DNA from: Streptomyces sp. NRRL F-2664
GTDB lineage: Bacteria; Actinomycetota; Actinomycetes; Streptomycetales; Streptomycetaceae
Assembly (NCBI RefSeq): GCF_000719345.1
Contig: NZ_JOFX01000009.1
Span: 62,001-126,000 of the forward strand
Direction of reading: 5' to 3'
DNA length: 64,000 nucleotides
The position numbers were made by a program, and so were the translations under genes. Position 1 is the first letter of the stretch; the number at the start of each line of letters is the position of its first letter. Positions 1 through 64,000 of the stretch are shown one piece after another. The notes below the pieces were generated by a model. The model did no database searches, had not been told where the DNA came from, and saw nothing but the letters and a program-made list of their open reading frames with translations.

Positions 1-94
1 GCGCCGCCCGCTCCGCCGAGAACAGGTGGGGGTAGAAGTCCGTCCAGAACGCCTGGTCGGCGAACCAGGCACCCGTGTCGTGCGCGTCGCTCAT
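1..94 (-). CDS. Class I SAM-dependent methyltransferase, N-terminus only (partial)
   Basis: Only the first 31 codons are present; the gene runs off the left edge. The start is fixed by an ATGA overlap with the stop of the homocitrate-synthase-like gene, as for the other genes of this operon. The N-terminus has the FW-x(2)-FYP-x-LF-x(2)-ER pattern common at the start of small class I SAM methyltransferases, but no SAM-binding motif lies inside the window. As the last visible gene of the proposed amiclenomycin/stravidin operon it could be the N-methyltransferase that methylates a stravidin peptide residue. That role is inference from context, and the family call rests on about 20 residues. Confidence 0.5.
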   Translation of the reverse strand, partial: MSDAHDTGAWFADQAFWTDFYPHLFSAERAA

Positions 95-1251
95 ACCGCC
101 GTGCCCGTCCGTTCGTGGTAGATCCCGATCACCTGGGCCTCGGTGACGCTCGACTTCGTCAGCACGGACGCCTCCTTGACCTCGCGCAGCACCGCGCCGA
201 GGACCTCGTCGTCGTGAGCGAGCCCGTGCTTGTCCAGGACGTGGGAGATGATCCCCTTCCCGGAGTGCTTGCCCATGACGATCCGGCGGGTGTGGCCCAC
301 CAGTTCGGGCCGCAGCGGTTCGTAGGCGGTGGAGTCCTTCATCACGGACGACACGTGCAGGCCGGACTCGTGCGAGAAGGCGTTCCCGCCGACGATCGGT
401 TTCATCGGGCTGACCTCGATGCCGGACAGGCCGGCGATCAGGTCCGACATGGGCTTGAGCCGGGACAGGTCGATGTTCGTCTCGAAGCCGTACAGCTGCG
501 TGAGGGCCACCACGACCTCCTCCAGGGAGGCGTTGCCGGCCCGTTCGCCCAGGCCGTTGACCGTGCACTGCACCTCGTCCGCGCCGCCGAGGATGCCGGC
601 AACGGTGTTGGCCGTGGCCAGGCCGAAGTCGTTGTGGCAGTGCAGGGACAGGGTCACGTGGATCTGCGAGCGCAGCCGCTGGATGAGTGCGCGGAAGGCG
701 TCGGGCGTGGTGGAGCCGACGGTGTCGGCGACGCCGACCAGGTCCGCTCCGCTCTCCTGGGCGAGGACCAGGACCTCCTCCAGGTAGTCGTACGGCGTCC
801 GGGTGGCGTCCTCGGACCCGCAGCCGACGTACATGCCGAGGTCCTTGGCGTAGGCGACGCCGTCGGCCATCTCGCGCTTGAGGCGGTCGCGCACCGCACT
901 GTCCGTACCGCCGAACTTGACCCGCATGTGCACGTCGGAGGTGGGCAGGAAGGTGTAGATGGCGTTCGCCCCGCAGGCCCTGGCGAGGTCGATCTCGGTG
1001 CGGTTCGGCCGGCAGAACGCCACCACGCGTGCGTCCAGACCCAGTTCGGCCATGCCGCGCACGGCGTCCTGGTCGGCCCGGGAGGACGCCGGGAAACCGG
1101 CGTCGATGACGTCGACGCCCATCTCGTCCAGGAGACGGGCGATCTTCACCTTCTCCTCGACCTGGAAGGCAACGCCGCAGGTCTGCTCGCCGTCGCGCAG
1201 TGTCGTGTCGCAGACGCGGATCCTGCGTGCGGGGGACGGGGTCTCGCTCAT
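91..1251 (-). CDS. Homocitrate/isopropylmalate synthase family protein, proposed side-chain homologation enzyme
   Basis: This 386-residue protein belongs to the DRE-TIM metallolyase group (LeuA, NifV/homocitrate synthase, HphA), which condense acetyl-CoA with a 2-oxo acid. The signature RDGEQ is near residue 19, the metal-binding HCHND is present, and the GLGERAGNASLEE loop follows. The chain ends after about 386 residues, so it lacks the long C-terminal leucine-feedback domain of primary LeuA and resembles homocitrate or benzylmalate (HphA-type) synthases. The start at 1251 is chosen because it makes an ATGA overlap with the upstream gene; a start 10 codons earlier would overlap more. In context it would add one carbon to an aminocyclohexadienyl-pyruvate to give the C4 side chain of amiclenomycin. 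The family is certain; the substrate is inferred. Confidence 0.9.
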   Translation of the reverse strand: MSETPSPARRIRVCDTTLRDGEQTCGVAFQVEEKVKIARLLDEMGVDVIDAGFPASSRADQDAVRGMAELGLDARVVAFCRPNRTEIDLARACGANAIYTFLPTSDVHMRVKFGGTDSAVRDRLKREMADGVAYAKDLGMYVGCGSEDATRTPYDYLEEVLVLAQESGADLVGVADTVGSTTPDAFRALIQRLRSQIHVTLSLHCHNDFGLATANTVAGILGGADEVQCTVNGLGERAGNASLEEVVVALTQLYGFETNIDLSRLKPMSDLIAGLSGIEVSPMKPIVGGNAFSHESGLHVSSVMKDSTAYEPLRPELVGHTRRIVMGKHSGKGIISHVLDKHGLAHDDEVLGAVLREVKEASVLTKSSVTEAQVIGIYHERTGTAV

Positions 1252-1835
1252 GCGCCTGCTCCCAACAGGTATGCGCGGCACCGGGTGCCGATGACTTCAC
1301 CGGAGAAGCGGGGACGGCGTCCGTAGACCACCCAGGTGGTGGTCACCGCGCCGATGTAGCGGTCCAGCCGCAGCGCCCCGTTCGACTTCTCCAGGTATTC
1401 GAGGTGGGTCAGCCCGGAGTCGTACGCCCCTGCCAGCAGCTGGGCGCCGACCACGGGCTTGGAGGCCACGGGGATCACCTCCTCCCACTGCGACACGTCG
1501 ACGTAGCCGGCGGTGGCGGGGACCAGTCCGAGGGAGCGGGGCCGCTCCACGTCGGCGCGGCTGAGGAGCACCAGTTCCTTCGTCGGGTGGACGAAGGTGT
1601 CCACCACGTGGACTTCGCTGAAGTACCGCTCGGTGAGCAGGTGCACCTCGGGGTGGGCGCTGCACTGCACGAGGTAGTCGGACTCCCCGCGCCGCACGCG
1701 TTCCAGGCCGTCGTGCAGGTCGAGGGTGAGGTCGATGCGGGCCTCGTCCTCGATGCCCTGGAAGGCGAAGTAGCGCTGCAGGGCGTTCTCGTGGCAGCTG
1801 CCCTCGGGACCGAGGGTGGTGAAGGTCAGGGTCAT
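1248..1835 (-). CDS. Prephenate dehydratase-fold protein, BacA-like (proposed non-aromatizing decarboxylase)
   Basis: A 195-residue protein with the prephenate dehydratase fold: it opens with TLGPEGSCHENA, matching the family's LGPxGT..E..A motif. The C-terminal Thr-Arg-Phe motif that dehydratases use for prephenate is absent. In its place is AVTTTWVVYGRR, which lines up by eye with the end of BacA (SWSLFGKG), the bacilysin prephenate decarboxylase that removes the ring carboxylate without aromatizing. There is no ACT regulatory domain. It sits between the chorismate mutase and homologation genes with 4-base overlaps on both sides. I propose it decarboxylates 4-amino-4-deoxyprephenate while keeping the cyclohexadiene and the amino group. 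The family assignment is solid; the reaction is inferred. Confidence 0.85.
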   Translation of the reverse strand: MTLTFTTLGPEGSCHENALQRYFAFQGIEDEARIDLTLDLHDGLERVRRGESDYLVQCSAHPEVHLLTERYFSEVHVVDTFVHPTKELVLLSRADVERPRSLGLVPATAGYVDVSQWEEVIPVASKPVVGAQLLAGAYDSGLTHLEYLEKSNGALRLDRYIGAVTTTWVVYGRRPRFSGEVIGTRCRAYLLGAGA

Positions 1836-2152
1836 CGCAGTGCCTCCGTGCCGGCCGCCGCGGGAGCGTCGATGATCTCGTCCTCCAGGCGGCATGCCTC
1901 GTCGATGAGCAGGGTGGCCAGGGAGCGCATGAAGTCGGGCGAGAGGCCGAGCCGCTCGCCCCGGGCGGCATACGCCTCGCGGACCGCGGTGACGCGGTGC
2001 GGCTGCATCATCGGGATGCCGTGGGTCCGCTTGACCTCGGCCACCTCGCAGCAGACGGTCAGCCGGGCCGCCACGAGCTCGGCGAGCTGCTGGTCCAGGG
2101 TCTCCAGCCGCTCGCGGAACGGCCGCAGGACCTCTTCGGGGGTCGCGTTCAC
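1832..2152 (-). CDS. AroQ-type chorismate mutase, proposed 4-amino-4-deoxychorismate mutase (PapB-like)
   Basis: A 106-residue single-domain AroQ helical mutase. The GTG start at 2152 makes a GTGA overlap with the deacetylase stop. By alignment with E. coli chorismate mutase by eye, the active-site residues corresponding to Arg11, Arg28 (AARLTV) and Lys39 (AEVKRTHG) are kept, but the position of Glu52, which contacts the substrate C4 hydroxyl, appears to be Val (HRVTAV). That fits a 4-amino substrate. It would rearrange ADC from the neighbouring synthase into 4-amino-4-deoxyprephenate, as PapB does for pristinamycin and chloramphenicol precursors. No PapC-type dehydrogenase is visible, which argues against p-aminophenylalanine as product. 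Confidence 0.88.
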   Translation of the reverse strand: MNATPEEVLRPFRERLETLDQQLAELVAARLTVCCEVAEVKRTHGIPMMQPHRVTAVREAYAARGERLGLSPDFMRSLATLLIDEACRLEDEIIDAPAAAGTEALR

Positions 2153-3087
2153 CGCGATACCTCCAATGCCAGGGCGCGGGCCGCGCCGCGCAGGGACGGG
2201 AGTCCGTATCCGCCCTCCTGGACGAAGACGGTGGGCAGCCGCTGCTGCGTCACGAGCGCGGCGACGGGACCGAAGACCTCCGGCGCCAGGCTCCATGAGC
2301 CGTGCGGGTCGCCTGCGAGCACGTCGTAGCCGACCGAGACCACCAGCGCGTCGGGATCCTGGCCGCGCAGGTGGGAGACGGCGTCCCGGACGAGTGCCAG
2401 GAATCCCTGCGGACCGGGGTCGGAGCCGGTCCCGAAGAGGCCGGGGCCCGGCGGGAAGGCGTAGGGGAAGTCGTCGGGCCGGGTGGAGTGCACGGACGCG
2501 AACGGCAGCGTGGCGTCGCCCTCGACGCAGGCGAGCGTGCCGTTGCCGAGGTGGTAGTCGACGTCGAGGATGCCCACCCGTGCCGCGCCCTCCTCCTGGA
2601 GGGTCCGGGCGGCGACGACGGCGTTGTTCAGGAAGCAGTACCCGCCGTACCAGCCGGGCCCCGCGTGGTGCCCCGGGGGCCGCACCAGTGCATAGGCGTG
2701 CTCGCCCCGGGCGGCCGTCAGCTCGGCCGCCCGCACCGCGGCGGCCGCGGCGCCCAGGGCGGCCGGCCGGACGCCGCGCGTCACGGGCGTCTCCTGCCGC
2801 AGGCCGGGGGCCGCGAACGCGTCGTCGAGGACGGACTCGGAGCCGTCCGGTACCCCGTGGCGCAGGTGCTCCAGCAGCTCCTTGCCGTGCACGGCGGTGG
2901 CGAGGCGCTCGGCCCGTTCCGTGTCGTGCGCGCCGGGCGGGGAGAGGACCGCCCCGCCGTCGAGGAGACCGGCCAGGATCCGGTGGATCCGCTCGGGCAC
3001 CTCCTTGCTCGCCACCCGGGCGCCGCCCGGCTCGACCGTGAACGGCAGGGCCTCGGACTCCTGCGGTACCACCACGTGCAGGGTCAT
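2149..3087 (-). CDS. HDAC-fold deacetylase (acetylpolyamine amidohydrolase family)
   Basis: A 312-residue class II histone-deacetylase-family hydrolase. The motifs occur in order: RPPGHHAG (catalytic His pair), YCFLNN, DVDYHLGNGT (zinc Asp and His), VGYDVLAGDP (third zinc ligand) and QEGGYG (catalytic Tyr), so it should be active. Bacterial members deacetylate small amines, not histones. The start at 3087 gives an ATGA overlap with the GNAT stop. Pairing with an acetyltransferase next door in one coupled operon suggests an N-acetyl protection and deprotection cycle on the amino-cyclohexadiene intermediate, or self-immunity. This role is inference. Confidence 0.9.
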   Translation of the reverse strand: MTLHVVVPQESEALPFTVEPGGARVASKEVPERIHRILAGLLDGGAVLSPPGAHDTERAERLATAVHGKELLEHLRHGVPDGSESVLDDAFAAPGLRQETPVTRGVRPAALGAAAAAVRAAELTAARGEHAYALVRPPGHHAGPGWYGGYCFLNNAVVAARTLQEEGAARVGILDVDYHLGNGTLACVEGDATLPFASVHSTRPDDFPYAFPPGPGLFGTGSDPGPQGFLALVRDAVSHLRGQDPDALVVSVGYDVLAGDPHGSWSLAPEVFGPVAALVTQQRLPTVFVQEGGYGLPSLRGAARALALEVSR

Positions 3088-3560
3088 GACAGGTCCTTGA
3101 TCACGCGCGGGCCGATGACACGGAAGCCGGAGCGCTCGTAGAAGGCCAGCGTCCGGGGGTAGGAGGGGAACTGCTCGGCGGGCAGGCAGACTTCGACCCG
3201 CCGTACGCCGTCTTCGGAGCACAGCGCGTCCAGTTCGGCCAGCAGCAGGGCCGCGACCCCCCGGGAGCGCAGTTCCGGCTCCACCCACAGCTCCTGGACG
3301 TGCCGGTAGGGCGCGGCCAGCCGCAGTGCCGTCTGGGTGGTGTACCCCAGTACGCCGGCCAGCCGCCCCCGGCCGTCCCGTGCGACCAGCACCCCGGCGC
3401 CGTCCCGGCCCGCGATGGCGTCCGCCACCGCCGCACCGAGTCCCGGGATCGTGTGCGAGGCGTCCCCGCGCAGCTCCCGCAGGAGCGCGGTGACGGCATC
3501 GGCCACCGCCTCCGCCTCGTCGGGCCTGGCCCGACCCGTCTCGAATTCCACCGTGCTCAT
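3084..3560 (-). CDS. GNAT-family N-acetyltransferase
   Basis: A 158-residue GNAT acetyltransferase. The acetyl-CoA pyrophosphate loop is seen in ELRSRGVAALL, after the strand QELWVEPE, and the C-terminal FYERSGFRV motif is typical. The start at 3560 overlaps the stop of the upstream ADC synthase by 4 bases. The likely substrate is an amine of the pathway (4-amino group or alpha-amino group), giving a protected or inactive acetyl form that the adjacent HDAC-fold enzyme could reverse. Puromycin and phosphinothricin producers use comparable acetylation for self-protection. The specific substrate cannot be read from sequence. Confidence 0.88.
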   Translation of the reverse strand: MSTVEFETGRARPDEAEAVADAVTALLRELRGDASHTIPGLGAAVADAIAGRDGAGVLVARDGRGRLAGVLGYTTQTALRLAAPYRHVQELWVEPELRSRGVAALLLAELDALCSEDGVRRVEVCLPAEQFPSYPRTLAFYERSGFRVIGPRVIKDLS

Positions 3561-5566
3561 CCGCGGCACCTCGCAGCCGTTCCCGATGTGGCCTCCTGCA
3601 GCTCCTCGACGCCGAGGACCCGCAGCAGCGCGCGGGCCTTGAGCCGCGTCTCCTGGAACTCCTCCTCGCCGTCGGAGAGGACGATGAGTGCGCCTCCCAC
3701 GCCGATGCGCACGCGGTTGCCCTCCCAGACGATGGTGCGGATCACGATGGACTGGTCCGCCGCCCCGTCGAAGCCGAACCAGCCGAGGCTGCCGGAGTAG
3801 ACCCCCCGCTCCTCCGGTTCGAGCTCGTCGAGGAGTTCCACGGTCCGCTTCTTCGGCGCGCCGGTCATCGATCCGCCGGGGAAGAGCGCCTGCACGCAGT
3901 CGACGGCGCCGCGGTCGGGGCGCAACTGCCCGCGCACGGTGGTGACGAGCTGGTGCACGGTGGCGTAGGACTCCGCGGCCATCAGCCTGGGCACGTGGAC
4001 CGTGCCGGCCGCGCAGACCTGTCCGAGGTCGTTGCGCAGCAGGTCGGCGATCATCAGGTTCTCGCTGCGGATCTTGCGGTCCGTCTCCAGCGCCGCGCGG
4101 GCGGCCTCGTCGGCCACCGGATCGGGGTGCCGGGGGGCTGTGCCCTTGATGGGCTTGGCCTCCACCGCGCCGTCGGCCGCGACCGCGACGAACCGCTCCG
4201 GCGAGGAGCTCAGCAGCGAGCGTTCGCCGAGCCGGACGTAGGCGGCGTAGGGCGCCGGGTTCGTGGCCCGCAGCCGCAGGTAGGTCTCCAGCGGGTCGGC
4301 CTCGCTGGTGCCGCTGATCTGGTACGTGTAGCAGGCCTCGTACGTCTCGCCGTCGCGCAGCCACTGCTGCACGGTGTCGAAGTGGCGCAGGTACGTCTCG
4401 CGGTCGACGCCCGGCTCCAGCACCGCCGGGGCGCTCTCGCGCCGTGGCCGGGGCACGAGCGGGCGGCGTGCCAGCGTGCGCACCTCCTCGCACCAGGTGT
4501 CGTGTTCCTCGGCGGACAGGCCCACCGTGACGAGGTAGCGCCGGCCGGCCTCGTGGTCGTAGGCCACGTAGCGGTCGACGCGGAGCAGTTCGGCGTCCGG
4601 CCGCTCACCGCTGCCGGCCCGGCCGATGCCGACGCTTCCCTTGACGCCGTAGCCGAGGTAGCCGAGGTAGCCGCCGGCGAACGGCACGGGCGACGCGCCG
4701 GCCGGCACCGCAGTGGCCGCCAGACCGGCCCGCAGGTGCTCGAAGACGGTGCCGGGCAGACGTTCCACGGCCTCGTGGGTCTCGCGCTCCACGACGCCCG
4801 CCCCGGCGTACGCCCGCAGGACCTGCAGGCCCTCCCCGGCGCAGGAGCCGAGGTAGCTGTAGCGCCCCATGCCGTACGCGGCGCGTGAGCTGTCGAGCCA
4901 GAAGCTGTACGGGCTGTCGGCGAAGGCGCGCAGGAAGAGGCCCTCGGCGTCGACGTCCGCCTCCAGTTCGCTCCAGCGCAGCGTCGGGGTGATGCCCAGG
5001 AAGTTCGCGACGATCGCCTCGCCGTACTCGCTGTCCACCGACTCGGGGTGGAACTGCACGCCGTGCAGCGGGCGTTCGCGGTGCCGCAGGCCCATCAGGA
5101 CGCCGTCCTCGGCCCAGGCGGTCGCCAGGAGGTGTTCCGGCAGCGGCTCGGTGACGGTGAGGGAGTGGTAGCGCACGGCGCGGAAGCCCTGCGGGATGCC
5201 GGTGAAGACGCCGGTCCCGGTGTGGGTGATCGCGCTGGTCCGTCCGTGCACGGTCTCCGGGGCGTGCCGCACGTCGCCGCCGAAGGCGAGGGCCAGGCCC
5301 TGATGGCCGAGGCATACCCCGAGGACGGGCACGGTGGCCCGCTCCAGCAGGTCCCGGCACAGCCCGAAGTCCTCTTCCCGGGCGGCGGTGCCGGGGCCCG
5401 GGGAGATCACGACATGGGTGAAGCCCCGTCCCAGCAGTTCGTCCGCCGTCGCCTCGTCGTTGCGCACGACGACGGGCGGCACACCTGCCACCTTCCAGAT
5501 CAGCTGGAAGAGGTTCCACGTGTAGGAGTCATAGTTGTCGACGAGAAGGATCCGCAGGTCTATCAC
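3557..5566 (-). CDS. Fused aminodeoxychorismate synthase (PabA-PabB, PapA type)
   Basis: A 669-residue fusion. Residues 1-190 are the glutamine amidotransferase: NYDSYTWNLF at the start, nucleophile Cys85 in GVCLGHQG, and the QFHPES catalytic His/Glu. The rest is the chorismate-binding domain with PIKGTAPR; the Lys in PIKGT is the mark of ADC synthase rather than anthranilate synthase (PIAGT). RSENLMIADLLRNDLG and FPGGSMTGAPKK are also present. It converts chorismate and glutamine to 4-amino-4-deoxychorismate. No PabC lyase is nearby, so ADC is routed to the mutase and not to folate. The GTG start has AAGGAG about 12 bases upstream. It is the first gene of the seven-gene coupled operon and fixes the promoter in the 5567-6459 interval. 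Confidence 0.95.
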   Translation of the reverse strand: MIDLRILLVDNYDSYTWNLFQLIWKVAGVPPVVVRNDEATADELLGRGFTHVVISPGPGTAAREEDFGLCRDLLERATVPVLGVCLGHQGLALAFGGDVRHAPETVHGRTSAITHTGTGVFTGIPQGFRAVRYHSLTVTEPLPEHLLATAWAEDGVLMGLRHRERPLHGVQFHPESVDSEYGEAIVANFLGITPTLRWSELEADVDAEGLFLRAFADSPYSFWLDSSRAAYGMGRYSYLGSCAGEGLQVLRAYAGAGVVERETHEAVERLPGTVFEHLRAGLAATAVPAGASPVPFAGGYLGYLGYGVKGSVGIGRAGSGERPDAELLRVDRYVAYDHEAGRRYLVTVGLSAEEHDTWCEEVRTLARRPLVPRPRRESAPAVLEPGVDRETYLRHFDTVQQWLRDGETYEACYTYQISGTSEADPLETYLRLRATNPAPYAAYVRLGERSLLSSSPERFVAVAADGAVEAKPIKGTAPRHPDPVADEAARAALETDRKIRSENLMIADLLRNDLGQVCAAGTVHVPRLMAAESYATVHQLVTTVRGQLRPDRGAVDCVQALFPGGSMTGAPKKRTVELLDELEPEERGVYSGSLGWFGFDGAADQSIVIRTIVWEGNRVRIGVGGALIVLSDGEEEFQETRLKARALLRVLGVEELQEATSGTAARCRG

Positions 5567-6459
5567 GATGTGGTCGAGCTCCTTGATGGCCGGCCCGGCT
5601 TTTTGGGCACGGTGAACCGGCTGACCGACTTTTCTATCGGTGGTGATTCATCGGTGAATCGCTTGCGCCGAATGCAGCGCACGGCGGCACGTTCAGGCGG
5701 AATCCAGGCATGGCGATGCGGATGAAAGTGACATGGTTTCAACCCCCGTTGTCTCTGTCACTGCTCGGATCTTCACCGGACGTTCATAATCGGCCGTTGG
5801 TCGATGGCCGCGGCGGTCCGGTGAGGCCGTTCCGACGTTCGATGCTAGTCATGCCGGGCCGAATATGCATCCTTGTGTGACTCAACCCACTGCGACCTGC
5901 GGTAACTGCGGCCCGGCTCGTGCAGGTCAGTTGTCACACCTCCGACGGCGTGGCCGCAAGCCAATATTGAGGAGCCGTCAGCCACCCGGGGGCACGGCTG
6001 CGGCCGTCATGACCGCCAGGTCGGCCGCAGGGGGTCGCGAGAAGATGGCGCGTTGCCGGGGAACCGGGCGCGGAATGGCTGAAAGCGCGGAAACGGAATC
6101 CTCCCTGACGGTTCGGTCATGTCCAGGCGCTTCGGGGAAATGGGGCGCGGGGCAGCGAGCCGAACATATCGACCTGCTCGATAGTTTCCAGCCACATGCA
6201 GTGCGGGCACTGGGATATTGGCCGGATAGCGTCTTTCCTTCCCGGCCACGCCGGAGGCAAAGGGAATGATTCAAGCCAGTGGCTCCGCGTGATCACCTTC
6301 ACGCCCGGGTCGTTTTTGTCGGCACTTGCTTGCTGGTACGTTGATCGGAACAACCCCGTTCGTAAAGCCGGTTCACAAGACCGGCTCGACCTGAAAGGGG
6401 GGCCGGGAAATTCACGCTCGTAACACGCGTGATCCCGCGCCGGGTCTCCGGGAGGCGCC
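5567..6459. promoter_or_regulatory. 893-bp divergent intergenic region, bidirectional promoter of the anti-biotin operons
   Basis: This gap separates the ADC synthase operon (minus) from the exporter-ACP-KS operon (plus). It is less GC-rich than its surroundings and has no convincing coding region; short open frames in it lack codon bias and ribosome sites. Two inverted repeats stand out. GATTCA-TCGG-TGAATC at 5645-5660 is 79 bases upstream of the ADC synthase start. AGCCGGT-(7)-ACCGGCT at 6366-6386 is about 75 bases upstream of the exporter start. A weaker GGAAC/GTTCG pair lies just upstream of the second. They are candidate operators. No regulator gene is present between 1 and 14100. Confidence 0.55.
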
Positions 6460-7686
6460 ATGCCCCACAAGGTGATTCTGGCGCTTCTCGCAATCGGCTC
6501 CTTCGCCGTCGGTACGGACGGCTTCGTCATCAGCGGCATCCTCCCGCGCATCGCCGGCGAGTTGGACGTGTCCGAGCCGATGGCCGGGCAACTCGTCACG
6601 GCCTTCGCGCTGAGCTACGCGATCAGCGCGCCGGTCCTGATGACCCTGACCGCCGGACTGTCCCGGCGCGTCATGCTGCGCGGCTCCATGCTGGTTTTCC
6701 TGCTCGCCAACCTGCTGGGCGCGCTCGCCCCGACCTACGGGACGCTCATGGCGGCCCGGATCCTGGCCGGGATCAGCGCGGCCCTCTACATGAACACCGC
6801 CGCGGCCACCGCGACGGCGCTCGCGGGGGAGCGGTACCGGGGACGGGCCGTCTCCATGATCATCGGCGGCCTCACGGTGGCCACCGCGCTCGGCGTGCCC
6901 GGCGGTACGCTGGTCGGCCAACTCGGCAGCTGGCGCCTCACCCTGGCGCTGGTCGTCGCGCTGGCCCTGCCCGTCTTCGTCGGCCTCTTCGTGGTCCTGC
7001 CCGCCGTACCGCAGCCGCCCGCGATCGGCATGCGGGACCGGGTCCGGATCGGCGCGCAGCGACCGGTGCTGCTGGCCGTCCTGGCCAACCTGTTCGCGGT
7101 CGCGGGCTGCTTCACCGTCTTCACCTACCTGGCGGCCTTCACCCGCGCCACCACGGGCATGGACGACGCCCGGGTGAGCATCGTCCTGCTGGTCTTCGGC
7201 GTCGCCGGGGCCGTGGGCAACGCGGTCGGCGGCCGGCTCGGCGACCGCATCGGGGCCGAACGCACCTTCACCGCCGCGGTGTCGGGTGTAGCGCTGACGA
7301 TGGCGCTGCTGGGCGTGCTGGCGAGCTTCTTCGCCTCCGGCTCGGCGGCGGTGGTGGCGGTCTTCCTCGCCGTGACCGTCGCCTGGGGCACGGTCTACTG
7401 GGCCGAGCCGCCCACCGCCATCCACCGCGTCCTGGACCTGGCACCGACTGCCCCGAGCGTGGCCATCTCCGTCAACAGCTCCGCGTCGTACCTCGGCGTG
7501 GCCCTCGGCGGTGCGGTCGGCGGTGCGGTCCTCGACCGGCTCTCGCCGGCCGCCCTGGCCTGGACGGGCGCGGGGCTGGAGCTGGTCGCCCTGGCCCTGG
7601 TCGTCCTGCCCAGGATGGCGGCGGGCCGGGGCGGTCGCGCCGGGAAGGCAGCCGGTGTGCTGCGGGAGCCCGTGCCCGAGGGATGA
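6460..7686 (+). CDS. MFS drug/metabolite exporter (DHA1-type)
   Basis: A 408-residue major facilitator with about 12 hydrophobic segments from residue 5 to 390. The N-terminal GTDGFVISGILPRIA and the first-repeat YAISAPVLMTLT are typical of the AraJ/CmlR-like DHA1 exporters. GGGAGG lies 8 bases before the ATG. It heads the plus-strand operon, 76 bases ahead of the ACP gene, and faces the ADC synthase operon across the shared promoter region, so export of the stravidin-type product or its acetylated form is the natural guess. The substrate is inferred from position only. Confidence 0.88.
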   Translation: MPHKVILALLAIGSFAVGTDGFVISGILPRIAGELDVSEPMAGQLVTAFALSYAISAPVLMTLTAGLSRRVMLRGSMLVFLLANLLGALAPTYGTLMAARILAGISAALYMNTAAATATALAGERYRGRAVSMIIGGLTVATALGVPGGTLVGQLGSWRLTLALVVALALPVFVGLFVVLPAVPQPPAIGMRDRVRIGAQRPVLLAVLANLFAVAGCFTVFTYLAAFTRATTGMDDARVSIVLLVFGVAGAVGNAVGGRLGDRIGAERTFTAAVSGVALTMALLGVLASFFASGSAAVVAVFLAVTVAWGTVYWAEPPTAIHRVLDLAPTAPSVAISVNSSASYLGVALGGAVGGAVLDRLSPAALAWTGAGLELVALALVVLPRMAAGRGGRAGKAAGVLREPVPEG

Positions 7687-7762
7687 CCCGACGACAGCCG
7701 GGACGTCCGGATCCGCATGAAACACATACAATCCATACGATTTTGGGGGAGGTTGGCCACCC

Positions 7763-8008
7763 GTGGCTAACGACGACGTTTTCGACCGCCTCACCACCTG
7801 CGCCGTCGACGTCCTGCAGGTCAAGGCCGAGTCCGTGACCGCGGACGCGAGCCTGACCGACGATCTCGGCGCCAGCAGTCTCATCCAGGTCGAACTGGTC
7901 ATGGCCGTCGAGGAGGAGTTCGGCATATCGGTGCCGGACGAGTCCGTCGAGGAGATCCGGACCGTCGGCGACCTGCACCGGCTGATCCTCTCGCTGGTCG
8001 CCCGATGA
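7763..8008 (+). CDS. Acyl carrier protein
   Basis: An 81-residue acidic ACP. The phosphopantetheine site reads LGASSLIQVEL where most ACPs have LGADSL, so the Asp before the carrier Ser is Ser here; the carrier Ser itself is present. The GTG start at 7763 has GGGGAGG about 11 bases upstream. The stop overlaps the ketosynthase start (ATGA), so carrier and ketosynthase should be made in a fixed ratio. It probably carries the acyl chain that the KS extends and the BioF-like enzyme consumes, as ACP carries pimeloyl in ordinary biotin synthesis. Confidence 0.93.
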   Translation: MANDDVFDRLTTCAVDVLQVKAESVTADASLTDDLGASSLIQVELVMAVEEEFGISVPDESVEEIRTVGDLHRLILSLVAR

Positions 8009-9186
8009 CCGGCGGGAAGCACGGTGCACGCCGCGTGGCGGTCACCGGGATCGGTGTCGTCAGCGCCTGCGGCACGGGCGCGGACGCCTTCTGGGAGGGC
8101 CTCTTCACCACCCCGCCGGACGGCCACCGGGAACTGGCGGACTGGGACCCCTCACCCTGGATGGACGTCCGGGAAGCGCGGCACACCGACCGGTTCACCC
8201 AGTTCGCCGTCGCCGCCGCCGACATGGCGTGCCGCGACTCCGGCCTGACCGAGGTGGACGCCGAACGCAGCGGCGTCGTCGTCGCCACGGCCCTCGCCGG
8301 CGTCAGTACCTTCGAACGGCAGAGCATCGTCCACCACGAGCGCGGCGGCAGGCGGGTCTCCCCCTTCCTCGTGCCGATGATGATGGCCAACGCGGCCGCC
8401 GCGACGGTGGCCATGCGCCAGGGCTGGCGCGGACCGTGCGAGAGCCTGGAGACCGCCTGCGCGGCCGCCACCCACGCCATCGGGCACGCGGCACGGATGA
8501 TCGCCGACGGCACCTGCGACCGGGTTCTCGCCGGCGGCACCGAGGCGGCGATCACACCCACCATCGTGGCCGGGTTCACCAACATGCGGGCCCTCTCCGC
8601 GTCCGGCCGCACCCGGCCCTTCGACGCGGAACGCGACGGCTTCGCCATCGCCGAGGGGGCCGCGGTGCTGGTCCTGGAGGACTGGGACACGGCGGTGGCG
8701 CGCGGCGCCACCCTGTACGGCGAGGTGCTCGGCTCCGGCAGCACGGCCGACGCGCACGACATCACCATGCCCGCGCCCTCGGGAGCCGACGCGGCCCGCT
8801 GCATCCGCCTGGCCCTGGAGGACGCCGGCGTGCGCCCGCAGGACGTACGGCAGATCAACGCCCACGGCACGGGCACCCTGCGCAACGACGAGGCGGAGAC
8901 GAACGCCATCCTGTCGGTCTTCCCGGACTGCCCGCCGGTGACCTCCACCAAGGGGGCCACCGGACACGCCTTCGGCGCGGGCGGCGCGCTGGAGGCCGTC
9001 GCGGTGCTGCTGTCCATGCGCCACTCGGTGATCCCCCCGACCATCGGCCTGACCACCCCCGACCCGGCGCTCGCCGTGGACGTCGTGACCGGCGACGGCA
9101 GGAAGTGGGAGCCCGGACCGTCCCTCACCCAGTCGTTCGGGTTCGGCGGCCACAACGGCGTCCTCGTCCTCGGCCCCGCCGGATAG
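8005..9186 (+). CDS. FabF-like beta-ketoacyl-ACP synthase
   Basis: A 393-residue condensing enzyme of the KAS II type. The catalytic triad is complete: Cys in ETACAAATHA, His in NAHGTGT and His in GATGHAFGAGG. The N-terminus VAVTGIGVVSACG and C-terminus QSFGFGGHNGVL are standard. It is translationally coupled to the preceding ACP. It does not carry the Gln-for-Cys change of chain length factors, and no AT, KR or dehydratase is nearby, so reductive steps would come from primary fatty acid synthesis. It could build a short dicarboxyl or branched acyl-ACP for the next gene. Confidence 0.93.
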   Translation: MTGGKHGARRVAVTGIGVVSACGTGADAFWEGLFTTPPDGHRELADWDPSPWMDVREARHTDRFTQFAVAAADMACRDSGLTEVDAERSGVVVATALAGVSTFERQSIVHHERGGRRVSPFLVPMMMANAAAATVAMRQGWRGPCESLETACAAATHAIGHAARMIADGTCDRVLAGGTEAAITPTIVAGFTNMRALSASGRTRPFDAERDGFAIAEGAAVLVLEDWDTAVARGATLYGEVLGSGSTADAHDITMPAPSGADAARCIRLALEDAGVRPQDVRQINAHGTGTLRNDEAETNAILSVFPDCPPVTSTKGATGHAFGAGGALEAVAVLLSMRHSVIPPTIGLTTPDPALAVDVVTGDGRKWEPGPSLTQSFGFGGHNGVLVLGPAG

Positions 9187-9202
9187 CGTTCGGAGCGAAG
9201 CG

Positions 9203-10366
9203 ATGGAAACAGAGCGACACGGCGACCCGCACGAGGTCTTCGCGTGGATCGACGACAGCACCCGGCGTCGTGACCGGGCGGGCCTCACCCGCCGGGTCCA
9301 GGTCCGGGGACCCCGCCCGAACGTGATCGACTTCGGCGGCAACGACTACCTCGGCCTCACCCGCCACCCCGGTGTCGTCCGGGCGGCGGCCGACGCCACC
9401 GTGACCTGGGGCGCCGGATCGACCGGCTCCCGGCTCGCCACCGGCACCACCGAGGTGCACGTCGAACTGGAACGGGAACTGGCCGACTTCGCCGGGGCGG
9501 AGGCCGCCCTGGTCTTCTCCTCCGGCTACCTGGCCAACCTGGGCGCGGTGACCGCCCTGGCCCGCCCCGGCACCCTGATCGCCTCCGACGCGTTCAACCA
9601 CGCCTCCCTGATCGACGGCTACCGCCTCTCCGGCGCCGACGTGGTCGACACCGGCCACGCCGACCCGCAGGCGCTGGAGCGGGCGCTCGCCGAACGGGAC
9701 CAGCAGCGCGCGGTGGCCGTGACCGAGTCGGTGTTCTCCGTCGACGGCGACCTCGTCGACCTGCGCGCGGTCCTTGACGTCTGCCGCCGTCACGGCGCCG
9801 GGCTGCTCGTCGACGACGCCCACGGCTTCGGTGTCATCGGCGCGGCGGGAGAGGGCGCGGTGAGGGCCGCCGGCCTGGCCGGCAGCCCCGACGTGGTCAC
9901 CACCATCACCCTGTCGAAGTCCCTGGGCGCCCAGGGCGGCGCGGTGATCGGCCCCTGCCGGGTCGTCGACCACGTCATGAACATGGCCCGAAGCTTCCTC
10001 TTCGACACCGGGCTCGCCCCGGCCTCCGCCGCCGGAGCCCTGGCGGCACTGCGGGTCCTGCGCGCCGAACCGGACCGTCCGGCCCGGACCCGGGCGGTCG
10101 CGGTGGCGCTGGCCGAACGCCTCTCCGCCGCCGGCCTGCCGGTGACCGAGGCGCAGGCGGCCGTGGTCTCGGTCCGCGGACCCTCCGCGGCCCTGACCGC
10201 ACAGTGGGCGCAGGACTGCCTCGCCGACGGCGTCAAGGTCGCCTGCTTCCGCCCGCCGTCGGTCCCCGACCGGTTCTCCCGGATCCGGCTCACCTCCCGG
10301 GCCGACCTCACCGAAGCGGAGATCGACCGCGCCATCGACGTCGTGGTCAAGCACAGCCCCTGGTAG
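9203..10366 (+). CDS. BioF-like PLP alpha-oxoamine synthase (8-amino-7-oxononanoate synthase homologue)
   Basis: A 387-residue alpha-oxoamine synthase. NDYLGL, GAGSTGSRLATG, the DDAHGFGV aspartate/histidine loop and the PLP lysine in ITLSKSLG are all present. The whole pattern is closest to BioF, which joins pimeloyl-ACP or -CoA with L-alanine to make KAPA, the substrate of BioA. No bioA, bioB or bioD lies beside it, so it is not the housekeeping biotin operon. Next to streptavidin and a proposed BioA inhibitor pathway it either makes extra KAPA for self-protection or an analogue for an antimetabolite. The 16-base gap from the KS supports one operon. Confidence 0.9.
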   Translation: METERHGDPHEVFAWIDDSTRRRDRAGLTRRVQVRGPRPNVIDFGGNDYLGLTRHPGVVRAAADATVTWGAGSTGSRLATGTTEVHVELERELADFAGAEAALVFSSGYLANLGAVTALARPGTLIASDAFNHASLIDGYRLSGADVVDTGHADPQALERALAERDQQRAVAVTESVFSVDGDLVDLRAVLDVCRRHGAGLLVDDAHGFGVIGAAGEGAVRAAGLAGSPDVVTTITLSKSLGAQGGAVIGPCRVVDHVMNMARSFLFDTGLAPASAAGALAALRVLRAEPDRPARTRAVAVALAERLSAAGLPVTEAQAAVVSVRGPSAALTAQWAQDCLADGVKVACFRPPSVPDRFSRIRLTSRADLTEAEIDRAIDVVVKHSPW

Positions 10367-10419
10367 CCCGACCGGCCCGGGTCCGGGCCGCGGCTCCGGG
10401 CCGAGTGATGGAGGACGTC

Positions 10420-11961
10420 ATGACGATCGCCGGCGGGTTCCTCACGCACGCCGCCGAGTCACCCGACCGGACCGCTCTCGCCGTCGGCGACGGGCCCGGG
10501 GGACGGTGGAGCTACGGCGCGCTGCGGCGCGGCGCGCTCGCTGTCGCCCGGGCCCTGCGCGCCGACTTCGGCCCGGACCCCGCCCCCGGGGTGCGGATCG
10601 CCCTCCTGCTCGGCAACCGCGCGGAGTTCGCACCGCTCTTCCTCGGCGGCGCGCTCGCCGGCATCCCGGTGATGGTCCTCGACCCGGCGTGGAGCAGCGC
10701 CGAACTGGCGGCCGTCCTGCACGACGCGCCGCCCGCACGGCTCTTCTGCGCATCCGCCACAGGACCGGTCGCCCGCTGCGCGGACCCCGCCACCCTCGTC
10801 GACGTCACCGACCCCCAATTCGCGGCATGGCTGCGCGGCGGCCCCGCGCCGCCGACCCGCGGCGCGGCCACGCCGTTGCCGTACGTGGCGCCCGACAGGC
10901 CCTTCTACGTGGGCTTCACCTCCGGGAGCACGGGCCGCCCCAAGGGCGTGGTCCGCTCGCACCGCTCCTGGTTGCGCACGTTCGACCGCTACACCGCCGC
11001 CTTCGGCATCGGGCCGGCCGACACCGTGCTGCTGCCCGGCTCCCTGGCGCACTCGCACTTCCTCTTCGGGCTGGTGCACGCCCTGCACGTCGGCGCGACC
11101 GTACGCCTGATGCCCGTCTTCGACGCGGACCGCGCGCTCGACGACCTCGAACGGCACCACGTCACCCGGCTCTACCTGGTGCCGACGATGTTCCAGGCCC
11201 TGCTCGAACACGCCCGTCGACACCCGGGCCGCCGCTTTCCGCAGGTGCGCTCGCTGCTCTCGGCGGGCGCGAAGTGGTCCCCGGCCCGGCGCGCCCTTGC
11301 CGGGGAGCTGTTCCCGAACGCCGATGCCGCGGAGTTCTACGGCGCCACCGAACTCAGCCTCGTCTCCGTGCAGCACGGCCACGAGGACGGGCCCGGGGAC
11401 TCCGTCGGCAGACCGGTGGACGGCGTGGAGCTGTCGCTGCGCTCACCCGCGGGCGAGGAGGTCGCCGCCGGCGAGCCCGGCCAGGTGCACGTCCGCAGCG
11501 ACATGCTGTTCACCGGCTACCTGTCCGCGGAGGACGGCGACGGTCCCGACCGGGACGGCTGGTTCACCGTCGGGGACATCGGCCGCGTCGACGAGCGGGG
11601 CTACCTGCACCTCGTCGGCAGGAAGCAGGGGATGTTGATCAGCGGGGGCCTGAACGTGCATCCCGAGGAGGTCACGGCGGCCCTGCTCCGGCTGGAGGAG
11701 ATCGACGAGGCCGCCGTCGTGGGACTGCCGGACCCGCGGTGGGGCGACCTGGTGTGCGCCGTCGTCCGGTGGCGGCCGGGGGCCCGCCTCGGCCTGGCGG
11801 AGGTACGCGACCGGGCCTCGGCCCACCTGTCGCGGCAGAAGTGCCCCCGCCGGCTCTTCGAGGTGGACGAGCTGCCCCACACGCCGAGCGGAAAGATCGC
11901 CCACGGCCGGGTGCGCAGGGCCCTGCTGGAGGGCGGGCACGGGATGTGGGAGGTCCTGTGA
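10420..11961 (+). CDS. AMP-dependent acyl-CoA/ACP ligase
   Basis: A 513-residue ANL-family adenylating enzyme. The P-loop is FTSGSTGRPKG, the A5 motif is EFYGATEL, the hinge region is WFTVGDIG followed by GRKQGM, and the catalytic C-terminal lysine is in TPSGKIAHG. The ATG at 10420 is preferred over one 12 bases earlier because GGAGG sits 5 bases before it. It would activate a carboxylic acid, possibly pimelate or an analogue, and load it on CoA or the ACP at 7763 for the BioF-like enzyme. It ends the plus-strand operon and is followed by a strong hairpin. Confidence 0.9.
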   Translation: MTIAGGFLTHAAESPDRTALAVGDGPGGRWSYGALRRGALAVARALRADFGPDPAPGVRIALLLGNRAEFAPLFLGGALAGIPVMVLDPAWSSAELAAVLHDAPPARLFCASATGPVARCADPATLVDVTDPQFAAWLRGGPAPPTRGAATPLPYVAPDRPFYVGFTSGSTGRPKGVVRSHRSWLRTFDRYTAAFGIGPADTVLLPGSLAHSHFLFGLVHALHVGATVRLMPVFDADRALDDLERHHVTRLYLVPTMFQALLEHARRHPGRRFPQVRSLLSAGAKWSPARRALAGELFPNADAAEFYGATELSLVSVQHGHEDGPGDSVGRPVDGVELSLRSPAGEEVAAGEPGQVHVRSDMLFTGYLSAEDGDGPDRDGWFTVGDIGRVDERGYLHLVGRKQGMLISGGLNVHPEEVTAALLRLEEIDEAAVVGLPDPRWGDLVCAVVRWRPGARLGLAEVRDRASAHLSRQKCPRRLFEVDELPHTPSGKIAHGRVRRALLEGGHGMWEVL

Positions 11962-12000
11962 TCGGGCGGCGGCCCGTCGCCGCGGCGGCGCGAAGGCCTC

Positions 12001-12043
12001 CGGTCGGCCGGACCGGCGGCGGCGCCTGCGGTCCGGCCGACCG
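12001..12043. terminator. Bidirectional hairpin terminator
   Basis: Two perfect 15-base arms (12001-12015 and 12029-12043) are separated by 13 bases, between the convergent acyl ligase and P450 genes. Confidence 0.75.
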
Positions 12044-12051
12044 TGAACCGC

Positions 12052-13299
12052 TCAGCCCCGCCGCACCAGCACCTGGAGCGGGGCGCGGAAGGAGAGCAGC
12101 GCCAGCATCTGCGGAGAGGACTCCGTGCAGAAGCGGAGGTCCGGAAGCCGGGCCGCGGTCATCCGCATCACCACGTCGGCCTCCATCCGGGCCAGTTCGG
12201 CTCCCGAACAGCGGTGGCGTCCGATGCCGAAGGACAGGTGCTTGCGCACGTTGGCCCGGTGCGGACAGATCTGCTCGGGGTGGTCGAAGACCTCCGTGTC
12301 CGAACCGGTCGACGCCAGCATCAGCAGCAGCGGAGCCCCCGCCGGCAGGTCGACGCCGGACAGCGTCATCGGCCGGCCGGTGATCCGGCGCCAGGTGGTG
12401 ATGGGCGGGTCCCGCCGCAGCACCTCCTCGGTCCACGGCTCCACGGCCGCCGGTTCGACGGCGAACCGCTGCCACAGACCGGGCTCCTGCAGTGCCCTGC
12501 GGTACATGGTGCTGAGCATCTGGGTGGTCGTCATCTGACCGGCGATGATCATGAAGTAGACGACGGCGGCCTTCTGGGTGACTCCGAGCGGCTCCCCGTC
12601 CGGCAGCCGGTGCGCGGCCAGTGCGCCGAGCAGCGTGCCGTCCTCGGGCGCGGGCTGCGACACCAGGTCGGTGAGCCAGGCGTAGAACGCGGCGGCCTCA
12701 CGGGCCAGCGCCACTTCGCGCTCGCCGCGCGGCCGTCCCCAGAACAGCTCCAGGGAGGCGTCGCTCCAGCGGGCCAGGGTGTCGATGTCCACGTCGATGG
12801 CCGATTCCAGCCCGAGCAGTGCCAGCATCACCCGGAAGGGCACGTCGCGGGCAATGGTCGTCGCCAGGTCGCAGACACCGTCGGCGGCGAGCCGCTGCTC
12901 GACGTCGTCGAGGGCCTCCGCCACGACCTTCTCCACCATCGGCACCGAGGCGGCCACGGCCTGGGCGTTGAACAGCCTGGTCATGATGCGCCGATAGCCG
13001 GCGTGACTGTCGGAACCGTTGTTTGCAAGCGTTTGCGGGAGGTCGAATTTGACCCGCGCCAGCGCGCGCAGCGTCGGCACGGAGAATCGCCCCACTGCGT
13101 CGATCGCATTGTCCGGAAGGTAATTCTCCGGATCGAGGAGAACCGTGCGCACGTCCTGGTATCGACTGATCAGCCAAAGCCCCGTGTTCTCGTCGAACTT
13201 CACGGGTTCGCGTGCGCGGAGCGCCGCCATCGCCGGATAGGGGTCGAGCGCATACTCCTGGTCGAACAGATCCACACTGTCAACGGGCATTGCCACCAT
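12052..13299 (-). CDS. Cytochrome P450
   Basis: A 415-residue bacterial class I P450. The heme-Cys loop FGIGRHRCSGAELAR is near the C-terminus, and an ExxR helix (EEVLRR) is present. The I-helix reads MIIAGQMTTTQ: the acidic residue that normally precedes the conserved Thr is Met, which is unusual for an oxygen-activating enzyme. The start at 13299 (ATG) is chosen; a GTG one codon upstream and an ATG three codons downstream are alternatives, with GGAAGGTGG 7-10 bases before. No ferredoxin is adjacent. It lies between the BioF-like operon and streptavidin. A BioI-type role (oxidative cleavage of acyl-ACP to pimeloyl-ACP) is possible but not shown. Codons near the 5' end are less GC-rich than in neighbours. 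Confidence 0.92.
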   Translation of the reverse strand: MVAMPVDSVDLFDQEYALDPYPAMAALRAREPVKFDENTGLWLISRYQDVRTVLLDPENYLPDNAIDAVGRFSVPTLRALARVKFDLPQTLANNGSDSHAGYRRIMTRLFNAQAVAASVPMVEKVVAEALDDVEQRLAADGVCDLATTIARDVPFRVMLALLGLESAIDVDIDTLARWSDASLELFWGRPRGEREVALAREAAAFYAWLTDLVSQPAPEDGTLLGALAAHRLPDGEPLGVTQKAAVVYFMIIAGQMTTTQMLSTMYRRALQEPGLWQRFAVEPAAVEPWTEEVLRRDPPITTWRRITGRPMTLSGVDLPAGAPLLLMLASTGSDTEVFDHPEQICPHRANVRKHLSFGIGRHRCSGAELARMEADVVMRMTAARLPDLRFCTESSPQMLALLSFRAPLQVLVRRG

Positions 13300-13427
13300 C
13301 ACGTCAATTCCACCTTCCCCCGGCCGACGGTACCAAGGCGTCGTGATCACGCTGAATACCGGCCGGGGAGGAAACCGTGTGAGACGCGTCTCGTGCGGAA
13401 CTCCGCCCGGGGCGGGCCCCGCCGGCG

Positions 13428-13464
13428 GCGGGCGGCCCGCAGGACATGCCTGCGGCCCGCCCGC
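13428..13464 (-). terminator. Terminator downstream of streptavidin gene
   Basis: 16-base arms with one mismatch (13428-13443 and 13449-13464) close a 5-base loop, starting about 46 bases past the streptavidin stop. Confidence 0.7.
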
Positions 13465-13509
13465 GCGTATGCGGTCCGACGTCCCGGCACTCCGGGTGCC
13501 CGGGCGCTG

Positions 13510-14061
13510 TTACTGCTGGACGGCGTCGAGCGGGTTGCCGTTGTTGACGCCCGCCTTCTTCGCCGCGTCGATCGACGCGGCCGACGGCTTCACCTTGGTG
13601 AAGGTGTCGTGACCCACCAGCGTGGACTTCCAGGCGTTGGCCGCGGTGGTGCCCGAGGTCAGCAGCCACTGGGTGTTGATGCGGGCCTCGGAGCCGCCGA
13701 CGTACTGGCCGCTCCAGGTAGTGGCGGAGTGGGCATTGCGGTAGTTGTTCTTCCACGCCACCGTCCAGCCGAGGGCGGTGCCGCTGCCGTCGGTGGCCGG
13801 GGCGCTGTCGTAACGGCCGGTCAGGACGTAACGGCTCTCGGCGTTGCCGACGGCCGACTCGTAGGTGCCGGTGAGGCTGCCGTCCGCGTTCGCGGTCACG
13901 ATGAAGGTCGAGCCGAGCTGGTTGTACCAGGTGCCGGTGATGCCGGAGTCGGCGACGGCGGCCTGGGCCTTGGCGTCCTTCGACGGGTCCGCGGAGGCGC
14001 TGGCCGTAATACCGACGGTGGTGAGCGAAACGGCGATGGCAGCAACGACGATCTTGCGCAT
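13510..14061 (-). CDS. Streptavidin (secreted biotin-binding protein)
   Basis: A 183-residue precursor, the same length as S. avidinii streptavidin. A signal peptide of about 24 residues ([15 protein letters not shown]...ASASA) precedes the mature start DPSKD. The avidin beta-barrel is intact: [49 protein letters not shown] and [14 protein letters not shown] carry the Asn, Ser, Tyr, Trp and Asp residues known to contact biotin, and the Trp that reaches into the neighbouring subunit is present. It forms a tetramer and binds biotin almost irreversibly. By memory it differs from S. avidinii protein at about ten sites, mainly the N-terminal tail. A GTG three codons upstream (14070) has better spacing (7 bases) to GGGGAG than this ATG does. 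Confidence 0.99.
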
Positions 14062-14328
14062 GTGCGACACGAAAAATCTCCCCTAGTTGTTGCGCGGCGG
14101 GGGGTGGACGGCGTGCAGGGTGTGCGCGCCGCCGGTATCCCGCCCGTCAAGGTTTGTGACCTCGGCCGGGCACCTGGAGATGCCGGTGGACAATCATCGA
14201 TTCCGCATGTGCCTTCGGCGGATGATCTGGATGGTCGAGGTCCGGTCGATGGTTGCCAAGGGCACATGTTCGGTTTAAATCGTACTATCGATTGGCGGGT
14301 TATCAACAACGTTTCATGCAAAGGAGTT
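14062..14328. promoter_or_regulatory. Streptavidin promoter region
   Basis: This is non-coding sequence upstream of streptavidin (minus strand), bounded by the terminator of the WD40 gene. The ribosome site GGGGAG is 7 bases from the GTG at 14070. The distal part (14190-14320) is AT-richer than the surroundings and may hold the promoter. I see no perfect long palindrome and no convincing BirA/BioQ-type biotin operator. Confidence 0.45.
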
Positions 14329-14347
14329 TCGGCCAAACTGTGGCCGA
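14329..14347 (-). terminator. Short hairpin after the WD40 gene
   Basis: TCGGCCA and TGGCCGA arms enclose a 5-base loop just past the stop at 14352. No T-run follows. Confidence 0.45.
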
Positions 14348-14351
14348 GTCC

Positions 14352-17300
14352 TTATGGTCGGTGCGTCAAGTCCGGCTGAAAAACGCCCCTTTGCCGACCG
14401 TTCCCGCGTGCGGCGGACGGCGCCCGGTCCGGCCTCTTGCGAAGCCGGTCGACCACCGCCAGGCGCGCCTCCACGTCCAGGTCCCACAGCCGCACCGAGC
14501 CGTCCGTACTGCTACTCGCCACCGTCCCGCCGTCGGGGGAGAAGGCCACCCCCCACACCGCGTTCGTGTGTCCGGAAAGCGCCGCCAGCGTGCGCCGCCC
14601 CGCCACGTCCCACAGCCGCACCGTCCGGTCGTTGCCGCTGCTCGCGAGCGTCCGGCCGTCGGGAGAGAAGGCGATGCCCCGCGCCGAACCGGTGTGGCCG
14701 GCCAGCGCCGCCTCGAAGCGGTGGCGCCGCACGTCCCACAGCCGTACGGTCCCGTCGTTGCCGCTGGTGGCGAGCGTCCGCCCGTCCGGGCCGAAGGCCA
14801 CGCCCCGGACCGCGCCCGTGTGGCCGGTGAGCACGGCGAGCGGCCGGCGTCCGGCCACGTCCCACAGACGGACCGCCAGGTCGTCCCCGGCGCTCGCCAG
14901 GGTGCGCCCGTCCGGGCTGAACTCCACGTCGTTGGCGAAATCCGTGTGCCCGCTGAGCGTGGCGACGCGACGGCGGGACGCGACGTCCCACAGCCGGACC
15001 GTACCGTCCGACCCGGCCGCCGCCAGGGTCCGCCCGTCCGGTGCGAAGTCGACCGCGAACACGGTTCCCTCCTGGCCGGCCAGGGTGGCCGACGGACCAC
15101 CCGCCGCCACGTCCCACAGCCGCACCGTCCCGTCGGAACCGGCCGAGGCCAGCGTCCGCCCGTCCGGCGCGAAGTCCACCGAGAAAACGGTCTCGCTGTG
15201 CCCTTCGAAGGTGGCCACGACCCGCCGCCCCGCCACGTCCCACAGCCGCACCGCGTGGTCGGCCTCCGCGGTCGCCAGCAGCTTCCCGTCCGGGCTGAAC
15301 GCGGCCTGCCAGATCTCGGTGAACGGCCGAGAGGCCAGCACCGCGCCCCGCAGGTCCCACAGCACCACCGACTGGTCGAACCCCGCGGTGGCCACGAGCC
15401 CGCCCCGGACGTCCACGGCCACCCCGAGCACGTAGTCGGTGTGCCCGGCGAGCGTCGCCGTCGGCCGGGCGCCCGCCACGTCCCAGAGCCGGGTCGCGCC
15501 GTCGCCGCCCGCGCTGACCACCGTCGTACCGTCCGGCGTGAAGGCGACACCGTTGACGTCGTCGCTGTGCCCGGCCAGCGTGGCCGCCGGGCGGCGCCCG
15601 GCCACGTCCCACAGCCGTACGGTCCGGTCGACGCCGCCCGTGGCGACCGTACGGCCGTCCGGGGCGAACGCCGCGGCCAGCACCTCGTCGGTGTGCCCGG
15701 TCAGCACGGCGGGCGTACCACCCCCCGCCGGATCCCACAGCCGCACGGTCCGGTCGGCGCCGGCCGAGACCAGCGTCCGGCCGTCCGCGGCGAAGGCCAG
15801 CGCGTTGACCTGCCCGGTGTGCCCGGCCAAGGACGCGACGGCGCCGTACTGCCCGCCGGTCTCCCACAACCGGACCGTCCCGTCCGGGCAGCCCGTCGCC
15901 ACGGACCGCCCGTCCGGCGCGAAGGCCACCGTCCGCGAGCCCGCCGTGCTCGCCGGGAGCACCGCCTTCACCGCACCGCCGACGGCGTCCCAGAGCCGCG
16001 CCGGCCCGTCCGTCGAGACCGCCGCGAGGGTCCGGCCGTCGGGGCTCAGGGCGACCGCGCGGACCCGTCCCGGCATCGGGAACGTCGCGGTCGTCCGCCG
16101 GTCCGACAGCCGCCGCAGGGTCACCGTCCCGTCGGAACTCCCCGTCGCCAGGATGCCGTTGTCCGGACCGAAGGCCACCGCGTTGACCGGTCCGCGGTGC
16201 CCGCCCAGCCGAGCCAGGAACGGCTGCGACTGCGTGCTCAGCAGGGCCCCGCGCGCCTCGCTCGTCCGCGCGGTCCGGTACGCGTCCCCGGCGAGCAGCA
16301 TCGAGGCCTCGGGCTGGCCCGCCGCCAGCGCCGCCGACTCCAGTGCGAGCGCCCGTGAACGGGCCACCCGTTCCTGCCCCAGCGCGCCGGCGCGCTGCTG
16401 GTACGCGAGCCCGCCGGCGCCCACCGCCAGGACCAGCAGGACGACCAGCGTCGCCAGCATCCGCCGGCGCAGCCGCGCCTGGCGGGCGGCCTGCCGCTCC
16501 CGGCCGTCCTGCGCCGCCCGGCTCGCCCGGAGGAAGGCCGTCTCCCGCGGGGTGAGCCGGGTACTGCCGCCGAGTTCGTCCGCCCAGGAACCCGCGGTCT
16601 CCAGCCGCGTCCCCCGGTAGAGCGCCGACGGATCGCGGCCCTCGCGCTCCCACTCGGCGGCGGCGTGGCTCAGCTGCTGGTGGATGAGGAGCCCCGCGCG
16701 GTCGGCGTCGATCCAGCCGCGCAGCCGCGGCCAGGCGTGCAGCAGCGCCTCGTGGGTGATCTCCACGGTGTCGCTGTCCGCGGTGATCAGGCGGGCCCGG
16801 ACGAAGGCGTCGAGCGCCGCCGCGGCCGGCCCCGCGTCGGCCGGATGCTCCAGGAGGGCCGTCCGGCTCATCCGCCGGCGCGTCGGCCCCGTACCGTCGG
16901 CCACGTGCACCAGCCGCACCAGGACGCGCCGCAGCGTGTGCTGTTCGGCCGGGTAGAGGCGGGCGAACACCTCCTCGGCGGTCCGGGCCACGGCCCCCTG
17001 GATGCCGCCGGTCCGCTCGTAGCCGGCGACGGTCAAGGTGGCGCCCTCGCGGCGGCGCCATGTGGTCATCAGCGCGTGGGAGACCAGCGGCAGCGCACCG
17101 GAGGGCGTCGTCCCGCCGGGCGGTCCGTCGCGCAGGCCGACGTCGCGCAGCAGCAGGGGGACCAGCCCCGGTTCGAGGGCCAGACCCGCGAGCCGGGCCG
17201 GCCGGGTGATCGCTTCCCGCAGTTCCGCGGGCGACATCGGCGGCAGGACGAACAGCCCGCCGGTGAAGACCGGGGCCAGCTCCGGGAGGTCCAGGCAGTT

Positions 17301-18236
17301 CCCGGTGAAGTCGGCCCGTACCCCGACGACGACGACGGCGGGCGCGTACGGGGTGTCCTGCGGGCCGGGGGCCGCCAGTGCGCAGAGCACCCGTACGAAG
17401 GCACGCCGTTCGTCCTCGTCGGTGCAGAGGGTGAACAACTCCTCGAACTGGTCGACCAGCAGGACCGGACGCAGTGGCGGCGGAGGCAGGCCCGGGCCGG
17501 TCGCGGCGGGCGGTGGCGACAGCCGGTGGACCGGGGCGAGCAGCGCGTGCGGATGCTCGCGCAACTCCTCGGCGGTGAGGCCGAGATCGCCGCCCAGCAC
17601 CTTCGCGGCGCGGCCGAGCAGTTCGTCCAGGGGGTGCGCGGTGGGCGTGCACCGGACCACCGGCCAGTCGGCGGCGCCCGGCATCGGGAAGCGGCCGTCC
17701 CGCAGGGCCGGCACGAGGCCGGCGTTCAGCAGGGAGGACTTGCCGGCGCCCGACGGGGCGACGAGGACCAGGGGCCCCGTGCCGATCCGCTCGAAGACCC
17801 GTTCGGCCAACTCGGCAGTGGCCCGTTCCCGGCCGAAGAACCACCGGGCGTCGCTCGCGGTGAAGGCGGGCAGGCCGCGGTAGGGGCATTCGCCCGCCGA
17901 CCGCGGCCCGGCCACGGCGGCGTCACCCGCGTCGCCGGCCCCGGCCGTGTCCTCGGGGGCCTCGGCCTCCCGGGCCAGCCGCAGCAGTTCGCCCCCGGCC
18001 CGCAGGACATCGTCGCAGCGGCGCGCGACATCGACGGTCACCCGCTTCGAGCCGGTCTCGATCTTGCTCAGATAGCCCTTGCTGTAGTGCGTCTCGCGCG
18101 CGAGGTCGGCAAGGGACAGGCCGCGTTGCAACCGCAGACGTCTGAGCCGGGCAGGGAAGGGCCGCGCGGTGTCGTCGGACTCCCGTGGCCGGTCGTCCGT
18201 GCGCCGGCGGTCCGGATCCCCCAAAACATCCCCCAT
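14352..18236 (-). CDS. XRE-nSTAND NTPase with 14 WD40 repeats
   Basis: A 1294-residue signal-transduction NTPase. Residues about 29-85 form a Cro/C1-type helix-turn-helix (SLADLARETHYSKGYLSKIE). A GECPYRGLPAF segment at 115 and GRERA at 135 open the nSTAND domain, with Walker A APSGAGKSS at 160 and Walker B LLVDQFEEL near 260. One transmembrane segment (MLATLVVLLVLAVGAGG) follows near residue 595. The C-terminal half holds 14 WD40 repeats (GH...V..VAFSPDG...LWD), enough for two seven-bladed propellers. Such proteins are common and mostly unstudied in Streptomyces; they are thought to be multimerizing sensors. The ATG at 18236 is chosen as the first start ahead of the HTH. It lies next to streptavidin but behind its own terminator, so no link to biotin is claimed. 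Confidence 0.9.
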   Translation of the reverse strand: MGDVLGDPDRRRTDDRPRESDDTARPFPARLRRLRLQRGLSLADLARETHYSKGYLSKIETGSKRVTVDVARRCDDVLRAGGELLRLAREAEAPEDTAGAGDAGDAAVAGPRSAGECPYRGLPAFTASDARWFFGRERATAELAERVFERIGTGPLVLVAPSGAGKSSLLNAGLVPALRDGRFPMPGAADWPVVRCTPTAHPLDELLGRAAKVLGGDLGLTAEELREHPHALLAPVHRLSPPPAATGPGLPPPPLRPVLLVDQFEELFTLCTDEDERRAFVRVLCALAAPGPQDTPYAPAVVVVGVRADFTGNCLDLPELAPVFTGGLFVLPPMSPAELREAITRPARLAGLALEPGLVPLLLRDVGLRDGPPGGTTPSGALPLVSHALMTTWRRREGATLTVAGYERTGGIQGAVARTAEEVFARLYPAEQHTLRRVLVRLVHVADGTGPTRRRMSRTALLEHPADAGPAAAALDAFVRARLITADSDTVEITHEALLHAWPRLRGWIDADRAGLLIHQQLSHAAAEWEREGRDPSALYRGTRLETAGSWADELGGSTRLTPRETAFLRASRAAQDGRERQAARQARLRRRMLATLVVLLVLAVGAGGLAYQQRAGALGQERVARSRALALESAALAAGQPEASMLLAGDAYRTARTSEARGALLSTQSQPFLARLGGHRGPVNAVAFGPDNGILATGSSDGTVTLRRLSDRRTTATFPMPGRVRAVALSPDGRTLAAVSTDGPARLWDAVGGAVKAVLPASTAGSRTVAFAPDGRSVATGCPDGTVRLWETGGQYGAVASLAGHTGQVNALAFAADGRTLVSAGADRTVRLWDPAGGGTPAVLTGHTDEVLAAAFAPDGRTVATGGVDRTVRLWDVAGRRPAATLAGHSDDVNGVAFTPDGTTVVSAGGDGATRLWDVAGARPTATLAGHTDYVLGVAVDVRGGLVATAGFDQSVVLWDLRGAVLASRPFTEIWQAAFSPDGKLLATAEADHAVRLWDVAGRRVVATFEGHSETVFSVDFAPDGRTLASAGSDGTVRLWDVAAGGPSATLAGQEGTVFAVDFAPDGRTLAAAGSDGTVRLWDVASRRRVATLSGHTDFANDVEFSPDGRTLASAGDDLAVRLWDVAGRRPLAVLTGHTGAVRGVAFGPDGRTLATSGNDGTVRLWDVRRHRFEAALAGHTGSARGIAFSPDGRTLASSGNDRTVRLWDVAGRRTLAALSGHTNAVWGVAFSPDGGTVASSSTDGSVRLWDLDVEARLAVVDRLRKRPDRAPSAARGNGRQRGVFQPDLTHRP

Positions 18237-18335
18237 GGCAGTGCGCCCAGGCAGTGAGATGGCGTCGCCCAGGCTACCGCGCGGAGCCGCCGGATAGAGG
18301 GATCTTCCAGCCGGTACGACGAGCACAGGAAACGC

Positions 18336-18361
18336 CCGGAGCCGCCGGCCGGCGGCTCCGG
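18336..18361 (-). terminator. Palindromic terminator after the I36-like gene
   Basis: A perfect 26-base palindrome (13-base arms, no loop) lies about 20 bases past the stop at 18383. Confidence 0.6.
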
Positions 18362-18382
18362 ACGCCGTCCTCGCCGGGTGCG

Positions 18383-18745
18383 TCAGCGGTTGAGGCGGAT
18401 CGAGTTGATCGGCGTGAGGTCGGCGTACACACCGGTCTTGGCGGCGATGGGGCTGCCGCAGCCGGCGCCGTTGTAGCCGGTGCACAGGTTTGCGGTCGCA
18501 CCGCCGTACTGGTTGTTCAGCACCCAGTGGTGCCCGAACTTGTTGCTGAGGTTGTGCGCCCCGTAGCGGTGGAAGACGTGCGTGGGCTTGACGGCCGGGT
18601 TCTGGTTCTGGGGGTAGACGCACACCGCCCCCTCCGGGCATCCCGCCCAGGCGTCGACGGGCTTGGCCGCCACGGAGGCGCTGAGCGCGACCACGGCGAC
18701 GACGGATGTGGCGAGGGCGGCGGCGCCGCGGAACAGCTTGCGCAT
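18383..18745 (-). CDS. Secreted peptidase inhibitor I36-like small protein
   Basis: A 120-residue precursor. A signal peptide covers residues 1-27 (MRKLFRGAAALATSVVAV...SVAA). The mature part begins with CPEGAVCVYPQNQNP, like the C-P-x-G-x-V-C-x-Y opening of the Streptomyces I36 inhibitor family and related small secreted proteins. Four cysteines in two pairs (C..C near 36 and 42, then 88 and 96) suggest two disulfides. GGGGAAG precedes the ATG. It may inhibit an extracellular protease, but the family contains many uncharacterized members. Confidence 0.75.
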   Translation of the reverse strand: MRKLFRGAAALATSVVAVVALSASVAAKPVDAWAGCPEGAVCVYPQNQNPAVKPTHVFHRYGAHNLSNKFGHHWVLNNQYGGATANLCTGYNGAGCGSPIAAKTGVYADLTPINSIRLNR

Positions 18746-19092
18746 GGCTTCCCCTTGGGGACCGGCGGATCGTTCGTGCTTGCGGGCTTCGGGCTGCGGG
18801 CTGCGTGTCTCGTGCCCGGTGCCGACGGCCCAGCCTGGCGCCGCCGGGCAGCCGCGGTCGACGGGTTGCCCGTTGCCCGTCCCGCTGCGGACCGGGAAAC
18901 CCCTCCCGGCCGGCGCCGTTGCCGTTCGGCGGGCAACCGCGCGGGGTCGCGCGGTGTGGAGCCCCCACGGAATCCGCCTCCGGTACGACGATCCACTCTC
19001 CGGACGTCAAAATGCGGCCGTTTGCCGACGGCATGCGTCGATCTGCTCACCCAGTGTGGCGATTTGTCCCAATCGCCCATAACTTCTGCAGG
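18746..19092. promoter_or_regulatory. Divergent promoter region
   Basis: A 347-bp gap between the I36-like gene (minus) and the beta-helix gene (plus). No coding sequence is supported. The last 100 bases before 19092 are AT-richer and are the likely promoter of the beta-helix gene. Confidence 0.4.
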
Positions 19093-20181
19093 GTGACGAA
19101 CCGACAACTCAAGTCCCTCACGTGCATCGCCGTCGTCATGGCGGCCGGCTTCGGCGTCCTCGCGCCCACCGCGTCCGCGGCCGGACACCGAGTGCACCCG
19201 GGCGACTCGATCCAGGACGCGGTGGACTCCGCGCGACCGGGCGACACCATCACCGTCATGCCCGGCACCTACTACGAGAACGTACTGATCACCAAGCGGG
19301 TGACGCTGCGCGGATGGGGAGAGCGGACGGTGATCCGGCCACCGGCCGCCACCACCCTGCCCGCCACGCCGCAGGCCTCCGGACGGGCCGCCCTCGCCTG
19401 CTCCCAGGCCGACACCGGCATCTGCGTCATGGGCACGCAGGAGCGGCCCGTCACCGGTGTCGAGATCCGCGCGCTGACGGTCTCCGGCTTCAAGCGGAAC
19501 GGCATCTGGGCCTCGTACACCGACCGGCTGAGCGTCGAGCGCGTGATCTCCGAGAACAACAGCACCTGGGGCATCGCCCAGGAGCGGTCCACCCGCGGCT
19601 TCTTCCGTGACAACATCGCCCGCGACAACGGCGAGTCGGGCCTCTTCATCGCCAACACCGTCGCGCGCGAGGGCGGCGCCACCGACACCGGCGGCGCGGT
19701 GATCCGCGGCAACAGGCTCACCGGCAACCGCATCGGGGTCACGGTCCGGCGCGTCAGGAACCTCACCGTCAGCGGCAACCACCTCACCGGCAACTGCGGC
19801 GGCGTCTTCGTCGTCGGCGACGAGGGCGAACCCGGCGCCGGCGACCTGACCATCCGGGGCAACCGCATCCACGAGAACAACAAGTTCTGCAAGGGCAACA
19901 GCCGCCTCCCCGACATCCAGGGCGTCGGCGTCGTCCTCACCGGCGCCGAGGAGACGATCGTCCGGTCGAACTCCATCCGGGGCAACGTCGGATCGTCCCC
20001 GCTGTCGGGCGGCATCCTGCTGTTCAAGAGCTTCGTGGGCGCGACGAACACCGACAACGTCATCGAGGACAACGTGGTGCTGGACAACCTGCCCTACGAC
20101 CTGGCCAACCAGGGAGCGGGCGCGGGCAACCGCTTCCTCGACAACCGCTGCGACACCTCCGTGCCGGCCGGACTGTGCTGA
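19093..20181 (+). CDS. Secreted right-handed parallel beta-helix protein
   Basis: A 362-residue protein with a signal peptide (hydrophobic LTCIAVVMAAGFGVLAP, cleavage after TASA near residue 31). It then reads HPGDSIQDAVDSARPGDTI and MPGTYYENV, the standard opening of pectate-lyase-like beta-helix (NosD/PbH1) proteins. Repeating rungs rich in N and G follow (VSGNHLTGN, IRGNRIHENN, IEDNVVLDN). Two Cys pairs lie at the middle and C-terminus. It probably binds or cleaves polysaccharide outside the cell. The GTG at 19093 fits the signal peptide, but the nearest GGG is too close, so the transcript may be leaderless or start at an in-frame ATG about 20 codons upstream. Confidence 0.82.
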   Translation: MTNRQLKSLTCIAVVMAAGFGVLAPTASAAGHRVHPGDSIQDAVDSARPGDTITVMPGTYYENVLITKRVTLRGWGERTVIRPPAATTLPATPQASGRAALACSQADTGICVMGTQERPVTGVEIRALTVSGFKRNGIWASYTDRLSVERVISENNSTWGIAQERSTRGFFRDNIARDNGESGLFIANTVAREGGATDTGGAVIRGNRLTGNRIGVTVRRVRNLTVSGNHLTGNCGGVFVVGDEGEPGAGDLTIRGNRIHENNKFCKGNSRLPDIQGVGVVLTGAEETIVRSNSIRGNVGSSPLSGGILLFKSFVGATNTDNVIEDNVVLDNLPYDLANQGAGAGNRFLDNRCDTSVPAGLC

Positions 20182-20216
20182 ACCATGTCGCCCCTGATCA
20201 GGAGAATCGAGGCCGT

Positions 20217-21299
20217 ATGACCACGCTGGATTCCACCCCCGCCCCCGCCTCCGTACCCGTCCCCGCCCCGAACGCCGGCCCCCCGCACACGCCGCCGCCT
20301 GCGATGCGCCTGCGGGAACTCGCCTTCGGCGCAGCCGTCGCCGCCGCCGTACGGGCCGCGGCCCGCCTCAAGGTGGCCGACGCCCTCGGGGAGTCGCCCG
20401 CCACCCCCGCCGAGCTCGCCGCGGCGGTGCACGCGGAGCCGGCGCCCCTGCGGCGGCTGCTGCGCGCCCTGTCCTGCTACGGCATCTTCGCCGAGACCGA
20501 GGACGGCAGCTTCGTCCACACGGAGATGTCCCGGCTGCTGCGCGAGGACGACCCGCACAGCCTGCGCTACATCGCCCTGTGGTGCACGGAACCCTGGACC
20601 TGGCAGGCCTGGCCGCGGCTCGACGACGCCGTGAGCACCGGCGGGAGCATCTTCCACGACCTCTTCGGCAAGGGGTTCTTCGACTACCTCCACGAGGACG
20701 CGCACGAGTCCGCGCACGTCTTCAACCGCGCCATGACCACCTCCAGCATGCAGTCGGCACTCGACGTCGCGGACCTCCTCGACCTCACGGGCGTCCGCGT
20801 GGTGGCGGACATCGGCGGCGGCCAGGGCCATGTGCTGGCCGGCCTGCTCGAGAAGCACCCGACGGTACGGGGACACCTGCTCGACCTGCCCGGTGTGGCC
20901 GCGAAGGCCGACCCCCGGCTGCGCGACGGCGGTCCCCTCGCCGACCGGGCCACCATCGTCCCCGGCGACTGCCGCGAGGCCGTCCCGGTCGAGGCGGACC
21001 TCTACATCATCAAGAACATCCTCGAATGGGACGACGAGAGCACCCGCCGCACCCTGCGCAACGTCGTCACCGCCGCCCGCCCCGGAGCCAGGGTCGTCGT
21101 CATCGAGAACCTCGTCGACGACACGCCGTCGATGCGCTTCACCACCGCCATGGACCTGATGCTGCTGCTCAACGTCGGCGGGGCGAAGCACACCGAGGAG
21201 AGCCTGCGCACCCGTCTGGCGGACGCCGGCCTGGTGCTCGGCGAGGTCCGCCCCGTCAACGCGTACCTGCACGCCTTCGAGTGCACCGTGCCCGGGTGA
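20217..21299 (+). CDS. SAM-dependent O-methyltransferase (polyketide type)
   Basis: A 360-residue enzyme of the DnrK/TcmN-type small-molecule O-methyltransferases. Residues about 35-120 form the dimerization/winged-helix domain (ELAFGAAVAAAVRAAARL, LRRLLRALSCYGIF). The SAM-binding motif I is VADIGGGQGHVLAGL. The acidic and catalytic-loop region DLYIIKNILEWDD follows, with Asn in place of the usual His in KN(I/V)LHDW; this is seen in some members. It lies 35 bases after the beta-helix gene with AGGAG ahead of ATG. Next to an aromatic-PKS-like ACP and FAD hydroxylase it most likely tailors an aromatic polyketide such as spore pigment. Confidence 0.85.
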   Translation: MTTLDSTPAPASVPVPAPNAGPPHTPPPAMRLRELAFGAAVAAAVRAAARLKVADALGESPATPAELAAAVHAEPAPLRRLLRALSCYGIFAETEDGSFVHTEMSRLLREDDPHSLRYIALWCTEPWTWQAWPRLDDAVSTGGSIFHDLFGKGFFDYLHEDAHESAHVFNRAMTTSSMQSALDVADLLDLTGVRVVADIGGGQGHVLAGLLEKHPTVRGHLLDLPGVAAKADPRLRDGGPLADRATIVPGDCREAVPVEADLYIIKNILEWDDESTRRTLRNVVTAARPGARVVVIENLVDDTPSMRFTTAMDLMLLLNVGGAKHTEESLRTRLADAGLVLGEVRPVNAYLHAFECTVPG

Positions 21300-21316
21300 T
21301 CCGGCCGGCACGAGCC

Positions 21317-21359
21317 ACGGCGCCCCGGGACCGGCGGAAGGCCGGTCCCGGGGCGCCGT
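21317..21359. terminator. Strong bidirectional terminator
   Basis: Perfect 19-base arms (21317-21335, 21341-21359) with a GGAAG loop lie between the convergent methyltransferase and ACP genes. Confidence 0.88.
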
Positions 21360-21398
21360 CGTGCGTGCCGGGCGGCGCCGCCCGTCCGGCCGGGCGCG

Positions 21399-21659
21399 TC
21401 AGGTGGTCCCGGCCGTCAGGGCTTCGTTGACGAGGTCGAGGAACTCGCGCGGCGACTTGCACTGGTCCGCGCCGGCGGGCAGGGGCCGGCCGTGCCGGTT
21501 CTCCAGCTCCCCGACGATGCCGAGCAGCCCGAGCGAGTCGAGCCCCCATTCGTCGAACTGCACATCCGGCCGTTCCGCCATCACGGCGGGGTCGACGGCG
21601 ATGCCCGCACCCTTCTTCATCAGCGCGGCCAGCTCTTCCACGGTCAGTCGGTCGGTCAT
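21399..21659 (-). CDS. Acyl carrier protein, aromatic polyketide (spore pigment) type
   Basis: An 86-residue ACP. The carrier Ser is in EWGLDSLGLLGIV, the pattern of minimal type II PKS ACPs (Trp-Gly-Leu/Tyr-Asp-Ser). It follows the SchA/CurD gene by 10 bases in the same direction. No KS-alpha, chain length factor or cyclase is found in the window, so this ACP lacks its usual partners here. It is distinct from the ACP at 7763, which belongs to the anti-biotin locus. Confidence 0.9.
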   Translation of the reverse strand: MTDRLTVEELAALMKKGAGIAVDPAVMAERPDVQFDEWGLDSLGLLGIVGELENRHGRPLPAGADQCKSPREFLDLVNEALTAGTT

Positions 21660-21669
21660 GGCGTACTCC

Positions 21670-22893
21670 TCAGGCTCGGGCCGGCGAGCGCCGGTCGGTG
21701 ATCAGGCGCATCTCGGAGCGCTCCAGGAAGCGCGAGATCTCCTGGTGGGTGGTGGGGACGCCGTCCGTGGCGCTGTCGAGCAGCCGGGCCAGCACCGCCG
21801 CCTTGTGAGCGCCCTCGACGCCCAGCGTCAGGGCCGGGTGGGCGTCGTGCGGCCCGCGCAGGTCGAGGAGGCGGACGACGATGTCGTCGCGCTGGAAGAC
21901 GGTGCTCGCCTCGATCGGGCTCGTCGCGTCGTCCACGGCCGCCTCGTCCTGTGCGGCGAGCAGCCGGGCGAGTTCCATGCCGCAGCCCTTCTTGGCGGGA
22001 TGGAACAGCGCGTGCCGTTCGAGCTCGGCACCCTTGCCGCCGCCGGCCGCCACATGGTGCACGGCGGGCAGCGCCGCGCGGGTGAAGAAGGTCCGGGCCG
22101 AACCGGGGTCGCTGAGATCTCGGTCCTGCTCCAGGTACGGGTTGATGGCCTCCTCCAGCGCCCTGACCTCGGGCTGCTGGGCCACGTGGCGCAGCGCCGC
22201 GAGCAGGTCGCCCTCGACCTCCACGGCCCGTACGACGCGGTTGCCGTGCATGAAAAGGGAGGTGCGGCGCAGCCGCGTGTGCTCGTCGACCTGAGCCTGC
22301 GGCGACGCGTACCCGCTCAGCAGCTCCGCCACGACGGCCTCGCTGCCCGGCTTCACCGTGAAGGTCAGGGCGTGGCGGACCACGCCGTCCCCGCGCCGCG
22401 GGGCGACCTGGAGACGGCCCCTGGCGCGGTCCGGCCCCTCCGCGGACGCGGAGGCGGAGGCCGGTGCGGACGCGGCGGCCGCAGCGGCCGCGAAGGGGGA
22501 GCCGGCGGGCGGGCCCGGGGCCAAGGAGGCCGCGGCACCGGGACCGTGGTCCCTGCCGGTCTCCCGCAGGACGCTGAACCGCAGCGAGCGGGTGTCCCTC
22601 ACGCAGCCGTGCAGCGGCTGGACCGACGCGACGTGCTCCTCGCTGTTGACCCAGGCGAGGAAACGCGGGGCGCTCTCCCATTCGCTGGTGATCAGCCACT
22701 GCGACGGATTCTCGATCGACTGGCACAGCTCGTCCCGGATGTGACCGGGGACGGAGGAGACCCGCTTGTGCAGGTCCTCGTAGACCTCCAGGAACTGGTT
22801 CTGCGCACCGTCGTACAGATCCAGCAGCAGCACGACCCGAAGTCTCGAGTCGTCGAAGGCGGACTGGGATATCCGTTCCGACAAGGCTGTCAT
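21670..22893 (-). CDS. ABM monooxygenase-SchA/CurD domain fusion protein
   Basis: A 407-residue two-part protein. The N-terminal about 110 residues resemble the antibiotic biosynthesis monooxygenase (dimeric alpha/beta barrel) fold, with LLDLYDGAQNQFLEVYEDL and SEWESAPRFLAWVNS. An Ala/Ser/Pro-rich linker spans about residues 120-155. The C-terminal 250 residues are the SchA/CurD-like domain, including LTFTVKPGSEAVVAELL, RRTSLFMHGNRVVRAVE and ARTFFTRAALP. These domains occur in whiE, sch and cur spore pigment clusters, where the gene is divergent from the FAD hydroxylase gene, exactly as here. The molecular role of SchA/CurD domains is not well known. Confidence 0.87.
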   Translation of the reverse strand: MTALSERISQSAFDDSRLRVVLLLDLYDGAQNQFLEVYEDLHKRVSSVPGHIRDELCQSIENPSQWLITSEWESAPRFLAWVNSEEHVASVQPLHGCVRDTRSLRFSVLRETGRDHGPGAAASLAPGPPAGSPFAAAAAAASAPASASASAEGPDRARGRLQVAPRRGDGVVRHALTFTVKPGSEAVVAELLSGYASPQAQVDEHTRLRRTSLFMHGNRVVRAVEVEGDLLAALRHVAQQPEVRALEEAINPYLEQDRDLSDPGSARTFFTRAALPAVHHVAAGGGKGAELERHALFHPAKKGCGMELARLLAAQDEAAVDDATSPIEASTVFQRDDIVVRLLDLRGPHDAHPALTLGVEGAHKAAVLARLLDSATDGVPTTHQEISRFLERSEMRLITDRRSPARA

Positions 22894-23040
22894 CGTTCAC
22901 ACTCCTTCGAGACCACACGGTCGCCACGGGTCGGCGCCACCCGAACCGATCGTGGTCCGCCGACCCCGTCGGCGCGAGAGGAGAGAACCAAGCGGGTGAA
23001 CGACCGAGGGAACCCCCGTCGCAGAGGGCATGGAAGAGCC
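22894..23040. promoter_or_regulatory. Divergent promoter region of pigment-type genes
   Basis: A 147-bp gap between the SchA/CurD gene and the FAD monooxygenase gene. In S. coelicolor whiE the matching interval carries two developmentally controlled promoters. I see no clear palindrome here. Confidence 0.4.
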
Positions 23041-24696
23041 ATGAAGGAAAACGTCGACCACCGCGTCCCGGTCCTCATCGTGGGCGGCTCGCTGGTGGGC
23101 CTGTGCACCTCGCTGTTCCTCGGCCGTCATGGCATCACGCACATGCTGGTCGAGAAGCACGCGGGAACCTCGCTGCACCCGCGTGGACGCGGTATCAACG
23201 TACGCACGATGGAACTGTTCCGGGTCGCCGGGGTCGAGGACCGGATCCGTCGGGCCGCCTCGGTCCTTGCGGACAACCACGGCATCCTGCAGGGCGGCTC
23301 GCTGACCGGCGACGATCAGAAATGGCTGTTCGAGCAGATCGACCCCGGGGGCGCGCTGGCCCGGTTCAGCCCCGCGAGCTGGTGCCTGTGCAGCCAGAAC
23401 GACATCGAGCCGGTACTCATGTCCGTGACCCCCACCCTCGGGGCGGACCTGCGGTTCTCCACCGAACTGCTCTCCTTCGAGCAGGACGAGAGCGGGGTCA
23501 CCGCGCTCGTCAAGAACCGGGAGACCGGCGAGCACAGCACCGTGCGCGCCGACTATCTGGTCGCCGCCGACGGGCCGCGCAGCCCCGTGCGCGAGCAGCT
23601 CCGGATCGGCCGGAGCGGTCCCGGCGACCTCTTCCACAACGTCAGCATCACCTTCCGGTCCCGCATGCTCGCGGACGTGATCGGCGACCGGCGGTTCATC
23701 GTGTGCTACCTCACCAAGCCGGACGCCGACGGGGCGCTGCTGCCCGTCGACAACCGCGAGCGGTGGGTCTTCCACGCGCCGTGGCACCCCGACCGCGGCG
23801 AGACCCTGGAGGACTTCACCGACGAACGCTGCGTGGAGCACATCCGGCGGGCGGTCGGCGCACCCGGCCTGGACGTCGAGGTCACCGGCAAGGCGCCGTG
23901 GCACGCCGCCCAGCGCGTCGCCCAGCGGTACGCGGCCGGCCGGGTCTTCCTCGCCGGCGACTCCGCCCACGAGATGTCCCCCACCGGGGCGTTCGGCTCC
24001 AACACCGGCATCCAGGACGCGCACAACCTGGCCTGGAAGATCGCCGCGGTACTGGACGGCGCCGCGGGCCCGGGGCTGCTGGAGACGTACGAGTCCGAGC
24101 GGCTCCCGGTGGCGCGGGCGACGAGCGAGCGGGCCTCGGCCCGTTCGGCCGAGCACAGCCACCCGGGCTACGAGCCGGACCCGGAGTCCGTCCCCGAGGC
24201 GCCGGCACGCGGCGGCCCGCAGAACGGCGTCCTGGCCGTCGCCATGGGGTACGGCTACGGCCAGGGCGCGGTCGTCGGCGCCGACCCGGACCTGCCGGTC
24301 GTGCCCGAACGGATGCGGCTGCGCGGGGACCCGGGCACCCGTGCCCCGCACCTGTGGCTGCGCGACGCGGCGCGGGGCGTGCGGAGGTCCACCATCGACC
24401 TCTACGAGCGGTCCTTCGTCCTGCTCAGCTCGGAGGGCACCGAGTGGAGCGGCGCGGCGGGACCGGTCGCCAAGCGGATGAACGTCCGCCTGGACGCCTA
24501 CGCGATCGGCACCGGCCCGGAGGCCGACCTGGTCCCGGAGGACGGCGCGGACTGGGCCGAGGCCCACGGCACCACCCCGACCGGAGCGGTCCTGGTCCGC
24601 CCGGACGGCTTCGTGGCCTGGCGCTCGCAGGCAGCCGTGGCCGACCCGGAATCGGTCCTCCACAAGGTCCTGACCACCCTCCTGCACCGCCACTAG
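23041..24696 (+). CDS. FAD-dependent aromatic polyketide hydroxylase
   Basis: A 551-residue group A flavoprotein monooxygenase of the PgaE/RdmE/WhiE-ORFVIII type. The FAD dinucleotide site is VLIVGGSLVGLCTSLFLG near residue 10, the DG motif is DYLVAADGPRSPVR, and the GD motif is FLAGDSAHEMSPTGAFGSNTGIQDAHNLAWK. The C-terminal about 150 residues are the thioredoxin-like domain usual in this group. It should hydroxylate an aromatic polyketide using NAD(P)H and oxygen. A strong terminator follows it. Confidence 0.92.
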   Translation: MKENVDHRVPVLIVGGSLVGLCTSLFLGRHGITHMLVEKHAGTSLHPRGRGINVRTMELFRVAGVEDRIRRAASVLADNHGILQGGSLTGDDQKWLFEQIDPGGALARFSPASWCLCSQNDIEPVLMSVTPTLGADLRFSTELLSFEQDESGVTALVKNRETGEHSTVRADYLVAADGPRSPVREQLRIGRSGPGDLFHNVSITFRSRMLADVIGDRRFIVCYLTKPDADGALLPVDNRERWVFHAPWHPDRGETLEDFTDERCVEHIRRAVGAPGLDVEVTGKAPWHAAQRVAQRYAAGRVFLAGDSAHEMSPTGAFGSNTGIQDAHNLAWKIAAVLDGAAGPGLLETYESERLPVARATSERASARSAEHSHPGYEPDPESVPEAPARGGPQNGVLAVAMGYGYGQGAVVGADPDLPVVPERMRLRGDPGTRAPHLWLRDAARGVRRSTIDLYERSFVLLSSEGTEWSGAAGPVAKRMNVRLDAYAIGTGPEADLVPEDGADWAEAHGTTPTGAVLVRPDGFVAWRSQAAVADPESVLHKVLTTLLHRH

Positions 24697-24721
24697 CGCC
24701 CGGGCCTCCCGGAAACGGCAA

Positions 24722-24763
24722 GGGGGCGCCGTCCCCGCGCACTCCCGCGGGGGCGGCGCCCCC
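24722..24763. terminator. Strong bidirectional terminator
   Basis: 18-base arms with a single G-T pair (24722-24739, 24746-24763) and a 6-base loop, between convergent genes. Confidence 0.85.
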
Positions 24764-24790
24764 GTGCCGGTACACGGGCGGGTGGTCCCG

Positions 24791-25441
24791 TCAGACGGGG
24801 AGGGGTGGGCCGGTGTGTTCCTGTGGGTGCGGCGTCCGGTCCTCGTCCGTGGTGTCGGTGAGGCCCGCGACGTGGTCGGTGACCATGTCGAGGATGGCCG
24901 CGGAGACCGCGGCGTCGCCGAGCACGAGGTGGCGCAGGGTCAGTCCGTCCGTCATGGCGGCCAGGTAGCGGGCGAGCACGGGCACCGGCACGCGCAGCTC
25001 GAACGGCATGTGCAGGCGCAGCTGCTCGATGAGCTCCGTGTAGGTGTCGGAGTACAGCTCGTACTGGCGTCGCGCCAGGTGCTCGAATCCGGGCCGACGC
25101 AGCGCGTACTGCGTCAGCTCGTAGGTGAGCATGTGCTCGCCGGGGTTGGCGGCGACGTGGTCCCAGTACGCCTGGAAGCCGGCGCGGACGGTCTCCCGCA
25201 GAGTGGCCCGGGGCCGGATGGCCTCCCGCGCGACGGTGATGCCGTGCTCGGTGATCGCCACGATGACGGACTCCAGCAGGGCCTGCTTGGAGTCGAAGCA
25301 GTAGTGGAACACGCTCAGGGACACGCCTGCCTCGGCGCAGATCGACCGTGTCGTCGCCCTGGCCACGCCGTCGCGGGCCATCACGCGGATCGCCGCCTCG
25401 GTCAGCTGGCGGCGTCGCTCGGCCGACGGCATGCGGGCCAT
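24791..25441 (-). CDS. TetR-family regulator
   Basis: A 216-residue repressor. The N-terminal helix-turn-helix is AAIRVMARDGVARATTRSICAEAGVS..VFHYCFDSKQALL. The rest is the ligand-binding domain with a TetR_C_6/BetI-like pattern (YWDHVAANPGEHMLTYELTQYALR). The ATG at 25441 has GAAGGGA about 10 bases upstream, better than the ATG three codons later. It faces the FAD hydroxylase convergently. Its target is unknown; no matching palindrome was found close by. Confidence 0.88.
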   Translation of the reverse strand: MARMPSAERRRQLTEAAIRVMARDGVARATTRSICAEAGVSLSVFHYCFDSKQALLESVIVAITEHGITVAREAIRPRATLRETVRAGFQAYWDHVAANPGEHMLTYELTQYALRRPGFEHLARRQYELYSDTYTELIEQLRLHMPFELRVPVPVLARYLAAMTDGLTLRHLVLGDAAVSAAILDMVTDHVAGLTDTTDEDRTPHPQEHTGPPLPV

Positions 25442-25526
25442 GGGCGTACGTTCCCTTCGTCGCGTGGGCTGTGCTGTGCCGGGCTGTGCTGCGGTCCGGT
25501 GCGGCGTCGCCGTTCGGGAACGGCGG

Positions 25527-25564
25527 CCGGGGCCGGCCGGATCCACCGATCCGGCCGGCCCCGG
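25527..25564 (-). terminator. Strong hairpin terminator
   Basis: Perfect 17-base arms (25527-25543, 25548-25564) with loop CACC, just past the stop of the secreted hydrolase at 25584. Confidence 0.82.
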
Positions 25565-25583
25565 CCCCGGGACCCGAGCGGCG

Positions 25584-27650
25584 TCAGCTGCTGTGGACGC
25601 CGACCTCGTGGAGCGAGTAGCCCCACTGGGTGGCGCGCTGCACGCCGTGGATCCGTACGTACCGGGCCGTGGTGCCGGCGAACCGGGCCGTGTCCAGGCC
25701 GCCGTCACCGGTGGTGGTCGACCAGGCCGTCTGCCAGTTCGTGCCGTCGTTCGACAACTCGATGCGGTAGGCCCGCGCGTGCGCCCGCTCCCAGTCGAGG
25801 GTGACCCGCTTGACGAGGTGCGCCGCGCCGAGGTCGATCCGGATCCACTGGTCGTCGCTCCAGTCGCTCGCCCAGCGGGTGCCCGTGTTCCCGTCGACGG
25901 CCCGGGACGGGGCGTAGCTGGTGAAGGGGTTCCACTCCGCCGAACTGGCCGTCGTGGCCGCGCCCGCCGCCAGGTTCACGCCCGCCTTGTGCTTCTCGGA
26001 CGATCCCCAGGTGGTGAGGTAGGACTCGGCGCCGCGGAAGAGGTCGTCCACCACGTCCTGACCGCCGACGAGCCGGACGTCCTCGATCCAGTCCGGCACC
26101 AGACCGTAGTGCGAGGCACCGTCGGTGTTGAGGTCCCAGGTGCGCTGCCCGGTGGTCTGCCGGTCGATGACCGAGCCGCCGTCGACGCTGCGGAACGGGT
26201 AGCGCACCGGATTGGGGGTGTCGGCGCCGCGGGGAGCGGGCCAGCCGCCGACGCCGTTCATGTCGGTGCCGTAGCCGTAGCCCACGTTGTACTTGTCGCG
26301 CAGGGCGTTCTTTGCCTTGGCCTCCGCGCTGAAGCCCTCGGCCCCGTTCATGTACTGGGCGACGAACCCGCCGAGCTTGTAGAGCCGCTCGGTCCAGTTG
26401 TCGTCCATCCAGCTGTGCGAGGAGATGATGCCCGGGTAGGACTCCGACTCCAGGATGTCGAACGCCCGGCCCGCGGCCTTGACGCTCATGTGGTCGATCT
26501 CCAGCATCATCTTGCGTTTCATCATGCCGCGCACCGCGTACTCGCCGAGCTCCGTCAGACCGCGGGTGTTGCACTGGGCGTCCGCCGCGTACGAGGGCAC
26601 GGACACGCCGGCCGGGAGTTCCTTCTGCGCCTGCGGAGCCGCGGCGAGCCCGATGGGGTTGTCGTGCTGCGGGCCGGTGCACTTCTCCGTCTTCCAGAAG
26701 GTGCCGGTCGACAGGAACTGGCCCACGTTGATCGCGGTACCCAGCGCGCCCTGGTCGAAGCGGACGCCGCACAGGGCGTTGTCGAACTTGTGGCAGAGGA
26801 ACATGCTGCGCACGCCGAGCCTGTGCAGTTCGTCGAGGCCTCGGTCGACGTCCTCCTTGCTGCACTGCGCGATGTCGAGGATCTGCTTGCAGCCGAACGG
26901 CTCGGAGGTCTCGACGCCCAGGACGACGGCCATCTTGCCCTGCTTGACGACCTCGCGTGCCTGGGCAGAGTCGGTGACGATCCGGAACCAGCCCTTTCCG
27001 GGGCCGCCGTACATCGTGTCGATGTAGGCCTGCATGTCGTAGGTCTTCTGCGCTTCGAGCCGGATGGCGGTCATCTCGTCGCAGCTGCGGTCCTTGAAGA
27101 AGTAGACCGAGCAGATCACGCCGTTGGTGACCAGGTCGTTGACGAGTACCCGCTGGCCGCCGCGCCAGGCCCGCTCCACCCAGGCGTAGTAGTTCTGCTG
27201 GTGGGTCAGCGAGTCGTGGGCCGGCCAGTCCTTGAAGGTCGGCCAGCCGTCGGGGTCGTGCTTGCCGTCGCCGCCCTTGGTGATGAAGTCGAAGATCGCC
27301 AGGGTGCCGTCGGGGTAGTGCTCGGGGCAGTCCTTGAGCGCGTCGGCCACGCCCAGTTCGGAGAAGGGCTTGCCGCAGATGAGGCGACCGCCGAAGCCCT
27401 CGTTGGACATCAGGTGGTCGTGGGCGTCGACGAAACCGCGGACCCGGCCCTGGGAGTCGGTCCCCTTGAAGGGCTCGCCGGTGATGTTGATGTCGGAGTC
27501 GGGTGCGGGCCGCGCCACCGGATTCCACCAGCCGGGTTCGGCGGCGGAGCTGGGCACGGGGCCGAGCGCCAACGCCACCACGGCGAGGAGCAATGACAGG
27601 ACCGCGAAGGGACTGCGCCTGGGGTGCGTGTGTCGGGAAATGGTCATCAC
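25584..27650 (-). CDS. Secreted amidohydrolase-like TIM-barrel protein with F5/8 type C domain
   Basis: A 688-residue exported protein. The signal peptide ends near residue 37 (LLLAVVALALGPVPSSAAEP). The body (about 60-540) looks like a metal-dependent TIM-barrel hydrolase: FVDAHDHLMSNEGFGG carries the first HxH metal pair, MAVVLGVETSEPFG, MFLCHKFDNALCGV, LEIDHMSVKAAG and IISSHSWMDD supply further His/Glu ligands in the order expected for membrane dipeptidase or amidohydrolase relatives, and YGTDMNGVGG ends it. The C-terminal about 140 residues are a discoidin (F5/8 C, CBM32-like) domain that usually binds glycans. The substrate is not known. Two adjacent ATG codons could start it. Confidence 0.82.
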   Translation of the reverse strand: MMTISRHTHPRRSPFAVLSLLLAVVALALGPVPSSAAEPGWWNPVARPAPDSDINITGEPFKGTDSQGRVRGFVDAHDHLMSNEGFGGRLICGKPFSELGVADALKDCPEHYPDGTLAIFDFITKGGDGKHDPDGWPTFKDWPAHDSLTHQQNYYAWVERAWRGGQRVLVNDLVTNGVICSVYFFKDRSCDEMTAIRLEAQKTYDMQAYIDTMYGGPGKGWFRIVTDSAQAREVVKQGKMAVVLGVETSEPFGCKQILDIAQCSKEDVDRGLDELHRLGVRSMFLCHKFDNALCGVRFDQGALGTAINVGQFLSTGTFWKTEKCTGPQHDNPIGLAAAPQAQKELPAGVSVPSYAADAQCNTRGLTELGEYAVRGMMKRKMMLEIDHMSVKAAGRAFDILESESYPGIISSHSWMDDNWTERLYKLGGFVAQYMNGAEGFSAEAKAKNALRDKYNVGYGYGTDMNGVGGWPAPRGADTPNPVRYPFRSVDGGSVIDRQTTGQRTWDLNTDGASHYGLVPDWIEDVRLVGGQDVVDDLFRGAESYLTTWGSSEKHKAGVNLAAGAATTASSAEWNPFTSYAPSRAVDGNTGTRWASDWSDDQWIRIDLGAAHLVKRVTLDWERAHARAYRIELSNDGTNWQTAWSTTTGDGGLDTARFAGTTARYVRIHGVQRATQWGYSLHEVGVHSS

Positions 27651-27906
27651 TCACGTCTTCGGTCAGTGGATGGCGCGGTGGAGGAACCGGATGCGTTCGG
27701 GGGCCGCGACGGCCGCACGACAACGCGCGACTTGTCATGAACCCGCAAACAGTGGTCCGAGAATCGCCACTGGTGCCGACGGAGTCAAGAGTCCGGGACG
27801 GATGACCTGATGATTCGTCAGTAACCCCGTGGGGGCCGACGGTACGGACGGCCGGACCGGCGTGGCCGGTCGTCGAAAAGGCGCCGGGACGGCCTACCGT
27901 CGAGCC
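27651..27906. other. Intergenic region, no feature recognised
   Basis: A 256-bp divergent gap between the secreted hydrolase and a small unknown gene. It should contain both promoters. No repeat or palindrome of note was seen. Confidence 0.3.
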
Positions 27907-28227
27907 ATGAGTGCGATGACAGTGGTGTACGAGGTCGAGGACCCGGCGGCGGCGCACCCCGGCGGGGCTGCGCCGGACAGCGGTGCGGCGGCGGTCGTAC
28001 GGGTGCACGCGGCGCCGGCGGCGCCCGGCCTGCCCGGAGTCCCCGGGCCGCGGACCTTCTGCGGCAGGGACACCTTCGCGATGCGGGCGGCCGCGCCGCA
28101 ACCGGTCGGGGAGCCCCGGGGGCAGTCCGGGGGACGGACCGCGGGGGAGCCCGGCGCGGCCTGGTACGACGAGGTGTACGCGGACCTGGTCTGTCCTGCG
28201 TGCGACGACGCGGTGGGCACCGGCTGA
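27907..28227 (+). CDS. Small hypothetical protein with C-terminal Cys pair
   Basis: A 106-residue protein I do not recognise. It is Ala/Pro/Gly-rich with FCGRDTFAM in the middle and a CPACDDA pair near the end, which with the earlier Cys could bind a metal. High GC third positions and the ATG close to the true start of the reading bias support coding. It is convergent with the serine hydrolase gene. Confidence 0.55.
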   Translation: MSAMTVVYEVEDPAAAHPGGAAPDSGAAAVVRVHAAPAAPGLPGVPGPRTFCGRDTFAMRAAAPQPVGEPRGQSGGRTAGEPGAAWYDEVYADLVCPACDDAVGTG

Positions 28228-28263
28228 GGGCCGGGCCGCTGCCCACCACGGGGCGGCCGGCCG

Positions 28264-29539
<1,276 letters not shown>

Positions 29540-29595
29540 GCCCCAGGAAGATCATCGGTCAGGAGCGGTGGCGGCGTGAGCCGCAACGCGCCGTT

Positions 29596-31224
29596 CTAGG
29601 AGGGGAGTTCCAGCAGGCGGAGGGCCTCCTGGCGCATTTCCACCTTGCGGACCTTCCCCGTCACGGTCATGGGGAACTCCTCCACCACGTGCACGTACCG
29701 GGGGATCTTGAAGTGGGCGAGCCGGCCTGCGCAGTAGGCCCGGACGGCGTCCGCCGTCAGCGGTTCGGCCCCCTCGCGCATCCGCACCCACGCCATCAGC
29801 TCCTCCCCGTACGTGGGGTCGGGCACCCCGATCACCTGGACGTCGAGGACGTCCGGGTGCGTGTGGAGGAACTCCTCGATCTCACGCGGGTAGAGGTTCT
29901 CCCCGCCGCGGATCACCATGTCCTTGATCCGGCCGGTGATGCTCACATAGCCGTCGTCGTCCATCACCGCCAGGTCGCCCGTGTGCATCCAGCGGGCCCC
30001 GTCGACGGCCTCCGCGGTCCGCTCCGGCTCCTCCCAGTAGCCGAGCATCACCGAGTAGCCCCGGGTGCACAGTTCACCCGGCTCGCCGCGGGGCACCGTA
30101 CGCCCGGTGCGCGGATCGACCACCTTCACCTCCAGATGCGGCCCGACGCGGCCGACGGTGGACACCCGCCGCTCGACCGAGTCGCCGGCGCGGGTCTGCG
30201 TCGACACCGGCGAGGTCTCCGTCATCCCGTAGCAGATCGACACCTCGGTCATGCCCATCCGCTCGATGACCTCCCGCATGACCTCGACCGGGCAGGGCGA
30301 GCCCGCCATGATCCCCGTCCGCAGGCTGGACAGGTCGTACGTGGCGAAGGCGGGCTCCGCCAGCTCCGCGATGAACATCGTGGGGACGCCGTACAGCGAG
30401 GTGCACCGCTCGGACTCCACCGCCCTCAGGGTGGCCACCGGGTCGAAGGACGGTGCGGGGATCACCATGGCCGCACCGTGGCTGGTGCAGGCGAGGTTGC
30501 CCATGACCATGCCGAAGCAGTGGTACAGAGGCACCGGGATGCAGACCCGGTCCTGCTCGGTGTAGCGGCACAGCTCGCCCACGAAGAAACCGTTGTTGAG
30601 GATGTTGTGGTGCGAGAGGGTCGCGCCCTTGGGAAACCCGGTGGTTCCGGAGGTGTACTGGATGTTGACCGCGTCGTCCGGGCTCAACGCCGCCTGCGCA
30701 CGTACCAGTTCGGCCGGATCGCGCCGGCGGCCGCGTTCCGGCAGGGAGGCCCACAGGGCGCCGTCGAACAGGACGACGAACTCCAGGTCCGGACAGCGCG
30801 GGTGCACCTCCTCGATCATGGCGGCGTAGTCGGAGGTCTTGAACCGGGCGGCGGCGGCCAGCAGCCGGATGCCGGACTGCCGGAGCACGTACTCCAGTTC
30901 GTGGGAGCGGTAGGCGGGGTTCACGGTGACGAGGACTGCACCGATCCGGGCCGTGGCGTACTGCACCAGCGTCCACTCCGCGCGGTTGGGGGCCCAGATC
31001 CCGACGCGGTCGCCCTTGGCGATACCCAGGTCCAGCAGGCCGAGGGCGAGCGCGTCGACGTCGGCTGCGAACTCGGCGTACGTCCAACGGCGGCCCGCGG
31101 CCACGTCGACGAGGGCGTCGCGGTCGGGGAACCTGCGCACCGTCCGGTCCAGGTTCTCGCCGATGGTGTCGCCGAGCAGCGGCACCTCGCAGGCTCCGGA
31201 CGCGTAACTCGATGCGGCTGACAC
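29596..31224 (-). CDS. Fatty acyl-CoA synthetase (AMP-binding)
   Basis: A 542-residue ANL ligase of the FadD/AMP-binding type with P-loop [51 protein letters not shown] and the catalytic Lys in MTVTGKVRK. The GTG at 31224 is chosen because AGGAGG lies 5 bases ahead of it. It probably activates medium or long chain fatty acids for beta-oxidation. It stands alone between a permease and a serine hydrolase. Confidence 0.92.
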
Positions 31225-31330
31225 ATGGACCTCCTGGACCGGCGGACGGGTTGGACTGACCATCCCCTGCCGGACGGGAGGGAAACGAGGAGGCGCCGGT
31301 CCGGGCGGAGCAGGGGCGGTCCCGGTGGCC

Positions 31331-32521
31331 TCAGGCGGTGGCCGCCAGCGCCAGCGTCGCCGACAGGGTGCCGGCCACCGAGAGGACCAGGCCCGTACCC
31401 ACGAAGCGGCGCAGGTCGATACGGGTGCCGTGCCAGCGGCACCGCTCGAACCACAGCAGGGTGGCCAGCGAGGCCCACGGCGTGACCACCGGGCCGACGT
31501 TGACGCCGACGAGCAGCGCCAGCAGCTGGTGCTGGTTCGCCGCGGGGACGACCGCCTCGCCCGCCATGTACGCCGGCAGGTTGTTGAGCAGGTTGGAGAA
31601 GTCCGCCCCGACGGCGGCCGACCGCAGCATCCCGGCCACGTCGTCGTCCGAGCCCATGGCCGCGGCCAGGACGTCGTGCAGTCCGTGCGCGCTGACGGTC
31701 TCCACGACCAGGAACATCCCCGGGACCAGGACCAGCAGCCGCCACGGCACGAGGGACGGGCGCAGCGCCGCGCGGTCGCGGACCGCGAAGGCCGCCACCA
31801 CGACCAGCGCGGCCGCCCCCGACGCCGACCACAGCGGCACGTCGGCGAGGAGCAGCGCCACCAGGAACCCGCCGCAGGCCAGGGCGCACACCCGGAACAG
31901 CACCCGGTCCGCCGGGCGCGGCGGTGCCGGCGGCGCGTAGTCGACCGCGCCGCGCCGTCCCGGGCGCCAGTAGAAGCCCCACAGGCAGGCCATGGTGACG
32001 GCGATGGCGGCCAGCTGCGGCGCCCACAGGGTGGCGGCCATTTCCGCAGGGGCCGATGCGACGCGGTCCGCGGCGAGCAGGTTCGTCAGGTTGGACACGG
32101 GGAGCAGCAGGCTCGCCGTGTTGGCCAGCCACACCGTGGTCATCGCCAGGGGCAGGGGGGCGATGCCCACCCGGGCCGCCAGTGCCAGCATCACCGGCGT
32201 CAGCAGGACCGCCGTCGTGTCGAGGTTCAGGGTGATCGTCGTGACGGACGCGAAGGTGACGCAGAGGACGAAGAGCAGCGCGTAGTTGCCGCGGCCCACC
32301 CGTGCCACCCAGGTGGCGACCACGTCGAAGACCTCCGCCCTGCCGGTCAGCTCGGCGAGGACGACGACGGTGGCCAGGAAGACCACCAGCGGCCCGATGC
32401 GCTCCATGACGTCCCCGGCGGCATCGCGCGGCAGCAGACCGGTGGCGACGCAGAGCACACCGAGTGCGAGCAGCCCGCCGGCCAGCAGGTCGAGGGGGTG
32501 CAGACGCCTGAGGAGGGACAC
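31331..32521 (-). CDS. ArsB/SLC13-type anion permease
   Basis: A 396-residue membrane protein with 9-11 hydrophobic segments. [16 protein letters not shown] and [13 protein letters not shown] near the middle of the first half and [13 protein letters not shown] in the second half are the paired reentrant-loop motifs of the ion transporter superfamily (ArsB, SLC13, CitM). It could export arsenite or carry a dicarboxylate; no ars genes are beside it. The GTG start is uncertain, with GAGG about 9 bases upstream. Confidence 0.82.
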
Positions 32522-32780
32522 GGCGACAGCCTCGCACAGCCCTTCGACCGGGCAGCAGACGGGCCCCCGCCGGAACCGGACACGCCCGCGGGGCCGGGCC
32601 TGCGCCGTACCTTCGACATGGTCCCGGTACGCCCCCGTCCGGCGTACCGCAGGCCGTTCCGCTCGCCGGCCCGCCGACGCACGCGCTCGCCCATCCGGCG
32701 TACCCGTGCATCCGCCCCACCCGCGAGCGCGGAAGAGATCAGGGAACCAACCCCGGTCGACGGCGGAACGGAGCACCTCC
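32522..32780. other. Divergent intergenic region, no feature recognised
   Basis: A 259-bp gap between the permease and the SDR gene, presumably carrying both promoters; nothing else is evident. Confidence 0.3.
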
Positions 32781-34370
32781 ATGACCGACACCCCAGGGCA
32801 CCCGGCCCAGCCCCCCTGCCCGCTGCCGCCCGATGCGCTGTGCCTGGTCACCGGCGCGACCGGATACATCGGAGGCCGGCTCGTCCCCGAGCTGATCAAG
32901 GCAGGACACCGTGTCCGCTGCCTCGCGCGCACCCCCGCGAAACTGCGCGACCATCCCTGGGCGGGCCAGGCGGAGATCGTCCGCGGCGACGTCACCGATG
33001 CCGCGTCGCTCGCCACGGCCCTGCGGGGCGTGGACGTCGCCTACTACCTCGTGCACGCCCTGGGCACCGGCCGCGACTTCGAGAAGACCGACCGCCGGGC
33101 CGCACGCACCTTCGCCGAACAGGCCCGCGCGGCCGGCGTACGCCGCATCGTCTACCTGGGCGGGCTCGTCCCCGGCGGGGTCCCCGACCGCGACCTCTCG
33201 CCCCACCTGCGCTCCCGCACCGAGGTCGGCCGCATCCTGATCGACTCCGGAATCCCCACCACGGTGCTCCGCGCCGCCGTCATCATCGGCTCCGGGTCGG
33301 CGTCCTTCGAGATGCTCCGCTACCTCACCGAGCGGCTGCCCGTGATGGTGACCCCCAGCTGGGTACGCACCCGCATCCAGCCCATCGCCGTCCGCGACGT
33401 GCTGCGCTACCTGGTAGGCAGCGCCACCATGCCCGCCCATGTCAGCCGGACCTTCGACATCGGCGGCCCCGAAGTCCTCACCTACCTCGACATGATGCGC
33501 CGCTACGCCGCCGTCGACGGACTGCCCCCGCGGATCATCTTCCCCGTCCCCGTCCTCACCCCCCGCCTGTCCAGCCACTGGGTCGGCCTGGTCACCCCCG
33601 TGCCCCGGTCCATCGCCCGCCCCCTCGCGGAGTCCCTCAAGCACGAGGTCGTCTGCGACGAGCACGACATCGCCCAGTGGGTGCCCGATCCGCCGGGCAC
33701 CCCGATCCCGTTCGACAGGGCACTCGCGCTCGCGCTCCAGAAGGTCCGCGACGCCCAGGTCGACACCCGGTGGTCCTCCGCCTCCGTGCCCGGCGCGCCG
33801 AGCGACCCGCTGCCCACCGACCCCGACTGGGCCGGCGGCAGTCTCTACACCGATGTCCGCGAACGCACCGTCGACGCCCCGCCCCAGGCCCTGTGGCGGG
33901 TCGTGGAGGGCATCGGCGGCGAGAACGGCTGGTACTCCTTCCCGATCGCATGGGCCGTCCGCGGCTGGCTCGACCGCCTCATCGGCGGAGTCGGCCTGCG
34001 CCGCGGCCGGCGCGACGCCACCCTCCTGCGGATCGGCGACTCCCTGGACTTCTGGCGGGTCGAGGAGATCGAGCGCGGGCGGCTGCTCAGACTCCGCGCC
34101 GAGATGCGGCTCCCCGGTCTGGCCTGGCTGGAGATGTACGCCGAACACGACGACGAGGGGCGCACCCGCTACCGGCAACGGGCGCTGTTCCACCCGCGCG
34201 GCCTCGCCGGCCACGCCTACTGGTGGGGCGTCTCGCCCTTCCACGCCCTGGTCTTCGGCGGCATGGCCCGCAACATCGCGCGCACGGCCGAGGCTGCGGA
34301 CGCGGCGGCCCGGGCCGCCGCGTCCGCAGCCGACCGGCAAGGCGCCCCCACCCCAGGAGCACCGTCATGA
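32781..34370 (+). CDS. SDR-type NAD(P)-binding protein with DUF2867 domain
   Basis: A 529-residue two-domain protein. Residues 18-330 form an atypical short-chain dehydrogenase (NmrA-like) domain with LVTGATGYIGGRLVPEL as the dinucleotide site. The C-terminal about 180 residues are the DUF2867 domain (SLYTDVRERTVDAPPQALWRVVE to HPRGLAGHAYWWGVSPFH). The stop overlaps the photolyase start by 4 bases. In several actinobacteria and cyanobacteria such genes travel with photolyases, so a light-stress role is plausible; the substrate is not known. Confidence 0.88.
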   Translation: MTDTPGHPAQPPCPLPPDALCLVTGATGYIGGRLVPELIKAGHRVRCLARTPAKLRDHPWAGQAEIVRGDVTDAASLATALRGVDVAYYLVHALGTGRDFEKTDRRAARTFAEQARAAGVRRIVYLGGLVPGGVPDRDLSPHLRSRTEVGRILIDSGIPTTVLRAAVIIGSGSASFEMLRYLTERLPVMVTPSWVRTRIQPIAVRDVLRYLVGSATMPAHVSRTFDIGGPEVLTYLDMMRRYAAVDGLPPRIIFPVPVLTPRLSSHWVGLVTPVPRSIARPLAESLKHEVVCDEHDIAQWVPDPPGTPIPFDRALALALQKVRDAQVDTRWSSASVPGAPSDPLPTDPDWAGGSLYTDVRERTVDAPPQALWRVVEGIGGENGWYSFPIAWAVRGWLDRLIGGVGLRRGRRDATLLRIGDSLDFWRVEEIERGRLLRLRAEMRLPGLAWLEMYAEHDDEGRTRYRQRALFHPRGLAGHAYWWGVSPFHALVFGGMARNIARTAEAADAAARAAASAADRQGAPTPGAPS

Positions 34371-35743
34371 ACGTGTCCGTCGTCCTCTTCACCTCGGACC
34401 TGCGCGTGCACGACCATCCGCCGCTGCGTGCCGCCCTGGGCCCGCGCAACGAGACCGTCCCGCTCTTCGTCCGCGACCCCGCCGTGGACCGCGCCGGCTT
34501 CGCGGCGCCGAACCGCCTCGCCTTCCTCGCGGACTGCCTCGCCGACCTCGACCGGGCGCTGCGCCGGCGCGGCGGCCGGCTCGTCGTCCGTTCCGGCGAC
34601 CCCGTCGCCGAGGTGTGCGCCGTGGTACGGGAGGCCGACGCCGACGAGGTGCACATGGCCGCCGGGTGCAGCGCCTTCGCCCTGCACCGCGAGCAGCGGC
34701 TGCGCCGCGCCCTGGAGGCCGACGGCCGTCGGCTCTACGTCCACGACGGGGTGGTCACGGCCCTGCCGGCCGGAGCCGTGACACCCAGCGGATCCGATCA
34801 CTTCGCCGTGTTCACGCCCTACTTCAGACGCTGGTCGGACGAGCGGCTGCGCCCGCCGCTCGCCGCCCCGCGGGTGGTCCGGGTGCCGCCGGGCATCCGG
34901 TCCGAGGCCCTCCCGCACCGGCCGGACGCGGCGGCCGTCTCGGCGGGACTGGCCGCCGGTGGCGAGGAGGAGGGCCGCATGCGGCTCGCGCACTGGCTCG
35001 ACCACCATGCCGACGCCTACGAGGACGGACACGACGACCTCGCCGCCGACACCACCTCCCGTCTCTCCCCGTACTTCCACTTCGGCGCCCTGTCGGCGGC
35101 CGAGGCCGTACACCGGGCCCGTGAGCGGGGCGGCGCGGGCGCGGAGGCCTTCGTACGGCAGCTGTGCTGGCGCGACTTCAACCACCAGCTCCTCGCCGCG
35201 CGGCCGGCGGTCGCCGAGGCCGACTACCGCAGCCGGGCGGACCGATGGCGGCGCGGCCCGCAGGCGGAGGACGACCTGCGGGCCTGGCAGGAGGGCCGGA
35301 CCGGCTACCCCGTCGTGGACGCGGCGATGCGCCAACTCGCCCACGAGGGCTGGATGCCGGGCCGCGGACGGCTGCTCACCGCCTCGTTCCTGACCAAGAC
35401 GCTCTACATCGACTGGCGCGCCGGGGCCCGCCACTTCCTGGACACCCTGGTCGACGGGGACGTCGCCAACAACCAGCTCAATTGGCAGTGGATGGCCGGC
35501 ACCGGCACCGACAGCCGGCCCAACCGGGTCCTCAACCCCGTGATCCAGGGCAAGCGGTACGACCCGGACGGTGCCTACGTCCGCCGCTGGGTACCCGAAC
35601 TCGCCGGGCTCCGGGGCCCCTCGATCCACGAGCCGTGGAAGCTGACCGGCTCCGAACGGGCCGGCTGCGACGGCTACCCCGAGCCGCTGATCTCCCTCCC
35701 GGACGGGCTGGCCCGGTTCCGCAGGGCCCGCGCCCGGGACTGA
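34367..35743 (+). CDS. phr: Deoxyribodipyrimidine photolyase
   Basis: A 458-residue cryptochrome/photolyase-family enzyme. The N-terminal alpha/beta domain starts VVLFTSDLRVHDHPPL. The FAD-binding helical domain has TSRLSPYFHFGALS, RQLCWRDFNHQLL, GYPVVDAAMRQLAHEGWM and NNQLNWQWMAGTGTDS, typical of CPD photolyases. It splits pyrimidine dimers using blue light. It is translationally coupled to the SDR-DUF2867 gene and its 3' end overlaps the 3' end of the B12-binding MerR gene by 70 bases on the opposite strand. The symbol is given for the family; other photolyases could exist elsewhere. Confidence 0.93.
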   Translation: MNVSVVLFTSDLRVHDHPPLRAALGPRNETVPLFVRDPAVDRAGFAAPNRLAFLADCLADLDRALRRRGGRLVVRSGDPVAEVCAVVREADADEVHMAAGCSAFALHREQRLRRALEADGRRLYVHDGVVTALPAGAVTPSGSDHFAVFTPYFRRWSDERLRPPLAAPRVVRVPPGIRSEALPHRPDAAAVSAGLAAGGEEEGRMRLAHWLDHHADAYEDGHDDLAADTTSRLSPYFHFGALSAAEAVHRARERGGAGAEAFVRQLCWRDFNHQLLAARPAVAEADYRSRADRWRRGPQAEDDLRAWQEGRTGYPVVDAAMRQLAHEGWMPGRGRLLTASFLTKTLYIDWRAGARHFLDTLVDGDVANNQLNWQWMAGTGTDSRPNRVLNPVIQGKRYDPDGAYVRRWVPELAGLRGPSIHEPWKLTGSERAGCDGYPEPLISLPDGLARFRRARARD

Positions 35744-36768
35744 CCGGGAGGGGCCGGCCGGTCCGCCGCGCCCGCGCCGGCCGCCGTGTCGCAGAGCCCC
35801 TGCAGCAGGTCCAGGGCGTCGCGCAGCCCGCCGGGCCGCAGCGTGCCCGGCGGGAGGGGCTGGCCGGCCCATCCCGGGCCCGTCGGCAGGACGACCGGCC
35901 GGGCGCGGGCGCCCTTGACACCCCACGCGGTGTCGGCGATGTGCCGGGCCAGCGGCAGGTTCGCCGTTGACCGGGCCTGGGACCACAGCACGACCGCGGC
36001 GGGCCCGGTCCGCCGGACGGCCTGGTCGAGCGCTTCGGGCGGCACGGCCGGGCCGAACATGAGGGTGGGCAGGCCCAGTTCGGCCAGGCCGGCGGCCAGT
36101 GCCTCCAGAGCGAGGGTGTGCCATTCGCCCGGCACGCAGGCGAGCAGGACCGGGGGCGAGCCCGCCCGCGCCCGGGAGGCCGGCGGCCCGGCGGCCCGGC
36201 GCAGCGCGCTCGACACGTGCCAGGACAGCAAGTGCTCCACTTCGATGTACCGGTCGCCGGAGGTCTCCCACTTGCGGCCCACGGCGTGCAGGGCCGGCGC
36301 CATCACCTCCTCCCATGCGGTGACCAGCCCGTCCTGGGCGATCACGGAGGCCAGCATGTCGTCCACGGCCCAGGCGTCGAGGCGGACCGCGGCCCGCCCC
36401 AGCCCGCGGCACTCCTGCCGTACGGCGCCGAGGGGCAGGCCGTTGCCCGAACCGGGCCGGCGGGCCGGCCCGGGAAGCGGTTCGCGGTCGGCGGGCGGTA
36501 TGACCGGGGCTGCCGGCCCGGTCGGCATGGCCGGCGGACCGGCGAGCGCGGCCCGTGCGGCCTCCGCGGGCGGGACCCCCGACGAGGTCAGCCGGCACAT
36601 CTCGTGCAGGACGGCCACGTCCTCGGGGCTCCACCTGCGGTGCCTGCCGTCCTCACGGGCAGCCGGGCCGATGCCGTAGCGCCGGTCCCAGGAGCGCAGC
36701 GTCGTCGGGGCGACCCCCAGTCTGCGGGCCACCGCCCCGGTGGTCAGGCCATGTGCGGATTCCGTCAT
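35674..36768 (-). CDS. LitR/CarH-like MerR regulator with B12-binding domain
   Basis: A 364-residue regulator. Residues 8-75 are a MerR-type winged helix (TTGAVARRLGVAPTTLRSWDRRYGIGP). The middle helical bundle has W-x(10)-EH (RKWETSGDRYIEVEHLLSW), close to the Wx9EH light-sensing signature of CarH. The Rossmann part carries CVPGEWHTLALEALA, where His corresponds to the lower ligand of adenosylcobalamin. Such proteins repress light-inducible genes in the dark. It is divergent from an ECF sigma factor gene and convergent with a photolyase gene, the LitR/LitS arrangement known from S. coelicolor. The C-terminal 30 residues are a basic low-complexity tail encoded within the photolyase overlap. 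Confidence 0.88.
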   Translation of the reverse strand: MTESAHGLTTGAVARRLGVAPTTLRSWDRRYGIGPAAREDGRHRRWSPEDVAVLHEMCRLTSSGVPPAEAARAALAGPPAMPTGPAAPVIPPADREPLPGPARRPGSGNGLPLGAVRQECRGLGRAAVRLDAWAVDDMLASVIAQDGLVTAWEEVMAPALHAVGRKWETSGDRYIEVEHLLSWHVSSALRRAAGPPASRARAGSPPVLLACVPGEWHTLALEALAAGLAELGLPTLMFGPAVPPEALDQAVRRTGPAAVVLWSQARSTANLPLARHIADTAWGVKGARARPVVLPTGPGWAGQPLPPGTLRPGGLRDALDLLQGLCDTAAGAGAADRPAPPGQSRARALRNRASPSGREISGSG

Positions 36769-36952
36769 GACTCCATGATGCGACGCACAACCGATGCGAG
36801 TGGCACGCAAGCGCACACAAGCCGGAATCTGGAGGAGCCCCCCGGGCCCCACCGGACCGACACGGGGCGCACCGTCCGCCTTCCGAGGCACGGCACCGGC
36901 CTCCTCCCGCCGATCCGGCCCGATCGACCAGACCCCTCTAGGAGCAGCCGCC
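36769..36952. promoter_or_regulatory. Divergent promoter of light-response regulators
   Basis: A 184-bp interval between the LitR-like and ECF sigma genes. The end next to the ECF gene has AGGAG 8 bases from its ATG. In LitR systems the repressor binds here. I could not identify a convincing operator by eye. Confidence 0.45.
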
Positions 36953-37549
36953 ATGACCGCCCCGAGCTCCACCGTCCAGCCGTCCCCCGCGGCCGGGGAC
37001 CTGCTCCTCGACCACGAGGTCGCCGAGGGATTCGTACGCGGCGACGAGCAGTGCCTGACCGCCGCGTACCGCCGCTGGGGCGGCCTCGTCCAGTCCCTCG
37101 CCTCCCGCACCCTCGGGGACCCGCGGGAGGCCGAGGACATCAGCCAGCAGGTCTTCCTGGCAGCCTGGCGGGGCCGGGCGGGCTACCGGCCCGAGCGCGG
37201 TGCCTTCCCCGGTTGGCTCGTCGGCATCACCCGGCGGAAGATCGCCGACGCGCTCGCGGACCGCACCCGGCGGCTCGCCCTGGTCACCGCGGCCGGCGCC
37301 GCCCTGCCGCCGCCGGACGAGCCGGCGGAGGGCCCCGAAGCCGTACTTGACCGGCTGCTGGTCGCGGGTGAGCTGGCGATGCTGCCCCGCCCGCAGCGGG
37401 AGGTGCTGGCCATGGCCTTCTACGGGGACCTCACCCAGAGCCAGATCGCCGAGCGCACCGGGATGCCGCTCGGCACGGTGAAGAGCCACACCCGGCGGGG
37501 TCTGCACCGGATGCGCCACCGCTTCTCCGCCGTGGCGGGGTACGCCTGA
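36953..37549 (+). CDS. ECF sigma factor, LitS-like
   Basis: A 198-residue ECF sigma factor. Region 2 (VRGDEQCLTAAYRRWGGLV to DPREAEDISQQVFLAAWRG) and region 4 (LPRPQREVLAMAFYGDLTQSQIAERTGMPLGTVKSHTRRGL) are complete, joined by a Pro/Glu linker at about 120-135. It is divergent from the LitR-like B12 regulator. In S. coelicolor the analogous LitS is needed for light-induced carotenoid and photolyase genes. No carotenoid genes are in the window. Confidence 0.9.
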   Translation: MTAPSSTVQPSPAAGDLLLDHEVAEGFVRGDEQCLTAAYRRWGGLVQSLASRTLGDPREAEDISQQVFLAAWRGRAGYRPERGAFPGWLVGITRRKIADALADRTRRLALVTAAGAALPPPDEPAEGPEAVLDRLLVAGELAMLPRPQREVLAMAFYGDLTQSQIAERTGMPLGTVKSHTRRGLHRMRHRFSAVAGYA

Positions 37550-37602
37550 GCCCTGTTGGGGGTGCGAAGATACCGGCGAGGCGTGCGGCGGAGGGAGCAG
37601 CG

Positions 37603-38238
37603 GTGGCGGAGGCGGACGACCGGGTGCCCGGCCCGGCGCCGGTACGGGTGGACGGGCGGACCGAGCGTGGTCGACGGACCCGGGAGAAGATCGTGGACGC
37701 CCTGCTCGCCCTGCTCGACGAGGGCGTCGTGGAGTTCCCGGCCGAGCGGGTCGCCGAACGGGCCGGTGTCTCGCGGCGGTTGGTCTTCCACCACTTCGCC
37801 GACATGTCCGAGCTGGTGGACCTCGCCATCACCCGGCGGCTGGAGCAACTGGCCGAGCGGATCAGGCCGCTGCCCGTGTCCGGACCCCGTCCGGTCCGGG
37901 TGGCCGCCCTGGTCGAACAGCGGGCGCGGATCCTGGAGTGGATCACCCCGGCGCGGCTGACGCTGATGCGGATCGACCATCCCTCGCCGCGCATCCAGCA
38001 GGTCACCGACGAGGCGTTCGCGGACGCACGGCGCAAGGTCGCGGAGGTCTTCGCGGAGGAGCTCGGCCGCCTGGACGAGCAGGGGGCGGCCGAACTCCTC
38101 GACGGACTGGACGCCGTCACGACGTGGGGGGCCTGGCACCACTGGCGCTCCGGCGGCAAGAGTCCGCAGGAAGCGCGTGCGGCGATGGAGGCTACCGTGC
38201 TGATCCTGCTGGCGGCGGGCGACCGCCCGCGCGGCTGA
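37603..38238 (+). CDS. TetR-family regulator
   Basis: A 211-residue TetR protein. The helix-turn-helix is KIVDALLALLDEGVVEFPAERVAERAGVSRRLVFHHFADMSEL. The C-terminal domain is unremarkable. The GTG at 37603 has GGAG 5 bases upstream. It is convergent with, and 27 bases from, the LmeA/MMPL operon, whose promoter region carries a strong TetR-like palindrome at 41357-41373. It is the best candidate regulator of that operon, though no copy of the palindrome lies ahead of its own gene. Confidence 0.9.
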   Translation: MAEADDRVPGPAPVRVDGRTERGRRTREKIVDALLALLDEGVVEFPAERVAERAGVSRRLVFHHFADMSELVDLAITRRLEQLAERIRPLPVSGPRPVRVAALVEQRARILEWITPARLTLMRIDHPSPRIQQVTDEAFADARRKVAEVFAEELGRLDEQGAAELLDGLDAVTTWGAWHHWRSGGKSPQEARAAMEATVLILLAAGDRPRG

Positions 38239-38265
38239 CCGGCGGACCCGCCGGGCCCCGGCCCC

Positions 38266-39012
38266 TCAGGCCTGCCGGACGTGCTCGGCCCGCGCCGTCA
38301 CCGTCACCCCGTCCGCGCCCACCGACACGCCCACCGGGCGCAGTCCGAGGGGCAGTTCGGGCAGGGTCCGGGACTGCCGGGCGAGTGCCTGCGCGATGAG
38401 CGGGCTGTCGGGGTCCAGGGGCCGGCCGGCCACCGAGGCGGCCGTCGGGCGCAGCGAGACCACGCCGTCGTGGAGTTCGACGCCCGCGGTCAGCACCACG
38501 GGAGCACCCAAGACGCTTCGTCTGATGAGGAGTTGGCCGTTGCCCGCGTCGGAGATCCGGGTGTCTGCGTCCGGCCCGTCGCCCAGCGAGGAATAGGGGG
38601 CGGTGAACCGGGCCGACGCCGAGTCCGCACGGAAGCCGTCGCCCTCGCGGGAGACGTTGCCGAGGGTGACGTCGGCCCTGACCCGGCTGCCGCGGTCCGT
38701 CGTCGCGTCGGCCCGCACGCGCACCTCGGGGTAGCTCTCGCGGGCGGCCTGGAGCAGGAAGGGCCGACCTTCGATGGACACGTCCGGGCGTCCTGCGAGG
38801 CTTCCCTGCCGCAGGCTGATGCGGTCCGCGAGCCGGCCCTCGGCCACGTTCCGGGCGACCGAGTCGGTGACGGGCAGGGCGAGCAGCAGTACGCCGGCCA
38901 GGCCTGCCGCGTACCGGGCGCGCCGGCGCCGGGGGCGGGGCGGCCGACCGGCGGGCCGGGTCGACGGGCGGCCCTCGGTGCCGCCGGGCCGTGCGGTGGT
39001 GCGGGGGAGCAT
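38266..39012 (-). CDS. LmeA-like DUF2993 phospholipid-binding protein
   Basis: A 248-residue protein with a basic proline/arginine-rich N-terminus, one membrane anchor or signal segment near residues 35-55 (AAGLAGVLLLALPVTDSVA) and a DUF2993 domain (VSIEGRPFLLQAARESYPEVRVRAD to GLRPVGVSVGADGVTVTARAE). LmeA of mycobacteria binds phospholipids and helps mannan assembly in the cell envelope. It follows the MMPL gene by 8 bases in one operon, suggesting joint work on envelope lipids. Confidence 0.85.
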   Translation of the reverse strand: MLPRTTARPGGTEGRPSTRPAGRPPRPRRRRARYAAGLAGVLLLALPVTDSVARNVAEGRLADRISLRQGSLAGRPDVSIEGRPFLLQAARESYPEVRVRADATTDRGSRVRADVTLGNVSREGDGFRADSASARFTAPYSSLGDGPDADTRISDAGNGQLLIRRSVLGAPVVLTAGVELHDGVVSLRPTAASVAGRPLDPDSPLIAQALARQSRTLPELPLGLRPVGVSVGADGVTVTARAEHVRQA

Positions 39013-39020
39013 ACGGGACC

Positions 39021-41300
39021 TCACGGGGTCGGAAGGGGACGGGTGGTGGCGCTCCCGCCTGCTCCGCCGGCCCCGGACTCGGTGGCTGCGGGGGCTGCGG
39101 GCGCGGTGGCAGCGGGCGGTTCGGCGGGCGGGAGGTGCGCGGTGCCCTCGATGTCGAGGTCGGGCAGGATCCGGTCCAGGGGGCGGGGCAGCCACCACCC
39201 GCGGTCTCCGAGCAGTGCCATGGTGGCGGGCACCAGCAGCCCGCGTACGACCGTGACGTCGAGGGCGACGGCGGCGGCGAGCCCGATGCCGAACATCTTC
39301 ACCACGGGGTCGTCCGAGAGCAGGTAGGCCAAAAACACGCTGACCATGATCAGCGCTGCGGAGGTGATGATCCGCCCGGTCGAGGCGAGGCCCGCGACCA
39401 CCGCCTCCCGAGCGTCCCCGCTCGCCAGCCACTTCTCGCGCACCGAGGTCAGCAGGAACACCTCGTAGTCCATGGAGAGGCCGAAGAGGACGGCGAACAT
39501 CACCAGGGGCACGTAACCGGGAAGGGGCACCGGTCCCTCCAGGCCGATGAGCCGTGCGCCCCAGCCCCACTGGAACACCGCGGTGAGCACCCCGTACGCG
39601 GCGGCCACCGACAGCAGGTTCAGCACGGCGGCCTTCAGCGCGAGGAGCGGGGAGCGGAAGGCGGCGAGGAGCAGCAGGCCGGCCACGAGCACCACGGCCC
39701 CGATCACGGCGGGCAGCCGGTCCGCGAGGCGGTCGTTGAGGTCGGTGGCCGCGGCCGCGGCCCCGCCGACGTGGGCGCTCCCGGCGCCGCCGGCCGTGGC
39801 CGCGGGCAGGGTGTCGTCGCGCAGGGTGTCGACCAGCCGGGCGGTGGCGGGGTCGCCGGGGCCGGTGGCGGGGGTGACCTGCCAGCGGACGGTGCGTCCG
39901 TCGGCGGTGAGGTGGGGCGGGCTCACCGATGCCACGCCGGGGGTGGCGGCCAGGGCGCTGCTGACCTCGGCGACGCGGGCGTCCTGCGGGCCGGCGGCGG
40001 GGGCGGCCAGCGCGTCGGTCACCTGGAGGGGGCCGTTGACTCCGGGGCCGAATGCGGCCGAGAGCTGCTCGTAGGCGGTGCGGCCGGCCGAGCCGACGGG
40101 CTTGTCTCCGGCGTCGAGCTGTCCGAAGGCCAGCTGGGTGGCAGGGGCGGCGAGCAGCAGGAGCAGGGTGAGACCGGCGAGCAGGTGGCGCCCGGGGCGG
40201 GCCGTGACACGCTCGGCGATCCGCCGCCAGCCGCGGCCCGCGGCTGCGGGGCCGCCGGTCCCGTCCGGTTCCCGGGCGCCCTCCTCCCGGGCGGCACCGA
40301 GGAACCGGGCCAGCAGGCCCAGCAGGGCGGGCAGCAGGGTGAGGGTCGCCGCGACCGCGACGACCACCGCGATCGCGGGTGCCAGCGCCAGGGCGCGCAG
40401 CAGCGGCAGCCCGCCCAGCGCGAGGCCGGCCAGCGCGGCGATCACGGCGCAGCCGGCGAAGGCGGAGGCCTTCCCGGCCGTGGCCGTGGCCAGCGCGGCG
40501 GCGTCCTCGGCCGACAGGCCGCGGCCGCGGAACTCCCGGAACCGGGTGAGGCAGAACAGCGTGTAGTCGATCCCCACGCCCAGGCCGATCATCGCGGCGA
40601 TCGTGGTGCCGGAGGACGGCATGTCCATGAAGTGCCCGGCCAGGCCGACGGCGGCCAGCGACGCGACCAACCCGGTGACGCCGATGAGCAGGGGAAGCCC
40701 TGCCGCGGCCGCCTTGCGGAAGCCGGCGAAGAGGACCACGGCCGCGGCCGCGAGGCCGATGAGCTCGCTGTGCCCGGTGTCCGGCCGGTCCATGGCGGCC
40801 GCGAGGTCGCCGCCCGGCGTGACCTCGATGCCGGCGGCCGCGGCCGGCCCGGCGGCGTCGGTGATCCGCTCCGCCAGCTCGGGCGTGATGTCGCGGCCGG
40901 CGACGTCGAGGCCGACGGTGAGGTAGGCCGTGTGCCCGTCGCGGCTCATCGCGGCGGCCCCGGAGGACGCGTAGGGCGTGGTGACGGCGACGACGTGCGG
41001 CACCGCGGCGATGGCCCGGGCGCTGCGCTCGACTGCCTCCCGGGCGCTCTCGCCGCCCAGGGTCGGACCGTCGGGGCCGGTGTGCAGGACGAGCGGCTGG
41101 TTCCCGGAGGCCGGGCCGGGGAAGGCCGTCGCCGCCGTGTCGGCGGCGGCCTGGCTGTCGCTGCCCGGAATGGTCACCGCCTCGCTGGTCACGCGCCCGA
41201 ACCCCGCGACGGCGCCGCCGAGCACGAGGAGCAGCAGCACCCAGGCCCCGATCACCCGTCTCGGCCGGCGGGCGCACCAGCGCCCCATCGTGAGGAACAT
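39021..41300 (-). CDS. MMPL-family RND transporter
   Basis: A 759-residue transporter with two halves of one plus five membrane segments. The first periplasmic loop contains TIPGSDSQAAADTAATAFPG, the second half has FGLSMDYEVFLLTSVREKW, and GLGVGIDYTLFCLTRFREF is the matching motif in the first; the paired Asp-Tyr sites are the proton relay of MMPL proteins. It should export lipids or small molecules. GGAGGG lies 7 bases ahead of the ATG. It is the first gene of the MMPL-LmeA operon. Confidence 0.93.
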   Translation of the reverse strand: MFLTMGRWCARRPRRVIGAWVLLLLVLGGAVAGFGRVTSEAVTIPGSDSQAAADTAATAFPGPASGNQPLVLHTGPDGPTLGGESAREAVERSARAIAAVPHVVAVTTPYASSGAAAMSRDGHTAYLTVGLDVAGRDITPELAERITDAAGPAAAAGIEVTPGGDLAAAMDRPDTGHSELIGLAAAAVVLFAGFRKAAAAGLPLLIGVTGLVASLAAVGLAGHFMDMPSSGTTIAAMIGLGVGIDYTLFCLTRFREFRGRGLSAEDAAALATATAGKASAFAGCAVIAALAGLALGGLPLLRALALAPAIAVVVAVAATLTLLPALLGLLARFLGAAREEGAREPDGTGGPAAAGRGWRRIAERVTARPGRHLLAGLTLLLLLAAPATQLAFGQLDAGDKPVGSAGRTAYEQLSAAFGPGVNGPLQVTDALAAPAAGPQDARVAEVSSALAATPGVASVSPPHLTADGRTVRWQVTPATGPGDPATARLVDTLRDDTLPAATAGGAGSAHVGGAAAAATDLNDRLADRLPAVIGAVVLVAGLLLLAAFRSPLLALKAAVLNLLSVAAAYGVLTAVFQWGWGARLIGLEGPVPLPGYVPLVMFAVLFGLSMDYEVFLLTSVREKWLASGDAREAVVAGLASTGRIITSAALIMVSVFLAYLLSDDPVVKMFGIGLAAAVALDVTVVRGLLVPATMALLGDRGWWLPRPLDRILPDLDIEGTAHLPPAEPPAATAPAAPAATESGAGGAGGSATTRPLPTP

Positions 41301-41331
41301 GCGGGACCCTCCGTCATCCGGCGACATGACA

Positions 41332-41373
41332 TTGCACTTCGCGTGCAGCTTTACGCTTGCACTGCAAGTGCAA
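41332..41373. promoter_or_regulatory. TetR-type operator of the MMPL operon
   Basis: A perfect inverted repeat TTGCACT-GCA-AGTGCAA lies at 41357-41373, 57-73 bases upstream of the MMPL start, and a second imperfect copy (TTGCACTTCGCGTGCAG) at 41332-41348. The spacing and symmetry fit a TetR dimer pair. Confidence 0.7.
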
Positions 41374-41478
41374 TAAGTCAATCCGGGGAGGGGCGGCCCT
41401 CGCACGTTTGCGGAGTCCGGCCTGACGGACAGGGAGGGGGCGTGCGATCCCGCCGCCGCCCGCAAGCCCGCCGCCCGT

Positions 41479-42507
41479 TCAGTGCGGGAGGTCCACCGAG
41501 ACGTGCGGGGCCAGGGCCCGCAGGAAGTCCGGGGCGTCGAACATCGCGCCGGCCGAGGCCACACCGGTGGCGCGCGTGCGGCCGGACAGCACGCGGTCCA
41601 GGGCCTCCACCACCAGAGGGGCGGTGACCGCGTAGATGTCCCGGCCGCGGGCCGTGGCCCGGCGCTCGACCCCGCCCGCATCCACCACCACGTCCACGAC
41701 GAACGTCTGGTCCGATCGTCCGAACTCGTCCACCGGTTGCGGCGCCGGGGTGTCCTCGCGGGCCAGGTCCCCCGCAGCCTCGACCGTCATGTACGTGCGG
41801 ACTTCCGGAACGGCGACGTGCGTGGGCACGGTGACGGCGTCGGCCATGGTGAACTCCGCGACCACCCGCCGGGTACCCAGCGGCTCCGGGAAGTGCCAGT
41901 CCTGCTGCGCCACCGCGTCGTCGTGGTACTGCAGCGCGCCGTCCGCGAACCGCACGCGGCGGCCCGCGCGCCGCTCGTGGGACACCCGGCCCGCCGCCCG
42001 CGTGCCCGCCGTCGGGTGCCAGCTGGTCAGCCCGTAGGCGACGTGCACCACGTCCGCACGGGCCCAGTCGCCCAGCGCCGCCGTCACCAGCAGGTCGCCC
42101 AACCCGCCGAAGAACGCCATCGCGGGCACCACGGGCGTCCCCGACGCGGCGGCCGCCCGCCGGTGACCGGCGAACGTCGCCGCGTTCGCCTCCAGTTCCG
42201 CCGCCACGTCCAGGTAGGGGATCCGCGCCCGCAGCGCCGCCTCGACGACCGGGCCCGCCGTCACCGCGAAAGGCCCGGCGCAGTTCACCACCGCGGCCGC
42301 ACCCGCCAGCGCCCGGTCCAGGGCTGCCGCGTCGTCGACCGCGGCGGGGCGGACCTCCACGTCCCCCCACCGCGCGGCCAGTTCCTCCAGCCGCGCCGCG
42401 TCCCGGCCCGACACGGCCGCGGTGAACCCGCGCCGCCGCAGTTCGGCGACGACGAACCGGCCGGTGTGTCCCGTGGCGCCGTAGACCACCACTGCCGCTG
42501 TACCCAT
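41479..42507 (-). CDS. Saccharopine dehydrogenase-like oxidoreductase
   Basis: A 342-residue protein with an N-terminal NAD(P)-binding site VVYGATGHTGRFVVAEL and NCAGPFAVTAGPVVEAAL, the pattern of saccharopine dehydrogenase-like and trans-acting enoyl reductase proteins. GGGGGA precedes the ATG. It is divergent from the GlxA regulator with a 98-base gap, so that regulator may control it. The substrate is unknown. Confidence 0.85.
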   Translation of the reverse strand: MGTAAVVVYGATGHTGRFVVAELRRRGFTAAVSGRDAARLEELAARWGDVEVRPAAVDDAAALDRALAGAAAVVNCAGPFAVTAGPVVEAALRARIPYLDVAAELEANAATFAGHRRAAAASGTPVVPAMAFFGGLGDLLVTAALGDWARADVVHVAYGLTSWHPTAGTRAAGRVSHERRAGRRVRFADGALQYHDDAVAQQDWHFPEPLGTRRVVAEFTMADAVTVPTHVAVPEVRTYMTVEAAGDLAREDTPAPQPVDEFGRSDQTFVVDVVVDAGGVERRATARGRDIYAVTAPLVVEALDRVLSGRTRATGVASAGAMFDAPDFLRALAPHVSVDLPH

Positions 42508-42605
42508 GATTCCCCCTGCTTCCGACCTGCTGACGGCCCCAGTCTCGCCGTCGCGGGGACCCGGCCGTGAGGGTCCGAAACGACGCTGGCCGTACACTTT
42601 CGGAC

Positions 42606-43586
42606 ATGCCAACTGTCGTACTGCCGACCGCCGGTGACCTCCTCCACTTCGAACTGGCAGTGGCCTGGGAGATCTTCGGCAACCCGCCGCGCGAAGCGGC
42701 CGGCGGCTGGTACGACGTCCAGCTCTGCGGGCCCGGGCCGCTGCGGGTCGGCCCGTTCACCGTCGAACCCGACCACGGGCTCGACCGGGTGGCCACCGCG
42801 GACACCGTCATCGTGCCCGCCTGCGCCGACGTGGACGTCCCGCCGCCGCCCGACCTCGTCGAAGCCGTCCGCGCCGCCCACGACGCCGGGGCCCGCGTCG
42901 CCTCCCTGTGCACCGGAGCCTTCGTGCTCGGCGCCGCCGGCCTGCTCGACGGGCGGCGCGCCACCACCCACTGGGCCCATGCCGCGGACCTCGCGGCACG
43001 CCACCCGCTCGCCGTGGTCGACCCGGACGTGCTCTACACGGACAACGGCAGTGTCCTCACCGCCGCGGGCAAGGCCGCCGCCGTCGACCTCTGCCTGCAC
43101 CTGATCCACCTCGACCACGGCGCCGCCGTCGCCAACTCCGTCGCCCGCCGCCTCGTCATGTCACCGCACCGCCCCGGCGGCCAGGCCCAGTTCGTGGGGA
43201 CCCCGGTCCCCACCCGGGGCGACCACCGGCTCGCCGGCCTGCTCGCCTGGGCCCAGCAGCGGCTCGACCGGCCGCTGACCGTCACCGACCTGGCGCGCGA
43301 GGCGCACACCAGCCCCCGCAACCTCGGACGGCAGTTCCGGTCGGTGGTGGGGCAGACCCCCCTGCAGTGGCTCCTCACCCAGCGCATACGCCGCGCCCAG
43401 GAGCTGCTGGAGGCCACCGACGAGAGCATCGACGCGATCGCCCTCGCCACCGGCATGGGCACCGCGACGACACTGCGCCGCCAGTTCAAGCGGACCGTCG
43501 GAGTCCCGCCGGCCGCCTACCGCACATCCTTCCGCGCCACCGGCCCCGCCCCGCCCCTCCGCCCGCAGGCCGGCGCGGGGCGGTGA
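42606..43586 (+). CDS. GlxA-family transcriptional regulator (DJ-1/PfpI + AraC)
   Basis: A 326-residue regulator. Residues 1-165 are a DJ-1/PfpI-like domain with Cys in VASLCTGAFVLGAAGLLDG and the following TTHWAHA. The C-terminal 100 residues are an AraC-type double helix-turn-helix (LTVTDLAREAHTSPRNLGRQF, IDAIALATGMGTATTLRRQFKRTVGVPP). Such proteins often control the adjacent enzyme gene, here the divergent saccharopine-dehydrogenase-like gene. Confidence 0.92.
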   Translation: MPTVVLPTAGDLLHFELAVAWEIFGNPPREAAGGWYDVQLCGPGPLRVGPFTVEPDHGLDRVATADTVIVPACADVDVPPPPDLVEAVRAAHDAGARVASLCTGAFVLGAAGLLDGRRATTHWAHAADLAARHPLAVVDPDVLYTDNGSVLTAAGKAAAVDLCLHLIHLDHGAAVANSVARRLVMSPHRPGGQAQFVGTPVPTRGDHRLAGLLAWAQQRLDRPLTVTDLAREAHTSPRNLGRQFRSVVGQTPLQWLLTQRIRRAQELLEATDESIDAIALATGMGTATTLRRQFKRTVGVPPAAYRTSFRATGPAPPLRPQAGAGR

Positions 43587-43686
43587 CATCGGCCCCGGCC
43601 GGGTGACGACCGTCCGGTCCCACTCGTCCGCCGGGCGGGCGGCAGGGCCACTGGATAGACTTCCTGGTGAGGAAGGGGGGCGCCGG

Positions 43687-44676
43687 ATGGGCGCGGATCT
43701 GAGCCAGTACACGGGCCGGCCCTCCGGGCTGGTCGGGAAACAGATCGCCGGCTACCGGATCGAGCGCATGATCGGCCGAGGCGGCATGGCCGTCGTCTAC
43801 TGCGCCAAGGACCTGCGCCTGGACCGCACGGTCGCGATCAAGCTGATCGCCCCCGAGCGGGCCCGCGACGACACCTTCCGGCGCCGGTTCACCCACGAGT
43901 CCCGGGTGGCCGCCTCGATCGAGCACCCGCACATCGTGCCGATCTTCGAGGCGGGCGAGACCGACGGCGTCCTGTACATCGCCATGCGCTACGTGCCCGG
44001 GCTTGACCTGCGCGGACTGCTGGACCGGGAGGGGCCGCTGCCCGCCCCCACCGCGCTGCGGATCGCCGCCCAGGTGGCGTCCGCCCTGGATGCCGCCCAC
44101 GACCACGAGCTGGTGCACCGGGACGTCAAGCCCGGCAACATCCTGGTCGCGGCCGGGCCCGACCGGGACCACCCGGAGCACATCTACCTCACGGACTTCG
44201 GTCTGACGAAGAAGTCCCTGTCGCTGAGCGGGTTCACCACCGCGGGGGAGTTCGTCGGCACGCTCGACTACATGGCGCCCGAGCAGATCGCCGGCCGGCC
44301 GGTGGACGGCAGGTGCGACCTCTACAGCCTGGCCTGCGTCGTCTACGAGACCCTCGCCGGCGGGCCGCCCTTCGTGCGCGAGGAGGACGCGGCCCTGCTG
44401 TGGGCGCACCAGTACGACCCGCCGCCGCCCCTGACCGAGCGGAGGCCCGACATCCCCGCCGCCGCCGACGAGGTCCTGGCCAGAGCGCTGGCCAAGGTTC
44501 CTGAGGACCGGTACGGCTCCTGCCTGGAGTTCGTGGCCGCCCTGCGGGCCGCCACGGAGAACGGCCCCCGGCCGGACGAGCGACCCCGGCGGAGTACCGA
44601 GGTGGTGGCCGCACCACCGCCGGATCCCCCGGAGTGGGCCCTGCCCGTCTTCCGCCGCCCGGACGGCCGCGCGTAG
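43687..44676 (+). CDS. Soluble Ser/Thr protein kinase (PknB-like)
   Basis: A 329-residue Hanks-type kinase. The glycine loop is IGRGGMAVVY, the ATP Lys is in VAIKLI, the catalytic loop is HRDVKPGNIL, DFG is in YLTDFGLTKK, and GTLDYMAPEQ follows. There is no transmembrane segment or PASTA domain; the chain ends in a Pro-rich 50-residue tail. It faces the SpoIIE-type phosphatase gene 23 bases away. It may phosphorylate partners that the phosphatase reverses, but that is conjecture. Confidence 0.93.
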   Translation: MGADLSQYTGRPSGLVGKQIAGYRIERMIGRGGMAVVYCAKDLRLDRTVAIKLIAPERARDDTFRRRFTHESRVAASIEHPHIVPIFEAGETDGVLYIAMRYVPGLDLRGLLDREGPLPAPTALRIAAQVASALDAAHDHELVHRDVKPGNILVAAGPDRDHPEHIYLTDFGLTKKSLSLSGFTTAGEFVGTLDYMAPEQIAGRPVDGRCDLYSLACVVYETLAGGPPFVREEDAALLWAHQYDPPPPLTERRPDIPAAADEVLARALAKVPEDRYGSCLEFVAALRAATENGPRPDERPRRSTEVVAAPPPDPPEWALPVFRRPDGRA

Positions 44677-44699
44677 GGCTTTGCTCCGAGAGGCACTCC

Positions 44700-47141
44700 C
44701 TAGAAGCCCAGGAGGGACTGCTCGGCCCAGATGGTCTTGCCGACGGGGGCGTGCCGGGTGCCCCACCGCTGGGCGAGCTGCGCCACCAGCAGCAGACCGC
44801 GCCCGCCTTCGTCGAAGGTCCGGGCCCGCCGCATGTGCGGGGCCGTGCTGCTCGCGTCGGACACCTCGCAGATCAGGGTGTCCTTCTCGTGGATGAGCCG
44901 GAGCTGGATGGGCGGCTCCCCGTACCGGATGGCGTTCGTGACCAGCTCGCTGACCAGGAGTTCCGTGACGAAGGAGGCCTCCTCCAGCCCCCACGCCGTG
45001 AGCTGGTCGGTGGTCTGCCGACGGGCCAGGGAGACGTCCGAGGGATCGGAGCTCAGGTCCCACACGACGACCTTGTCGGCGTGCAGGGCCCGCGTCCGCG
45101 CGACGAGCAGGGCCACGTCGTCGTCGGGACGGTGTGTCAGCAGGGCCGTCAGGACCCGGTCGCAGACCGTGTCCAGCGTGGAGGCGGGCTGCGCGAGCGC
45201 CGCGAACATCGTGTCCAGGGCCTCGTCGATGTCCCGCTCACGGGGCTGGAGCAGCCCGTCCGTGTAGAGGGTCAGCACGCTTCCCTCGGGAAGGTCGACG
45301 TCCAGCGTCTCGAAGGGCAGGCCCCCCAGGCCCAGCGGCGGCCCGGCCGGGACGTCCAGCAAGTACACGGAGCCCGCCGGGGAGACCACCGCGGGCGGCG
45401 GGTGCCCGGCCCGGGCGAGCGTGCAGTGCCGGGTGACCGGGTCGTAGACGACGTACAGGCAGGTCGTACCGATCCCCCCGGCGCTCTCGTCGACGGCCTC
45501 CCGGCCGCCCTCGTCGGCGGACAGGTGGATGATCAGGTCGTCGAGGTGGGTGAGCAGCTCGTCGGGCGGCAGGTCCACGTCGGCCAGCGTGCGCACCGCC
45601 GTACGCAGCCGGCCCATGGTCGCCGAGGCGCGGATGCCGTGGCCGACGACGTCGCCCACGACCAGGGCCACCCGTGCCCCGGACAGCGGGATCACGTCGA
45701 ACCAGTCGCCGCCGACCCCCGCCTCGGTACCGGCGGGCAGGTAGCGGGAGGCCGTCTCCAGCGCGGGGTGGTCGGGCAGCGTCTGCGGGAGCAGGCTGCG
45801 CTGGAGCGTCATGGTGCTGGTGTGCTCACGGGTGGACCGGTGCGCCCTGTGGATGCTCGTGGCGGCCCTGCCCGCCAGCTCCTCGGCCAGCTCCACCTCC
45901 TCCGGAAGGAAGGGCTCCCGGCTCCGACGGCGGCCGAGCACAGCCACTCCGAGACCGACCCCGTCGGTGTACAGGGGCACCACCAGCACGGAATGGGTCC
46001 CGTGCGCCCCGAGCCAGGCGGCCGCCGGATCCCGCTCCATCCACTGGGCGACCGCCGGGGCGGTCGCCGCGTACACGGCCCCACGACCCGAGGCCAGGCA
46101 TGCGGCGGGCGGCGACAGGGGCGGGTAGACGGCCGTCTCGCCGACCGCGACCCGCCCCTGCGAACTCCCCTCGACGGCGGACCGCACCGCCGTACGGCGC
46201 ACGGTGACCGGCCCCGAGGCCGCACCGGTGGGGTGGTCGTGGCCGCGCGGCAGGGGGTCCAGCAGGTCGACCACCGCGAAGTCGGCGAGCCGCGGTACCG
46301 CCACGTCGGCGAGTTCCTGTGCGGTGCGGGTGCTGTCACCGGTGGTCCCGATCCGGGCGCCGGCGGCGTCCGGCAGGATCATCTGCTGGGTCTCGACCTC
46401 GGCCCCGGTCCGGTCGTGCGCGGCCAGGAACACGGCGCGCACGACACCGTCCGGGTCCCGCAGCGGGGCCGCCGAGGTCGCCCAGCCGTGCTCCGTGCCG
46501 ACCCCCGCGGCACGGACGAAGGCATCCATGTGCTGCGGCTCACCGGACTCCAGCGCCAGCCGCATCCTGCGCTCGGTCTCCTCGCTCACCGGGTCCGGTG
46601 CGATCTCCGGCAGCCGCAGGCCGAGCATCTCGGACTCCGTCAGGGCCAGTGTGCGCTCCATGCCCGCATTGGCCCGCACCAGCCGCAGGTCGGCGTCGAA
46701 GACCGCCAGGAAGCAGGGGGACTGGGAGAACGACCACTCGTGCAGCGGATCGCCCCACGAGGGGTCGTCACCACCCCGCCCGCCGGCCACCGCCGAGACC
46801 AGGTACCACGTGGTGCTCCCGCCCGTCGACGTCCAGCGGTGCGCGAGCAGCCCCTGCTCCACGCGGCTGCCGTCCCGGTGCCGCAGCGCCACGGTGCCGC
46901 TCCAGCGCTCTTGCTCGGGCGGGACCGGGCGCGCCCCGTCTCCGAAGGGGTCGGCCAGCAGGAACTCCGCGGAACGTCCCACCACCTCGGCGGGTGCATA
47001 GCCGAGCAGTCGGGTGGCGCCCTCGCCCCACTCGGTGACGATGCCCTGCTCGTCGACGGCGGCCGTCGCCGTGTAGGCGGGCCGCTGGAGGGCATCGGTC
47101 TGCTCCGGCCGCTCACCGGGAGGGGTGGGAAGTTGCTCCAT
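44700..47141 (-). CDS. PAS-PAS-GAF-SpoIIE phosphatase with C-terminal HATPase
   Basis: An 813-residue regulator of the RsbU/anti-sigma type. Residues about 20-125 and 135-255 are PAS domains (VTEWGEGATRLLGYAPAEVVG; FLAVFDADLRLVRANAGMERT). A GAF domain follows (about 270-425). The PP2C SpoIIE domain (about 440-670) has GGDWFDVIPL and VVGDVVGHG with the metal Asp residues. The last 130 residues are an RsbW-like histidine-kinase-type ATPase (ELVTNAIRYGEPP, DEGGRGLLLVAQLA). Phosphatase and anti-sigma kinase activity in one chain suggests partner-switching control of a sigma factor. Confidence 0.93.
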   Translation of the reverse strand: MEQLPTPPGERPEQTDALQRPAYTATAAVDEQGIVTEWGEGATRLLGYAPAEVVGRSAEFLLADPFGDGARPVPPEQERWSGTVALRHRDGSRVEQGLLAHRWTSTGGSTTWYLVSAVAGGRGGDDPSWGDPLHEWSFSQSPCFLAVFDADLRLVRANAGMERTLALTESEMLGLRLPEIAPDPVSEETERRMRLALESGEPQHMDAFVRAAGVGTEHGWATSAAPLRDPDGVVRAVFLAAHDRTGAEVETQQMILPDAAGARIGTTGDSTRTAQELADVAVPRLADFAVVDLLDPLPRGHDHPTGAASGPVTVRRTAVRSAVEGSSQGRVAVGETAVYPPLSPPAACLASGRGAVYAATAPAVAQWMERDPAAAWLGAHGTHSVLVVPLYTDGVGLGVAVLGRRRSREPFLPEEVELAEELAGRAATSIHRAHRSTREHTSTMTLQRSLLPQTLPDHPALETASRYLPAGTEAGVGGDWFDVIPLSGARVALVVGDVVGHGIRASATMGRLRTAVRTLADVDLPPDELLTHLDDLIIHLSADEGGREAVDESAGGIGTTCLYVVYDPVTRHCTLARAGHPPPAVVSPAGSVYLLDVPAGPPLGLGGLPFETLDVDLPEGSVLTLYTDGLLQPRERDIDEALDTMFAALAQPASTLDTVCDRVLTALLTHRPDDDVALLVARTRALHADKVVVWDLSSDPSDVSLARRQTTDQLTAWGLEEASFVTELLVSELVTNAIRYGEPPIQLRLIHEKDTLICEVSDASSTAPHMRRARTFDEGGRGLLLVAQLAQRWGTRHAPVGKTIWAEQSLLGF

Positions 47142-47423
47142 CGCCGCTCATCTCGCCCTCGGTAGATCCGTCACCGCTGTCCCACGGGACCTGCACGGCC
47201 AGGGGCCCCACTGACAAGCATCATCCGCCGGGCCGAGGAGCACCAACGCAGTGCTGCCGGGCGGGGCGCGCCACCGGCCCGCCGTGTCAAGTCACGTGTT
47301 GCAGTGGCATGACCCCGAGCGCGAACCGGGGTGCATTGGACATGACGCCGCCCCGGGAGTCGCGGGGCAGCGGGCCGGCCCGCCGGGTGGCCGGGCCGAA
47401 CCCGTACCGGATGGAGAAGTGTC
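47142..47423. other. Intergenic region, no feature recognised
   Basis: A 282-bp divergent gap between the SpoIIE phosphatase and a small membrane protein gene. Nothing beyond presumed promoters is visible. Confidence 0.3.
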
Positions 47424-47615
47424 GTGTTCGAGTGTTCCTGGATCCGCGGTGTCGTCCTGGCCGCAGCCTCCACGGCGGCCGTGGGTTTCGGCGTGGGCCT
47501 GCTGGCGACCTCCGTGGCCACGCCCGCCCCGGACGCGGCCCCGCGACAGGCCGTCCTGTTCCTTCCCCAGGACGGCGCGGGCGCCCTCGTGACGGTACGG
47601 GGACCGGGCCCGTGA
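47424..47615 (+). CDS. Small membrane-anchored hypothetical protein
   Basis: A 63-residue protein with one hydrophobic segment (residues 8-32, IRGVVLAAASTAAVGFGVGLL). GGAGAAG precedes the GTG by 5 bases, which supports translation. It has no recognised domain and is convergent with galK. Confidence 0.5.
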   Translation: MFECSWIRGVVLAAASTAAVGFGVGLLATSVATPAPDAAPRQAVLFLPQDGAGALVTVRGPGP

Positions 47616-47646
47616 AGCGTGCCGCCGGCACTGGCCGGCCCCCGGT

Positions 47647-48810
47647 TCAGCCGATGCGGCGCGCACCAGGCGACGGTACGGCCTCCAGGACGGACGGCGC
47701 CCCGAAGCCCGCAGCCGCGAAGGCGGCCGCCACCGCCCCGGCCACCGCGCCGGCCCGCGCGGCCGGCACCAGCGCGATCACGGAGCCGCCGAAGCCGCCG
47801 CCGGTCATCCGGGCCCCCAGCGCGCCGGCGGCGACGGAGGCCTCCACCGCCAGGTCGGTCTCCGCACAGGAGACCCGGTAGTCGTCGCGGAGGGAGGCGT
47901 GGCCGGCCGTCAGCAACGGGCCCAGCGCCTCCGGTTCACCCGCCGTCAGCCGGTCCACGGTCCGCCCGACCCGGGCGTTCTCGGTGACCACGTGCCGCAC
48001 CAGCGGAGCGAGCCCGTCGGGCAGTGCGGCGAGGGCGGCGGGCAGCTCCGCCTCGGAGAGGTCCCGCAGGGCCGCCACGCCCAGCAGCCCCGCCGCCCGC
48101 TCGCACCCCGCGCGGCGCGCCGCGTACGCCCCGTCGGCGAGGTCGTGCGCGACGCCGGTGTCGAGCACCAGCAGGCGCAGCCCGTGCCCGGTGAGGTCGA
48201 AGGGGACCTGCCGCACGTCCAGGCTGCGGCTGTCGAGGTGCAGGGCACTGCCCTCCGTGCAGCAGACCGAGGCCATCTGGTCCATCACCCCGCACGGCAC
48301 GCCGGCGAAGGCGTTCTCGGCGTACTGCGCCACGCGCGCCAGCTCCGGCCGCGCCAGCCCCAGCGCGTACAGCTCCTCGTAGGCGACGGCGACCGCGCAT
48401 TCCAGGGCCGCGGAGGAGGACAGCCCGGCACCCGTGGGCACCGAGCTGTCCAGGTGCACGTCGGCGCCGCCCACCGGCAGGCCCCGCTCCCGCAGCGCCC
48501 ACACCACGCCCGCCGGATAACGGGCCCAGCCGGAGACCGCGCCCGGTGCGAGGGCGGCCACCGCGACCTCGGCGATCCCGCCGCCGGCCTGGGCGCTGTG
48601 CAGGCGCAGCAGCCCGTCGTCGCGGCGGCGGGCCGCCAGTACGGTGGCCTGCGGCAGGGCCATGGGCAGGGCGAAGCCGTCGTTGTAGTCGGTGTGCTCG
48701 CCGATCAGGTTGACCCGGCCCGGGGCGGCCCAGACACCGTCGGGGGCCCGGCCGTGGACCGCCGCGAAAGCGCGGCCCACGGCGGAGGCCTCCGGCGCGG
48801 TCCCGGTCAC
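47647..48810 (-). CDS. galK: Galactokinase
   Basis: A 387-residue GHMP kinase. The galactokinase signature GRVNLIGEHTDYNDGFALP is near residue 32, the ATP loop is PTGAGLSSSAALE, the catalytic Asp is in GVMDQMAS, and the third GHMP motif is GARMTGGGFGGSVIAL. It phosphorylates galactose at O1 in the Leloir pathway. The GTG start at 48810 overlaps the galT stop (GTGA), so the two are translationally coupled. Confidence 0.96.
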   Translation of the reverse strand: MTGTAPEASAVGRAFAAVHGRAPDGVWAAPGRVNLIGEHTDYNDGFALPMALPQATVLAARRRDDGLLRLHSAQAGGGIAEVAVAALAPGAVSGWARYPAGVVWALRERGLPVGGADVHLDSSVPTGAGLSSSAALECAVAVAYEELYALGLARPELARVAQYAENAFAGVPCGVMDQMASVCCTEGSALHLDSRSLDVRQVPFDLTGHGLRLLVLDTGVAHDLADGAYAARRAGCERAAGLLGVAALRDLSEAELPAALAALPDGLAPLVRHVVTENARVGRTVDRLTAGEPEALGPLLTAGHASLRDDYRVSCAETDLAVEASVAAGALGARMTGGGFGGSVIALVPAARAGAVAGAVAAAFAAAGFGAPSVLEAVPSPGARRIG

Positions 48811-49841
48811 AGAGCCTCCCGCAGCCGCCGCGCGGCCGTCTCGGGCGCCACGTCGTTCATGAAGGCGTCCATCCCCGCCTCGGTCCCGGCCGTGTACTTG
48901 AGCTTGTCGGCGCTCCGCCGAATCGTGAACAGCTCCAGGTGCAGGGCGAGTTCCGCGCCTCCGACGAGCGGGGCCTGGTGCCAGGCCGCGATGTAGGGCG
49001 TCGGTGCGGCCAGGCCGAAGAGCCGGTCGAAACGGCGCAGCAGGTCCAGGTACAGCCCGGGGAACTCGGCCCGCTCCTCCTCGGTGAGCGCGGTGAGATC
49101 GGGCACCCTGCGATGCGGGTGCAGGTGGACCTCGTACGGCCAGCGCGCCGCGTACGGGACGAAGGCCGTCCAGTACTCCCCGGCGAGGACCACGCGTTCG
49201 GTGGCGGCGCGCGCCTGAGCGAGCACGTCCTCGAAGAGGTTGCGGCCGGTGCGGTCGCGGTGCGCGGACGCGGCGGCGAGGTGCTTGGCCGTGCGCGGGG
49301 TGGTGGTGGAGAAGGCGTAGATCTGGCCGTGCGGATGGGCCAGCGTGACGCCGATCTCCGCGCCGCGGTTCTCGAAGCAGTACACCTGCCGCACGCCGGG
49401 GCGGGCGGACAGGGCGGCGGTGCGGTCGGTCCAGGCGTCCAGAACCAGTCGGACCCGTTGCGGCGTGAGGTCGGCGAAGCCGGCGTCGTGCTCCGGGGTG
49501 AAGCACACCACCTCGCAGCGGCCCGCGTCGCCCGCCAGGGACGGGAAGCGGTTCTCGAAGACGGCCACCTCGTAGTCGGCGGCCGGGATCTCGCCCTGCC
49601 GGCCGTCCCGGGAGGGGCAGAGGGGGCAGGCGTCCGCCGGCGGGTGGTGGGTGCGGGACTGCCGGTGCGCGGCGATGGTGACCCAGTCGCCGGTGGTCGG
49701 GTCCCGGCGCAGTTCGGGGGCGCTCTCGACCCGGTCGGGCGGCCGCCGGTCCACGGCCCCGCGGTCCTGGCCGGGACCGCTGTCGTAGTAGATGAGCTCG
49801 CGGCCGTCCGCGAGTTCGGTGACCGTCCTGTGCACGTGCAC
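48807..49841 (-). CDS. galT: Galactose-1-phosphate uridylyltransferase
   Basis: A 344-residue HIT-superfamily enzyme. CPLC and the later His supply the zinc site, NRFPSL and FENRGAEIGVTLAHPHGQIYAF hold the active-site HPH motif, and WPYEVHLHPHRRVPDL follows. It exchanges UMP between UDP-glucose and galactose-1-phosphate. It is upstream of galK; no galE is present in the window. The GTG at 49841 is used; a second GTG two codons later has better spacing to GAGG. Confidence 0.95.
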   Translation of the reverse strand: MHVHRTVTELADGRELIYYDSGPGQDRGAVDRRPPDRVESAPELRRDPTTGDWVTIAAHRQSRTHHPPADACPLCPSRDGRQGEIPAADYEVAVFENRFPSLAGDAGRCEVVCFTPEHDAGFADLTPQRVRLVLDAWTDRTAALSARPGVRQVYCFENRGAEIGVTLAHPHGQIYAFSTTTPRTAKHLAAASAHRDRTGRNLFEDVLAQARAATERVVLAGEYWTAFVPYAARWPYEVHLHPHRRVPDLTALTEEERAEFPGLYLDLLRRFDRLFGLAAPTPYIAAWHQAPLVGGAELALHLELFTIRRSADKLKYTAGTEAGMDAFMNDVAPETAARRLREAL

Positions 49842-49992
49842 GTCCTCGCCTGTCTCGTCATGGGGTGACGGCCGGGGCCGACGCGTCCTCGATCATACGG
49901 CCGTTTGCCCGCCGCCCGGAGGGGCAGGCGCAGGGCGCGGGCGGGCCCGGCGAGCGGCCCGCCGCTACCGGCGCGGAAAGGACGTGACGACG

Positions 49993-50541
49993 ATGAGGGT
50001 GGCGTTTCTCGTGGCGCCCGAGGGCGTGGAGCAGGTCGAGCTGGAGCGGCCGTGGCAGACCGTGAAGGACCAGGGCTGGGAGCCGCGCCTGGTGTCCACC
50101 GAGAGCGGCGAGGTGCAGGCCTTCCACCACCTCGACAAGGGCGACACCTTTCCCGTCGACGACGTGGTCGGCGCCGCCGCGCCGGACGACTACGACGCGT
50201 TGGTGCTGCCGGGCGGCGTCGCCAACCCCGACGCACTGCGCATGGACGAGGACGCGGTGGACTTCGTCCGGGGCTTCTTCCGCGCGGGCCGTCCCGTGGC
50301 GGCCATCTGCCACGCCGCCTGGACGCTCGTCGAGGCGGGCGCGGTCCGCGGCCGCACCCTGACGTCCTGGCCCAGCCTCGCCACCGACCTGCGCAACGCC
50401 GGCGCCACGTGGGTCGACGAGGAGGTGCAGGTCTGCCGGGAGGCGCCCGCCACGCTGATCACCAGCCGCAGGCCCGACGACCTCGACGCCTTCTGCTCCG
50501 CCTTCGCCAAGGAGTTCGCCGCCGGTCCGTCCGGCCGCTGA
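49993..50541 (+). CDS. DJ-1/PfpI family protein
   Basis: A 182-residue type 1 glutamine-amidotransferase-like protein. The nucleophile elbow Cys is in PVAAICHAAWTLVEAG, and the conserved Glu follows the N-terminal strand (VAPEGVEQVEL). The length is right for intracellular PfpI/YhbO-type proteases or glyoxalase III/deglycases linked to general stress. GGAAAGG precedes the ATG. It is followed 49 bases later by a SpoIIE phosphatase gene. Confidence 0.9.
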   Translation: MRVAFLVAPEGVEQVELERPWQTVKDQGWEPRLVSTESGEVQAFHHLDKGDTFPVDDVVGAAAPDDYDALVLPGGVANPDALRMDEDAVDFVRGFFRAGRPVAAICHAAWTLVEAGAVRGRTLTSWPSLATDLRNAGATWVDEEVQVCREAPATLITSRRPDDLDAFCSAFAKEFAAGPSGR

Positions 50542-50590
50542 TGGACGCTCGGTACGGAGCCGGGCAGCGGGTTGTGACGGGAGGTGCGCC

Positions 50591-52774
50591 GTGAGCGTCG
50601 GCGGTTCGGACCCGGCGGGCGCGGGGCGCGGCGCCGGCGGGGGCTCGGCGGGCGCCGGTGGGCCCGCCGGTGCGGGGGCGGGCCGGACGGCCGGCTCCTG
50701 GCTGCTGGACGAGGCGCTGACCGCGACGATCCGCCGGACCGGGGCCTCCGCCGGCGGCTTCCAGCTCTGGGAGGGGCCGGAGCGCGACCTCCTGGCCCTC
50801 GTCCTCCTGTGCGGCGTTTCGGCGGAAGTGGCCCGGCCGTGGTACCGGATCCCCCTGACCGCCGCCACGCCCGTCAGCGACGCCGTGCGCGAGGACCGGC
50901 TGGTCTGGATCGGCTCGCAGGAGGACCTGGCGCACGACTACCCGCAGGCCGCCGTCAGCCTCCCCTACGAGTTCTGCCTGGCCGCGGCGCCGCTGAAGGG
51001 GCGCGGCAGTGCCCACGGCGCCCTGTTCCTGCTGTGGCCCGCCGGCCACGCCCACACCGCGAGCCCGCGGGAACAGCACCACATCACCGCGGCCGCCCGC
51101 CGCATCGCCCGGACGCTGGACGAGGCGGGGCCCCTGCCCCCCGTGCCCGAGCGGCCCCGTGTCATCCCGGTCACCCCGCCGCGCACGGAGGACGCGGGCG
51201 GACCGGCGCAGGCCGCCGCCGACTGGGCCGAGCGGCTGCCCGAGGGCGCCCTGGCCCTCGACCTGGACGGGCGGGTCACCTTCGTCGACGGCACCGCCGC
51301 GGACCTGCTGGGACGGAGCTCGGGCCAGTTGCTGGGCACGTGGCCCTGGCAGTCATTGCCCTGGCTGGACGCGCCGCTGGTCGAGGACCGCTACCGCTCC
51401 GCCGTCCTCGGCCGCGAGCCGGTGGAGTTCACCGCCCTGCGACCGCCGGACATCCCGCTGCGGTTCCAGCTGTATCCGGACTCCAGTGGCATCAGCGTCC
51501 GCGTCACCCGCCCCGCCCGCCACGGGGAGGCGGCCCGGGCCGGTCCGGCCGCGAACGGTCCCGTCCCGCACACGGGCCGCATCCACCAGCTCCTGCACCT
51601 CGCGGCCGCCATGACCGAGACCGTCACCGTCCGCGACGTCGTGGAGCTGGTCGCGCACCAGGTCCTGCCCGCGTTCGGCGCCGACGCCCTCGTCCTGTCC
51701 GCCGCGGACGCGGGCCGGCTCAGGATCACGGGCTACCACGGCTACGACCCGGCCACCATCGAGCGGCTCGACGGCCTGCCCCTCGGCACCGGGCTCACCC
51801 CCGCGGGCCAGGTGCTCACCGACGGTGTCCCGGCGTTCTTCGCCGACCCGGCGGCGATGGCCCGCACGCACCCCGGCGCTTCGCAGATCAGCGGCAAACA
51901 GGCGTGGGCGTTCCTCCCGCTGACCGTGTCCGGCCGTCCGGTGGGGTGCTGCATCCTCTCGTACGAGCGACCGCACGCCTTCACGGCGGACGAACGCGCC
52001 GTCCTGACCTCCCTGGCCGGGCTCATCGCGCAGGCCCTGGACCGGGCCCGGCTGCACGACGCGGCGCACGACCTCGCCCACGGTCTCCAGCAGGCGCTCC
52101 TGCCGCACAGCCTGCCGGCCGTGCCGGGCCTGCAGGCCGCAGCCCGCTACCTGCCCGCGGGCCACGGCATGGACATCGGCGGCGACTTCTACGACCTCAT
52201 CCCGCTGGACTCCACCACCGTCGCCGCCGTCATCGGCGACGTCCAGGGGCACAACGTCGCCGCCGCCGCCCTCATGGGCCAGGTCCGCACCGCCATCCGG
52301 GCCGCAGCGGGCGCCCCGCCCGATGCGGTCCTGGCCCGCACCGGGCGCCTCCTGGCGGGGCTGGACACCGAGCTGCTCGTGTCCTGCCTCTACGTCCACA
52401 TCGACCTCTCCGGCCGGTGCGCGACCCTGGCCAGCGCGGGCCACCCGCCACCGCTCGTGCACGCCCCGGGCACCCCGCCGCGCCGCGTGGACCTCGACCC
52501 CTGCCCGCTCCTCGGCATCGGCGCCGGCACCCCGTGTCCGGTCACCCGGCTGGAGTTGGCCCCCGGGACCCTCCTGACCCTCTACACCGACGGACTGGTC
52601 GAGAAACCCACCGCGTCCGGCATCGACGCCGAGCGCGGCACGGACGACCTCGCCGCCGTACTCGCCCGCAACGACGGGGCAGACCTGGACGAGCTCATCG
52701 AGGCCCTGCTGCGGGGAACCGGTGCGGCCTCCGCGCACGCGGACGACGTCGCGCTGCTCCTGCTGCGGCTGTGA
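50591..52774 (+). CDS. GAF-PAS-GAF-SpoIIE PP2C phosphatase
   Basis: A 727-residue regulator. After a Gly/Ala-rich N-terminus the first sensor domain spans about 35-180. A PAS-like segment lies at about 205-310 (ALDLDGRVTFVDGTAADLLG), a GAF domain at about 330-490, and the SpoIIE phosphatase at 495-727 with GGDFYDLIPL and VIGDVQGHN. Unlike the protein at 44700 it has no C-terminal ATPase. It is probably an anti-anti-sigma phosphatase. GGAGG stands 5 bases before the GTG. Confidence 0.93.
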   Translation: MSVGGSDPAGAGRGAGGGSAGAGGPAGAGAGRTAGSWLLDEALTATIRRTGASAGGFQLWEGPERDLLALVLLCGVSAEVARPWYRIPLTAATPVSDAVREDRLVWIGSQEDLAHDYPQAAVSLPYEFCLAAAPLKGRGSAHGALFLLWPAGHAHTASPREQHHITAAARRIARTLDEAGPLPPVPERPRVIPVTPPRTEDAGGPAQAAADWAERLPEGALALDLDGRVTFVDGTAADLLGRSSGQLLGTWPWQSLPWLDAPLVEDRYRSAVLGREPVEFTALRPPDIPLRFQLYPDSSGISVRVTRPARHGEAARAGPAANGPVPHTGRIHQLLHLAAAMTETVTVRDVVELVAHQVLPAFGADALVLSAADAGRLRITGYHGYDPATIERLDGLPLGTGLTPAGQVLTDGVPAFFADPAAMARTHPGASQISGKQAWAFLPLTVSGRPVGCCILSYERPHAFTADERAVLTSLAGLIAQALDRARLHDAAHDLAHGLQQALLPHSLPAVPGLQAAARYLPAGHGMDIGGDFYDLIPLDSTTVAAVIGDVQGHNVAAAALMGQVRTAIRAAAGAPPDAVLARTGRLLAGLDTELLVSCLYVHIDLSGRCATLASAGHPPPLVHAPGTPPRRVDLDPCPLLGIGAGTPCPVTRLELAPGTLLTLYTDGLVEKPTASGIDAERGTDDLAAVLARNDGADLDELIEALLRGTGAASAHADDVALLLLRL

Positions 52775-52775
52775 G

Positions 52776-53543
52776 CTACAGGTACGGGTCGAAGGGGATG
52801 CCCGCCGGTCGGGCCTCCGCCAGGTGGGACGCGAAGGAGCCGTCCTTCAGGCCGAAGTGGGCGCTGCCGAAGTCGGCCTGGCTGAGCTTCTCCCGGATCG
52901 TCGCGGGGTAACCCGACCAGCCGACGAGCGTCGGGTACTGCCAGGTGCCGCGGTGGTTCTCCGGCGGTTCGTCGTTGGTGTTGGCCGCGCGGAAGCAGTG
53001 CGTGCCGATGCCGTCCTTGTGGTAGACGATCTTGGGATGGGTGCCGTCCCAGCGGATCCGGTCGCGGGCGCGGATCTCGAAGTCGCCGTGTGCGGAGGTG
53101 GCGACGTACTTGGCCTCGCCGCCCTGGATCCACACGACGACGTGTTCCCAGTCGTGGCGGTGGCCGCCGAGGCTGATGCCGGGGATCGCCTGGTCCTTCT
53201 CGAAATAGAGCGCGTACACCACGGCGCACCAGCCGTTGTTGCACTTCCAGCGCGAGTAGCCGTTGGTGTTGGCAAGGTCCGAGGCGTCCCGACAGTTGCC
53301 GTCGAGCGCTCCGGTGGGCTTCAGCCCGCCGTTCAGCACCCCGGTCGGGCCGATGGCGGGTGTCGGATAGCAGCCGTCGGTGTCGTAGTCGTAGGCCGGC
53401 TGGAAGGTCAGCTCGATCGCCTCGGCCTGCCCGGGCAGAGCCGGCGGCGGAGCCGCGAAGGCGACCTGGGGGACGCCGACGACGAGCGCGAGGGCGGCGC
53501 CGGCGACGACGAGGGATCTCCGGAAGTGGCGGTTGCTCCGCAC
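52776..53543 (-). CDS. Secreted NPP1/NLP necrosis-inducing family protein
   Basis: A 255-residue exported protein. The signal peptide is residues 1-30 (SLVVAGAALALVVGVPQVAFA). The NLP heptapeptide GHRHDWEHVVVW is intact; in plant pathogen NLPs its His, Asp and Glu bind the metal needed for membrane damage. Cysteine pairs are at C..C (GNCRDAS, KCNNGWC). The GTG at 53543 is set by AGGAGG 7 bases upstream. It could permeabilize eukaryotic membranes or act on plant litter. Confidence 0.92.
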   Translation of the reverse strand: MRSNRHFRRSLVVAGAALALVVGVPQVAFAAPPPALPGQAEAIELTFQPAYDYDTDGCYPTPAIGPTGVLNGGLKPTGALDGNCRDASDLANTNGYSRWKCNNGWCAVVYALYFEKDQAIPGISLGGHRHDWEHVVVWIQGGEAKYVATSAHGDFEIRARDRIRWDGTHPKIVYHKDGIGTHCFRAANTNDEPPENHRGTWQYPTLVGWSGYPATIREKLSQADFGSAHFGLKDGSFASHLAEARPAGIPFDPYL

Positions 53544-53780
53544 AACAGGCCTCCTGGCCGGTCGGGTTCGGTCGGTGGCGGGCCGGGACGGCCACCGCCG
53601 GACCGACACGCCCGGAGCATCATTCGTGAACCGGGCCGGCACGGCAAGGGTCCGCGCACCCTCATTCGTGTGCGCGGAGGAGGCGAACTGTGCCTCAGAG
53701 CAGGCGAGTTGATGACATGTCAGGATTGGTGGCCGGGTCGGCCGGGGGCATGGCCGGAGCCGCCGGGCGAACCCCCTGCG

Positions 53781-53821
53781 CACGAAGGTCCGCCCCCGTG
53801 GGCCGGGGGCGGACCTTCGTG
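53781..53821 (-). terminator. Strong hairpin terminator
   Basis: Perfect 17-base arms (53781-53797, 53805-53821), 22 bases past the stop of the 33-residue gene. Confidence 0.78.
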
Positions 53822-53842
53822 TGCGTCGAGGGGGTCACACGG

Positions 53843-53944
53843 TCACAGGCCGACCGTGTTCATGAGGATGACGGCGGCGAGGTTGAGCAGGATGACGGTG
53901 ATGACGACGCCGATCGAGATCCAGGCCTTGCGCGATTCGTCCAT
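53843..53944 (-). CDS. 33-residue single-span membrane peptide
   Basis: A tiny gene encoding MDESRKAWISIG followed by a hydrophobic span (VVITVILLNLAAVIL) and a short tail ending in TVGL. GGAGGTGA lies about 10 bases ahead of the ATG, and a strong terminator follows the stop, so it looks like a complete transcription unit. The charged N-terminus suggests N-in topology. No family is recognised. Confidence 0.62.
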   Translation of the reverse strand: MDESRKAWISIGVVITVILLNLAAVILMNTVGL

Positions 53945-54072
53945 GGGCGCGGGTCACCTCCCGACGGGACGCGCCGGCATGCGGCGCTGCGCCGGCCGGA
54001 CGCCGGCTTCCGGCGCCGGCCTCCACCCATCATGGACCCGACGCGGACGGACCACATGTTCTGCGGCCCGCG

Positions 54073-54957
54073 TCAGGCTGCGACCCAGGTACCCGTCATC
54101 CCGAGGACGGCCGAGCCGTCCTGGTCCGTCAGCTTGGTACCGGTGAAGTCGCGGGCCCACTGCGAGGTCTGGATGCGGAACGCGGGGCGGTCGGCGGTCA
54201 ACGCCTCCATGACGGCCTCGGCCGCACCGGCCGGGGTCTGGGCCGAGTCCGGGGTGAACTGGGCGACCGTGCGGTCGACGTACGCGCGCAGGGCGCCGGC
54301 GTACGGTCCGGCCGCGGCGATCCGGGCGCCGAGGTCGAGCCCGATGTTGTTGACGAACTCGGTCGCCACCGCGCCCGGCTCGACGACGCTGACGCTCACC
54401 CCGAGGGTGCTCGCCACGGGCGCCAGGCTCTCCATGTAGCCCTCCACCGCGAACTTCGCCGCGCAGTAGGCCTCGTTGAAGGGCTGGCCGATGACCCCGC
54501 CGACGCTGGTGACGGTGATCAGGCGGCCGCCGGTGGCCCGGAGGTGGGGGAGTGCGGCCTTGGAGACGTTGAGCACGCCGAAGAAGTTGACCTCCATGAC
54601 CTCGCGGACGTCGGCCACGGTCTCCAGTTCCAGCGTGCCGACGTGTCCGGCACCGGCGTTGTTCACGACGGCGTCCAAGCGGCCGTAGTCGGCGATCACG
54701 CCGTCCACGGCGGCGGTGACGGATGCCTCGTCGACGACGTCGAGGCGGCGGATGTCGATCTCGACGCCCGCCTCGGCGGCGGCCTCGCGCAGGGCGCCGG
54801 CCCGGCCGGTGTCGCGCAGGGTGGCCACCGTGCGCCATCCGGCGCGGGCCGCGGCGACGGCTGCGGCCAGGCCGATCCCGGAGGAGGTGCCGGTGATCAG
54901 GACGGTGGGCAGGGACGCGTCGACGGTCGGGGCGGGGGCGGTGGGGAGCGTGGACAT
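54073..54957 (-). CDS. Short-chain dehydrogenase/reductase
   Basis: A 294-residue classical SDR. The cofactor site is TVLITGTSSGIGLAAA, NNAGAGH follows, the catalytic Ser is in ITVTSVGG, and YCAAKFAVEGYMESL carries the Tyr and Lys. Substrate unknown. GAGGTG precedes the ATG. It is divergent from a MarR gene with two operator-like repeats between, so it is probably the MarR target. Confidence 0.93.
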   Translation of the reverse strand: MSTLPTAPAPTVDASLPTVLITGTSSGIGLAAAVAAARAGWRTVATLRDTGRAGALREAAAEAGVEIDIRRLDVVDEASVTAAVDGVIADYGRLDAVVNNAGAGHVGTLELETVADVREVMEVNFFGVLNVSKAALPHLRATGGRLITVTSVGGVIGQPFNEAYCAAKFAVEGYMESLAPVASTLGVSVSVVEPGAVATEFVNNIGLDLGARIAAAGPYAGALRAYVDRTVAQFTPDSAQTPAGAAEAVMEALTADRPAFRIQTSQWARDFTGTKLTDQDGSAVLGMTGTWVAA

Positions 54958-54981
54958 GGGGCACCTCGGGAAGCTCGGACT

Positions 54982-55026
54982 TATGTGCGTGCACACACAC
55001 TTTAAAGTTATGTGCGTGCGCACGCA
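54982..55026. promoter_or_regulatory. Paired MarR-type operators
   Basis: Two related sites, TATGTGCGTGCACACACA (54982-54999) and ATGTGCGTGCGCACGCA (55010-55026), lie in the 87-base gap between the SDR and MarR genes. The second contains a perfect 14-base palindrome (55013-55026). The AT-rich TTTAAAG between them may be part of a promoter. Confidence 0.75.
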
Positions 55027-55044
55027 ACCCATAGACTGTGCGAC

Positions 55045-55506
55045 ATGCCGAAGAAGCTCACCGAAGCCGAGATGCCGGCGGCCGACTACGCCTTCTACGG
55101 GCTGGTCTGGGCCGGCACGACGATGACGGACCGCGTGGACAAGGCCCTGATCAAGGCCCACGACCTGCCCGTGTCCTGGTTCGAGGTCATGCTGTGGCTG
55201 GCGTCCAGCCCCGAGCCGGTGCCGGCATCCGTCCTCGGAAACAGCACCCTGCTCAGCCGGAGCCAGGTCTCCCGCGTCGTGGACGCCCTGCGGAGCCGGG
55301 GCCTGGTCACCCGCACCCCCTCGGCACGCGACGCCCGATCGGTGGAGGTCTCGCTCACACCGGCCGGCCGCACCCTCTTCGCCGAGGCCGATGCGACCCG
55401 GCGCGAGGTCCTGGCCCCGGTCTTCACCGACCTCCTCGACCCGGCCGACCTGGAGGCCCTCGGCACGGTCTGGCGCAAACTCAAGGCCGCCAAGGACGCC
55501 CCCTAG
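55045..55506 (+). CDS. MarR-family regulator
   Basis: A 153-residue winged-helix protein. The recognition region is ASVLGNSTLLSRSQVSRVVDALRSRGLVTRTPSARDARSVEVSLTPAG, the usual MarR helix-wing. The start at 55045 lacks a good ribosome site and is only 18 bases past the operators, so the message may be nearly leaderless. It likely represses itself and the divergent SDR. Its stop overlaps the 3' end of the histidine kinase gene by 4 bases on the other strand. Confidence 0.92.
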   Translation: MPKKLTEAEMPAADYAFYGLVWAGTTMTDRVDKALIKAHDLPVSWFEVMLWLASSPEPVPASVLGNSTLLSRSQVSRVVDALRSRGLVTRTPSARDARSVEVSLTPAGRTLFAEADATRREVLAPVFTDLLDPADLEALGTVWRKLKAAKDAP

Positions 55507-56948
55507 CGCCCGCGCGGCCAGGCCGGACGGCGGCGGGGCGAGGTACGGGGCCGGCGGGGGCGTCGGCCGGACGGGGCCGACGCGGCCAGGGAGAAGGACA
55601 CCGTGATGTGCGCCCCGCCGAGGGGACCCCGGGTGATGCGCATGGAGCCGCCGGTGGCCGTGGCCGCCCGCTGCGCGATGTCGAGGCCCAGGCCGGTGGA
55701 GCCGGTACTGCTGCCGCGCGACAGGGCCCGGTCCGGTTCGGGTATGCCCGGACCGCCGTCCTCCACGACCAGTTCCACGGCCTGGGCCGTGCGGACGACC
55801 TGGACGGCGAAAGGGGTCCCCGGCGCGGTGTGCCGGAAGATGTTGCCGATCAGCGCGTCCACCACCGCGGCGATGTCGTCGTCGGAGAGGCTGACGGCCG
55901 TCGGCTCCTGGGTCACGTCGAGGGTGCAGGGCCGGTCCTGCTGCTCCGCCAGCACCGACCAGAAGGCCGTGCGACGGCGCACCACCTCGGAGGCCTCGCA
56001 GCGCGGACCGGACGCTCCCGCACCGGAGCCTCCCGCACCGGAGCCCCTGGTCCCGCCGGACGCCTTGCCCGCAGCCGGCTCCGTACCCAGCAGCCCCTGG
56101 CCCATGGGGCCCACGGCGAGCGGGGTGCGGGCCGCGGCGATGATCGCCTGGAGCTCCGTCTCCAGCTCGCAGACCGCCGCTTCCACCCTCGCCGACTCCG
56201 GCGTCCCGGCCATCCGCTCCGACGCCAGGTGCAGGGCGGTCAGTGGCGTCCGCAGCCGGTGGGACAGGTCGGCGACGAGCTCGCGTTCGACGGCGAGCAG
56301 CTCGGTCATCCGGTGCGCCATCGCGTTGAAGGCGACGCCCGCCTCGCGCAGCTCCCGGGGGCCCATCGGGTCCACCCGGGTGTCGAGATCGCCCTGTCCC
56401 AGCGCCTGCGACGCCTGCGCCAGCCGCTTCGAGGAGCGCACGACCTTCGCCCCCAGGCGGTCGGCGACGAGGACGGAACCGCCGACCAGCCCCAGCGCGA
56501 GGAAGAGCATGACCGCCCAGGACTCCTTGACCCCGCGGGTGAGGTCGGCCTCCGGGACGAAGTTCTCGATCACGGCGACCTGGTCGCCGGGGAGCACCAC
56601 CGGCTGCAGGCAGATCCAGCCGTCCGGGACCTCCTGCGAGATGGACTCGCGTCCCTGCTGGGCCCGTTCCAGCAGCTCAGCGGGGGCCTTCGAGGGACCG
56701 AGGGCCCCCGAACCGGGCAGGTGCACGACCAGGTGCTCGGCCGCGTCCAGGCTCGCTGCGGACTCCCGCAGGGCGTACGGGTCCGTGGTCAGCGTGAGGA
56801 CGGGCGCCAGGGCGGCGGCCCGCTGTTCCGCGGCGTTGATGCCCTGTTCCTTGACCAGCGACATCACCAGCAGGGCCAGCGGTATGAGGAAGGACAGGGC
56901 GACCATGGAGGTCACGGCGAGGGCCACTCCGGCCAGGGAGCGCCTCAA
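55503..56948 (-). CDS. Sensor histidine kinase
   Basis: A 481-residue kinase with two membrane segments (residues 5-30 and about 145-165) around an extracellular sensor of 115 residues, then HAMP, the H box ELVADLSHRLRTPLTALHL, N box ALIGNIFRHTAPGTP and G box VEDGGPGIP. A Gly/Ala/Ser-rich insertion of about 30 residues interrupts the region between H and N boxes. The TTG start overlaps the response regulator stop (TTGA), an uncommon but coupled start. Confidence 0.92.
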   Translation of the reverse strand: MRRSLAGVALAVTSMVALSFLIPLALLVMSLVKEQGINAAEQRAAALAPVLTLTTDPYALRESAASLDAAEHLVVHLPGSGALGPSKAPAELLERAQQGRESISQEVPDGWICLQPVVLPGDQVAVIENFVPEADLTRGVKESWAVMLFLALGLVGGSVLVADRLGAKVVRSSKRLAQASQALGQGDLDTRVDPMGPRELREAGVAFNAMAHRMTELLAVERELVADLSHRLRTPLTALHLASERMAGTPESARVEAAVCELETELQAIIAAARTPLAVGPMGQGLLGTEPAAGKASGGTRGSGAGGSGAGASGPRCEASEVVRRRTAFWSVLAEQQDRPCTLDVTQEPTAVSLSDDDIAAVVDALIGNIFRHTAPGTPFAVQVVRTAQAVELVVEDGGPGIPEPDRALSRGSSTGSTGLGLDIAQRAATATGGSMRITRGPLGGAHITVSFSLAASAPSGRRPRRPRTSPRRRPAWPRGR

Positions 56949-57670
56949 CGCGGGGCCACCAGTTTGATGCCGACGCCCCGGACGGTCATGAGGTAGCGCG
57001 GGGCCGCCGCGCGTTCGCCGAGCTTGCGCCGCAGCGACGACAGGTGCACGTCGACGGTCTGGTCGTCCACGTACGGCTCCCGCCAGACCTCGGTCAGCAG
57101 CCGGCGTTTGGAGACGACCTGCCCCGAGTGGTGGGCCAGGAAGGCCAGCAGGTCGAACTCCCGGCGGGTCAGGCGCAGCTCCCGCCCGGCCAGGTGCGCG
57201 GTGCGTGCACCCGGGTCCACCGCGAGTTCGCCGACGACGGTGGCCCGCAGCGGTTCGGAGGCCGCCGGGACCGGCGTGCCCGCGCCGGCGGTGCCGGCGG
57301 GCGGGACGTGGCTGGTGCGGCGGAGCACGGCGGACAGGCGGGCGACGAGCTGGCCCCCGGAGAACGGCTTGACGAGGTAGTCGTCCGCGCCCGCGTTGAG
57401 GATCTTGATGATCTCGGACTCGTCGTCGCGGGCCGTGGCCACCAGGACGGGGACGGAGGATATGCCCCGGATCATGCGCAGGGCGTCCCCTCCGTCCAGG
57501 TCGGGCAGCCCGAGGTCGAGGACCACGGCGTCCACCGGTGTCTGGGTGACCTCGCGCAGGGCGCCGAACCCGTCGGCGGCGCTGCGGACGGCATACCCGT
57601 GCTCCGCCAGGACCTCGATCAGTGACTGGCGGATGCTGGGGTCGTCTTCCACGACCAGGACGCTCGGCAT
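56945..57670 (-). CDS. OmpR/PhoB-type response regulator
   Basis: A 241-residue regulator. The receiver has the acidic pair EDD at 8-10, phospho-acceptor Asp in VVLDLGLPDLDG near 53 and Lys in YLVKPFSG. The C-terminal winged helix has ELRLTRREFDLLAFLAHHSGQVVSKRRLL and VDVHLSSLRRKLG. It forms a two-component operon with the following kinase. Confidence 0.95.
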   Translation of the reverse strand: MPSVLVVEDDPSIRQSLIEVLAEHGYAVRSAADGFGALREVTQTPVDAVVLDLGLPDLDGGDALRMIRGISSVPVLVATARDDESEIIKILNAGADDYLVKPFSGGQLVARLSAVLRRTSHVPPAGTAGAGTPVPAASEPLRATVVGELAVDPGARTAHLAGRELRLTRREFDLLAFLAHHSGQVVSKRRLLTEVWREPYVDDQTVDVHLSSLRRKLGERAAAPRYLMTVRGVGIKLVAPR

Positions 57671-58229
57671 GCGGACACCTTAGGGGGTGTGGTCGACGGG
57701 GCCGGCCGGGGGAGCGGCGCCCCCGCCGCCGACCCGGTCCGATCGGCGTGGCAGCCTTCGGCGGCCGGCCGCCCGGGGCTCACCACCAGTACTGCTGATG
57801 GCGTCCGCCGGTGCGGCGGGCGCGCGACAGGGCGCAGCGGGCGAGGACGATCAGCACGGCCGCCCCGGCCAGGAGGGGGACCAAGGTGCCCGGGTCCGGC
57901 GCCCGCAGGACGATGACGACGGCGGTCGCGCAAGCAGGGGAGTGCGCAGTCCTGGCCAGGGCGTCTTCGGGGCGGGGCCGGCGGTCGTGCGTCCGTCCGG
58001 CGGTGAACGGCGGGAGGGCGGGCTCGCCCGGGAGGAACCCCGCACGGGCGGCAGGTGGGCGGCCGGCGGATCCGGGGCACGGCGGCCCGGGGTGGGGGCG
58101 GCTGCGAACCCCCTGGATCATACGAAGCCGCCCGAACCGTGCAGCCGCCGGGTCCGCCCCGCTCCGCGCCGTTCCTCCCGAAGCCGCCCCGGAGCCCTCG
58201 TCGCCGTCGGCGTGACCGTCGGTGCCCCG
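57671..58229. other. 559-bp region, possible small membrane protein gene
   Basis: No gene is certain here. On the minus strand an open frame at 57780-58121 encodes up to 113 residues, the last 55 including a hydrophobic stretch (LVPLLAGAAVLIVLA) and a basic tail. Its start is unclear and no good ribosome site is seen. The rest should hold the response regulator promoter. Confidence 0.3.
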
Positions 58230-58805
58230 TCAGGAAGCCTCGAACGCCGGCCCGTCGCCGGTGACCCGCAGCCGCACCGGGCGGTCGGACACCGGGATGG
58301 TGCAGCCGTCCTGCGTGCTGCAGCTCGCGTAGCCGATCAGGACCGTCGCGTCCCCGTTCCCGTCCGCGCGGACCGGCAGCGTCGTGGTGACCGGACCGTC
58401 CGGGTAGACCGGGACCGGCGCGTCGACGCCGGGCACGCGGATCGACCGCACCTGCGCGGCCGCCTGCAGTGTGCCCTGTGCCGCCAGGGCGCCGGTGACC
58501 CCCACCGTGGTCGGGCGGCCCACCCCTTCGATGCCCGTGGCCGGCAGGTCGGTGCTGTAGAGGTGGAAGCCCTTGGCCTCGGGCGTGAAGACCGCCGTGA
58601 GGGTGCCCGCCGAGGCCTTCCAGTCGGTCACCGACAGCGTGACGGTCACCCCGTTCTCGGAGAAACGCGTCGTGGGGGCGGGGCGGGCGGCGGCCGCGGG
58701 GTCCGCGGCGGGTTGCCCGCCGCATGCCGGGAGCGCCGCCAGGGCGAGGAGGGCGGCCGCTGCGCGGACCTTCCGGTGGTGCCGTACGTACGGGGAAGTG
58801 TTCAT
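58230..58805 (-). CDS. Lipoprotein with DsbD alpha-like domain
   Basis: A 191-residue exported lipoprotein: LLALAALPACGG is a lipobox. The C-terminal part has YPDGPVTTTLPV and YASCSTQDGCTIPVSDRPVRL, matching the DsbD N-terminal (alpha) domain, where two cysteines exchange disulfides with periplasmic partners. It is the last gene of the thiol-redox operon, after CcdA, so the pair reproduces the membrane and outer parts of DsbD as separate proteins. Confidence 0.85.
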   Translation of the reverse strand: MNTSPYVRHHRKVRAAAALLALAALPACGGQPAADPAAAARPAPTTRFSENGVTVTLSVTDWKASAGTLTAVFTPEAKGFHLYSTDLPATGIEGVGRPTTVGVTGALAAQGTLQAAAQVRSIRVPGVDAPVPVYPDGPVTTTLPVRADGNGDATVLIGYASCSTQDGCTIPVSDRPVRLRVTGDGPAFEAS

Positions 58806-58914
58806 CTCAGCCTCTGCGCCTCTGTCCTGCGCGTGTTGCTCGCGGGATCGGATGGGGTGGGACGGGAACGAATCGAATCGAGTCGGAAGGAAGGCCGAGG
58901 GGAGCCGGCTGGGC

Positions 58915-59697
58915 CTAGAGGACCGTGCCGAAGGCCGCACTCCACACCTGCAGGGCATAGACCATGTCGTTCCACACCCCGGTGGCCAGCAGCAGCCCGA
59001 CCAGGACCAGCAGGCCCCCGCCGGTCCGCAGGACCCAGGGGTAGTGGCGCTTGACCAGGCCGAAGGCGCCCAGCGCCCGCCGGAAGGCCAGCGCGGCCAG
59101 GACGAAGGGCAGGCCCAGACCCAGGCAGTACGCGACCATCAGCAGGGCCCCGCGGACCGCGCTCGCCTCGGTCCAGGCGAGGGCCTGTACCGCGGCCAGT
59201 GTCGGCCCGATGCACGGCGTCCAGCCGACCGCGAACACCGCCCCGAGGGCGGGCGCCCCCGCCAGCCCCAGCGCGGGGCGCCGGTGGCTGCGGAACTCCC
59301 GCTGCGTGAATCCCGGCAGGAACCCCATGAAGGACAGCCCCATGAGCACCGTGAGGACACCGAGCACCTGGGTGATCACTTCCTGGTGCGCCAGCAGGCT
59401 CCGCCCGAAGTACCCGAACAGGGCCCCGCCCGAGACGAGGACGGCGGTGAAGCCCAGGACGAACAACAGCGCGCCGGCCGCCATCCGGCTGCGCCGCCCG
59501 CCCCGCGCGTCCGCCAGGTCGGAGACCGACAGGCTGGTGACGTAGCTGAGGTAGCCCGGTACGAGCGGCAGCACGCACGGGGAGAGGAAGGACACCAGCC
59601 CCGCCGCGAACGCCACGGGAGCCGCGATCGCGAGCGTGCCGTTGACGAGGGAGGCCGTGTCCGTGGCGGCGAGCGTCCACTGCGCGGCGGCCGTCAC
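58915..59697 (-). CDS. ccdA: CcdA-type thiol-disulfide transporter
   Basis: A 260-residue membrane protein with six hydrophobic segments. The two redox cysteines are in FLSPCVLPLVPGY and GWTPCIGPTLAA, as in CcdA and the DsbD core. It passes electrons from cytoplasmic thioredoxin across the membrane. The GTG start at 59697 overlaps the TlpA stop (GTGA). Likely acceptors are the TlpA and thioredoxin lipoproteins of the same operon. Confidence 0.92.
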   Translation of the reverse strand: MTAAAQWTLAATDTASLVNGTLAIAAPVAFAAGLVSFLSPCVLPLVPGYLSYVTSLSVSDLADARGGRRSRMAAGALLFVLGFTAVLVSGGALFGYFGRSLLAHQEVITQVLGVLTVLMGLSFMGFLPGFTQREFRSHRRPALGLAGAPALGAVFAVGWTPCIGPTLAAVQALAWTEASAVRGALLMVAYCLGLGLPFVLAALAFRRALGAFGLVKRHYPWVLRTGGGLLVLVGLLLATGVWNDMVYALQVWSAAFGTVL

Positions 59698-60296
59698 GAC
59701 TCCTCCCGCAGGACGCGTGCGAGCAGGGGCCGCAGCTGCTCGTCGGTGACGGCGCCGCCGATGGCGGCGGCGACCCGTCCGCGGCGGTCGATCACGAGGG
59801 TCGAGGGGATCGCCTGCGGGTTGACCAGGGACGGCGGGAACCGCAGCAGGAGTTCCCCGTCGGGGTCGTGGAGGCTGGGGAAGGTCATGTCGTGGGCGCG
59901 TACGAAGGACCGGGCTGCCTCCCGGTCCCGGTCCCGGGTGTTGATCCCGAGGAACCGGACCCCGTCGGCCCGCGTCTGCCGGCTGAGCCGCTCCAGGTCG
60001 TCCGCCTCGGTGCGGCAGGGACCGCACCAGGAGCCCCAGGCGTTCAGTACGACGACCTGCCCCCGGAAGTCGCCGAGCGCGACCCGCTCCCCGTCCAGGT
60101 CGGCTCCCGCGAGGGCGGGCGCGTCCTGCCGGGAGGCGGGGTCCACGACCGCCGCCCCGGCCGCGGCACGGACCGCGTTCGCCCCGGCGGCCCCGGAGCC
60201 GCCGTCCGTCCACAGGCCGGCGGCGGCCAGTACCGCCGCCACCGCGAGGCCGGTCGCGGCCGGGACGGCGACCGACGCCCGCAGGGGTCTTCTCAT
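59694..60296 (-). CDS. TlpA/ResA-like thiol-disulfide oxidoreductase
   Basis: A 200-residue membrane-anchored thioredoxin-fold protein. One N-terminal hydrophobic segment (residues 8-28) is followed by the redoxin domain with active site NAWGSWCGPCRTEAD and cis-Pro in QAIPSTLVID. It probably reduces outer-surface disulfides, for example apocytochrome c. The start overlaps the upstream thioredoxin lipoprotein stop (ATGA). Confidence 0.93.
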   Translation of the reverse strand: MRRPLRASVAVPAATGLAVAAVLAAAGLWTDGGSGAAGANAVRAAAGAAVVDPASRQDAPALAGADLDGERVALGDFRGQVVVLNAWGSWCGPCRTEADDLERLSRQTRADGVRFLGINTRDRDREAARSFVRAHDMTFPSLHDPDGELLLRFPPSLVNPQAIPSTLVIDRRGRVAAAIGGAVTDEQLRPLLARVLREES

Positions 60297-61072
60297 GACG
60301 CCCACGTGCGCAGCCAGGTGTTGATCCCGTCCGCGGTCAGCGACGGGTTGCCCGTCACGTGGGTGTCGGTGCGCACCGTGCCGGACGGTGAGACGACGAC
60401 CAGGACGGGCATCTTGTACGTGCCGCCCGAAGGGCTGTACTTGCGCAGGAGCGCGGAGTTCGCGGAGCTGTTGCCGCCGATGTCCACCTTGACCATGTAG
60501 TACGAGGCACCGAGGATCCCGGCGGTCTGCGACTGCGCGAACACCTTGTCGGCGGCCTTGCAGTTGCCGCACCAGTTCGCGCCGAAGTCGAGCAGCACCA
60601 TCCGCCCGTCGGCCTTGGCCGCACGCAGCGCCGCGTCGATCTGCTTCTGTGCGTCGGCCGAGCTGTCGTACCCGGGGCCGGGCACCTTGGCCGGCGCCGG
60701 TGCGGCGGACGTACGGGCCGGCTTGGCGGAGCCGCCGCCGGCCGCGGTGGAACCGGAGGGCGCCCGGGACGGGTTGCGCGAGGGGGAGGCCGACGCGGAA
60801 GCGGAAGCGGACGTGCTCGCAGAGGCGGACGCGGTCGGGGACACCTCGGCGGAGGGCGACGCCGACTCCGACGGGAGGGCCTGCGAGGACTGTGCGGCGG
60901 TGGCCGCGGCGGCGGAGCCGGCGGGCTCCGAGGCCGGTCCGCAGGCCGCAGTCAGGCCCGCCGCGACGACGGCCGCGGCCACCAGCGGCAGCCGCCTTCC
61001 CAGGGGGGCGGTGGAGCGGGGCGGCGTCGTACGGCGCTCGGCGCGGACGGGTCGGAGCATGCGAGAACTCAT
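60293..61072 (-). CDS. Thioredoxin-fold lipoprotein with Ser-rich linker
   Basis: A 259-residue exported protein. The signal ends in a lipobox AAGLTAACGP near residue 45. A Ser/Ala/Pro-rich linker of about 80 residues holds the domain away from the membrane. The C-terminal 120 residues are thioredoxin-like with active site FGANWCGNCKAAD, similar to DsbD-gamma. It is first in the redox operon. The linker may be O-glycosylated. Confidence 0.9.
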   Translation of the reverse strand: MSSRMLRPVRAERRTTPPRSTAPLGRRLPLVAAAVVAAGLTAACGPASEPAGSAAAATAAQSSQALPSESASPSAEVSPTASASASTSASASASASPSRNPSRAPSGSTAAGGGSAKPARTSAAPAPAKVPGPGYDSSADAQKQIDAALRAAKADGRMVLLDFGANWCGNCKAADKVFAQSQTAGILGASYYMVKVDIGGNSSANSALLRKYSPSGGTYKMPVLVVVSPSGTVRTDTHVTGNPSLTADGINTWLRTWAS

Positions 61073-61245
61073 GGCGGAGACACCCCAAGGCACGGTTCGG
61101 ACTGCGGGACGGGCGCGAAGGCCCCCCGGCTCGGTGAAACCGGCGGCCCGACGGTGATCCGGGATGTCGTGTCCCGGAGTCGGTGGCCGCTCGGCTGAGG
61201 CGAGCATAGGACCGCTCGGGGCCTGCGGAACCGTGTCGGCGCGAT

Positions 61246-61266
61246 CTTGAGCTTGCCCTAAGGAAG
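61246..61266. promoter_or_regulatory. Shared CTTnAnnTTnCCyTAAGGAA motif, copy 1
   Basis: A 21-base element 174 bases upstream of the thioredoxin lipoprotein start. Fifteen of 21 positions match the element at 63019-63039 upstream of the CAP-domain gene, with the same orientation to the downstream gene. Confidence 0.35.
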
Positions 61267-61317
61267 AGCTCACCTTCCGCTTCGCCGGAACAGGGCGGAT
61301 CGGTTGAATCGACCTTG

Positions 61318-61872
61318 TCAGAAGGACGATTCGCGGACGCTGGCCTTCGCTCCCGGATCGATGGTCGCCGTGATGACCGACCGGTGGTCGGAACTGGTGA
61401 ACGTGACCGTGAGGGTGCTGTCCGACGTCTGCGACGTCGCGGTCCGGAAGCCGCGGCCGGGGATCGCGGAGATCAGGCACACCCCCCGGCTGCCGTACCG
61501 CACCGTCACCTTCCCGCCCTGCGACGGCACGGTGTACAGGCCCGCTCCGCCCTCCTCGCAGTCGACGGTGCGCGGGGCGGCTGTCCGGGGGGCGCTCGAC
61601 GTGGCCTTGACGGGCGTGGGCGTCATCGAGGGGGAGGGGCGCTGCGAGACCGTGGGAGAGGGGCTGGCGGACGCGGTCGGGGACGGTGTGTCCGCAGGCG
61701 GGCTGCCCGCCTGCCAGGCGGGAGGCGTGTCGATGACCGTCGGGGCGGACCGGGCGACCGGCGGCGTATGCCGGGTCGAGCCGACCACGAACTGGACCGT
61801 GGCGAGCACGGCGGTCACGCTGGCGGCCGTGCACGACAGCCATATGAGCAGGTAGCGCGGAGTTCGGGGCAC
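61318..61872 (-). CDS. Membrane-anchored hypothetical protein with Pro/Ser/Thr linker
   Basis: A 184-residue protein with one N-terminal membrane segment (residues 8-29), a Ser/Pro/Thr-rich linker (about 55-100) and a C-terminal domain of about 80 residues with two Cys (TVDCEEGGAG, RGVCLISAIPGRG) that probably form a disulfide. No known domain is recognised. It lies between the redox operon and the CAP gene. Confidence 0.7.
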   Translation of the reverse strand: MPRTPRYLLIWLSCTAASVTAVLATVQFVVGSTRHTPPVARSAPTVIDTPPAWQAGSPPADTPSPTASASPSPTVSQRPSPSMTPTPVKATSSAPRTAAPRTVDCEEGGAGLYTVPSQGGKVTVRYGSRGVCLISAIPGRGFRTATSQTSDSTLTVTFTSSDHRSVITATIDPGAKASVRESSF

Positions 61873-61963
61873 GGCCCCATAGTGTCCGACGCTCCGGCCG
61901 GTCTGTCACCGGCTCCCCCGGAACAGCCCGGGCGGGGCGGCTGCCGGGGAGGGCGAACGCCGA

Positions 61964-61995
61964 CGTCCTCCCACCCGCAGGCGGGTGGGAGGACG
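61964..61995 (-). terminator. Strong terminator after the CAP-domain gene
   Basis: Perfect 15-base arms (61964-61978, 61981-61995) nearly without a loop, 68 bases past the stop at 62064. Confidence 0.72.
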
Positions 61996-62063
61996 GGGCG
62001 GTGGGGGGTGGTTCGGGGTGGGGCCGGGGCGTTCGCCCCGTGTGCCCCGTGTGCGGTGGTCGG

Positions 62064-62930
62064 TTACCTCGGAGCGCCGAAGTTCTGGGTCCACCAGGGG
62101 CCGCCGTCGCCCTTGTGGACGCCTATGCCGATCTCCTTGAAGGCGCAGTTGAGGATGTTCGCCCGGTGCCCGGGGCTGTTCATCCACGCCTTCATGACGG
62201 CAGCGGCATCGGCCTGCCCGCGGGCTATGTTCTCGCCCAGGTTGGACCACTTGTAGCCGGCGGCCTCCACGCGGCTGGTCATGGTGGACCCGTCGGGCCC
62301 GGTGTGCGACATGACGCCGGCGCGGGCCATGGTGTCGCTGTACCCCCGAGCGGCGGCGCTCAGTTTGGCGTTGGTGGCCAGGGCGCCGCAGCCGGCGGCC
62401 GCCCGCTCCTTGTTGACCAGGGCGAGCACGGCGGACTCGGCGTCGCCGTTGACGGTACCGCCGGCCCCGCCCGTGCTGCCGCCCGCGCCCCCGCCGCCCG
62501 AACCGCCCGAACTGCCCGAACCGCCGCCGGAGGTGGTGGCGGGCTTCTTCGTGGGCTTGGGGGCGGGGGAGTCCGGGGCGGCCGGGCTGCTGCTCTGCGC
62601 GGACGCGGTGTCGGTGGGTGTCGCGGACGCCGAGGCCTCGGCGGTGGGTGACGCGGACGCGTCGGCGGTTGTCGAGACCGTGGCGTCGGTGGTGGGCGTT
62701 GCGGCGTCGGGGGTGGGGGTGGCCGCTCCCGCGCCCGCCCCCGAGGACGCGCCGGCGGCGCCGTCGGCCCGCAGGTCGGTGCGCGCGTCGTCGCCGGAGT
62801 CGGCCACCGCGACCCCCACCGCCACCACTGCGGCGGCCGCGGTGACGGACAGCACGATGCGCGTGCGCACCGTCTTCTTCCGCCGGGCCTCGACGCGGGT
62901 CTGCGGTGGGGGAGTGTGGCTGCGGCTCAT
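62064..62930 (-). CDS. Membrane-anchored CAP/SCP-domain protein
   Basis: A 288-residue protein. A basic N-terminus and one membrane segment (about 24-44) are followed by a long Ala/Thr/Ser/Pro then Gly/Ser-rich stalk (about 50-165). The C-terminal 120 residues are a CAP domain: VLALVNKERAAAGCGAL, AGVMSHTGPDG, NLGENIARG and WMNSPGHRANIL carry the His and Glu residues of the family. Bacterial CAP proteins are linked to envelope functions; the activity is unknown. GAGGTG is 9 bases before the ATG at 62930. Confidence 0.92.
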   Translation of the reverse strand: MSRSHTPPPQTRVEARRKKTVRTRIVLSVTAAAAVVAVGVAVADSGDDARTDLRADGAAGASSGAGAGAATPTPDAATPTTDATVSTTADASASPTAEASASATPTDTASAQSSSPAAPDSPAPKPTKKPATTSGGGSGSSGGSGGGGAGGSTGGAGGTVNGDAESAVLALVNKERAAAGCGALATNAKLSAAARGYSDTMARAGVMSHTGPDGSTMTSRVEAAGYKWSNLGENIARGQADAAAVMKAWMNSPGHRANILNCAFKEIGIGVHKGDGGPWWTQNFGAPR

Positions 62931-63366
62931 GCCGGTAACACCTCGCAAGAGAAAGGGAGGAGGGGACTCCGCCCGAGCCTAGGCCGGTGACCAGCCGATA
63001 TCGCCTCCTGGAAGCCTTCTTCAAGTTCCCTTAAGGAAACCCGCAGGGTCAACACAGGGACGACCCGGGCAATCCGCCCAACTCCCCTCGACATCGGTCG
63101 GGTCGGCGCCCCACCACCCACAAGCCCCCACCGCAACCGCTCTGTTGCCCGGTCACCCGCTCCGTGCCGTGGCCCGCTCCGAGGACACGGCCCAGGGGCC
63201 GGTAGCCGGGGAGGCGGCCGGCCATCCCGTCCCCGCCGCGGTTGCGCACCGGGGGCCGTGGCCCGGCCGTCCGCGGGGCCGGGCTCTCCGGTGTCGGGGC
63301 CGCACCCGCGGCGGCGGACGGCCCGCAGCTGTTCGCACGCTCCTCGGCGCAGGGGCCGGACGGTGG
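62931..63366. other. 436-bp intergenic region with one motif copy
   Basis: No gene is supported. The part near the CAP gene contains copy 2 of the CTTnAnnTTnCCyTAAGGAA element (63019-63039). The remainder is GC-rich with several short inverted repeats and nothing recognisable. Confidence 0.35.
63019..63039. promoter_or_regulatory. Shared CTTnAnnTTnCCyTAAGGAA motif, copy 2
   Basis: It lies about 90 bases upstream of the CAP gene start. The core TTCCCTTAAGGAA is nearly palindromic. It matches copy 1 at 61246-61266. Confidence 0.35.
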
Positions 63367-63822
63367 TCAGGCTCCGCCCGCGGCCCGCCCGGCCTCGCCG
63401 AAGTCGGGGAGGACCAGGGCGCCGTCCTCGGTCAGGGTGAAGCCGGGGTTGTGGGCGATCTCCCAGGCGTGGCCGTCCGGATCGGTGAAGACCCCCGAGT
63501 AGAAGCCGATGGGATGGACGGCGGCCGGGCGGGTGACGGTGCCGCCGGCCGCCGCGGCCGCGGCCAGGACCGCGTCCACCTCCGCGTCGCTGCGCACGTT
63601 GTGGGCCAGGGCGATGCCGCCGAAGCCGGCCGGGGCGGCGTCGGCCAGTCCGCAGTCGGCGGCCAGCTTCCGGCGGTCCCACAGGACCAGGGCCAGCCCG
63701 CCCGCCTGGTGGAAGACCGTCTCCTCGACCTCGGTGCCGCGCCAGCCCAGCGCCGCGTAGAAGCTCTTCGCGCGGGCGAGGTCCGCGACCCCCAGGGTGA
63801 CGAGGCTGATCCGCTGTTCCAT
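63367..63822 (-). CDS. VOC (glyoxalase/bleomycin-resistance fold) protein
   Basis: A 151-residue single VOC-module pair: SLVTLGVADLARAKSFYAALGW opens it, and GGIALAHNV and GVFTDPDGHAWEIAHNPGF close it with conserved Asp-Pro-Asp-Gly-His and Glu metal residues. The function is unknown; many such proteins are lyases, dioxygenases or drug-binding proteins. Confidence 0.9.
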   Translation of the reverse strand: MEQRISLVTLGVADLARAKSFYAALGWRGTEVEETVFHQAGGLALVLWDRRKLAADCGLADAAPAGFGGIALAHNVRSDAEVDAVLAAAAAAGGTVTRPAAVHPIGFYSGVFTDPDGHAWEIAHNPGFTLTEDGALVLPDFGEAGRAAGGA

Positions 63823-63869
63823 CCGGCCACCGTAGCCGTCGCAGGCGCCCGGGGCCGCCCAGGCGCCGT

Positions 63870-64000
63870 TCAGGCCGCCGGCTTCCCCGGCTGGTCGTGG
63901 GTCGCACAGTGGATGCCGCCACCGCCCGAGGCGATGGTGTCGATGACCGCCCCCGGCCCCCGTGCCGCGGTCGCCAGCGCCGGCGTCCTCGCCCTGGCGA
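63870..64000 (-). CDS. aguA: Agmatine deiminase, C-terminal fragment (partial)
   Basis: Only the last 43 codons are present; the 5' part lies beyond the right edge. The end reads VIDTIASGGGGIHCATHDQP and then GKPAA, which is the conserved C-terminal active-site segment (GGGGIHCATxQQP) of agmatine deiminase with the nucleophilic Cys. It converts agmatine to N-carbamoylputrescine. Confidence 0.85.
   Translation of the reverse strand, partial: ARARTPALATAARGPGAVIDTIASGGGGIHCATHDQPGKPAA

Follow-up and report, generated by a model that had tools for sequence, protein, structure and literature searches.

Two streptavidin genes lie about 47 kb apart on the contig under study and enclose the genes for acidomycin, ANDA, stravidin (sta) and alpha-methyl-KAPA (mkp) (Table 1). 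The first-pass annotation had placed a streptavidin gene some 8 kb from an operon of biosynthetic genes; measured from the operon start at 5566, the distance is 7.9 kb. No RNA family was found at gathering scores in positions 1-15000 of the window, i.e. the whole 64,000-nucleotide stretch that was analysed.

Table 1. Features of the region; positions are those of the window, or of the contig where prefixed C9.
Feature	Position	Strand	Basis or remark
SAM methyltransferase, start; gene runs on left of the window	1..94	-	PF13649 3e-20 in ORF L006:3318-5300; start from reading frame
Homocitrate/isopropylmalate-synthase homologue (HCS; HMGL-like; chain extension)	91..1251	-	PF00682, PF22617; start by 4-bp overlap
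Proposed non-aromatizing amino-deoxyprephenate decarboxylase	1248..1835	-	position in operon; 4-bp overlap
AroQ-type chorismate mutase	1832..2152	-	PF01817 4.9e-16; start set by 4-bp overlap; ORF 1832-2296
HDAC-fold deacetylase	2149..3087	-	PF00850 3.6e-44; 4-bp overlap
GNAT N-acetyltransferase	3084..3560	-	PF00583, PF13508; start by 4-bp overlap with preceding gene
4-amino-4-deoxychorismate (ADC) synthase, PabA-PabB fusion with PIKGT, first sta gene	3557..5566	-	best solved relative 8hx6, E=2.8e-171
Divergent sta-mkp intergenic region; extra bioA site in some relatives	5567..6459	.	alignment
mkpA, MFS transporter	6460..7686	+	PF07690
mkpB, acyl carrier protein	7763..8008	+	NF002148 81.8 bits (cut-off 71); 96% identity with S. 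virginiae
mkpC, ketosynthase	8005..9186	+	PF00109/PF02801; 93% identity with S. virginiae
mkpD, BioF-like alpha-oxoamine synthase	9203..10366	+	TIGR00858 373 bits, under 426 cut-off
mkpE, AMP-binding ligase	10411..11961 (start approximate)	+	PF00501/PF13193; 83% identity with S. virginiae
mkpG, cytochrome P450	12052..13350	-	PF00067; 93% identity with S. virginiae, 90% with S. avidinii
sav1, streptavidin	13510..14061	-	NF047623 356 bits (cut-off 300); PDB streptavidin 5n7x E=3.7e-108; PF01382 at C9:75597-75941
Second avidin-family gene (sav2)	C9:28245-28583		profile match on same contig
Second ligase-like protein, putative	C9:54688-56076		no Pfam match; 'ligase' by eye
Class-IV aminotransferase	within ORF C9:56058-57407		left flank of window
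Isopropylmalate dehydrogenase (IPMDH)	C9:56972-58072		left flank of window
LeuCD	C9:58036-59967		left flank of window
FemAB-like protein	C9:60063-61328		left flank of window

The region is very probably (about 0.92) an anti-biotin antibiotic locus bounded by streptavidin genes, of the type published as the 'Streptavidin BGC Nexus' (PMC13336041), with the window as its right part on the contig. The nexus features present here are two flanking streptavidin genes, the sta operon between them (as in section 2.1 of that paper), mkpC, mkpD and mkpG, and acd beside sav2. The DNA is ~90% identical to that of S. virginiae, and because the order of the window's 13 genes recurs in three relatives (S. virginiae, S. 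avidinii and NRRL F-2580), we set aside a chance association of genes. Protein identities of the window genes are 83-96% to S. virginiae homologues, 78-94% to S. avidinii and 77-93% to NRRL F-2580; over all nexus proteins compared with S. virginiae the range is 80-96%. The present strain is an additional nexus member on the basis of genes, order, families and conservation, and its locus slightly extends the published work. In related strains, PMC13336041 reports the products of mkp, acd and nda as well as acidomycin binding, and lists stravidins among the compounds from the mobilized region. In our strain, acd would yield acidomycin, nda ANDA, mkp alpha-methyl-KAPA, and sta amiclenomycin and its peptides, and the streptavidins would bind biotin and acidomycin.

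Among the closest known systems, the nexus of S. virginiae NRRL ISP-5094 (PMC13336041) likewise has two streptavidin genes, acd, nda, sta, mkp and a primary biotin operon nearby. The nexus of S. avidinii JCM 4726 has sav1, sav2, sta, mkp and acd in common with ours, but lacks nda (as published; none was seen in our locus comparison either) and has its streptavidin genes at a reported spacing of ~36 kb versus 47 kb here. In the acd cluster beside sav2, the P450 and PPTase were recognized by Pfam, and the MFS, SDR, NRPS and AMP ligase were named by eye from order and sequence; S. virginiae and S. avidinii have homologues arranged alike, the AMP-ligase comparison spanning 100 residues only. The primary biotin operon is placed nearby by synteny only: the end of contig C26 and the start of C9 abut in S. 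virginiae, which puts the primary bioA ~31 kb from sav2. The idea that one regulator acts through an operator common to the seven upstream regions compared (those of sta, mkp, sav1, sav2, acdA, acdE/PPT and primary bioF) was rejected: all 21 pairings gave p >= 0.15 at both word lengths used, with 60 shuffles per pair.

The first-pass annotation had expected part of the locus to be known, a stravidin cluster having been reported, and had pointed to the streptavidin side and its 'less explained' neighbours. The stravidin side has indeed been published; the BioF-like module exists as described, but at 6460-11961 with the P450 at 12052-13350 it corresponds to the published mkp cluster for alpha-methyl-KAPA (section 2.3 of PMC13336041) and is not new. 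Its mkpD is 59% identical to the BioF-like gene adjoining the strain's primary bioA. In PMC13336041, mkpG is essential for alpha-methyl-KAPA, mkpE is dispensable, and deletion of mkpF was without effect in the published strain. Here mkpF is absent: only 90 bp separate mkpE and mkpG, versus ~1.2 kb in S. virginiae and NRRL F-2580. Since the corresponding intervals of S. avidinii and S. katrae are likewise too short for mkpF, we regard this gene as optional in the nexus.

The divergent region between sta and mkp differs among relatives in another respect. A second bioA lies here in S. avidinii, where it is intact, and in S. amritsarensis; its start is seen in S. katrae, and a broken copy in NRRL F-2580. 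It was not found in the present strain or in S. virginiae, a tblastn search of 5567..6459 with the nexus BioA of S. avidinii as query (E<=1) detected no relic of it, and our strain has one BioA above the family cut-off. What is the function of this extra gene? Of 162 columns in which 30 background BioAs show no variation, the two complete nexus BioA copies carry changes at 7; these hint at altered selection, resistance itself not being implied. The gene may well, at odds somewhat short of even, make alpha-methyl-desthiobiotin, as mdbA does in S. lydicus, rather than serve as a resistant target copy. The mdb cluster of S. lydicus (PMC13336041) and a similar locus that we call G303 share the mkp-type ketosynthase, BioF, ACP and P450 with the nexus; MdbA converts alpha-methyl-KAPA (section 2.4 of the same paper); and in G303 a set of bioA, bioD-like (by eye) and bioB-like genes adjoins mkp, in keeping with the published mdb layout and unlike our locus, with no streptavidin or sta matches in the 20 kb examined. 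The S. avidinii nexus bioA, however, stands alone between mkpA and the ADC synthase gene, the changed invariant columns also speak against this alternative, and a tree gave no resolved grouping of nexus bioA with that of G303. We found no discussion of the extra bioA in the accessible parts of PMC13336041 or PMC13111796; Montaser and Kelleher 2020, Gordzevich et al. 2025 or the supplements may mention it.

Turning to the sta operon, we count 14 genes, independently of the published staA-staN naming, and 4-bp overlaps chain those for ADC synthase, GNAT, HDAC, mutase, decarboxylase and HCS; the mutase probably starts at 2152. The enzyme families proposed by the first-pass annotation were borne out for the fused PabA-PabB protein, whose closest solved structure is a 4-amino-4-deoxychorismate synthase and whose PIKGT motif we take to mark a 4-amino chorismate enzyme rather than an anthranilate-type one, for the AroQ mutase and for the homocitrate-synthase homologue. 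The left flank, where that annotation had suggested looking for LeuCD/LeuB-like, aminotransferase and peptide-ligase genes, bears this out: it holds on the same contig LeuCD, the LeuB-like isopropylmalate dehydrogenase, the class-IV aminotransferase and the FemAB-like protein, so that a one-carbon extension set (HCS homologue, LeuCD and IPMDH) is present. Montaser and Kelleher, in their 2020 account of the stravidin BGC, reportedly proposed the same chemistry and gene functions as the first-pass annotation. We infer each individual step ourselves: a class-II DAHP synthase would raise the chorismate supply; ADC synthase would aminate chorismate; the mutase would yield 4-amino-4-deoxyprephenate; the 1248-1835 protein would decarboxylate this intermediate, keeping the ring non-aromatic; the HCS homologue, LeuCD and isopropylmalate dehydrogenase would add one carbon; the class-IV aminotransferase would form the amino acid; the FemAB-like and second ligase-like proteins would assemble the peptide; and the methyltransferase would decorate it, with an MFS protein exporting it. 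An amiclenomycin/stravidin operon beside streptavidin agrees with the published placement of sta (PMC13336041), and section 3.3 of PMC13111796 credits the previously reported stravidin cluster to Montaser and Kelleher 2020.

Two genes of this operon, the GNAT (3084-3560) and HDAC-fold (2149-3087) genes, were not named in the first-pass finding. The PDB relatives of the HDAC-fold protein include acetylpolyamine amidohydrolases and HDAC6, and its His-His, Asp/His metal-ligand and GGY positions are invariant between it and two distant homologues. There is nearly an even chance that the two proteins form an acetyl protection and deprotection pair: GNAT would cap the ring amine, which would otherwise attack the producer's BioA, and the HDAC-fold enzyme would later remove the cap. 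We propose this cap because of the 4-bp overlaps, the five-gene order kept in distant loci and the enzyme fusions. HDAC-mutase fusions number three (P0151, P0167 and P0233) among the best 120 of 4687 HDAC matches, the sequences of P0151 and P0233 having been inspected, and mutase-decarboxylase fusions number two (P0288 and P0299, both inspected) among the best 120 of 350 matches; all five are protein-level matches. For most decarboxylase relatives among the matches listed, no link to an HDAC gene was seen. Pairing the listed decarboxylase and HDAC matches by eye on the length of their longest contigs gave one usable link outside the stravidin clade, on contig 44251 (P0244 and P0145); shared lengths of 3871, 6391 and 1522 bases were disregarded as coincidental. 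The substrate could instead be the finished peptide or another amine. It is rather unlikely, but a contender, that the pair confers self-resistance by acting on the finished antibiotic instead of protecting a group during synthesis: acetylation of finished antibiotics is a common resistance route, and a strain that lacks a nexus copy and has a single BioA above the family cut-off would be expected to have other protection, but the fusions join GNAT to PabB and HDAC to mutase, which are early pathway enzymes, and in three distant loci both genes stand between the ADC synthase gene and the mutase gene. The pair, like the extra bioA, is not discussed in the accessible parts of PMC13336041 or PMC13111796, as far as we found, and the two other papers or the supplements may again do so.

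The proposed decarboxylase is matched by neither Pfam nor NCBIfam at E<=0.001 and has a single, weak PDB match, prephenate dehydratase 3mwb (E=0.03). Its proposed role rests on position and on this weak similarity, not on a characterized homologue, and the label 'BacA-like' given to it earlier is plausible. That the operon instead leads to an aromatic 4-aminophenylalanine-type, chloramphenicol-like product is very improbable, for although ADC synthase and AroQ mutase are common to such pathways, no prephenate-dehydrogenase family appears among the scanned operon proteins (two of which have no Pfam match at all) and the LeuA/CD/B-type extension set fits the extra carbon of amiclenomycin. The decarboxylase family is large, with 3502 clusters at E<=1e-20 among 7991 candidates scored, the best 120 of which were listed. 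In the phylum genome sample searched for linkage in Solirubrobacterales, 1 of 227 genomes matched, the source strain itself; viral contigs held no relative; and 5 of 72,556 plasmid records matched, those of Bradyrhizobium sp. 187 and four Variovorax (31-36%). Both Variovorax records examined carry the gene within amino-acid ABC-transporter operons, a setting unlike that of the cassette.

The order ADC synthase-GNAT-HDAC-mutase-decarboxylase recurs in S. gobiensis and on the plasmid of Bradyrhizobium sp. 187, where GNAT is fused to PabB. Unlike sta, neither locus has matched extension genes (no HCS, LeuCD or IPMDH match in 30 kb examined of the former and 16.6 kb of the latter); the S. gobiensis cassette has its own aminotransferase-like and PLP-decarboxylase genes, and that of Bradyrhizobium its own MFS gene. 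Tentatively, and at slightly under even odds, we suggest that the stravidin operon derives from an older, movable cassette with five functions, making 4-amino-cyclohexadienyl blocks under an acetyl cap, to which Streptomyces may have added a LeuA/CD/B-type extension that aims the product at BioA, and S. gobiensis a PLP decarboxylase, with Bradyrhizobium keeping the bare cassette and an exporter on a plasmid. While capped, the PLP-reactive ring amine would do no harm and would stay unaromatized; the deacetylase would arm it.

The locus bears out the published picture of a coordinated attack on biotin synthesis, and it raises testable questions. For example, how do producers of two BioA inhibitors shield their own enzyme if, like this strain, they do not carry the extra bioA of close relatives, and do an HDAC-fold enzyme and a GNAT provide a removable guard on the warhead amine? 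If the cassette reading is true, undiscovered aminotransferase inhibitors of this kind would be expected outside Streptomyces, and the cassette could guide the search for new inhibitors of PLP enzymes, in rhizobia and elsewhere among bacteria.

A streptavidin gene lies beside an operon with 4-amino-4-deoxychorismate (ADC) synthase, AroQ-type mutase and homocitrate-synthase homologue (HCS) genes, an observation of the first-pass annotation that family searches and PDB relatives confirm. Given the likeliest starts, the six stravidin (sta) genes of window 91-5566 are joined by 4-bp overlaps. On the left flank, where LeuCD/LeuB-like, aminotransferase and peptide ligase genes had been anticipated, the operon continues along contig C9 of this 8.0 Mb, 672-contig genome (the window being C9:62001-126000) with a methyltransferase, a FemAB-like protein, LeuCD, isopropylmalate dehydrogenase and a class-IV aminotransferase, followed by a ligase-like protein for which Pfam gave no match, then by an MFS transporter and a class-II DAHP synthase. 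Farther left are one NRPS and one PKS gene resembling the nda (ANDA) set and, beyond them, a PPTase and P450 that are part of an acidomycin (acd)-like set, whose AMP-ligase, NRPS, SDR and MFS genes were named by eye from order and sequence. The genome holds one BioA above the family cut-off. Its primary bioA lies with an adjoining BioF-like gene near the end of contig C26; by S. virginiae synteny this end abuts the start of C9, and we infer that the two contigs join in this strain.

Features of the streptavidin locus and extra bioA copies in relatives
Feature	Location	Strand	Remarks
ADC synthase (PabA-PabB fusion, PIKGT)	first gene, 5' end of window 91-5566	minus	family searches, PDB relatives
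GNAT	second gene of 91-5566	minus	family searches
HDAC-fold protein	third gene of 91-5566	minus	family searches, PDB relatives
AroQ mutase	fourth gene of 91-5566	minus	family searches
Small protein (putative decarboxylase)	fifth gene, 1248-1835	minus	no Pfam or NCBIfam match
HCS homologue	sixth, last gene of 91-5566 in window	minus	family searches
4-bp overlaps (start/stop end)	3560/3557, 3087/3084, 2152/2149, 1835/1832, 1251/1248
MFS, ACP, ketosynthase, BioF-like, AMP-ligase, P450 (mkp)	window 6460-13350
Streptavidin (sav1)	window 13510-14061
Second streptavidin	C9:28095-28670
Nexus bioA, S. avidinii	L011:17966-19282		complete, 438 codons; between sta and mkp
Nexus bioA, S. amritsarensis	L069:4355-5632		intact; 88% identity
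Nexus bioA, S. katrae	L010:8089-8382		start only, up to contig end
Nexus bioA, NRRL F-2580	L009:19097-19405		broken: two separated pieces

Directly beside sav1, a long minus-strand frame (14352-19034) has repeats that appear WD40-like by eye; S. virginiae, S. amritsarensis, NRRL F-2580 and S. avidinii all have DNA that aligns over this stretch.

Such regions are named 'Streptavidin BGC Nexus' in PMC13336041, which assigns sta to stravidins, mkp to alpha-methyl-KAPA, acd to acidomycin and nda to ANDA, describes mkpC, D and G as essential and mkpE and F as not, and states that streptavidin binds acidomycin too; PMC13111796 has acidomycin genes adjoining stravidin genes. A paper of 2020 and a preprint of 2025 reportedly treat the nexus as well. 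The earlier reading of an amiclenomycin/stravidin operon beside streptavidin is therefore supported and already in print. This strain is a new nexus member with small differences, its interpretation published in kind. S. virginiae matches this strain at 89.6 and 90.8% DNA identity over the two longest blocks, and the mkpF interval (∼1.2 kb), absent here and in S. avidinii and S. katrae, is present in S. virginiae and NRRL F-2580, where its product looks thiolase-like by eye (FabH-like in PMC13336041). In S. amritsarensis MTCC 11845, sta genes from ADC synthase to HCS adjoin mkp and bioA; in PMC13111796, S. amritsarensis JCM 19660 is one of the strains said to lack a stravidin cluster.

The extra (nexus) bioA was looked for in this strain and S. 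virginiae and not found. A BioA tree, built without the short start piece from S. katrae, unites both complete nexus copies with a partial contig of that species (G394:C333, classed as nexus by an earlier tree rather than by genomic position) in one clade (bootstrap 100, SH-aLRT 100), apart from these strains' five primary copies (100/99); it gives no firm placement of the mkp-linked copy of another genome, G303, relative to them. Both complete nexus BioAs depart at 7 of 162 columns, one within the WLRPF motif, that are invariant in 30 background BioAs (29 of 38 other matching genomes plus S. gobiensis). The G303 BioA is changed at six of these 162, sharing one column with the nexus copies, with residues all different. 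The changes in the nexus copies are compatible with a target copy under altered selection, but do not demonstrate resistance.

The locus is rare. Among 392 Streptomyces genomes sampled, the putative decarboxylase occurs at ≥60% identity in four (this strain, S. avidinii, S. virginiae and S. gobiensis), with weaker matches (29-35%) in 10 more; the avidin family occurs in 11 (two copies in three), and four have a match to the mkp ketosynthase at E≤1e-150 (four candidates scored per genome shown). Matches fell in 3 of 372 genomes at order level and 1 of 227 at phylum level. Many decarboxylase relatives listed (P0019-P0120) lack a Pfam match (four scanned), and five are named Solirubrobacterales; distant Variovorax relatives (L111:7998-8606, L112:8001-8588) lie within amino-acid ABC-transporter operons.

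Five of the functions also occur together elsewhere. In S. gobiensis (L070:11318-18198) the gene order ADC synthase, GNAT, HDAC, mutase, decarboxylase recurs (53, 38, 44, 41 and 61% identity), preceded by an aminotransferase-like piece (37%) and followed by a PLP decarboxylase (PF00282); HCS, LeuCD and isopropylmalate dehydrogenase had no match within the 30 kb read, nor avidin in the genome. Its neighbours, judged by eye, resemble polyamine-use genes. On plasmid p187_1 of Bradyrhizobium sp. 187 (L110:4051-9787), transposase genes flank a set made up of pabA, a pabB-GNAT fusion (PIKGT), HDAC, mutase, decarboxylase and MFS. Three HDAC-mutase fusions (P0151 from Lonsdalea populi, P0167, P0233) appear among the 120 HDAC relatives listed and two mutase-decarboxylase fusions (P0288, P0299) among the 120 Bradyrhizobium-decarboxylase relatives listed, all five at the level of the protein. 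Gene order and the fusions point to joint action of all five functions, and to a role of GNAT and HDAC in ring building rather than chain extension.

What might an acetyltransferase and a deacetylase-fold protein do there? Amiclenomycin inactivates BioA via its ring amine, so the simplest reading is that GNAT would acetylate this amine early in the pathway and the HDAC-fold enzyme would later remove the cap. The metal and catalytic positions of this enzyme are conserved across the three sequences compared. In BioA inactivation, PMC13336041 describes PLP as covalently modified. Of the readings compatible with the evidence, the acetyl-cap cassette is the boldest, and we would put its probability at slightly under one half (∼0.45).
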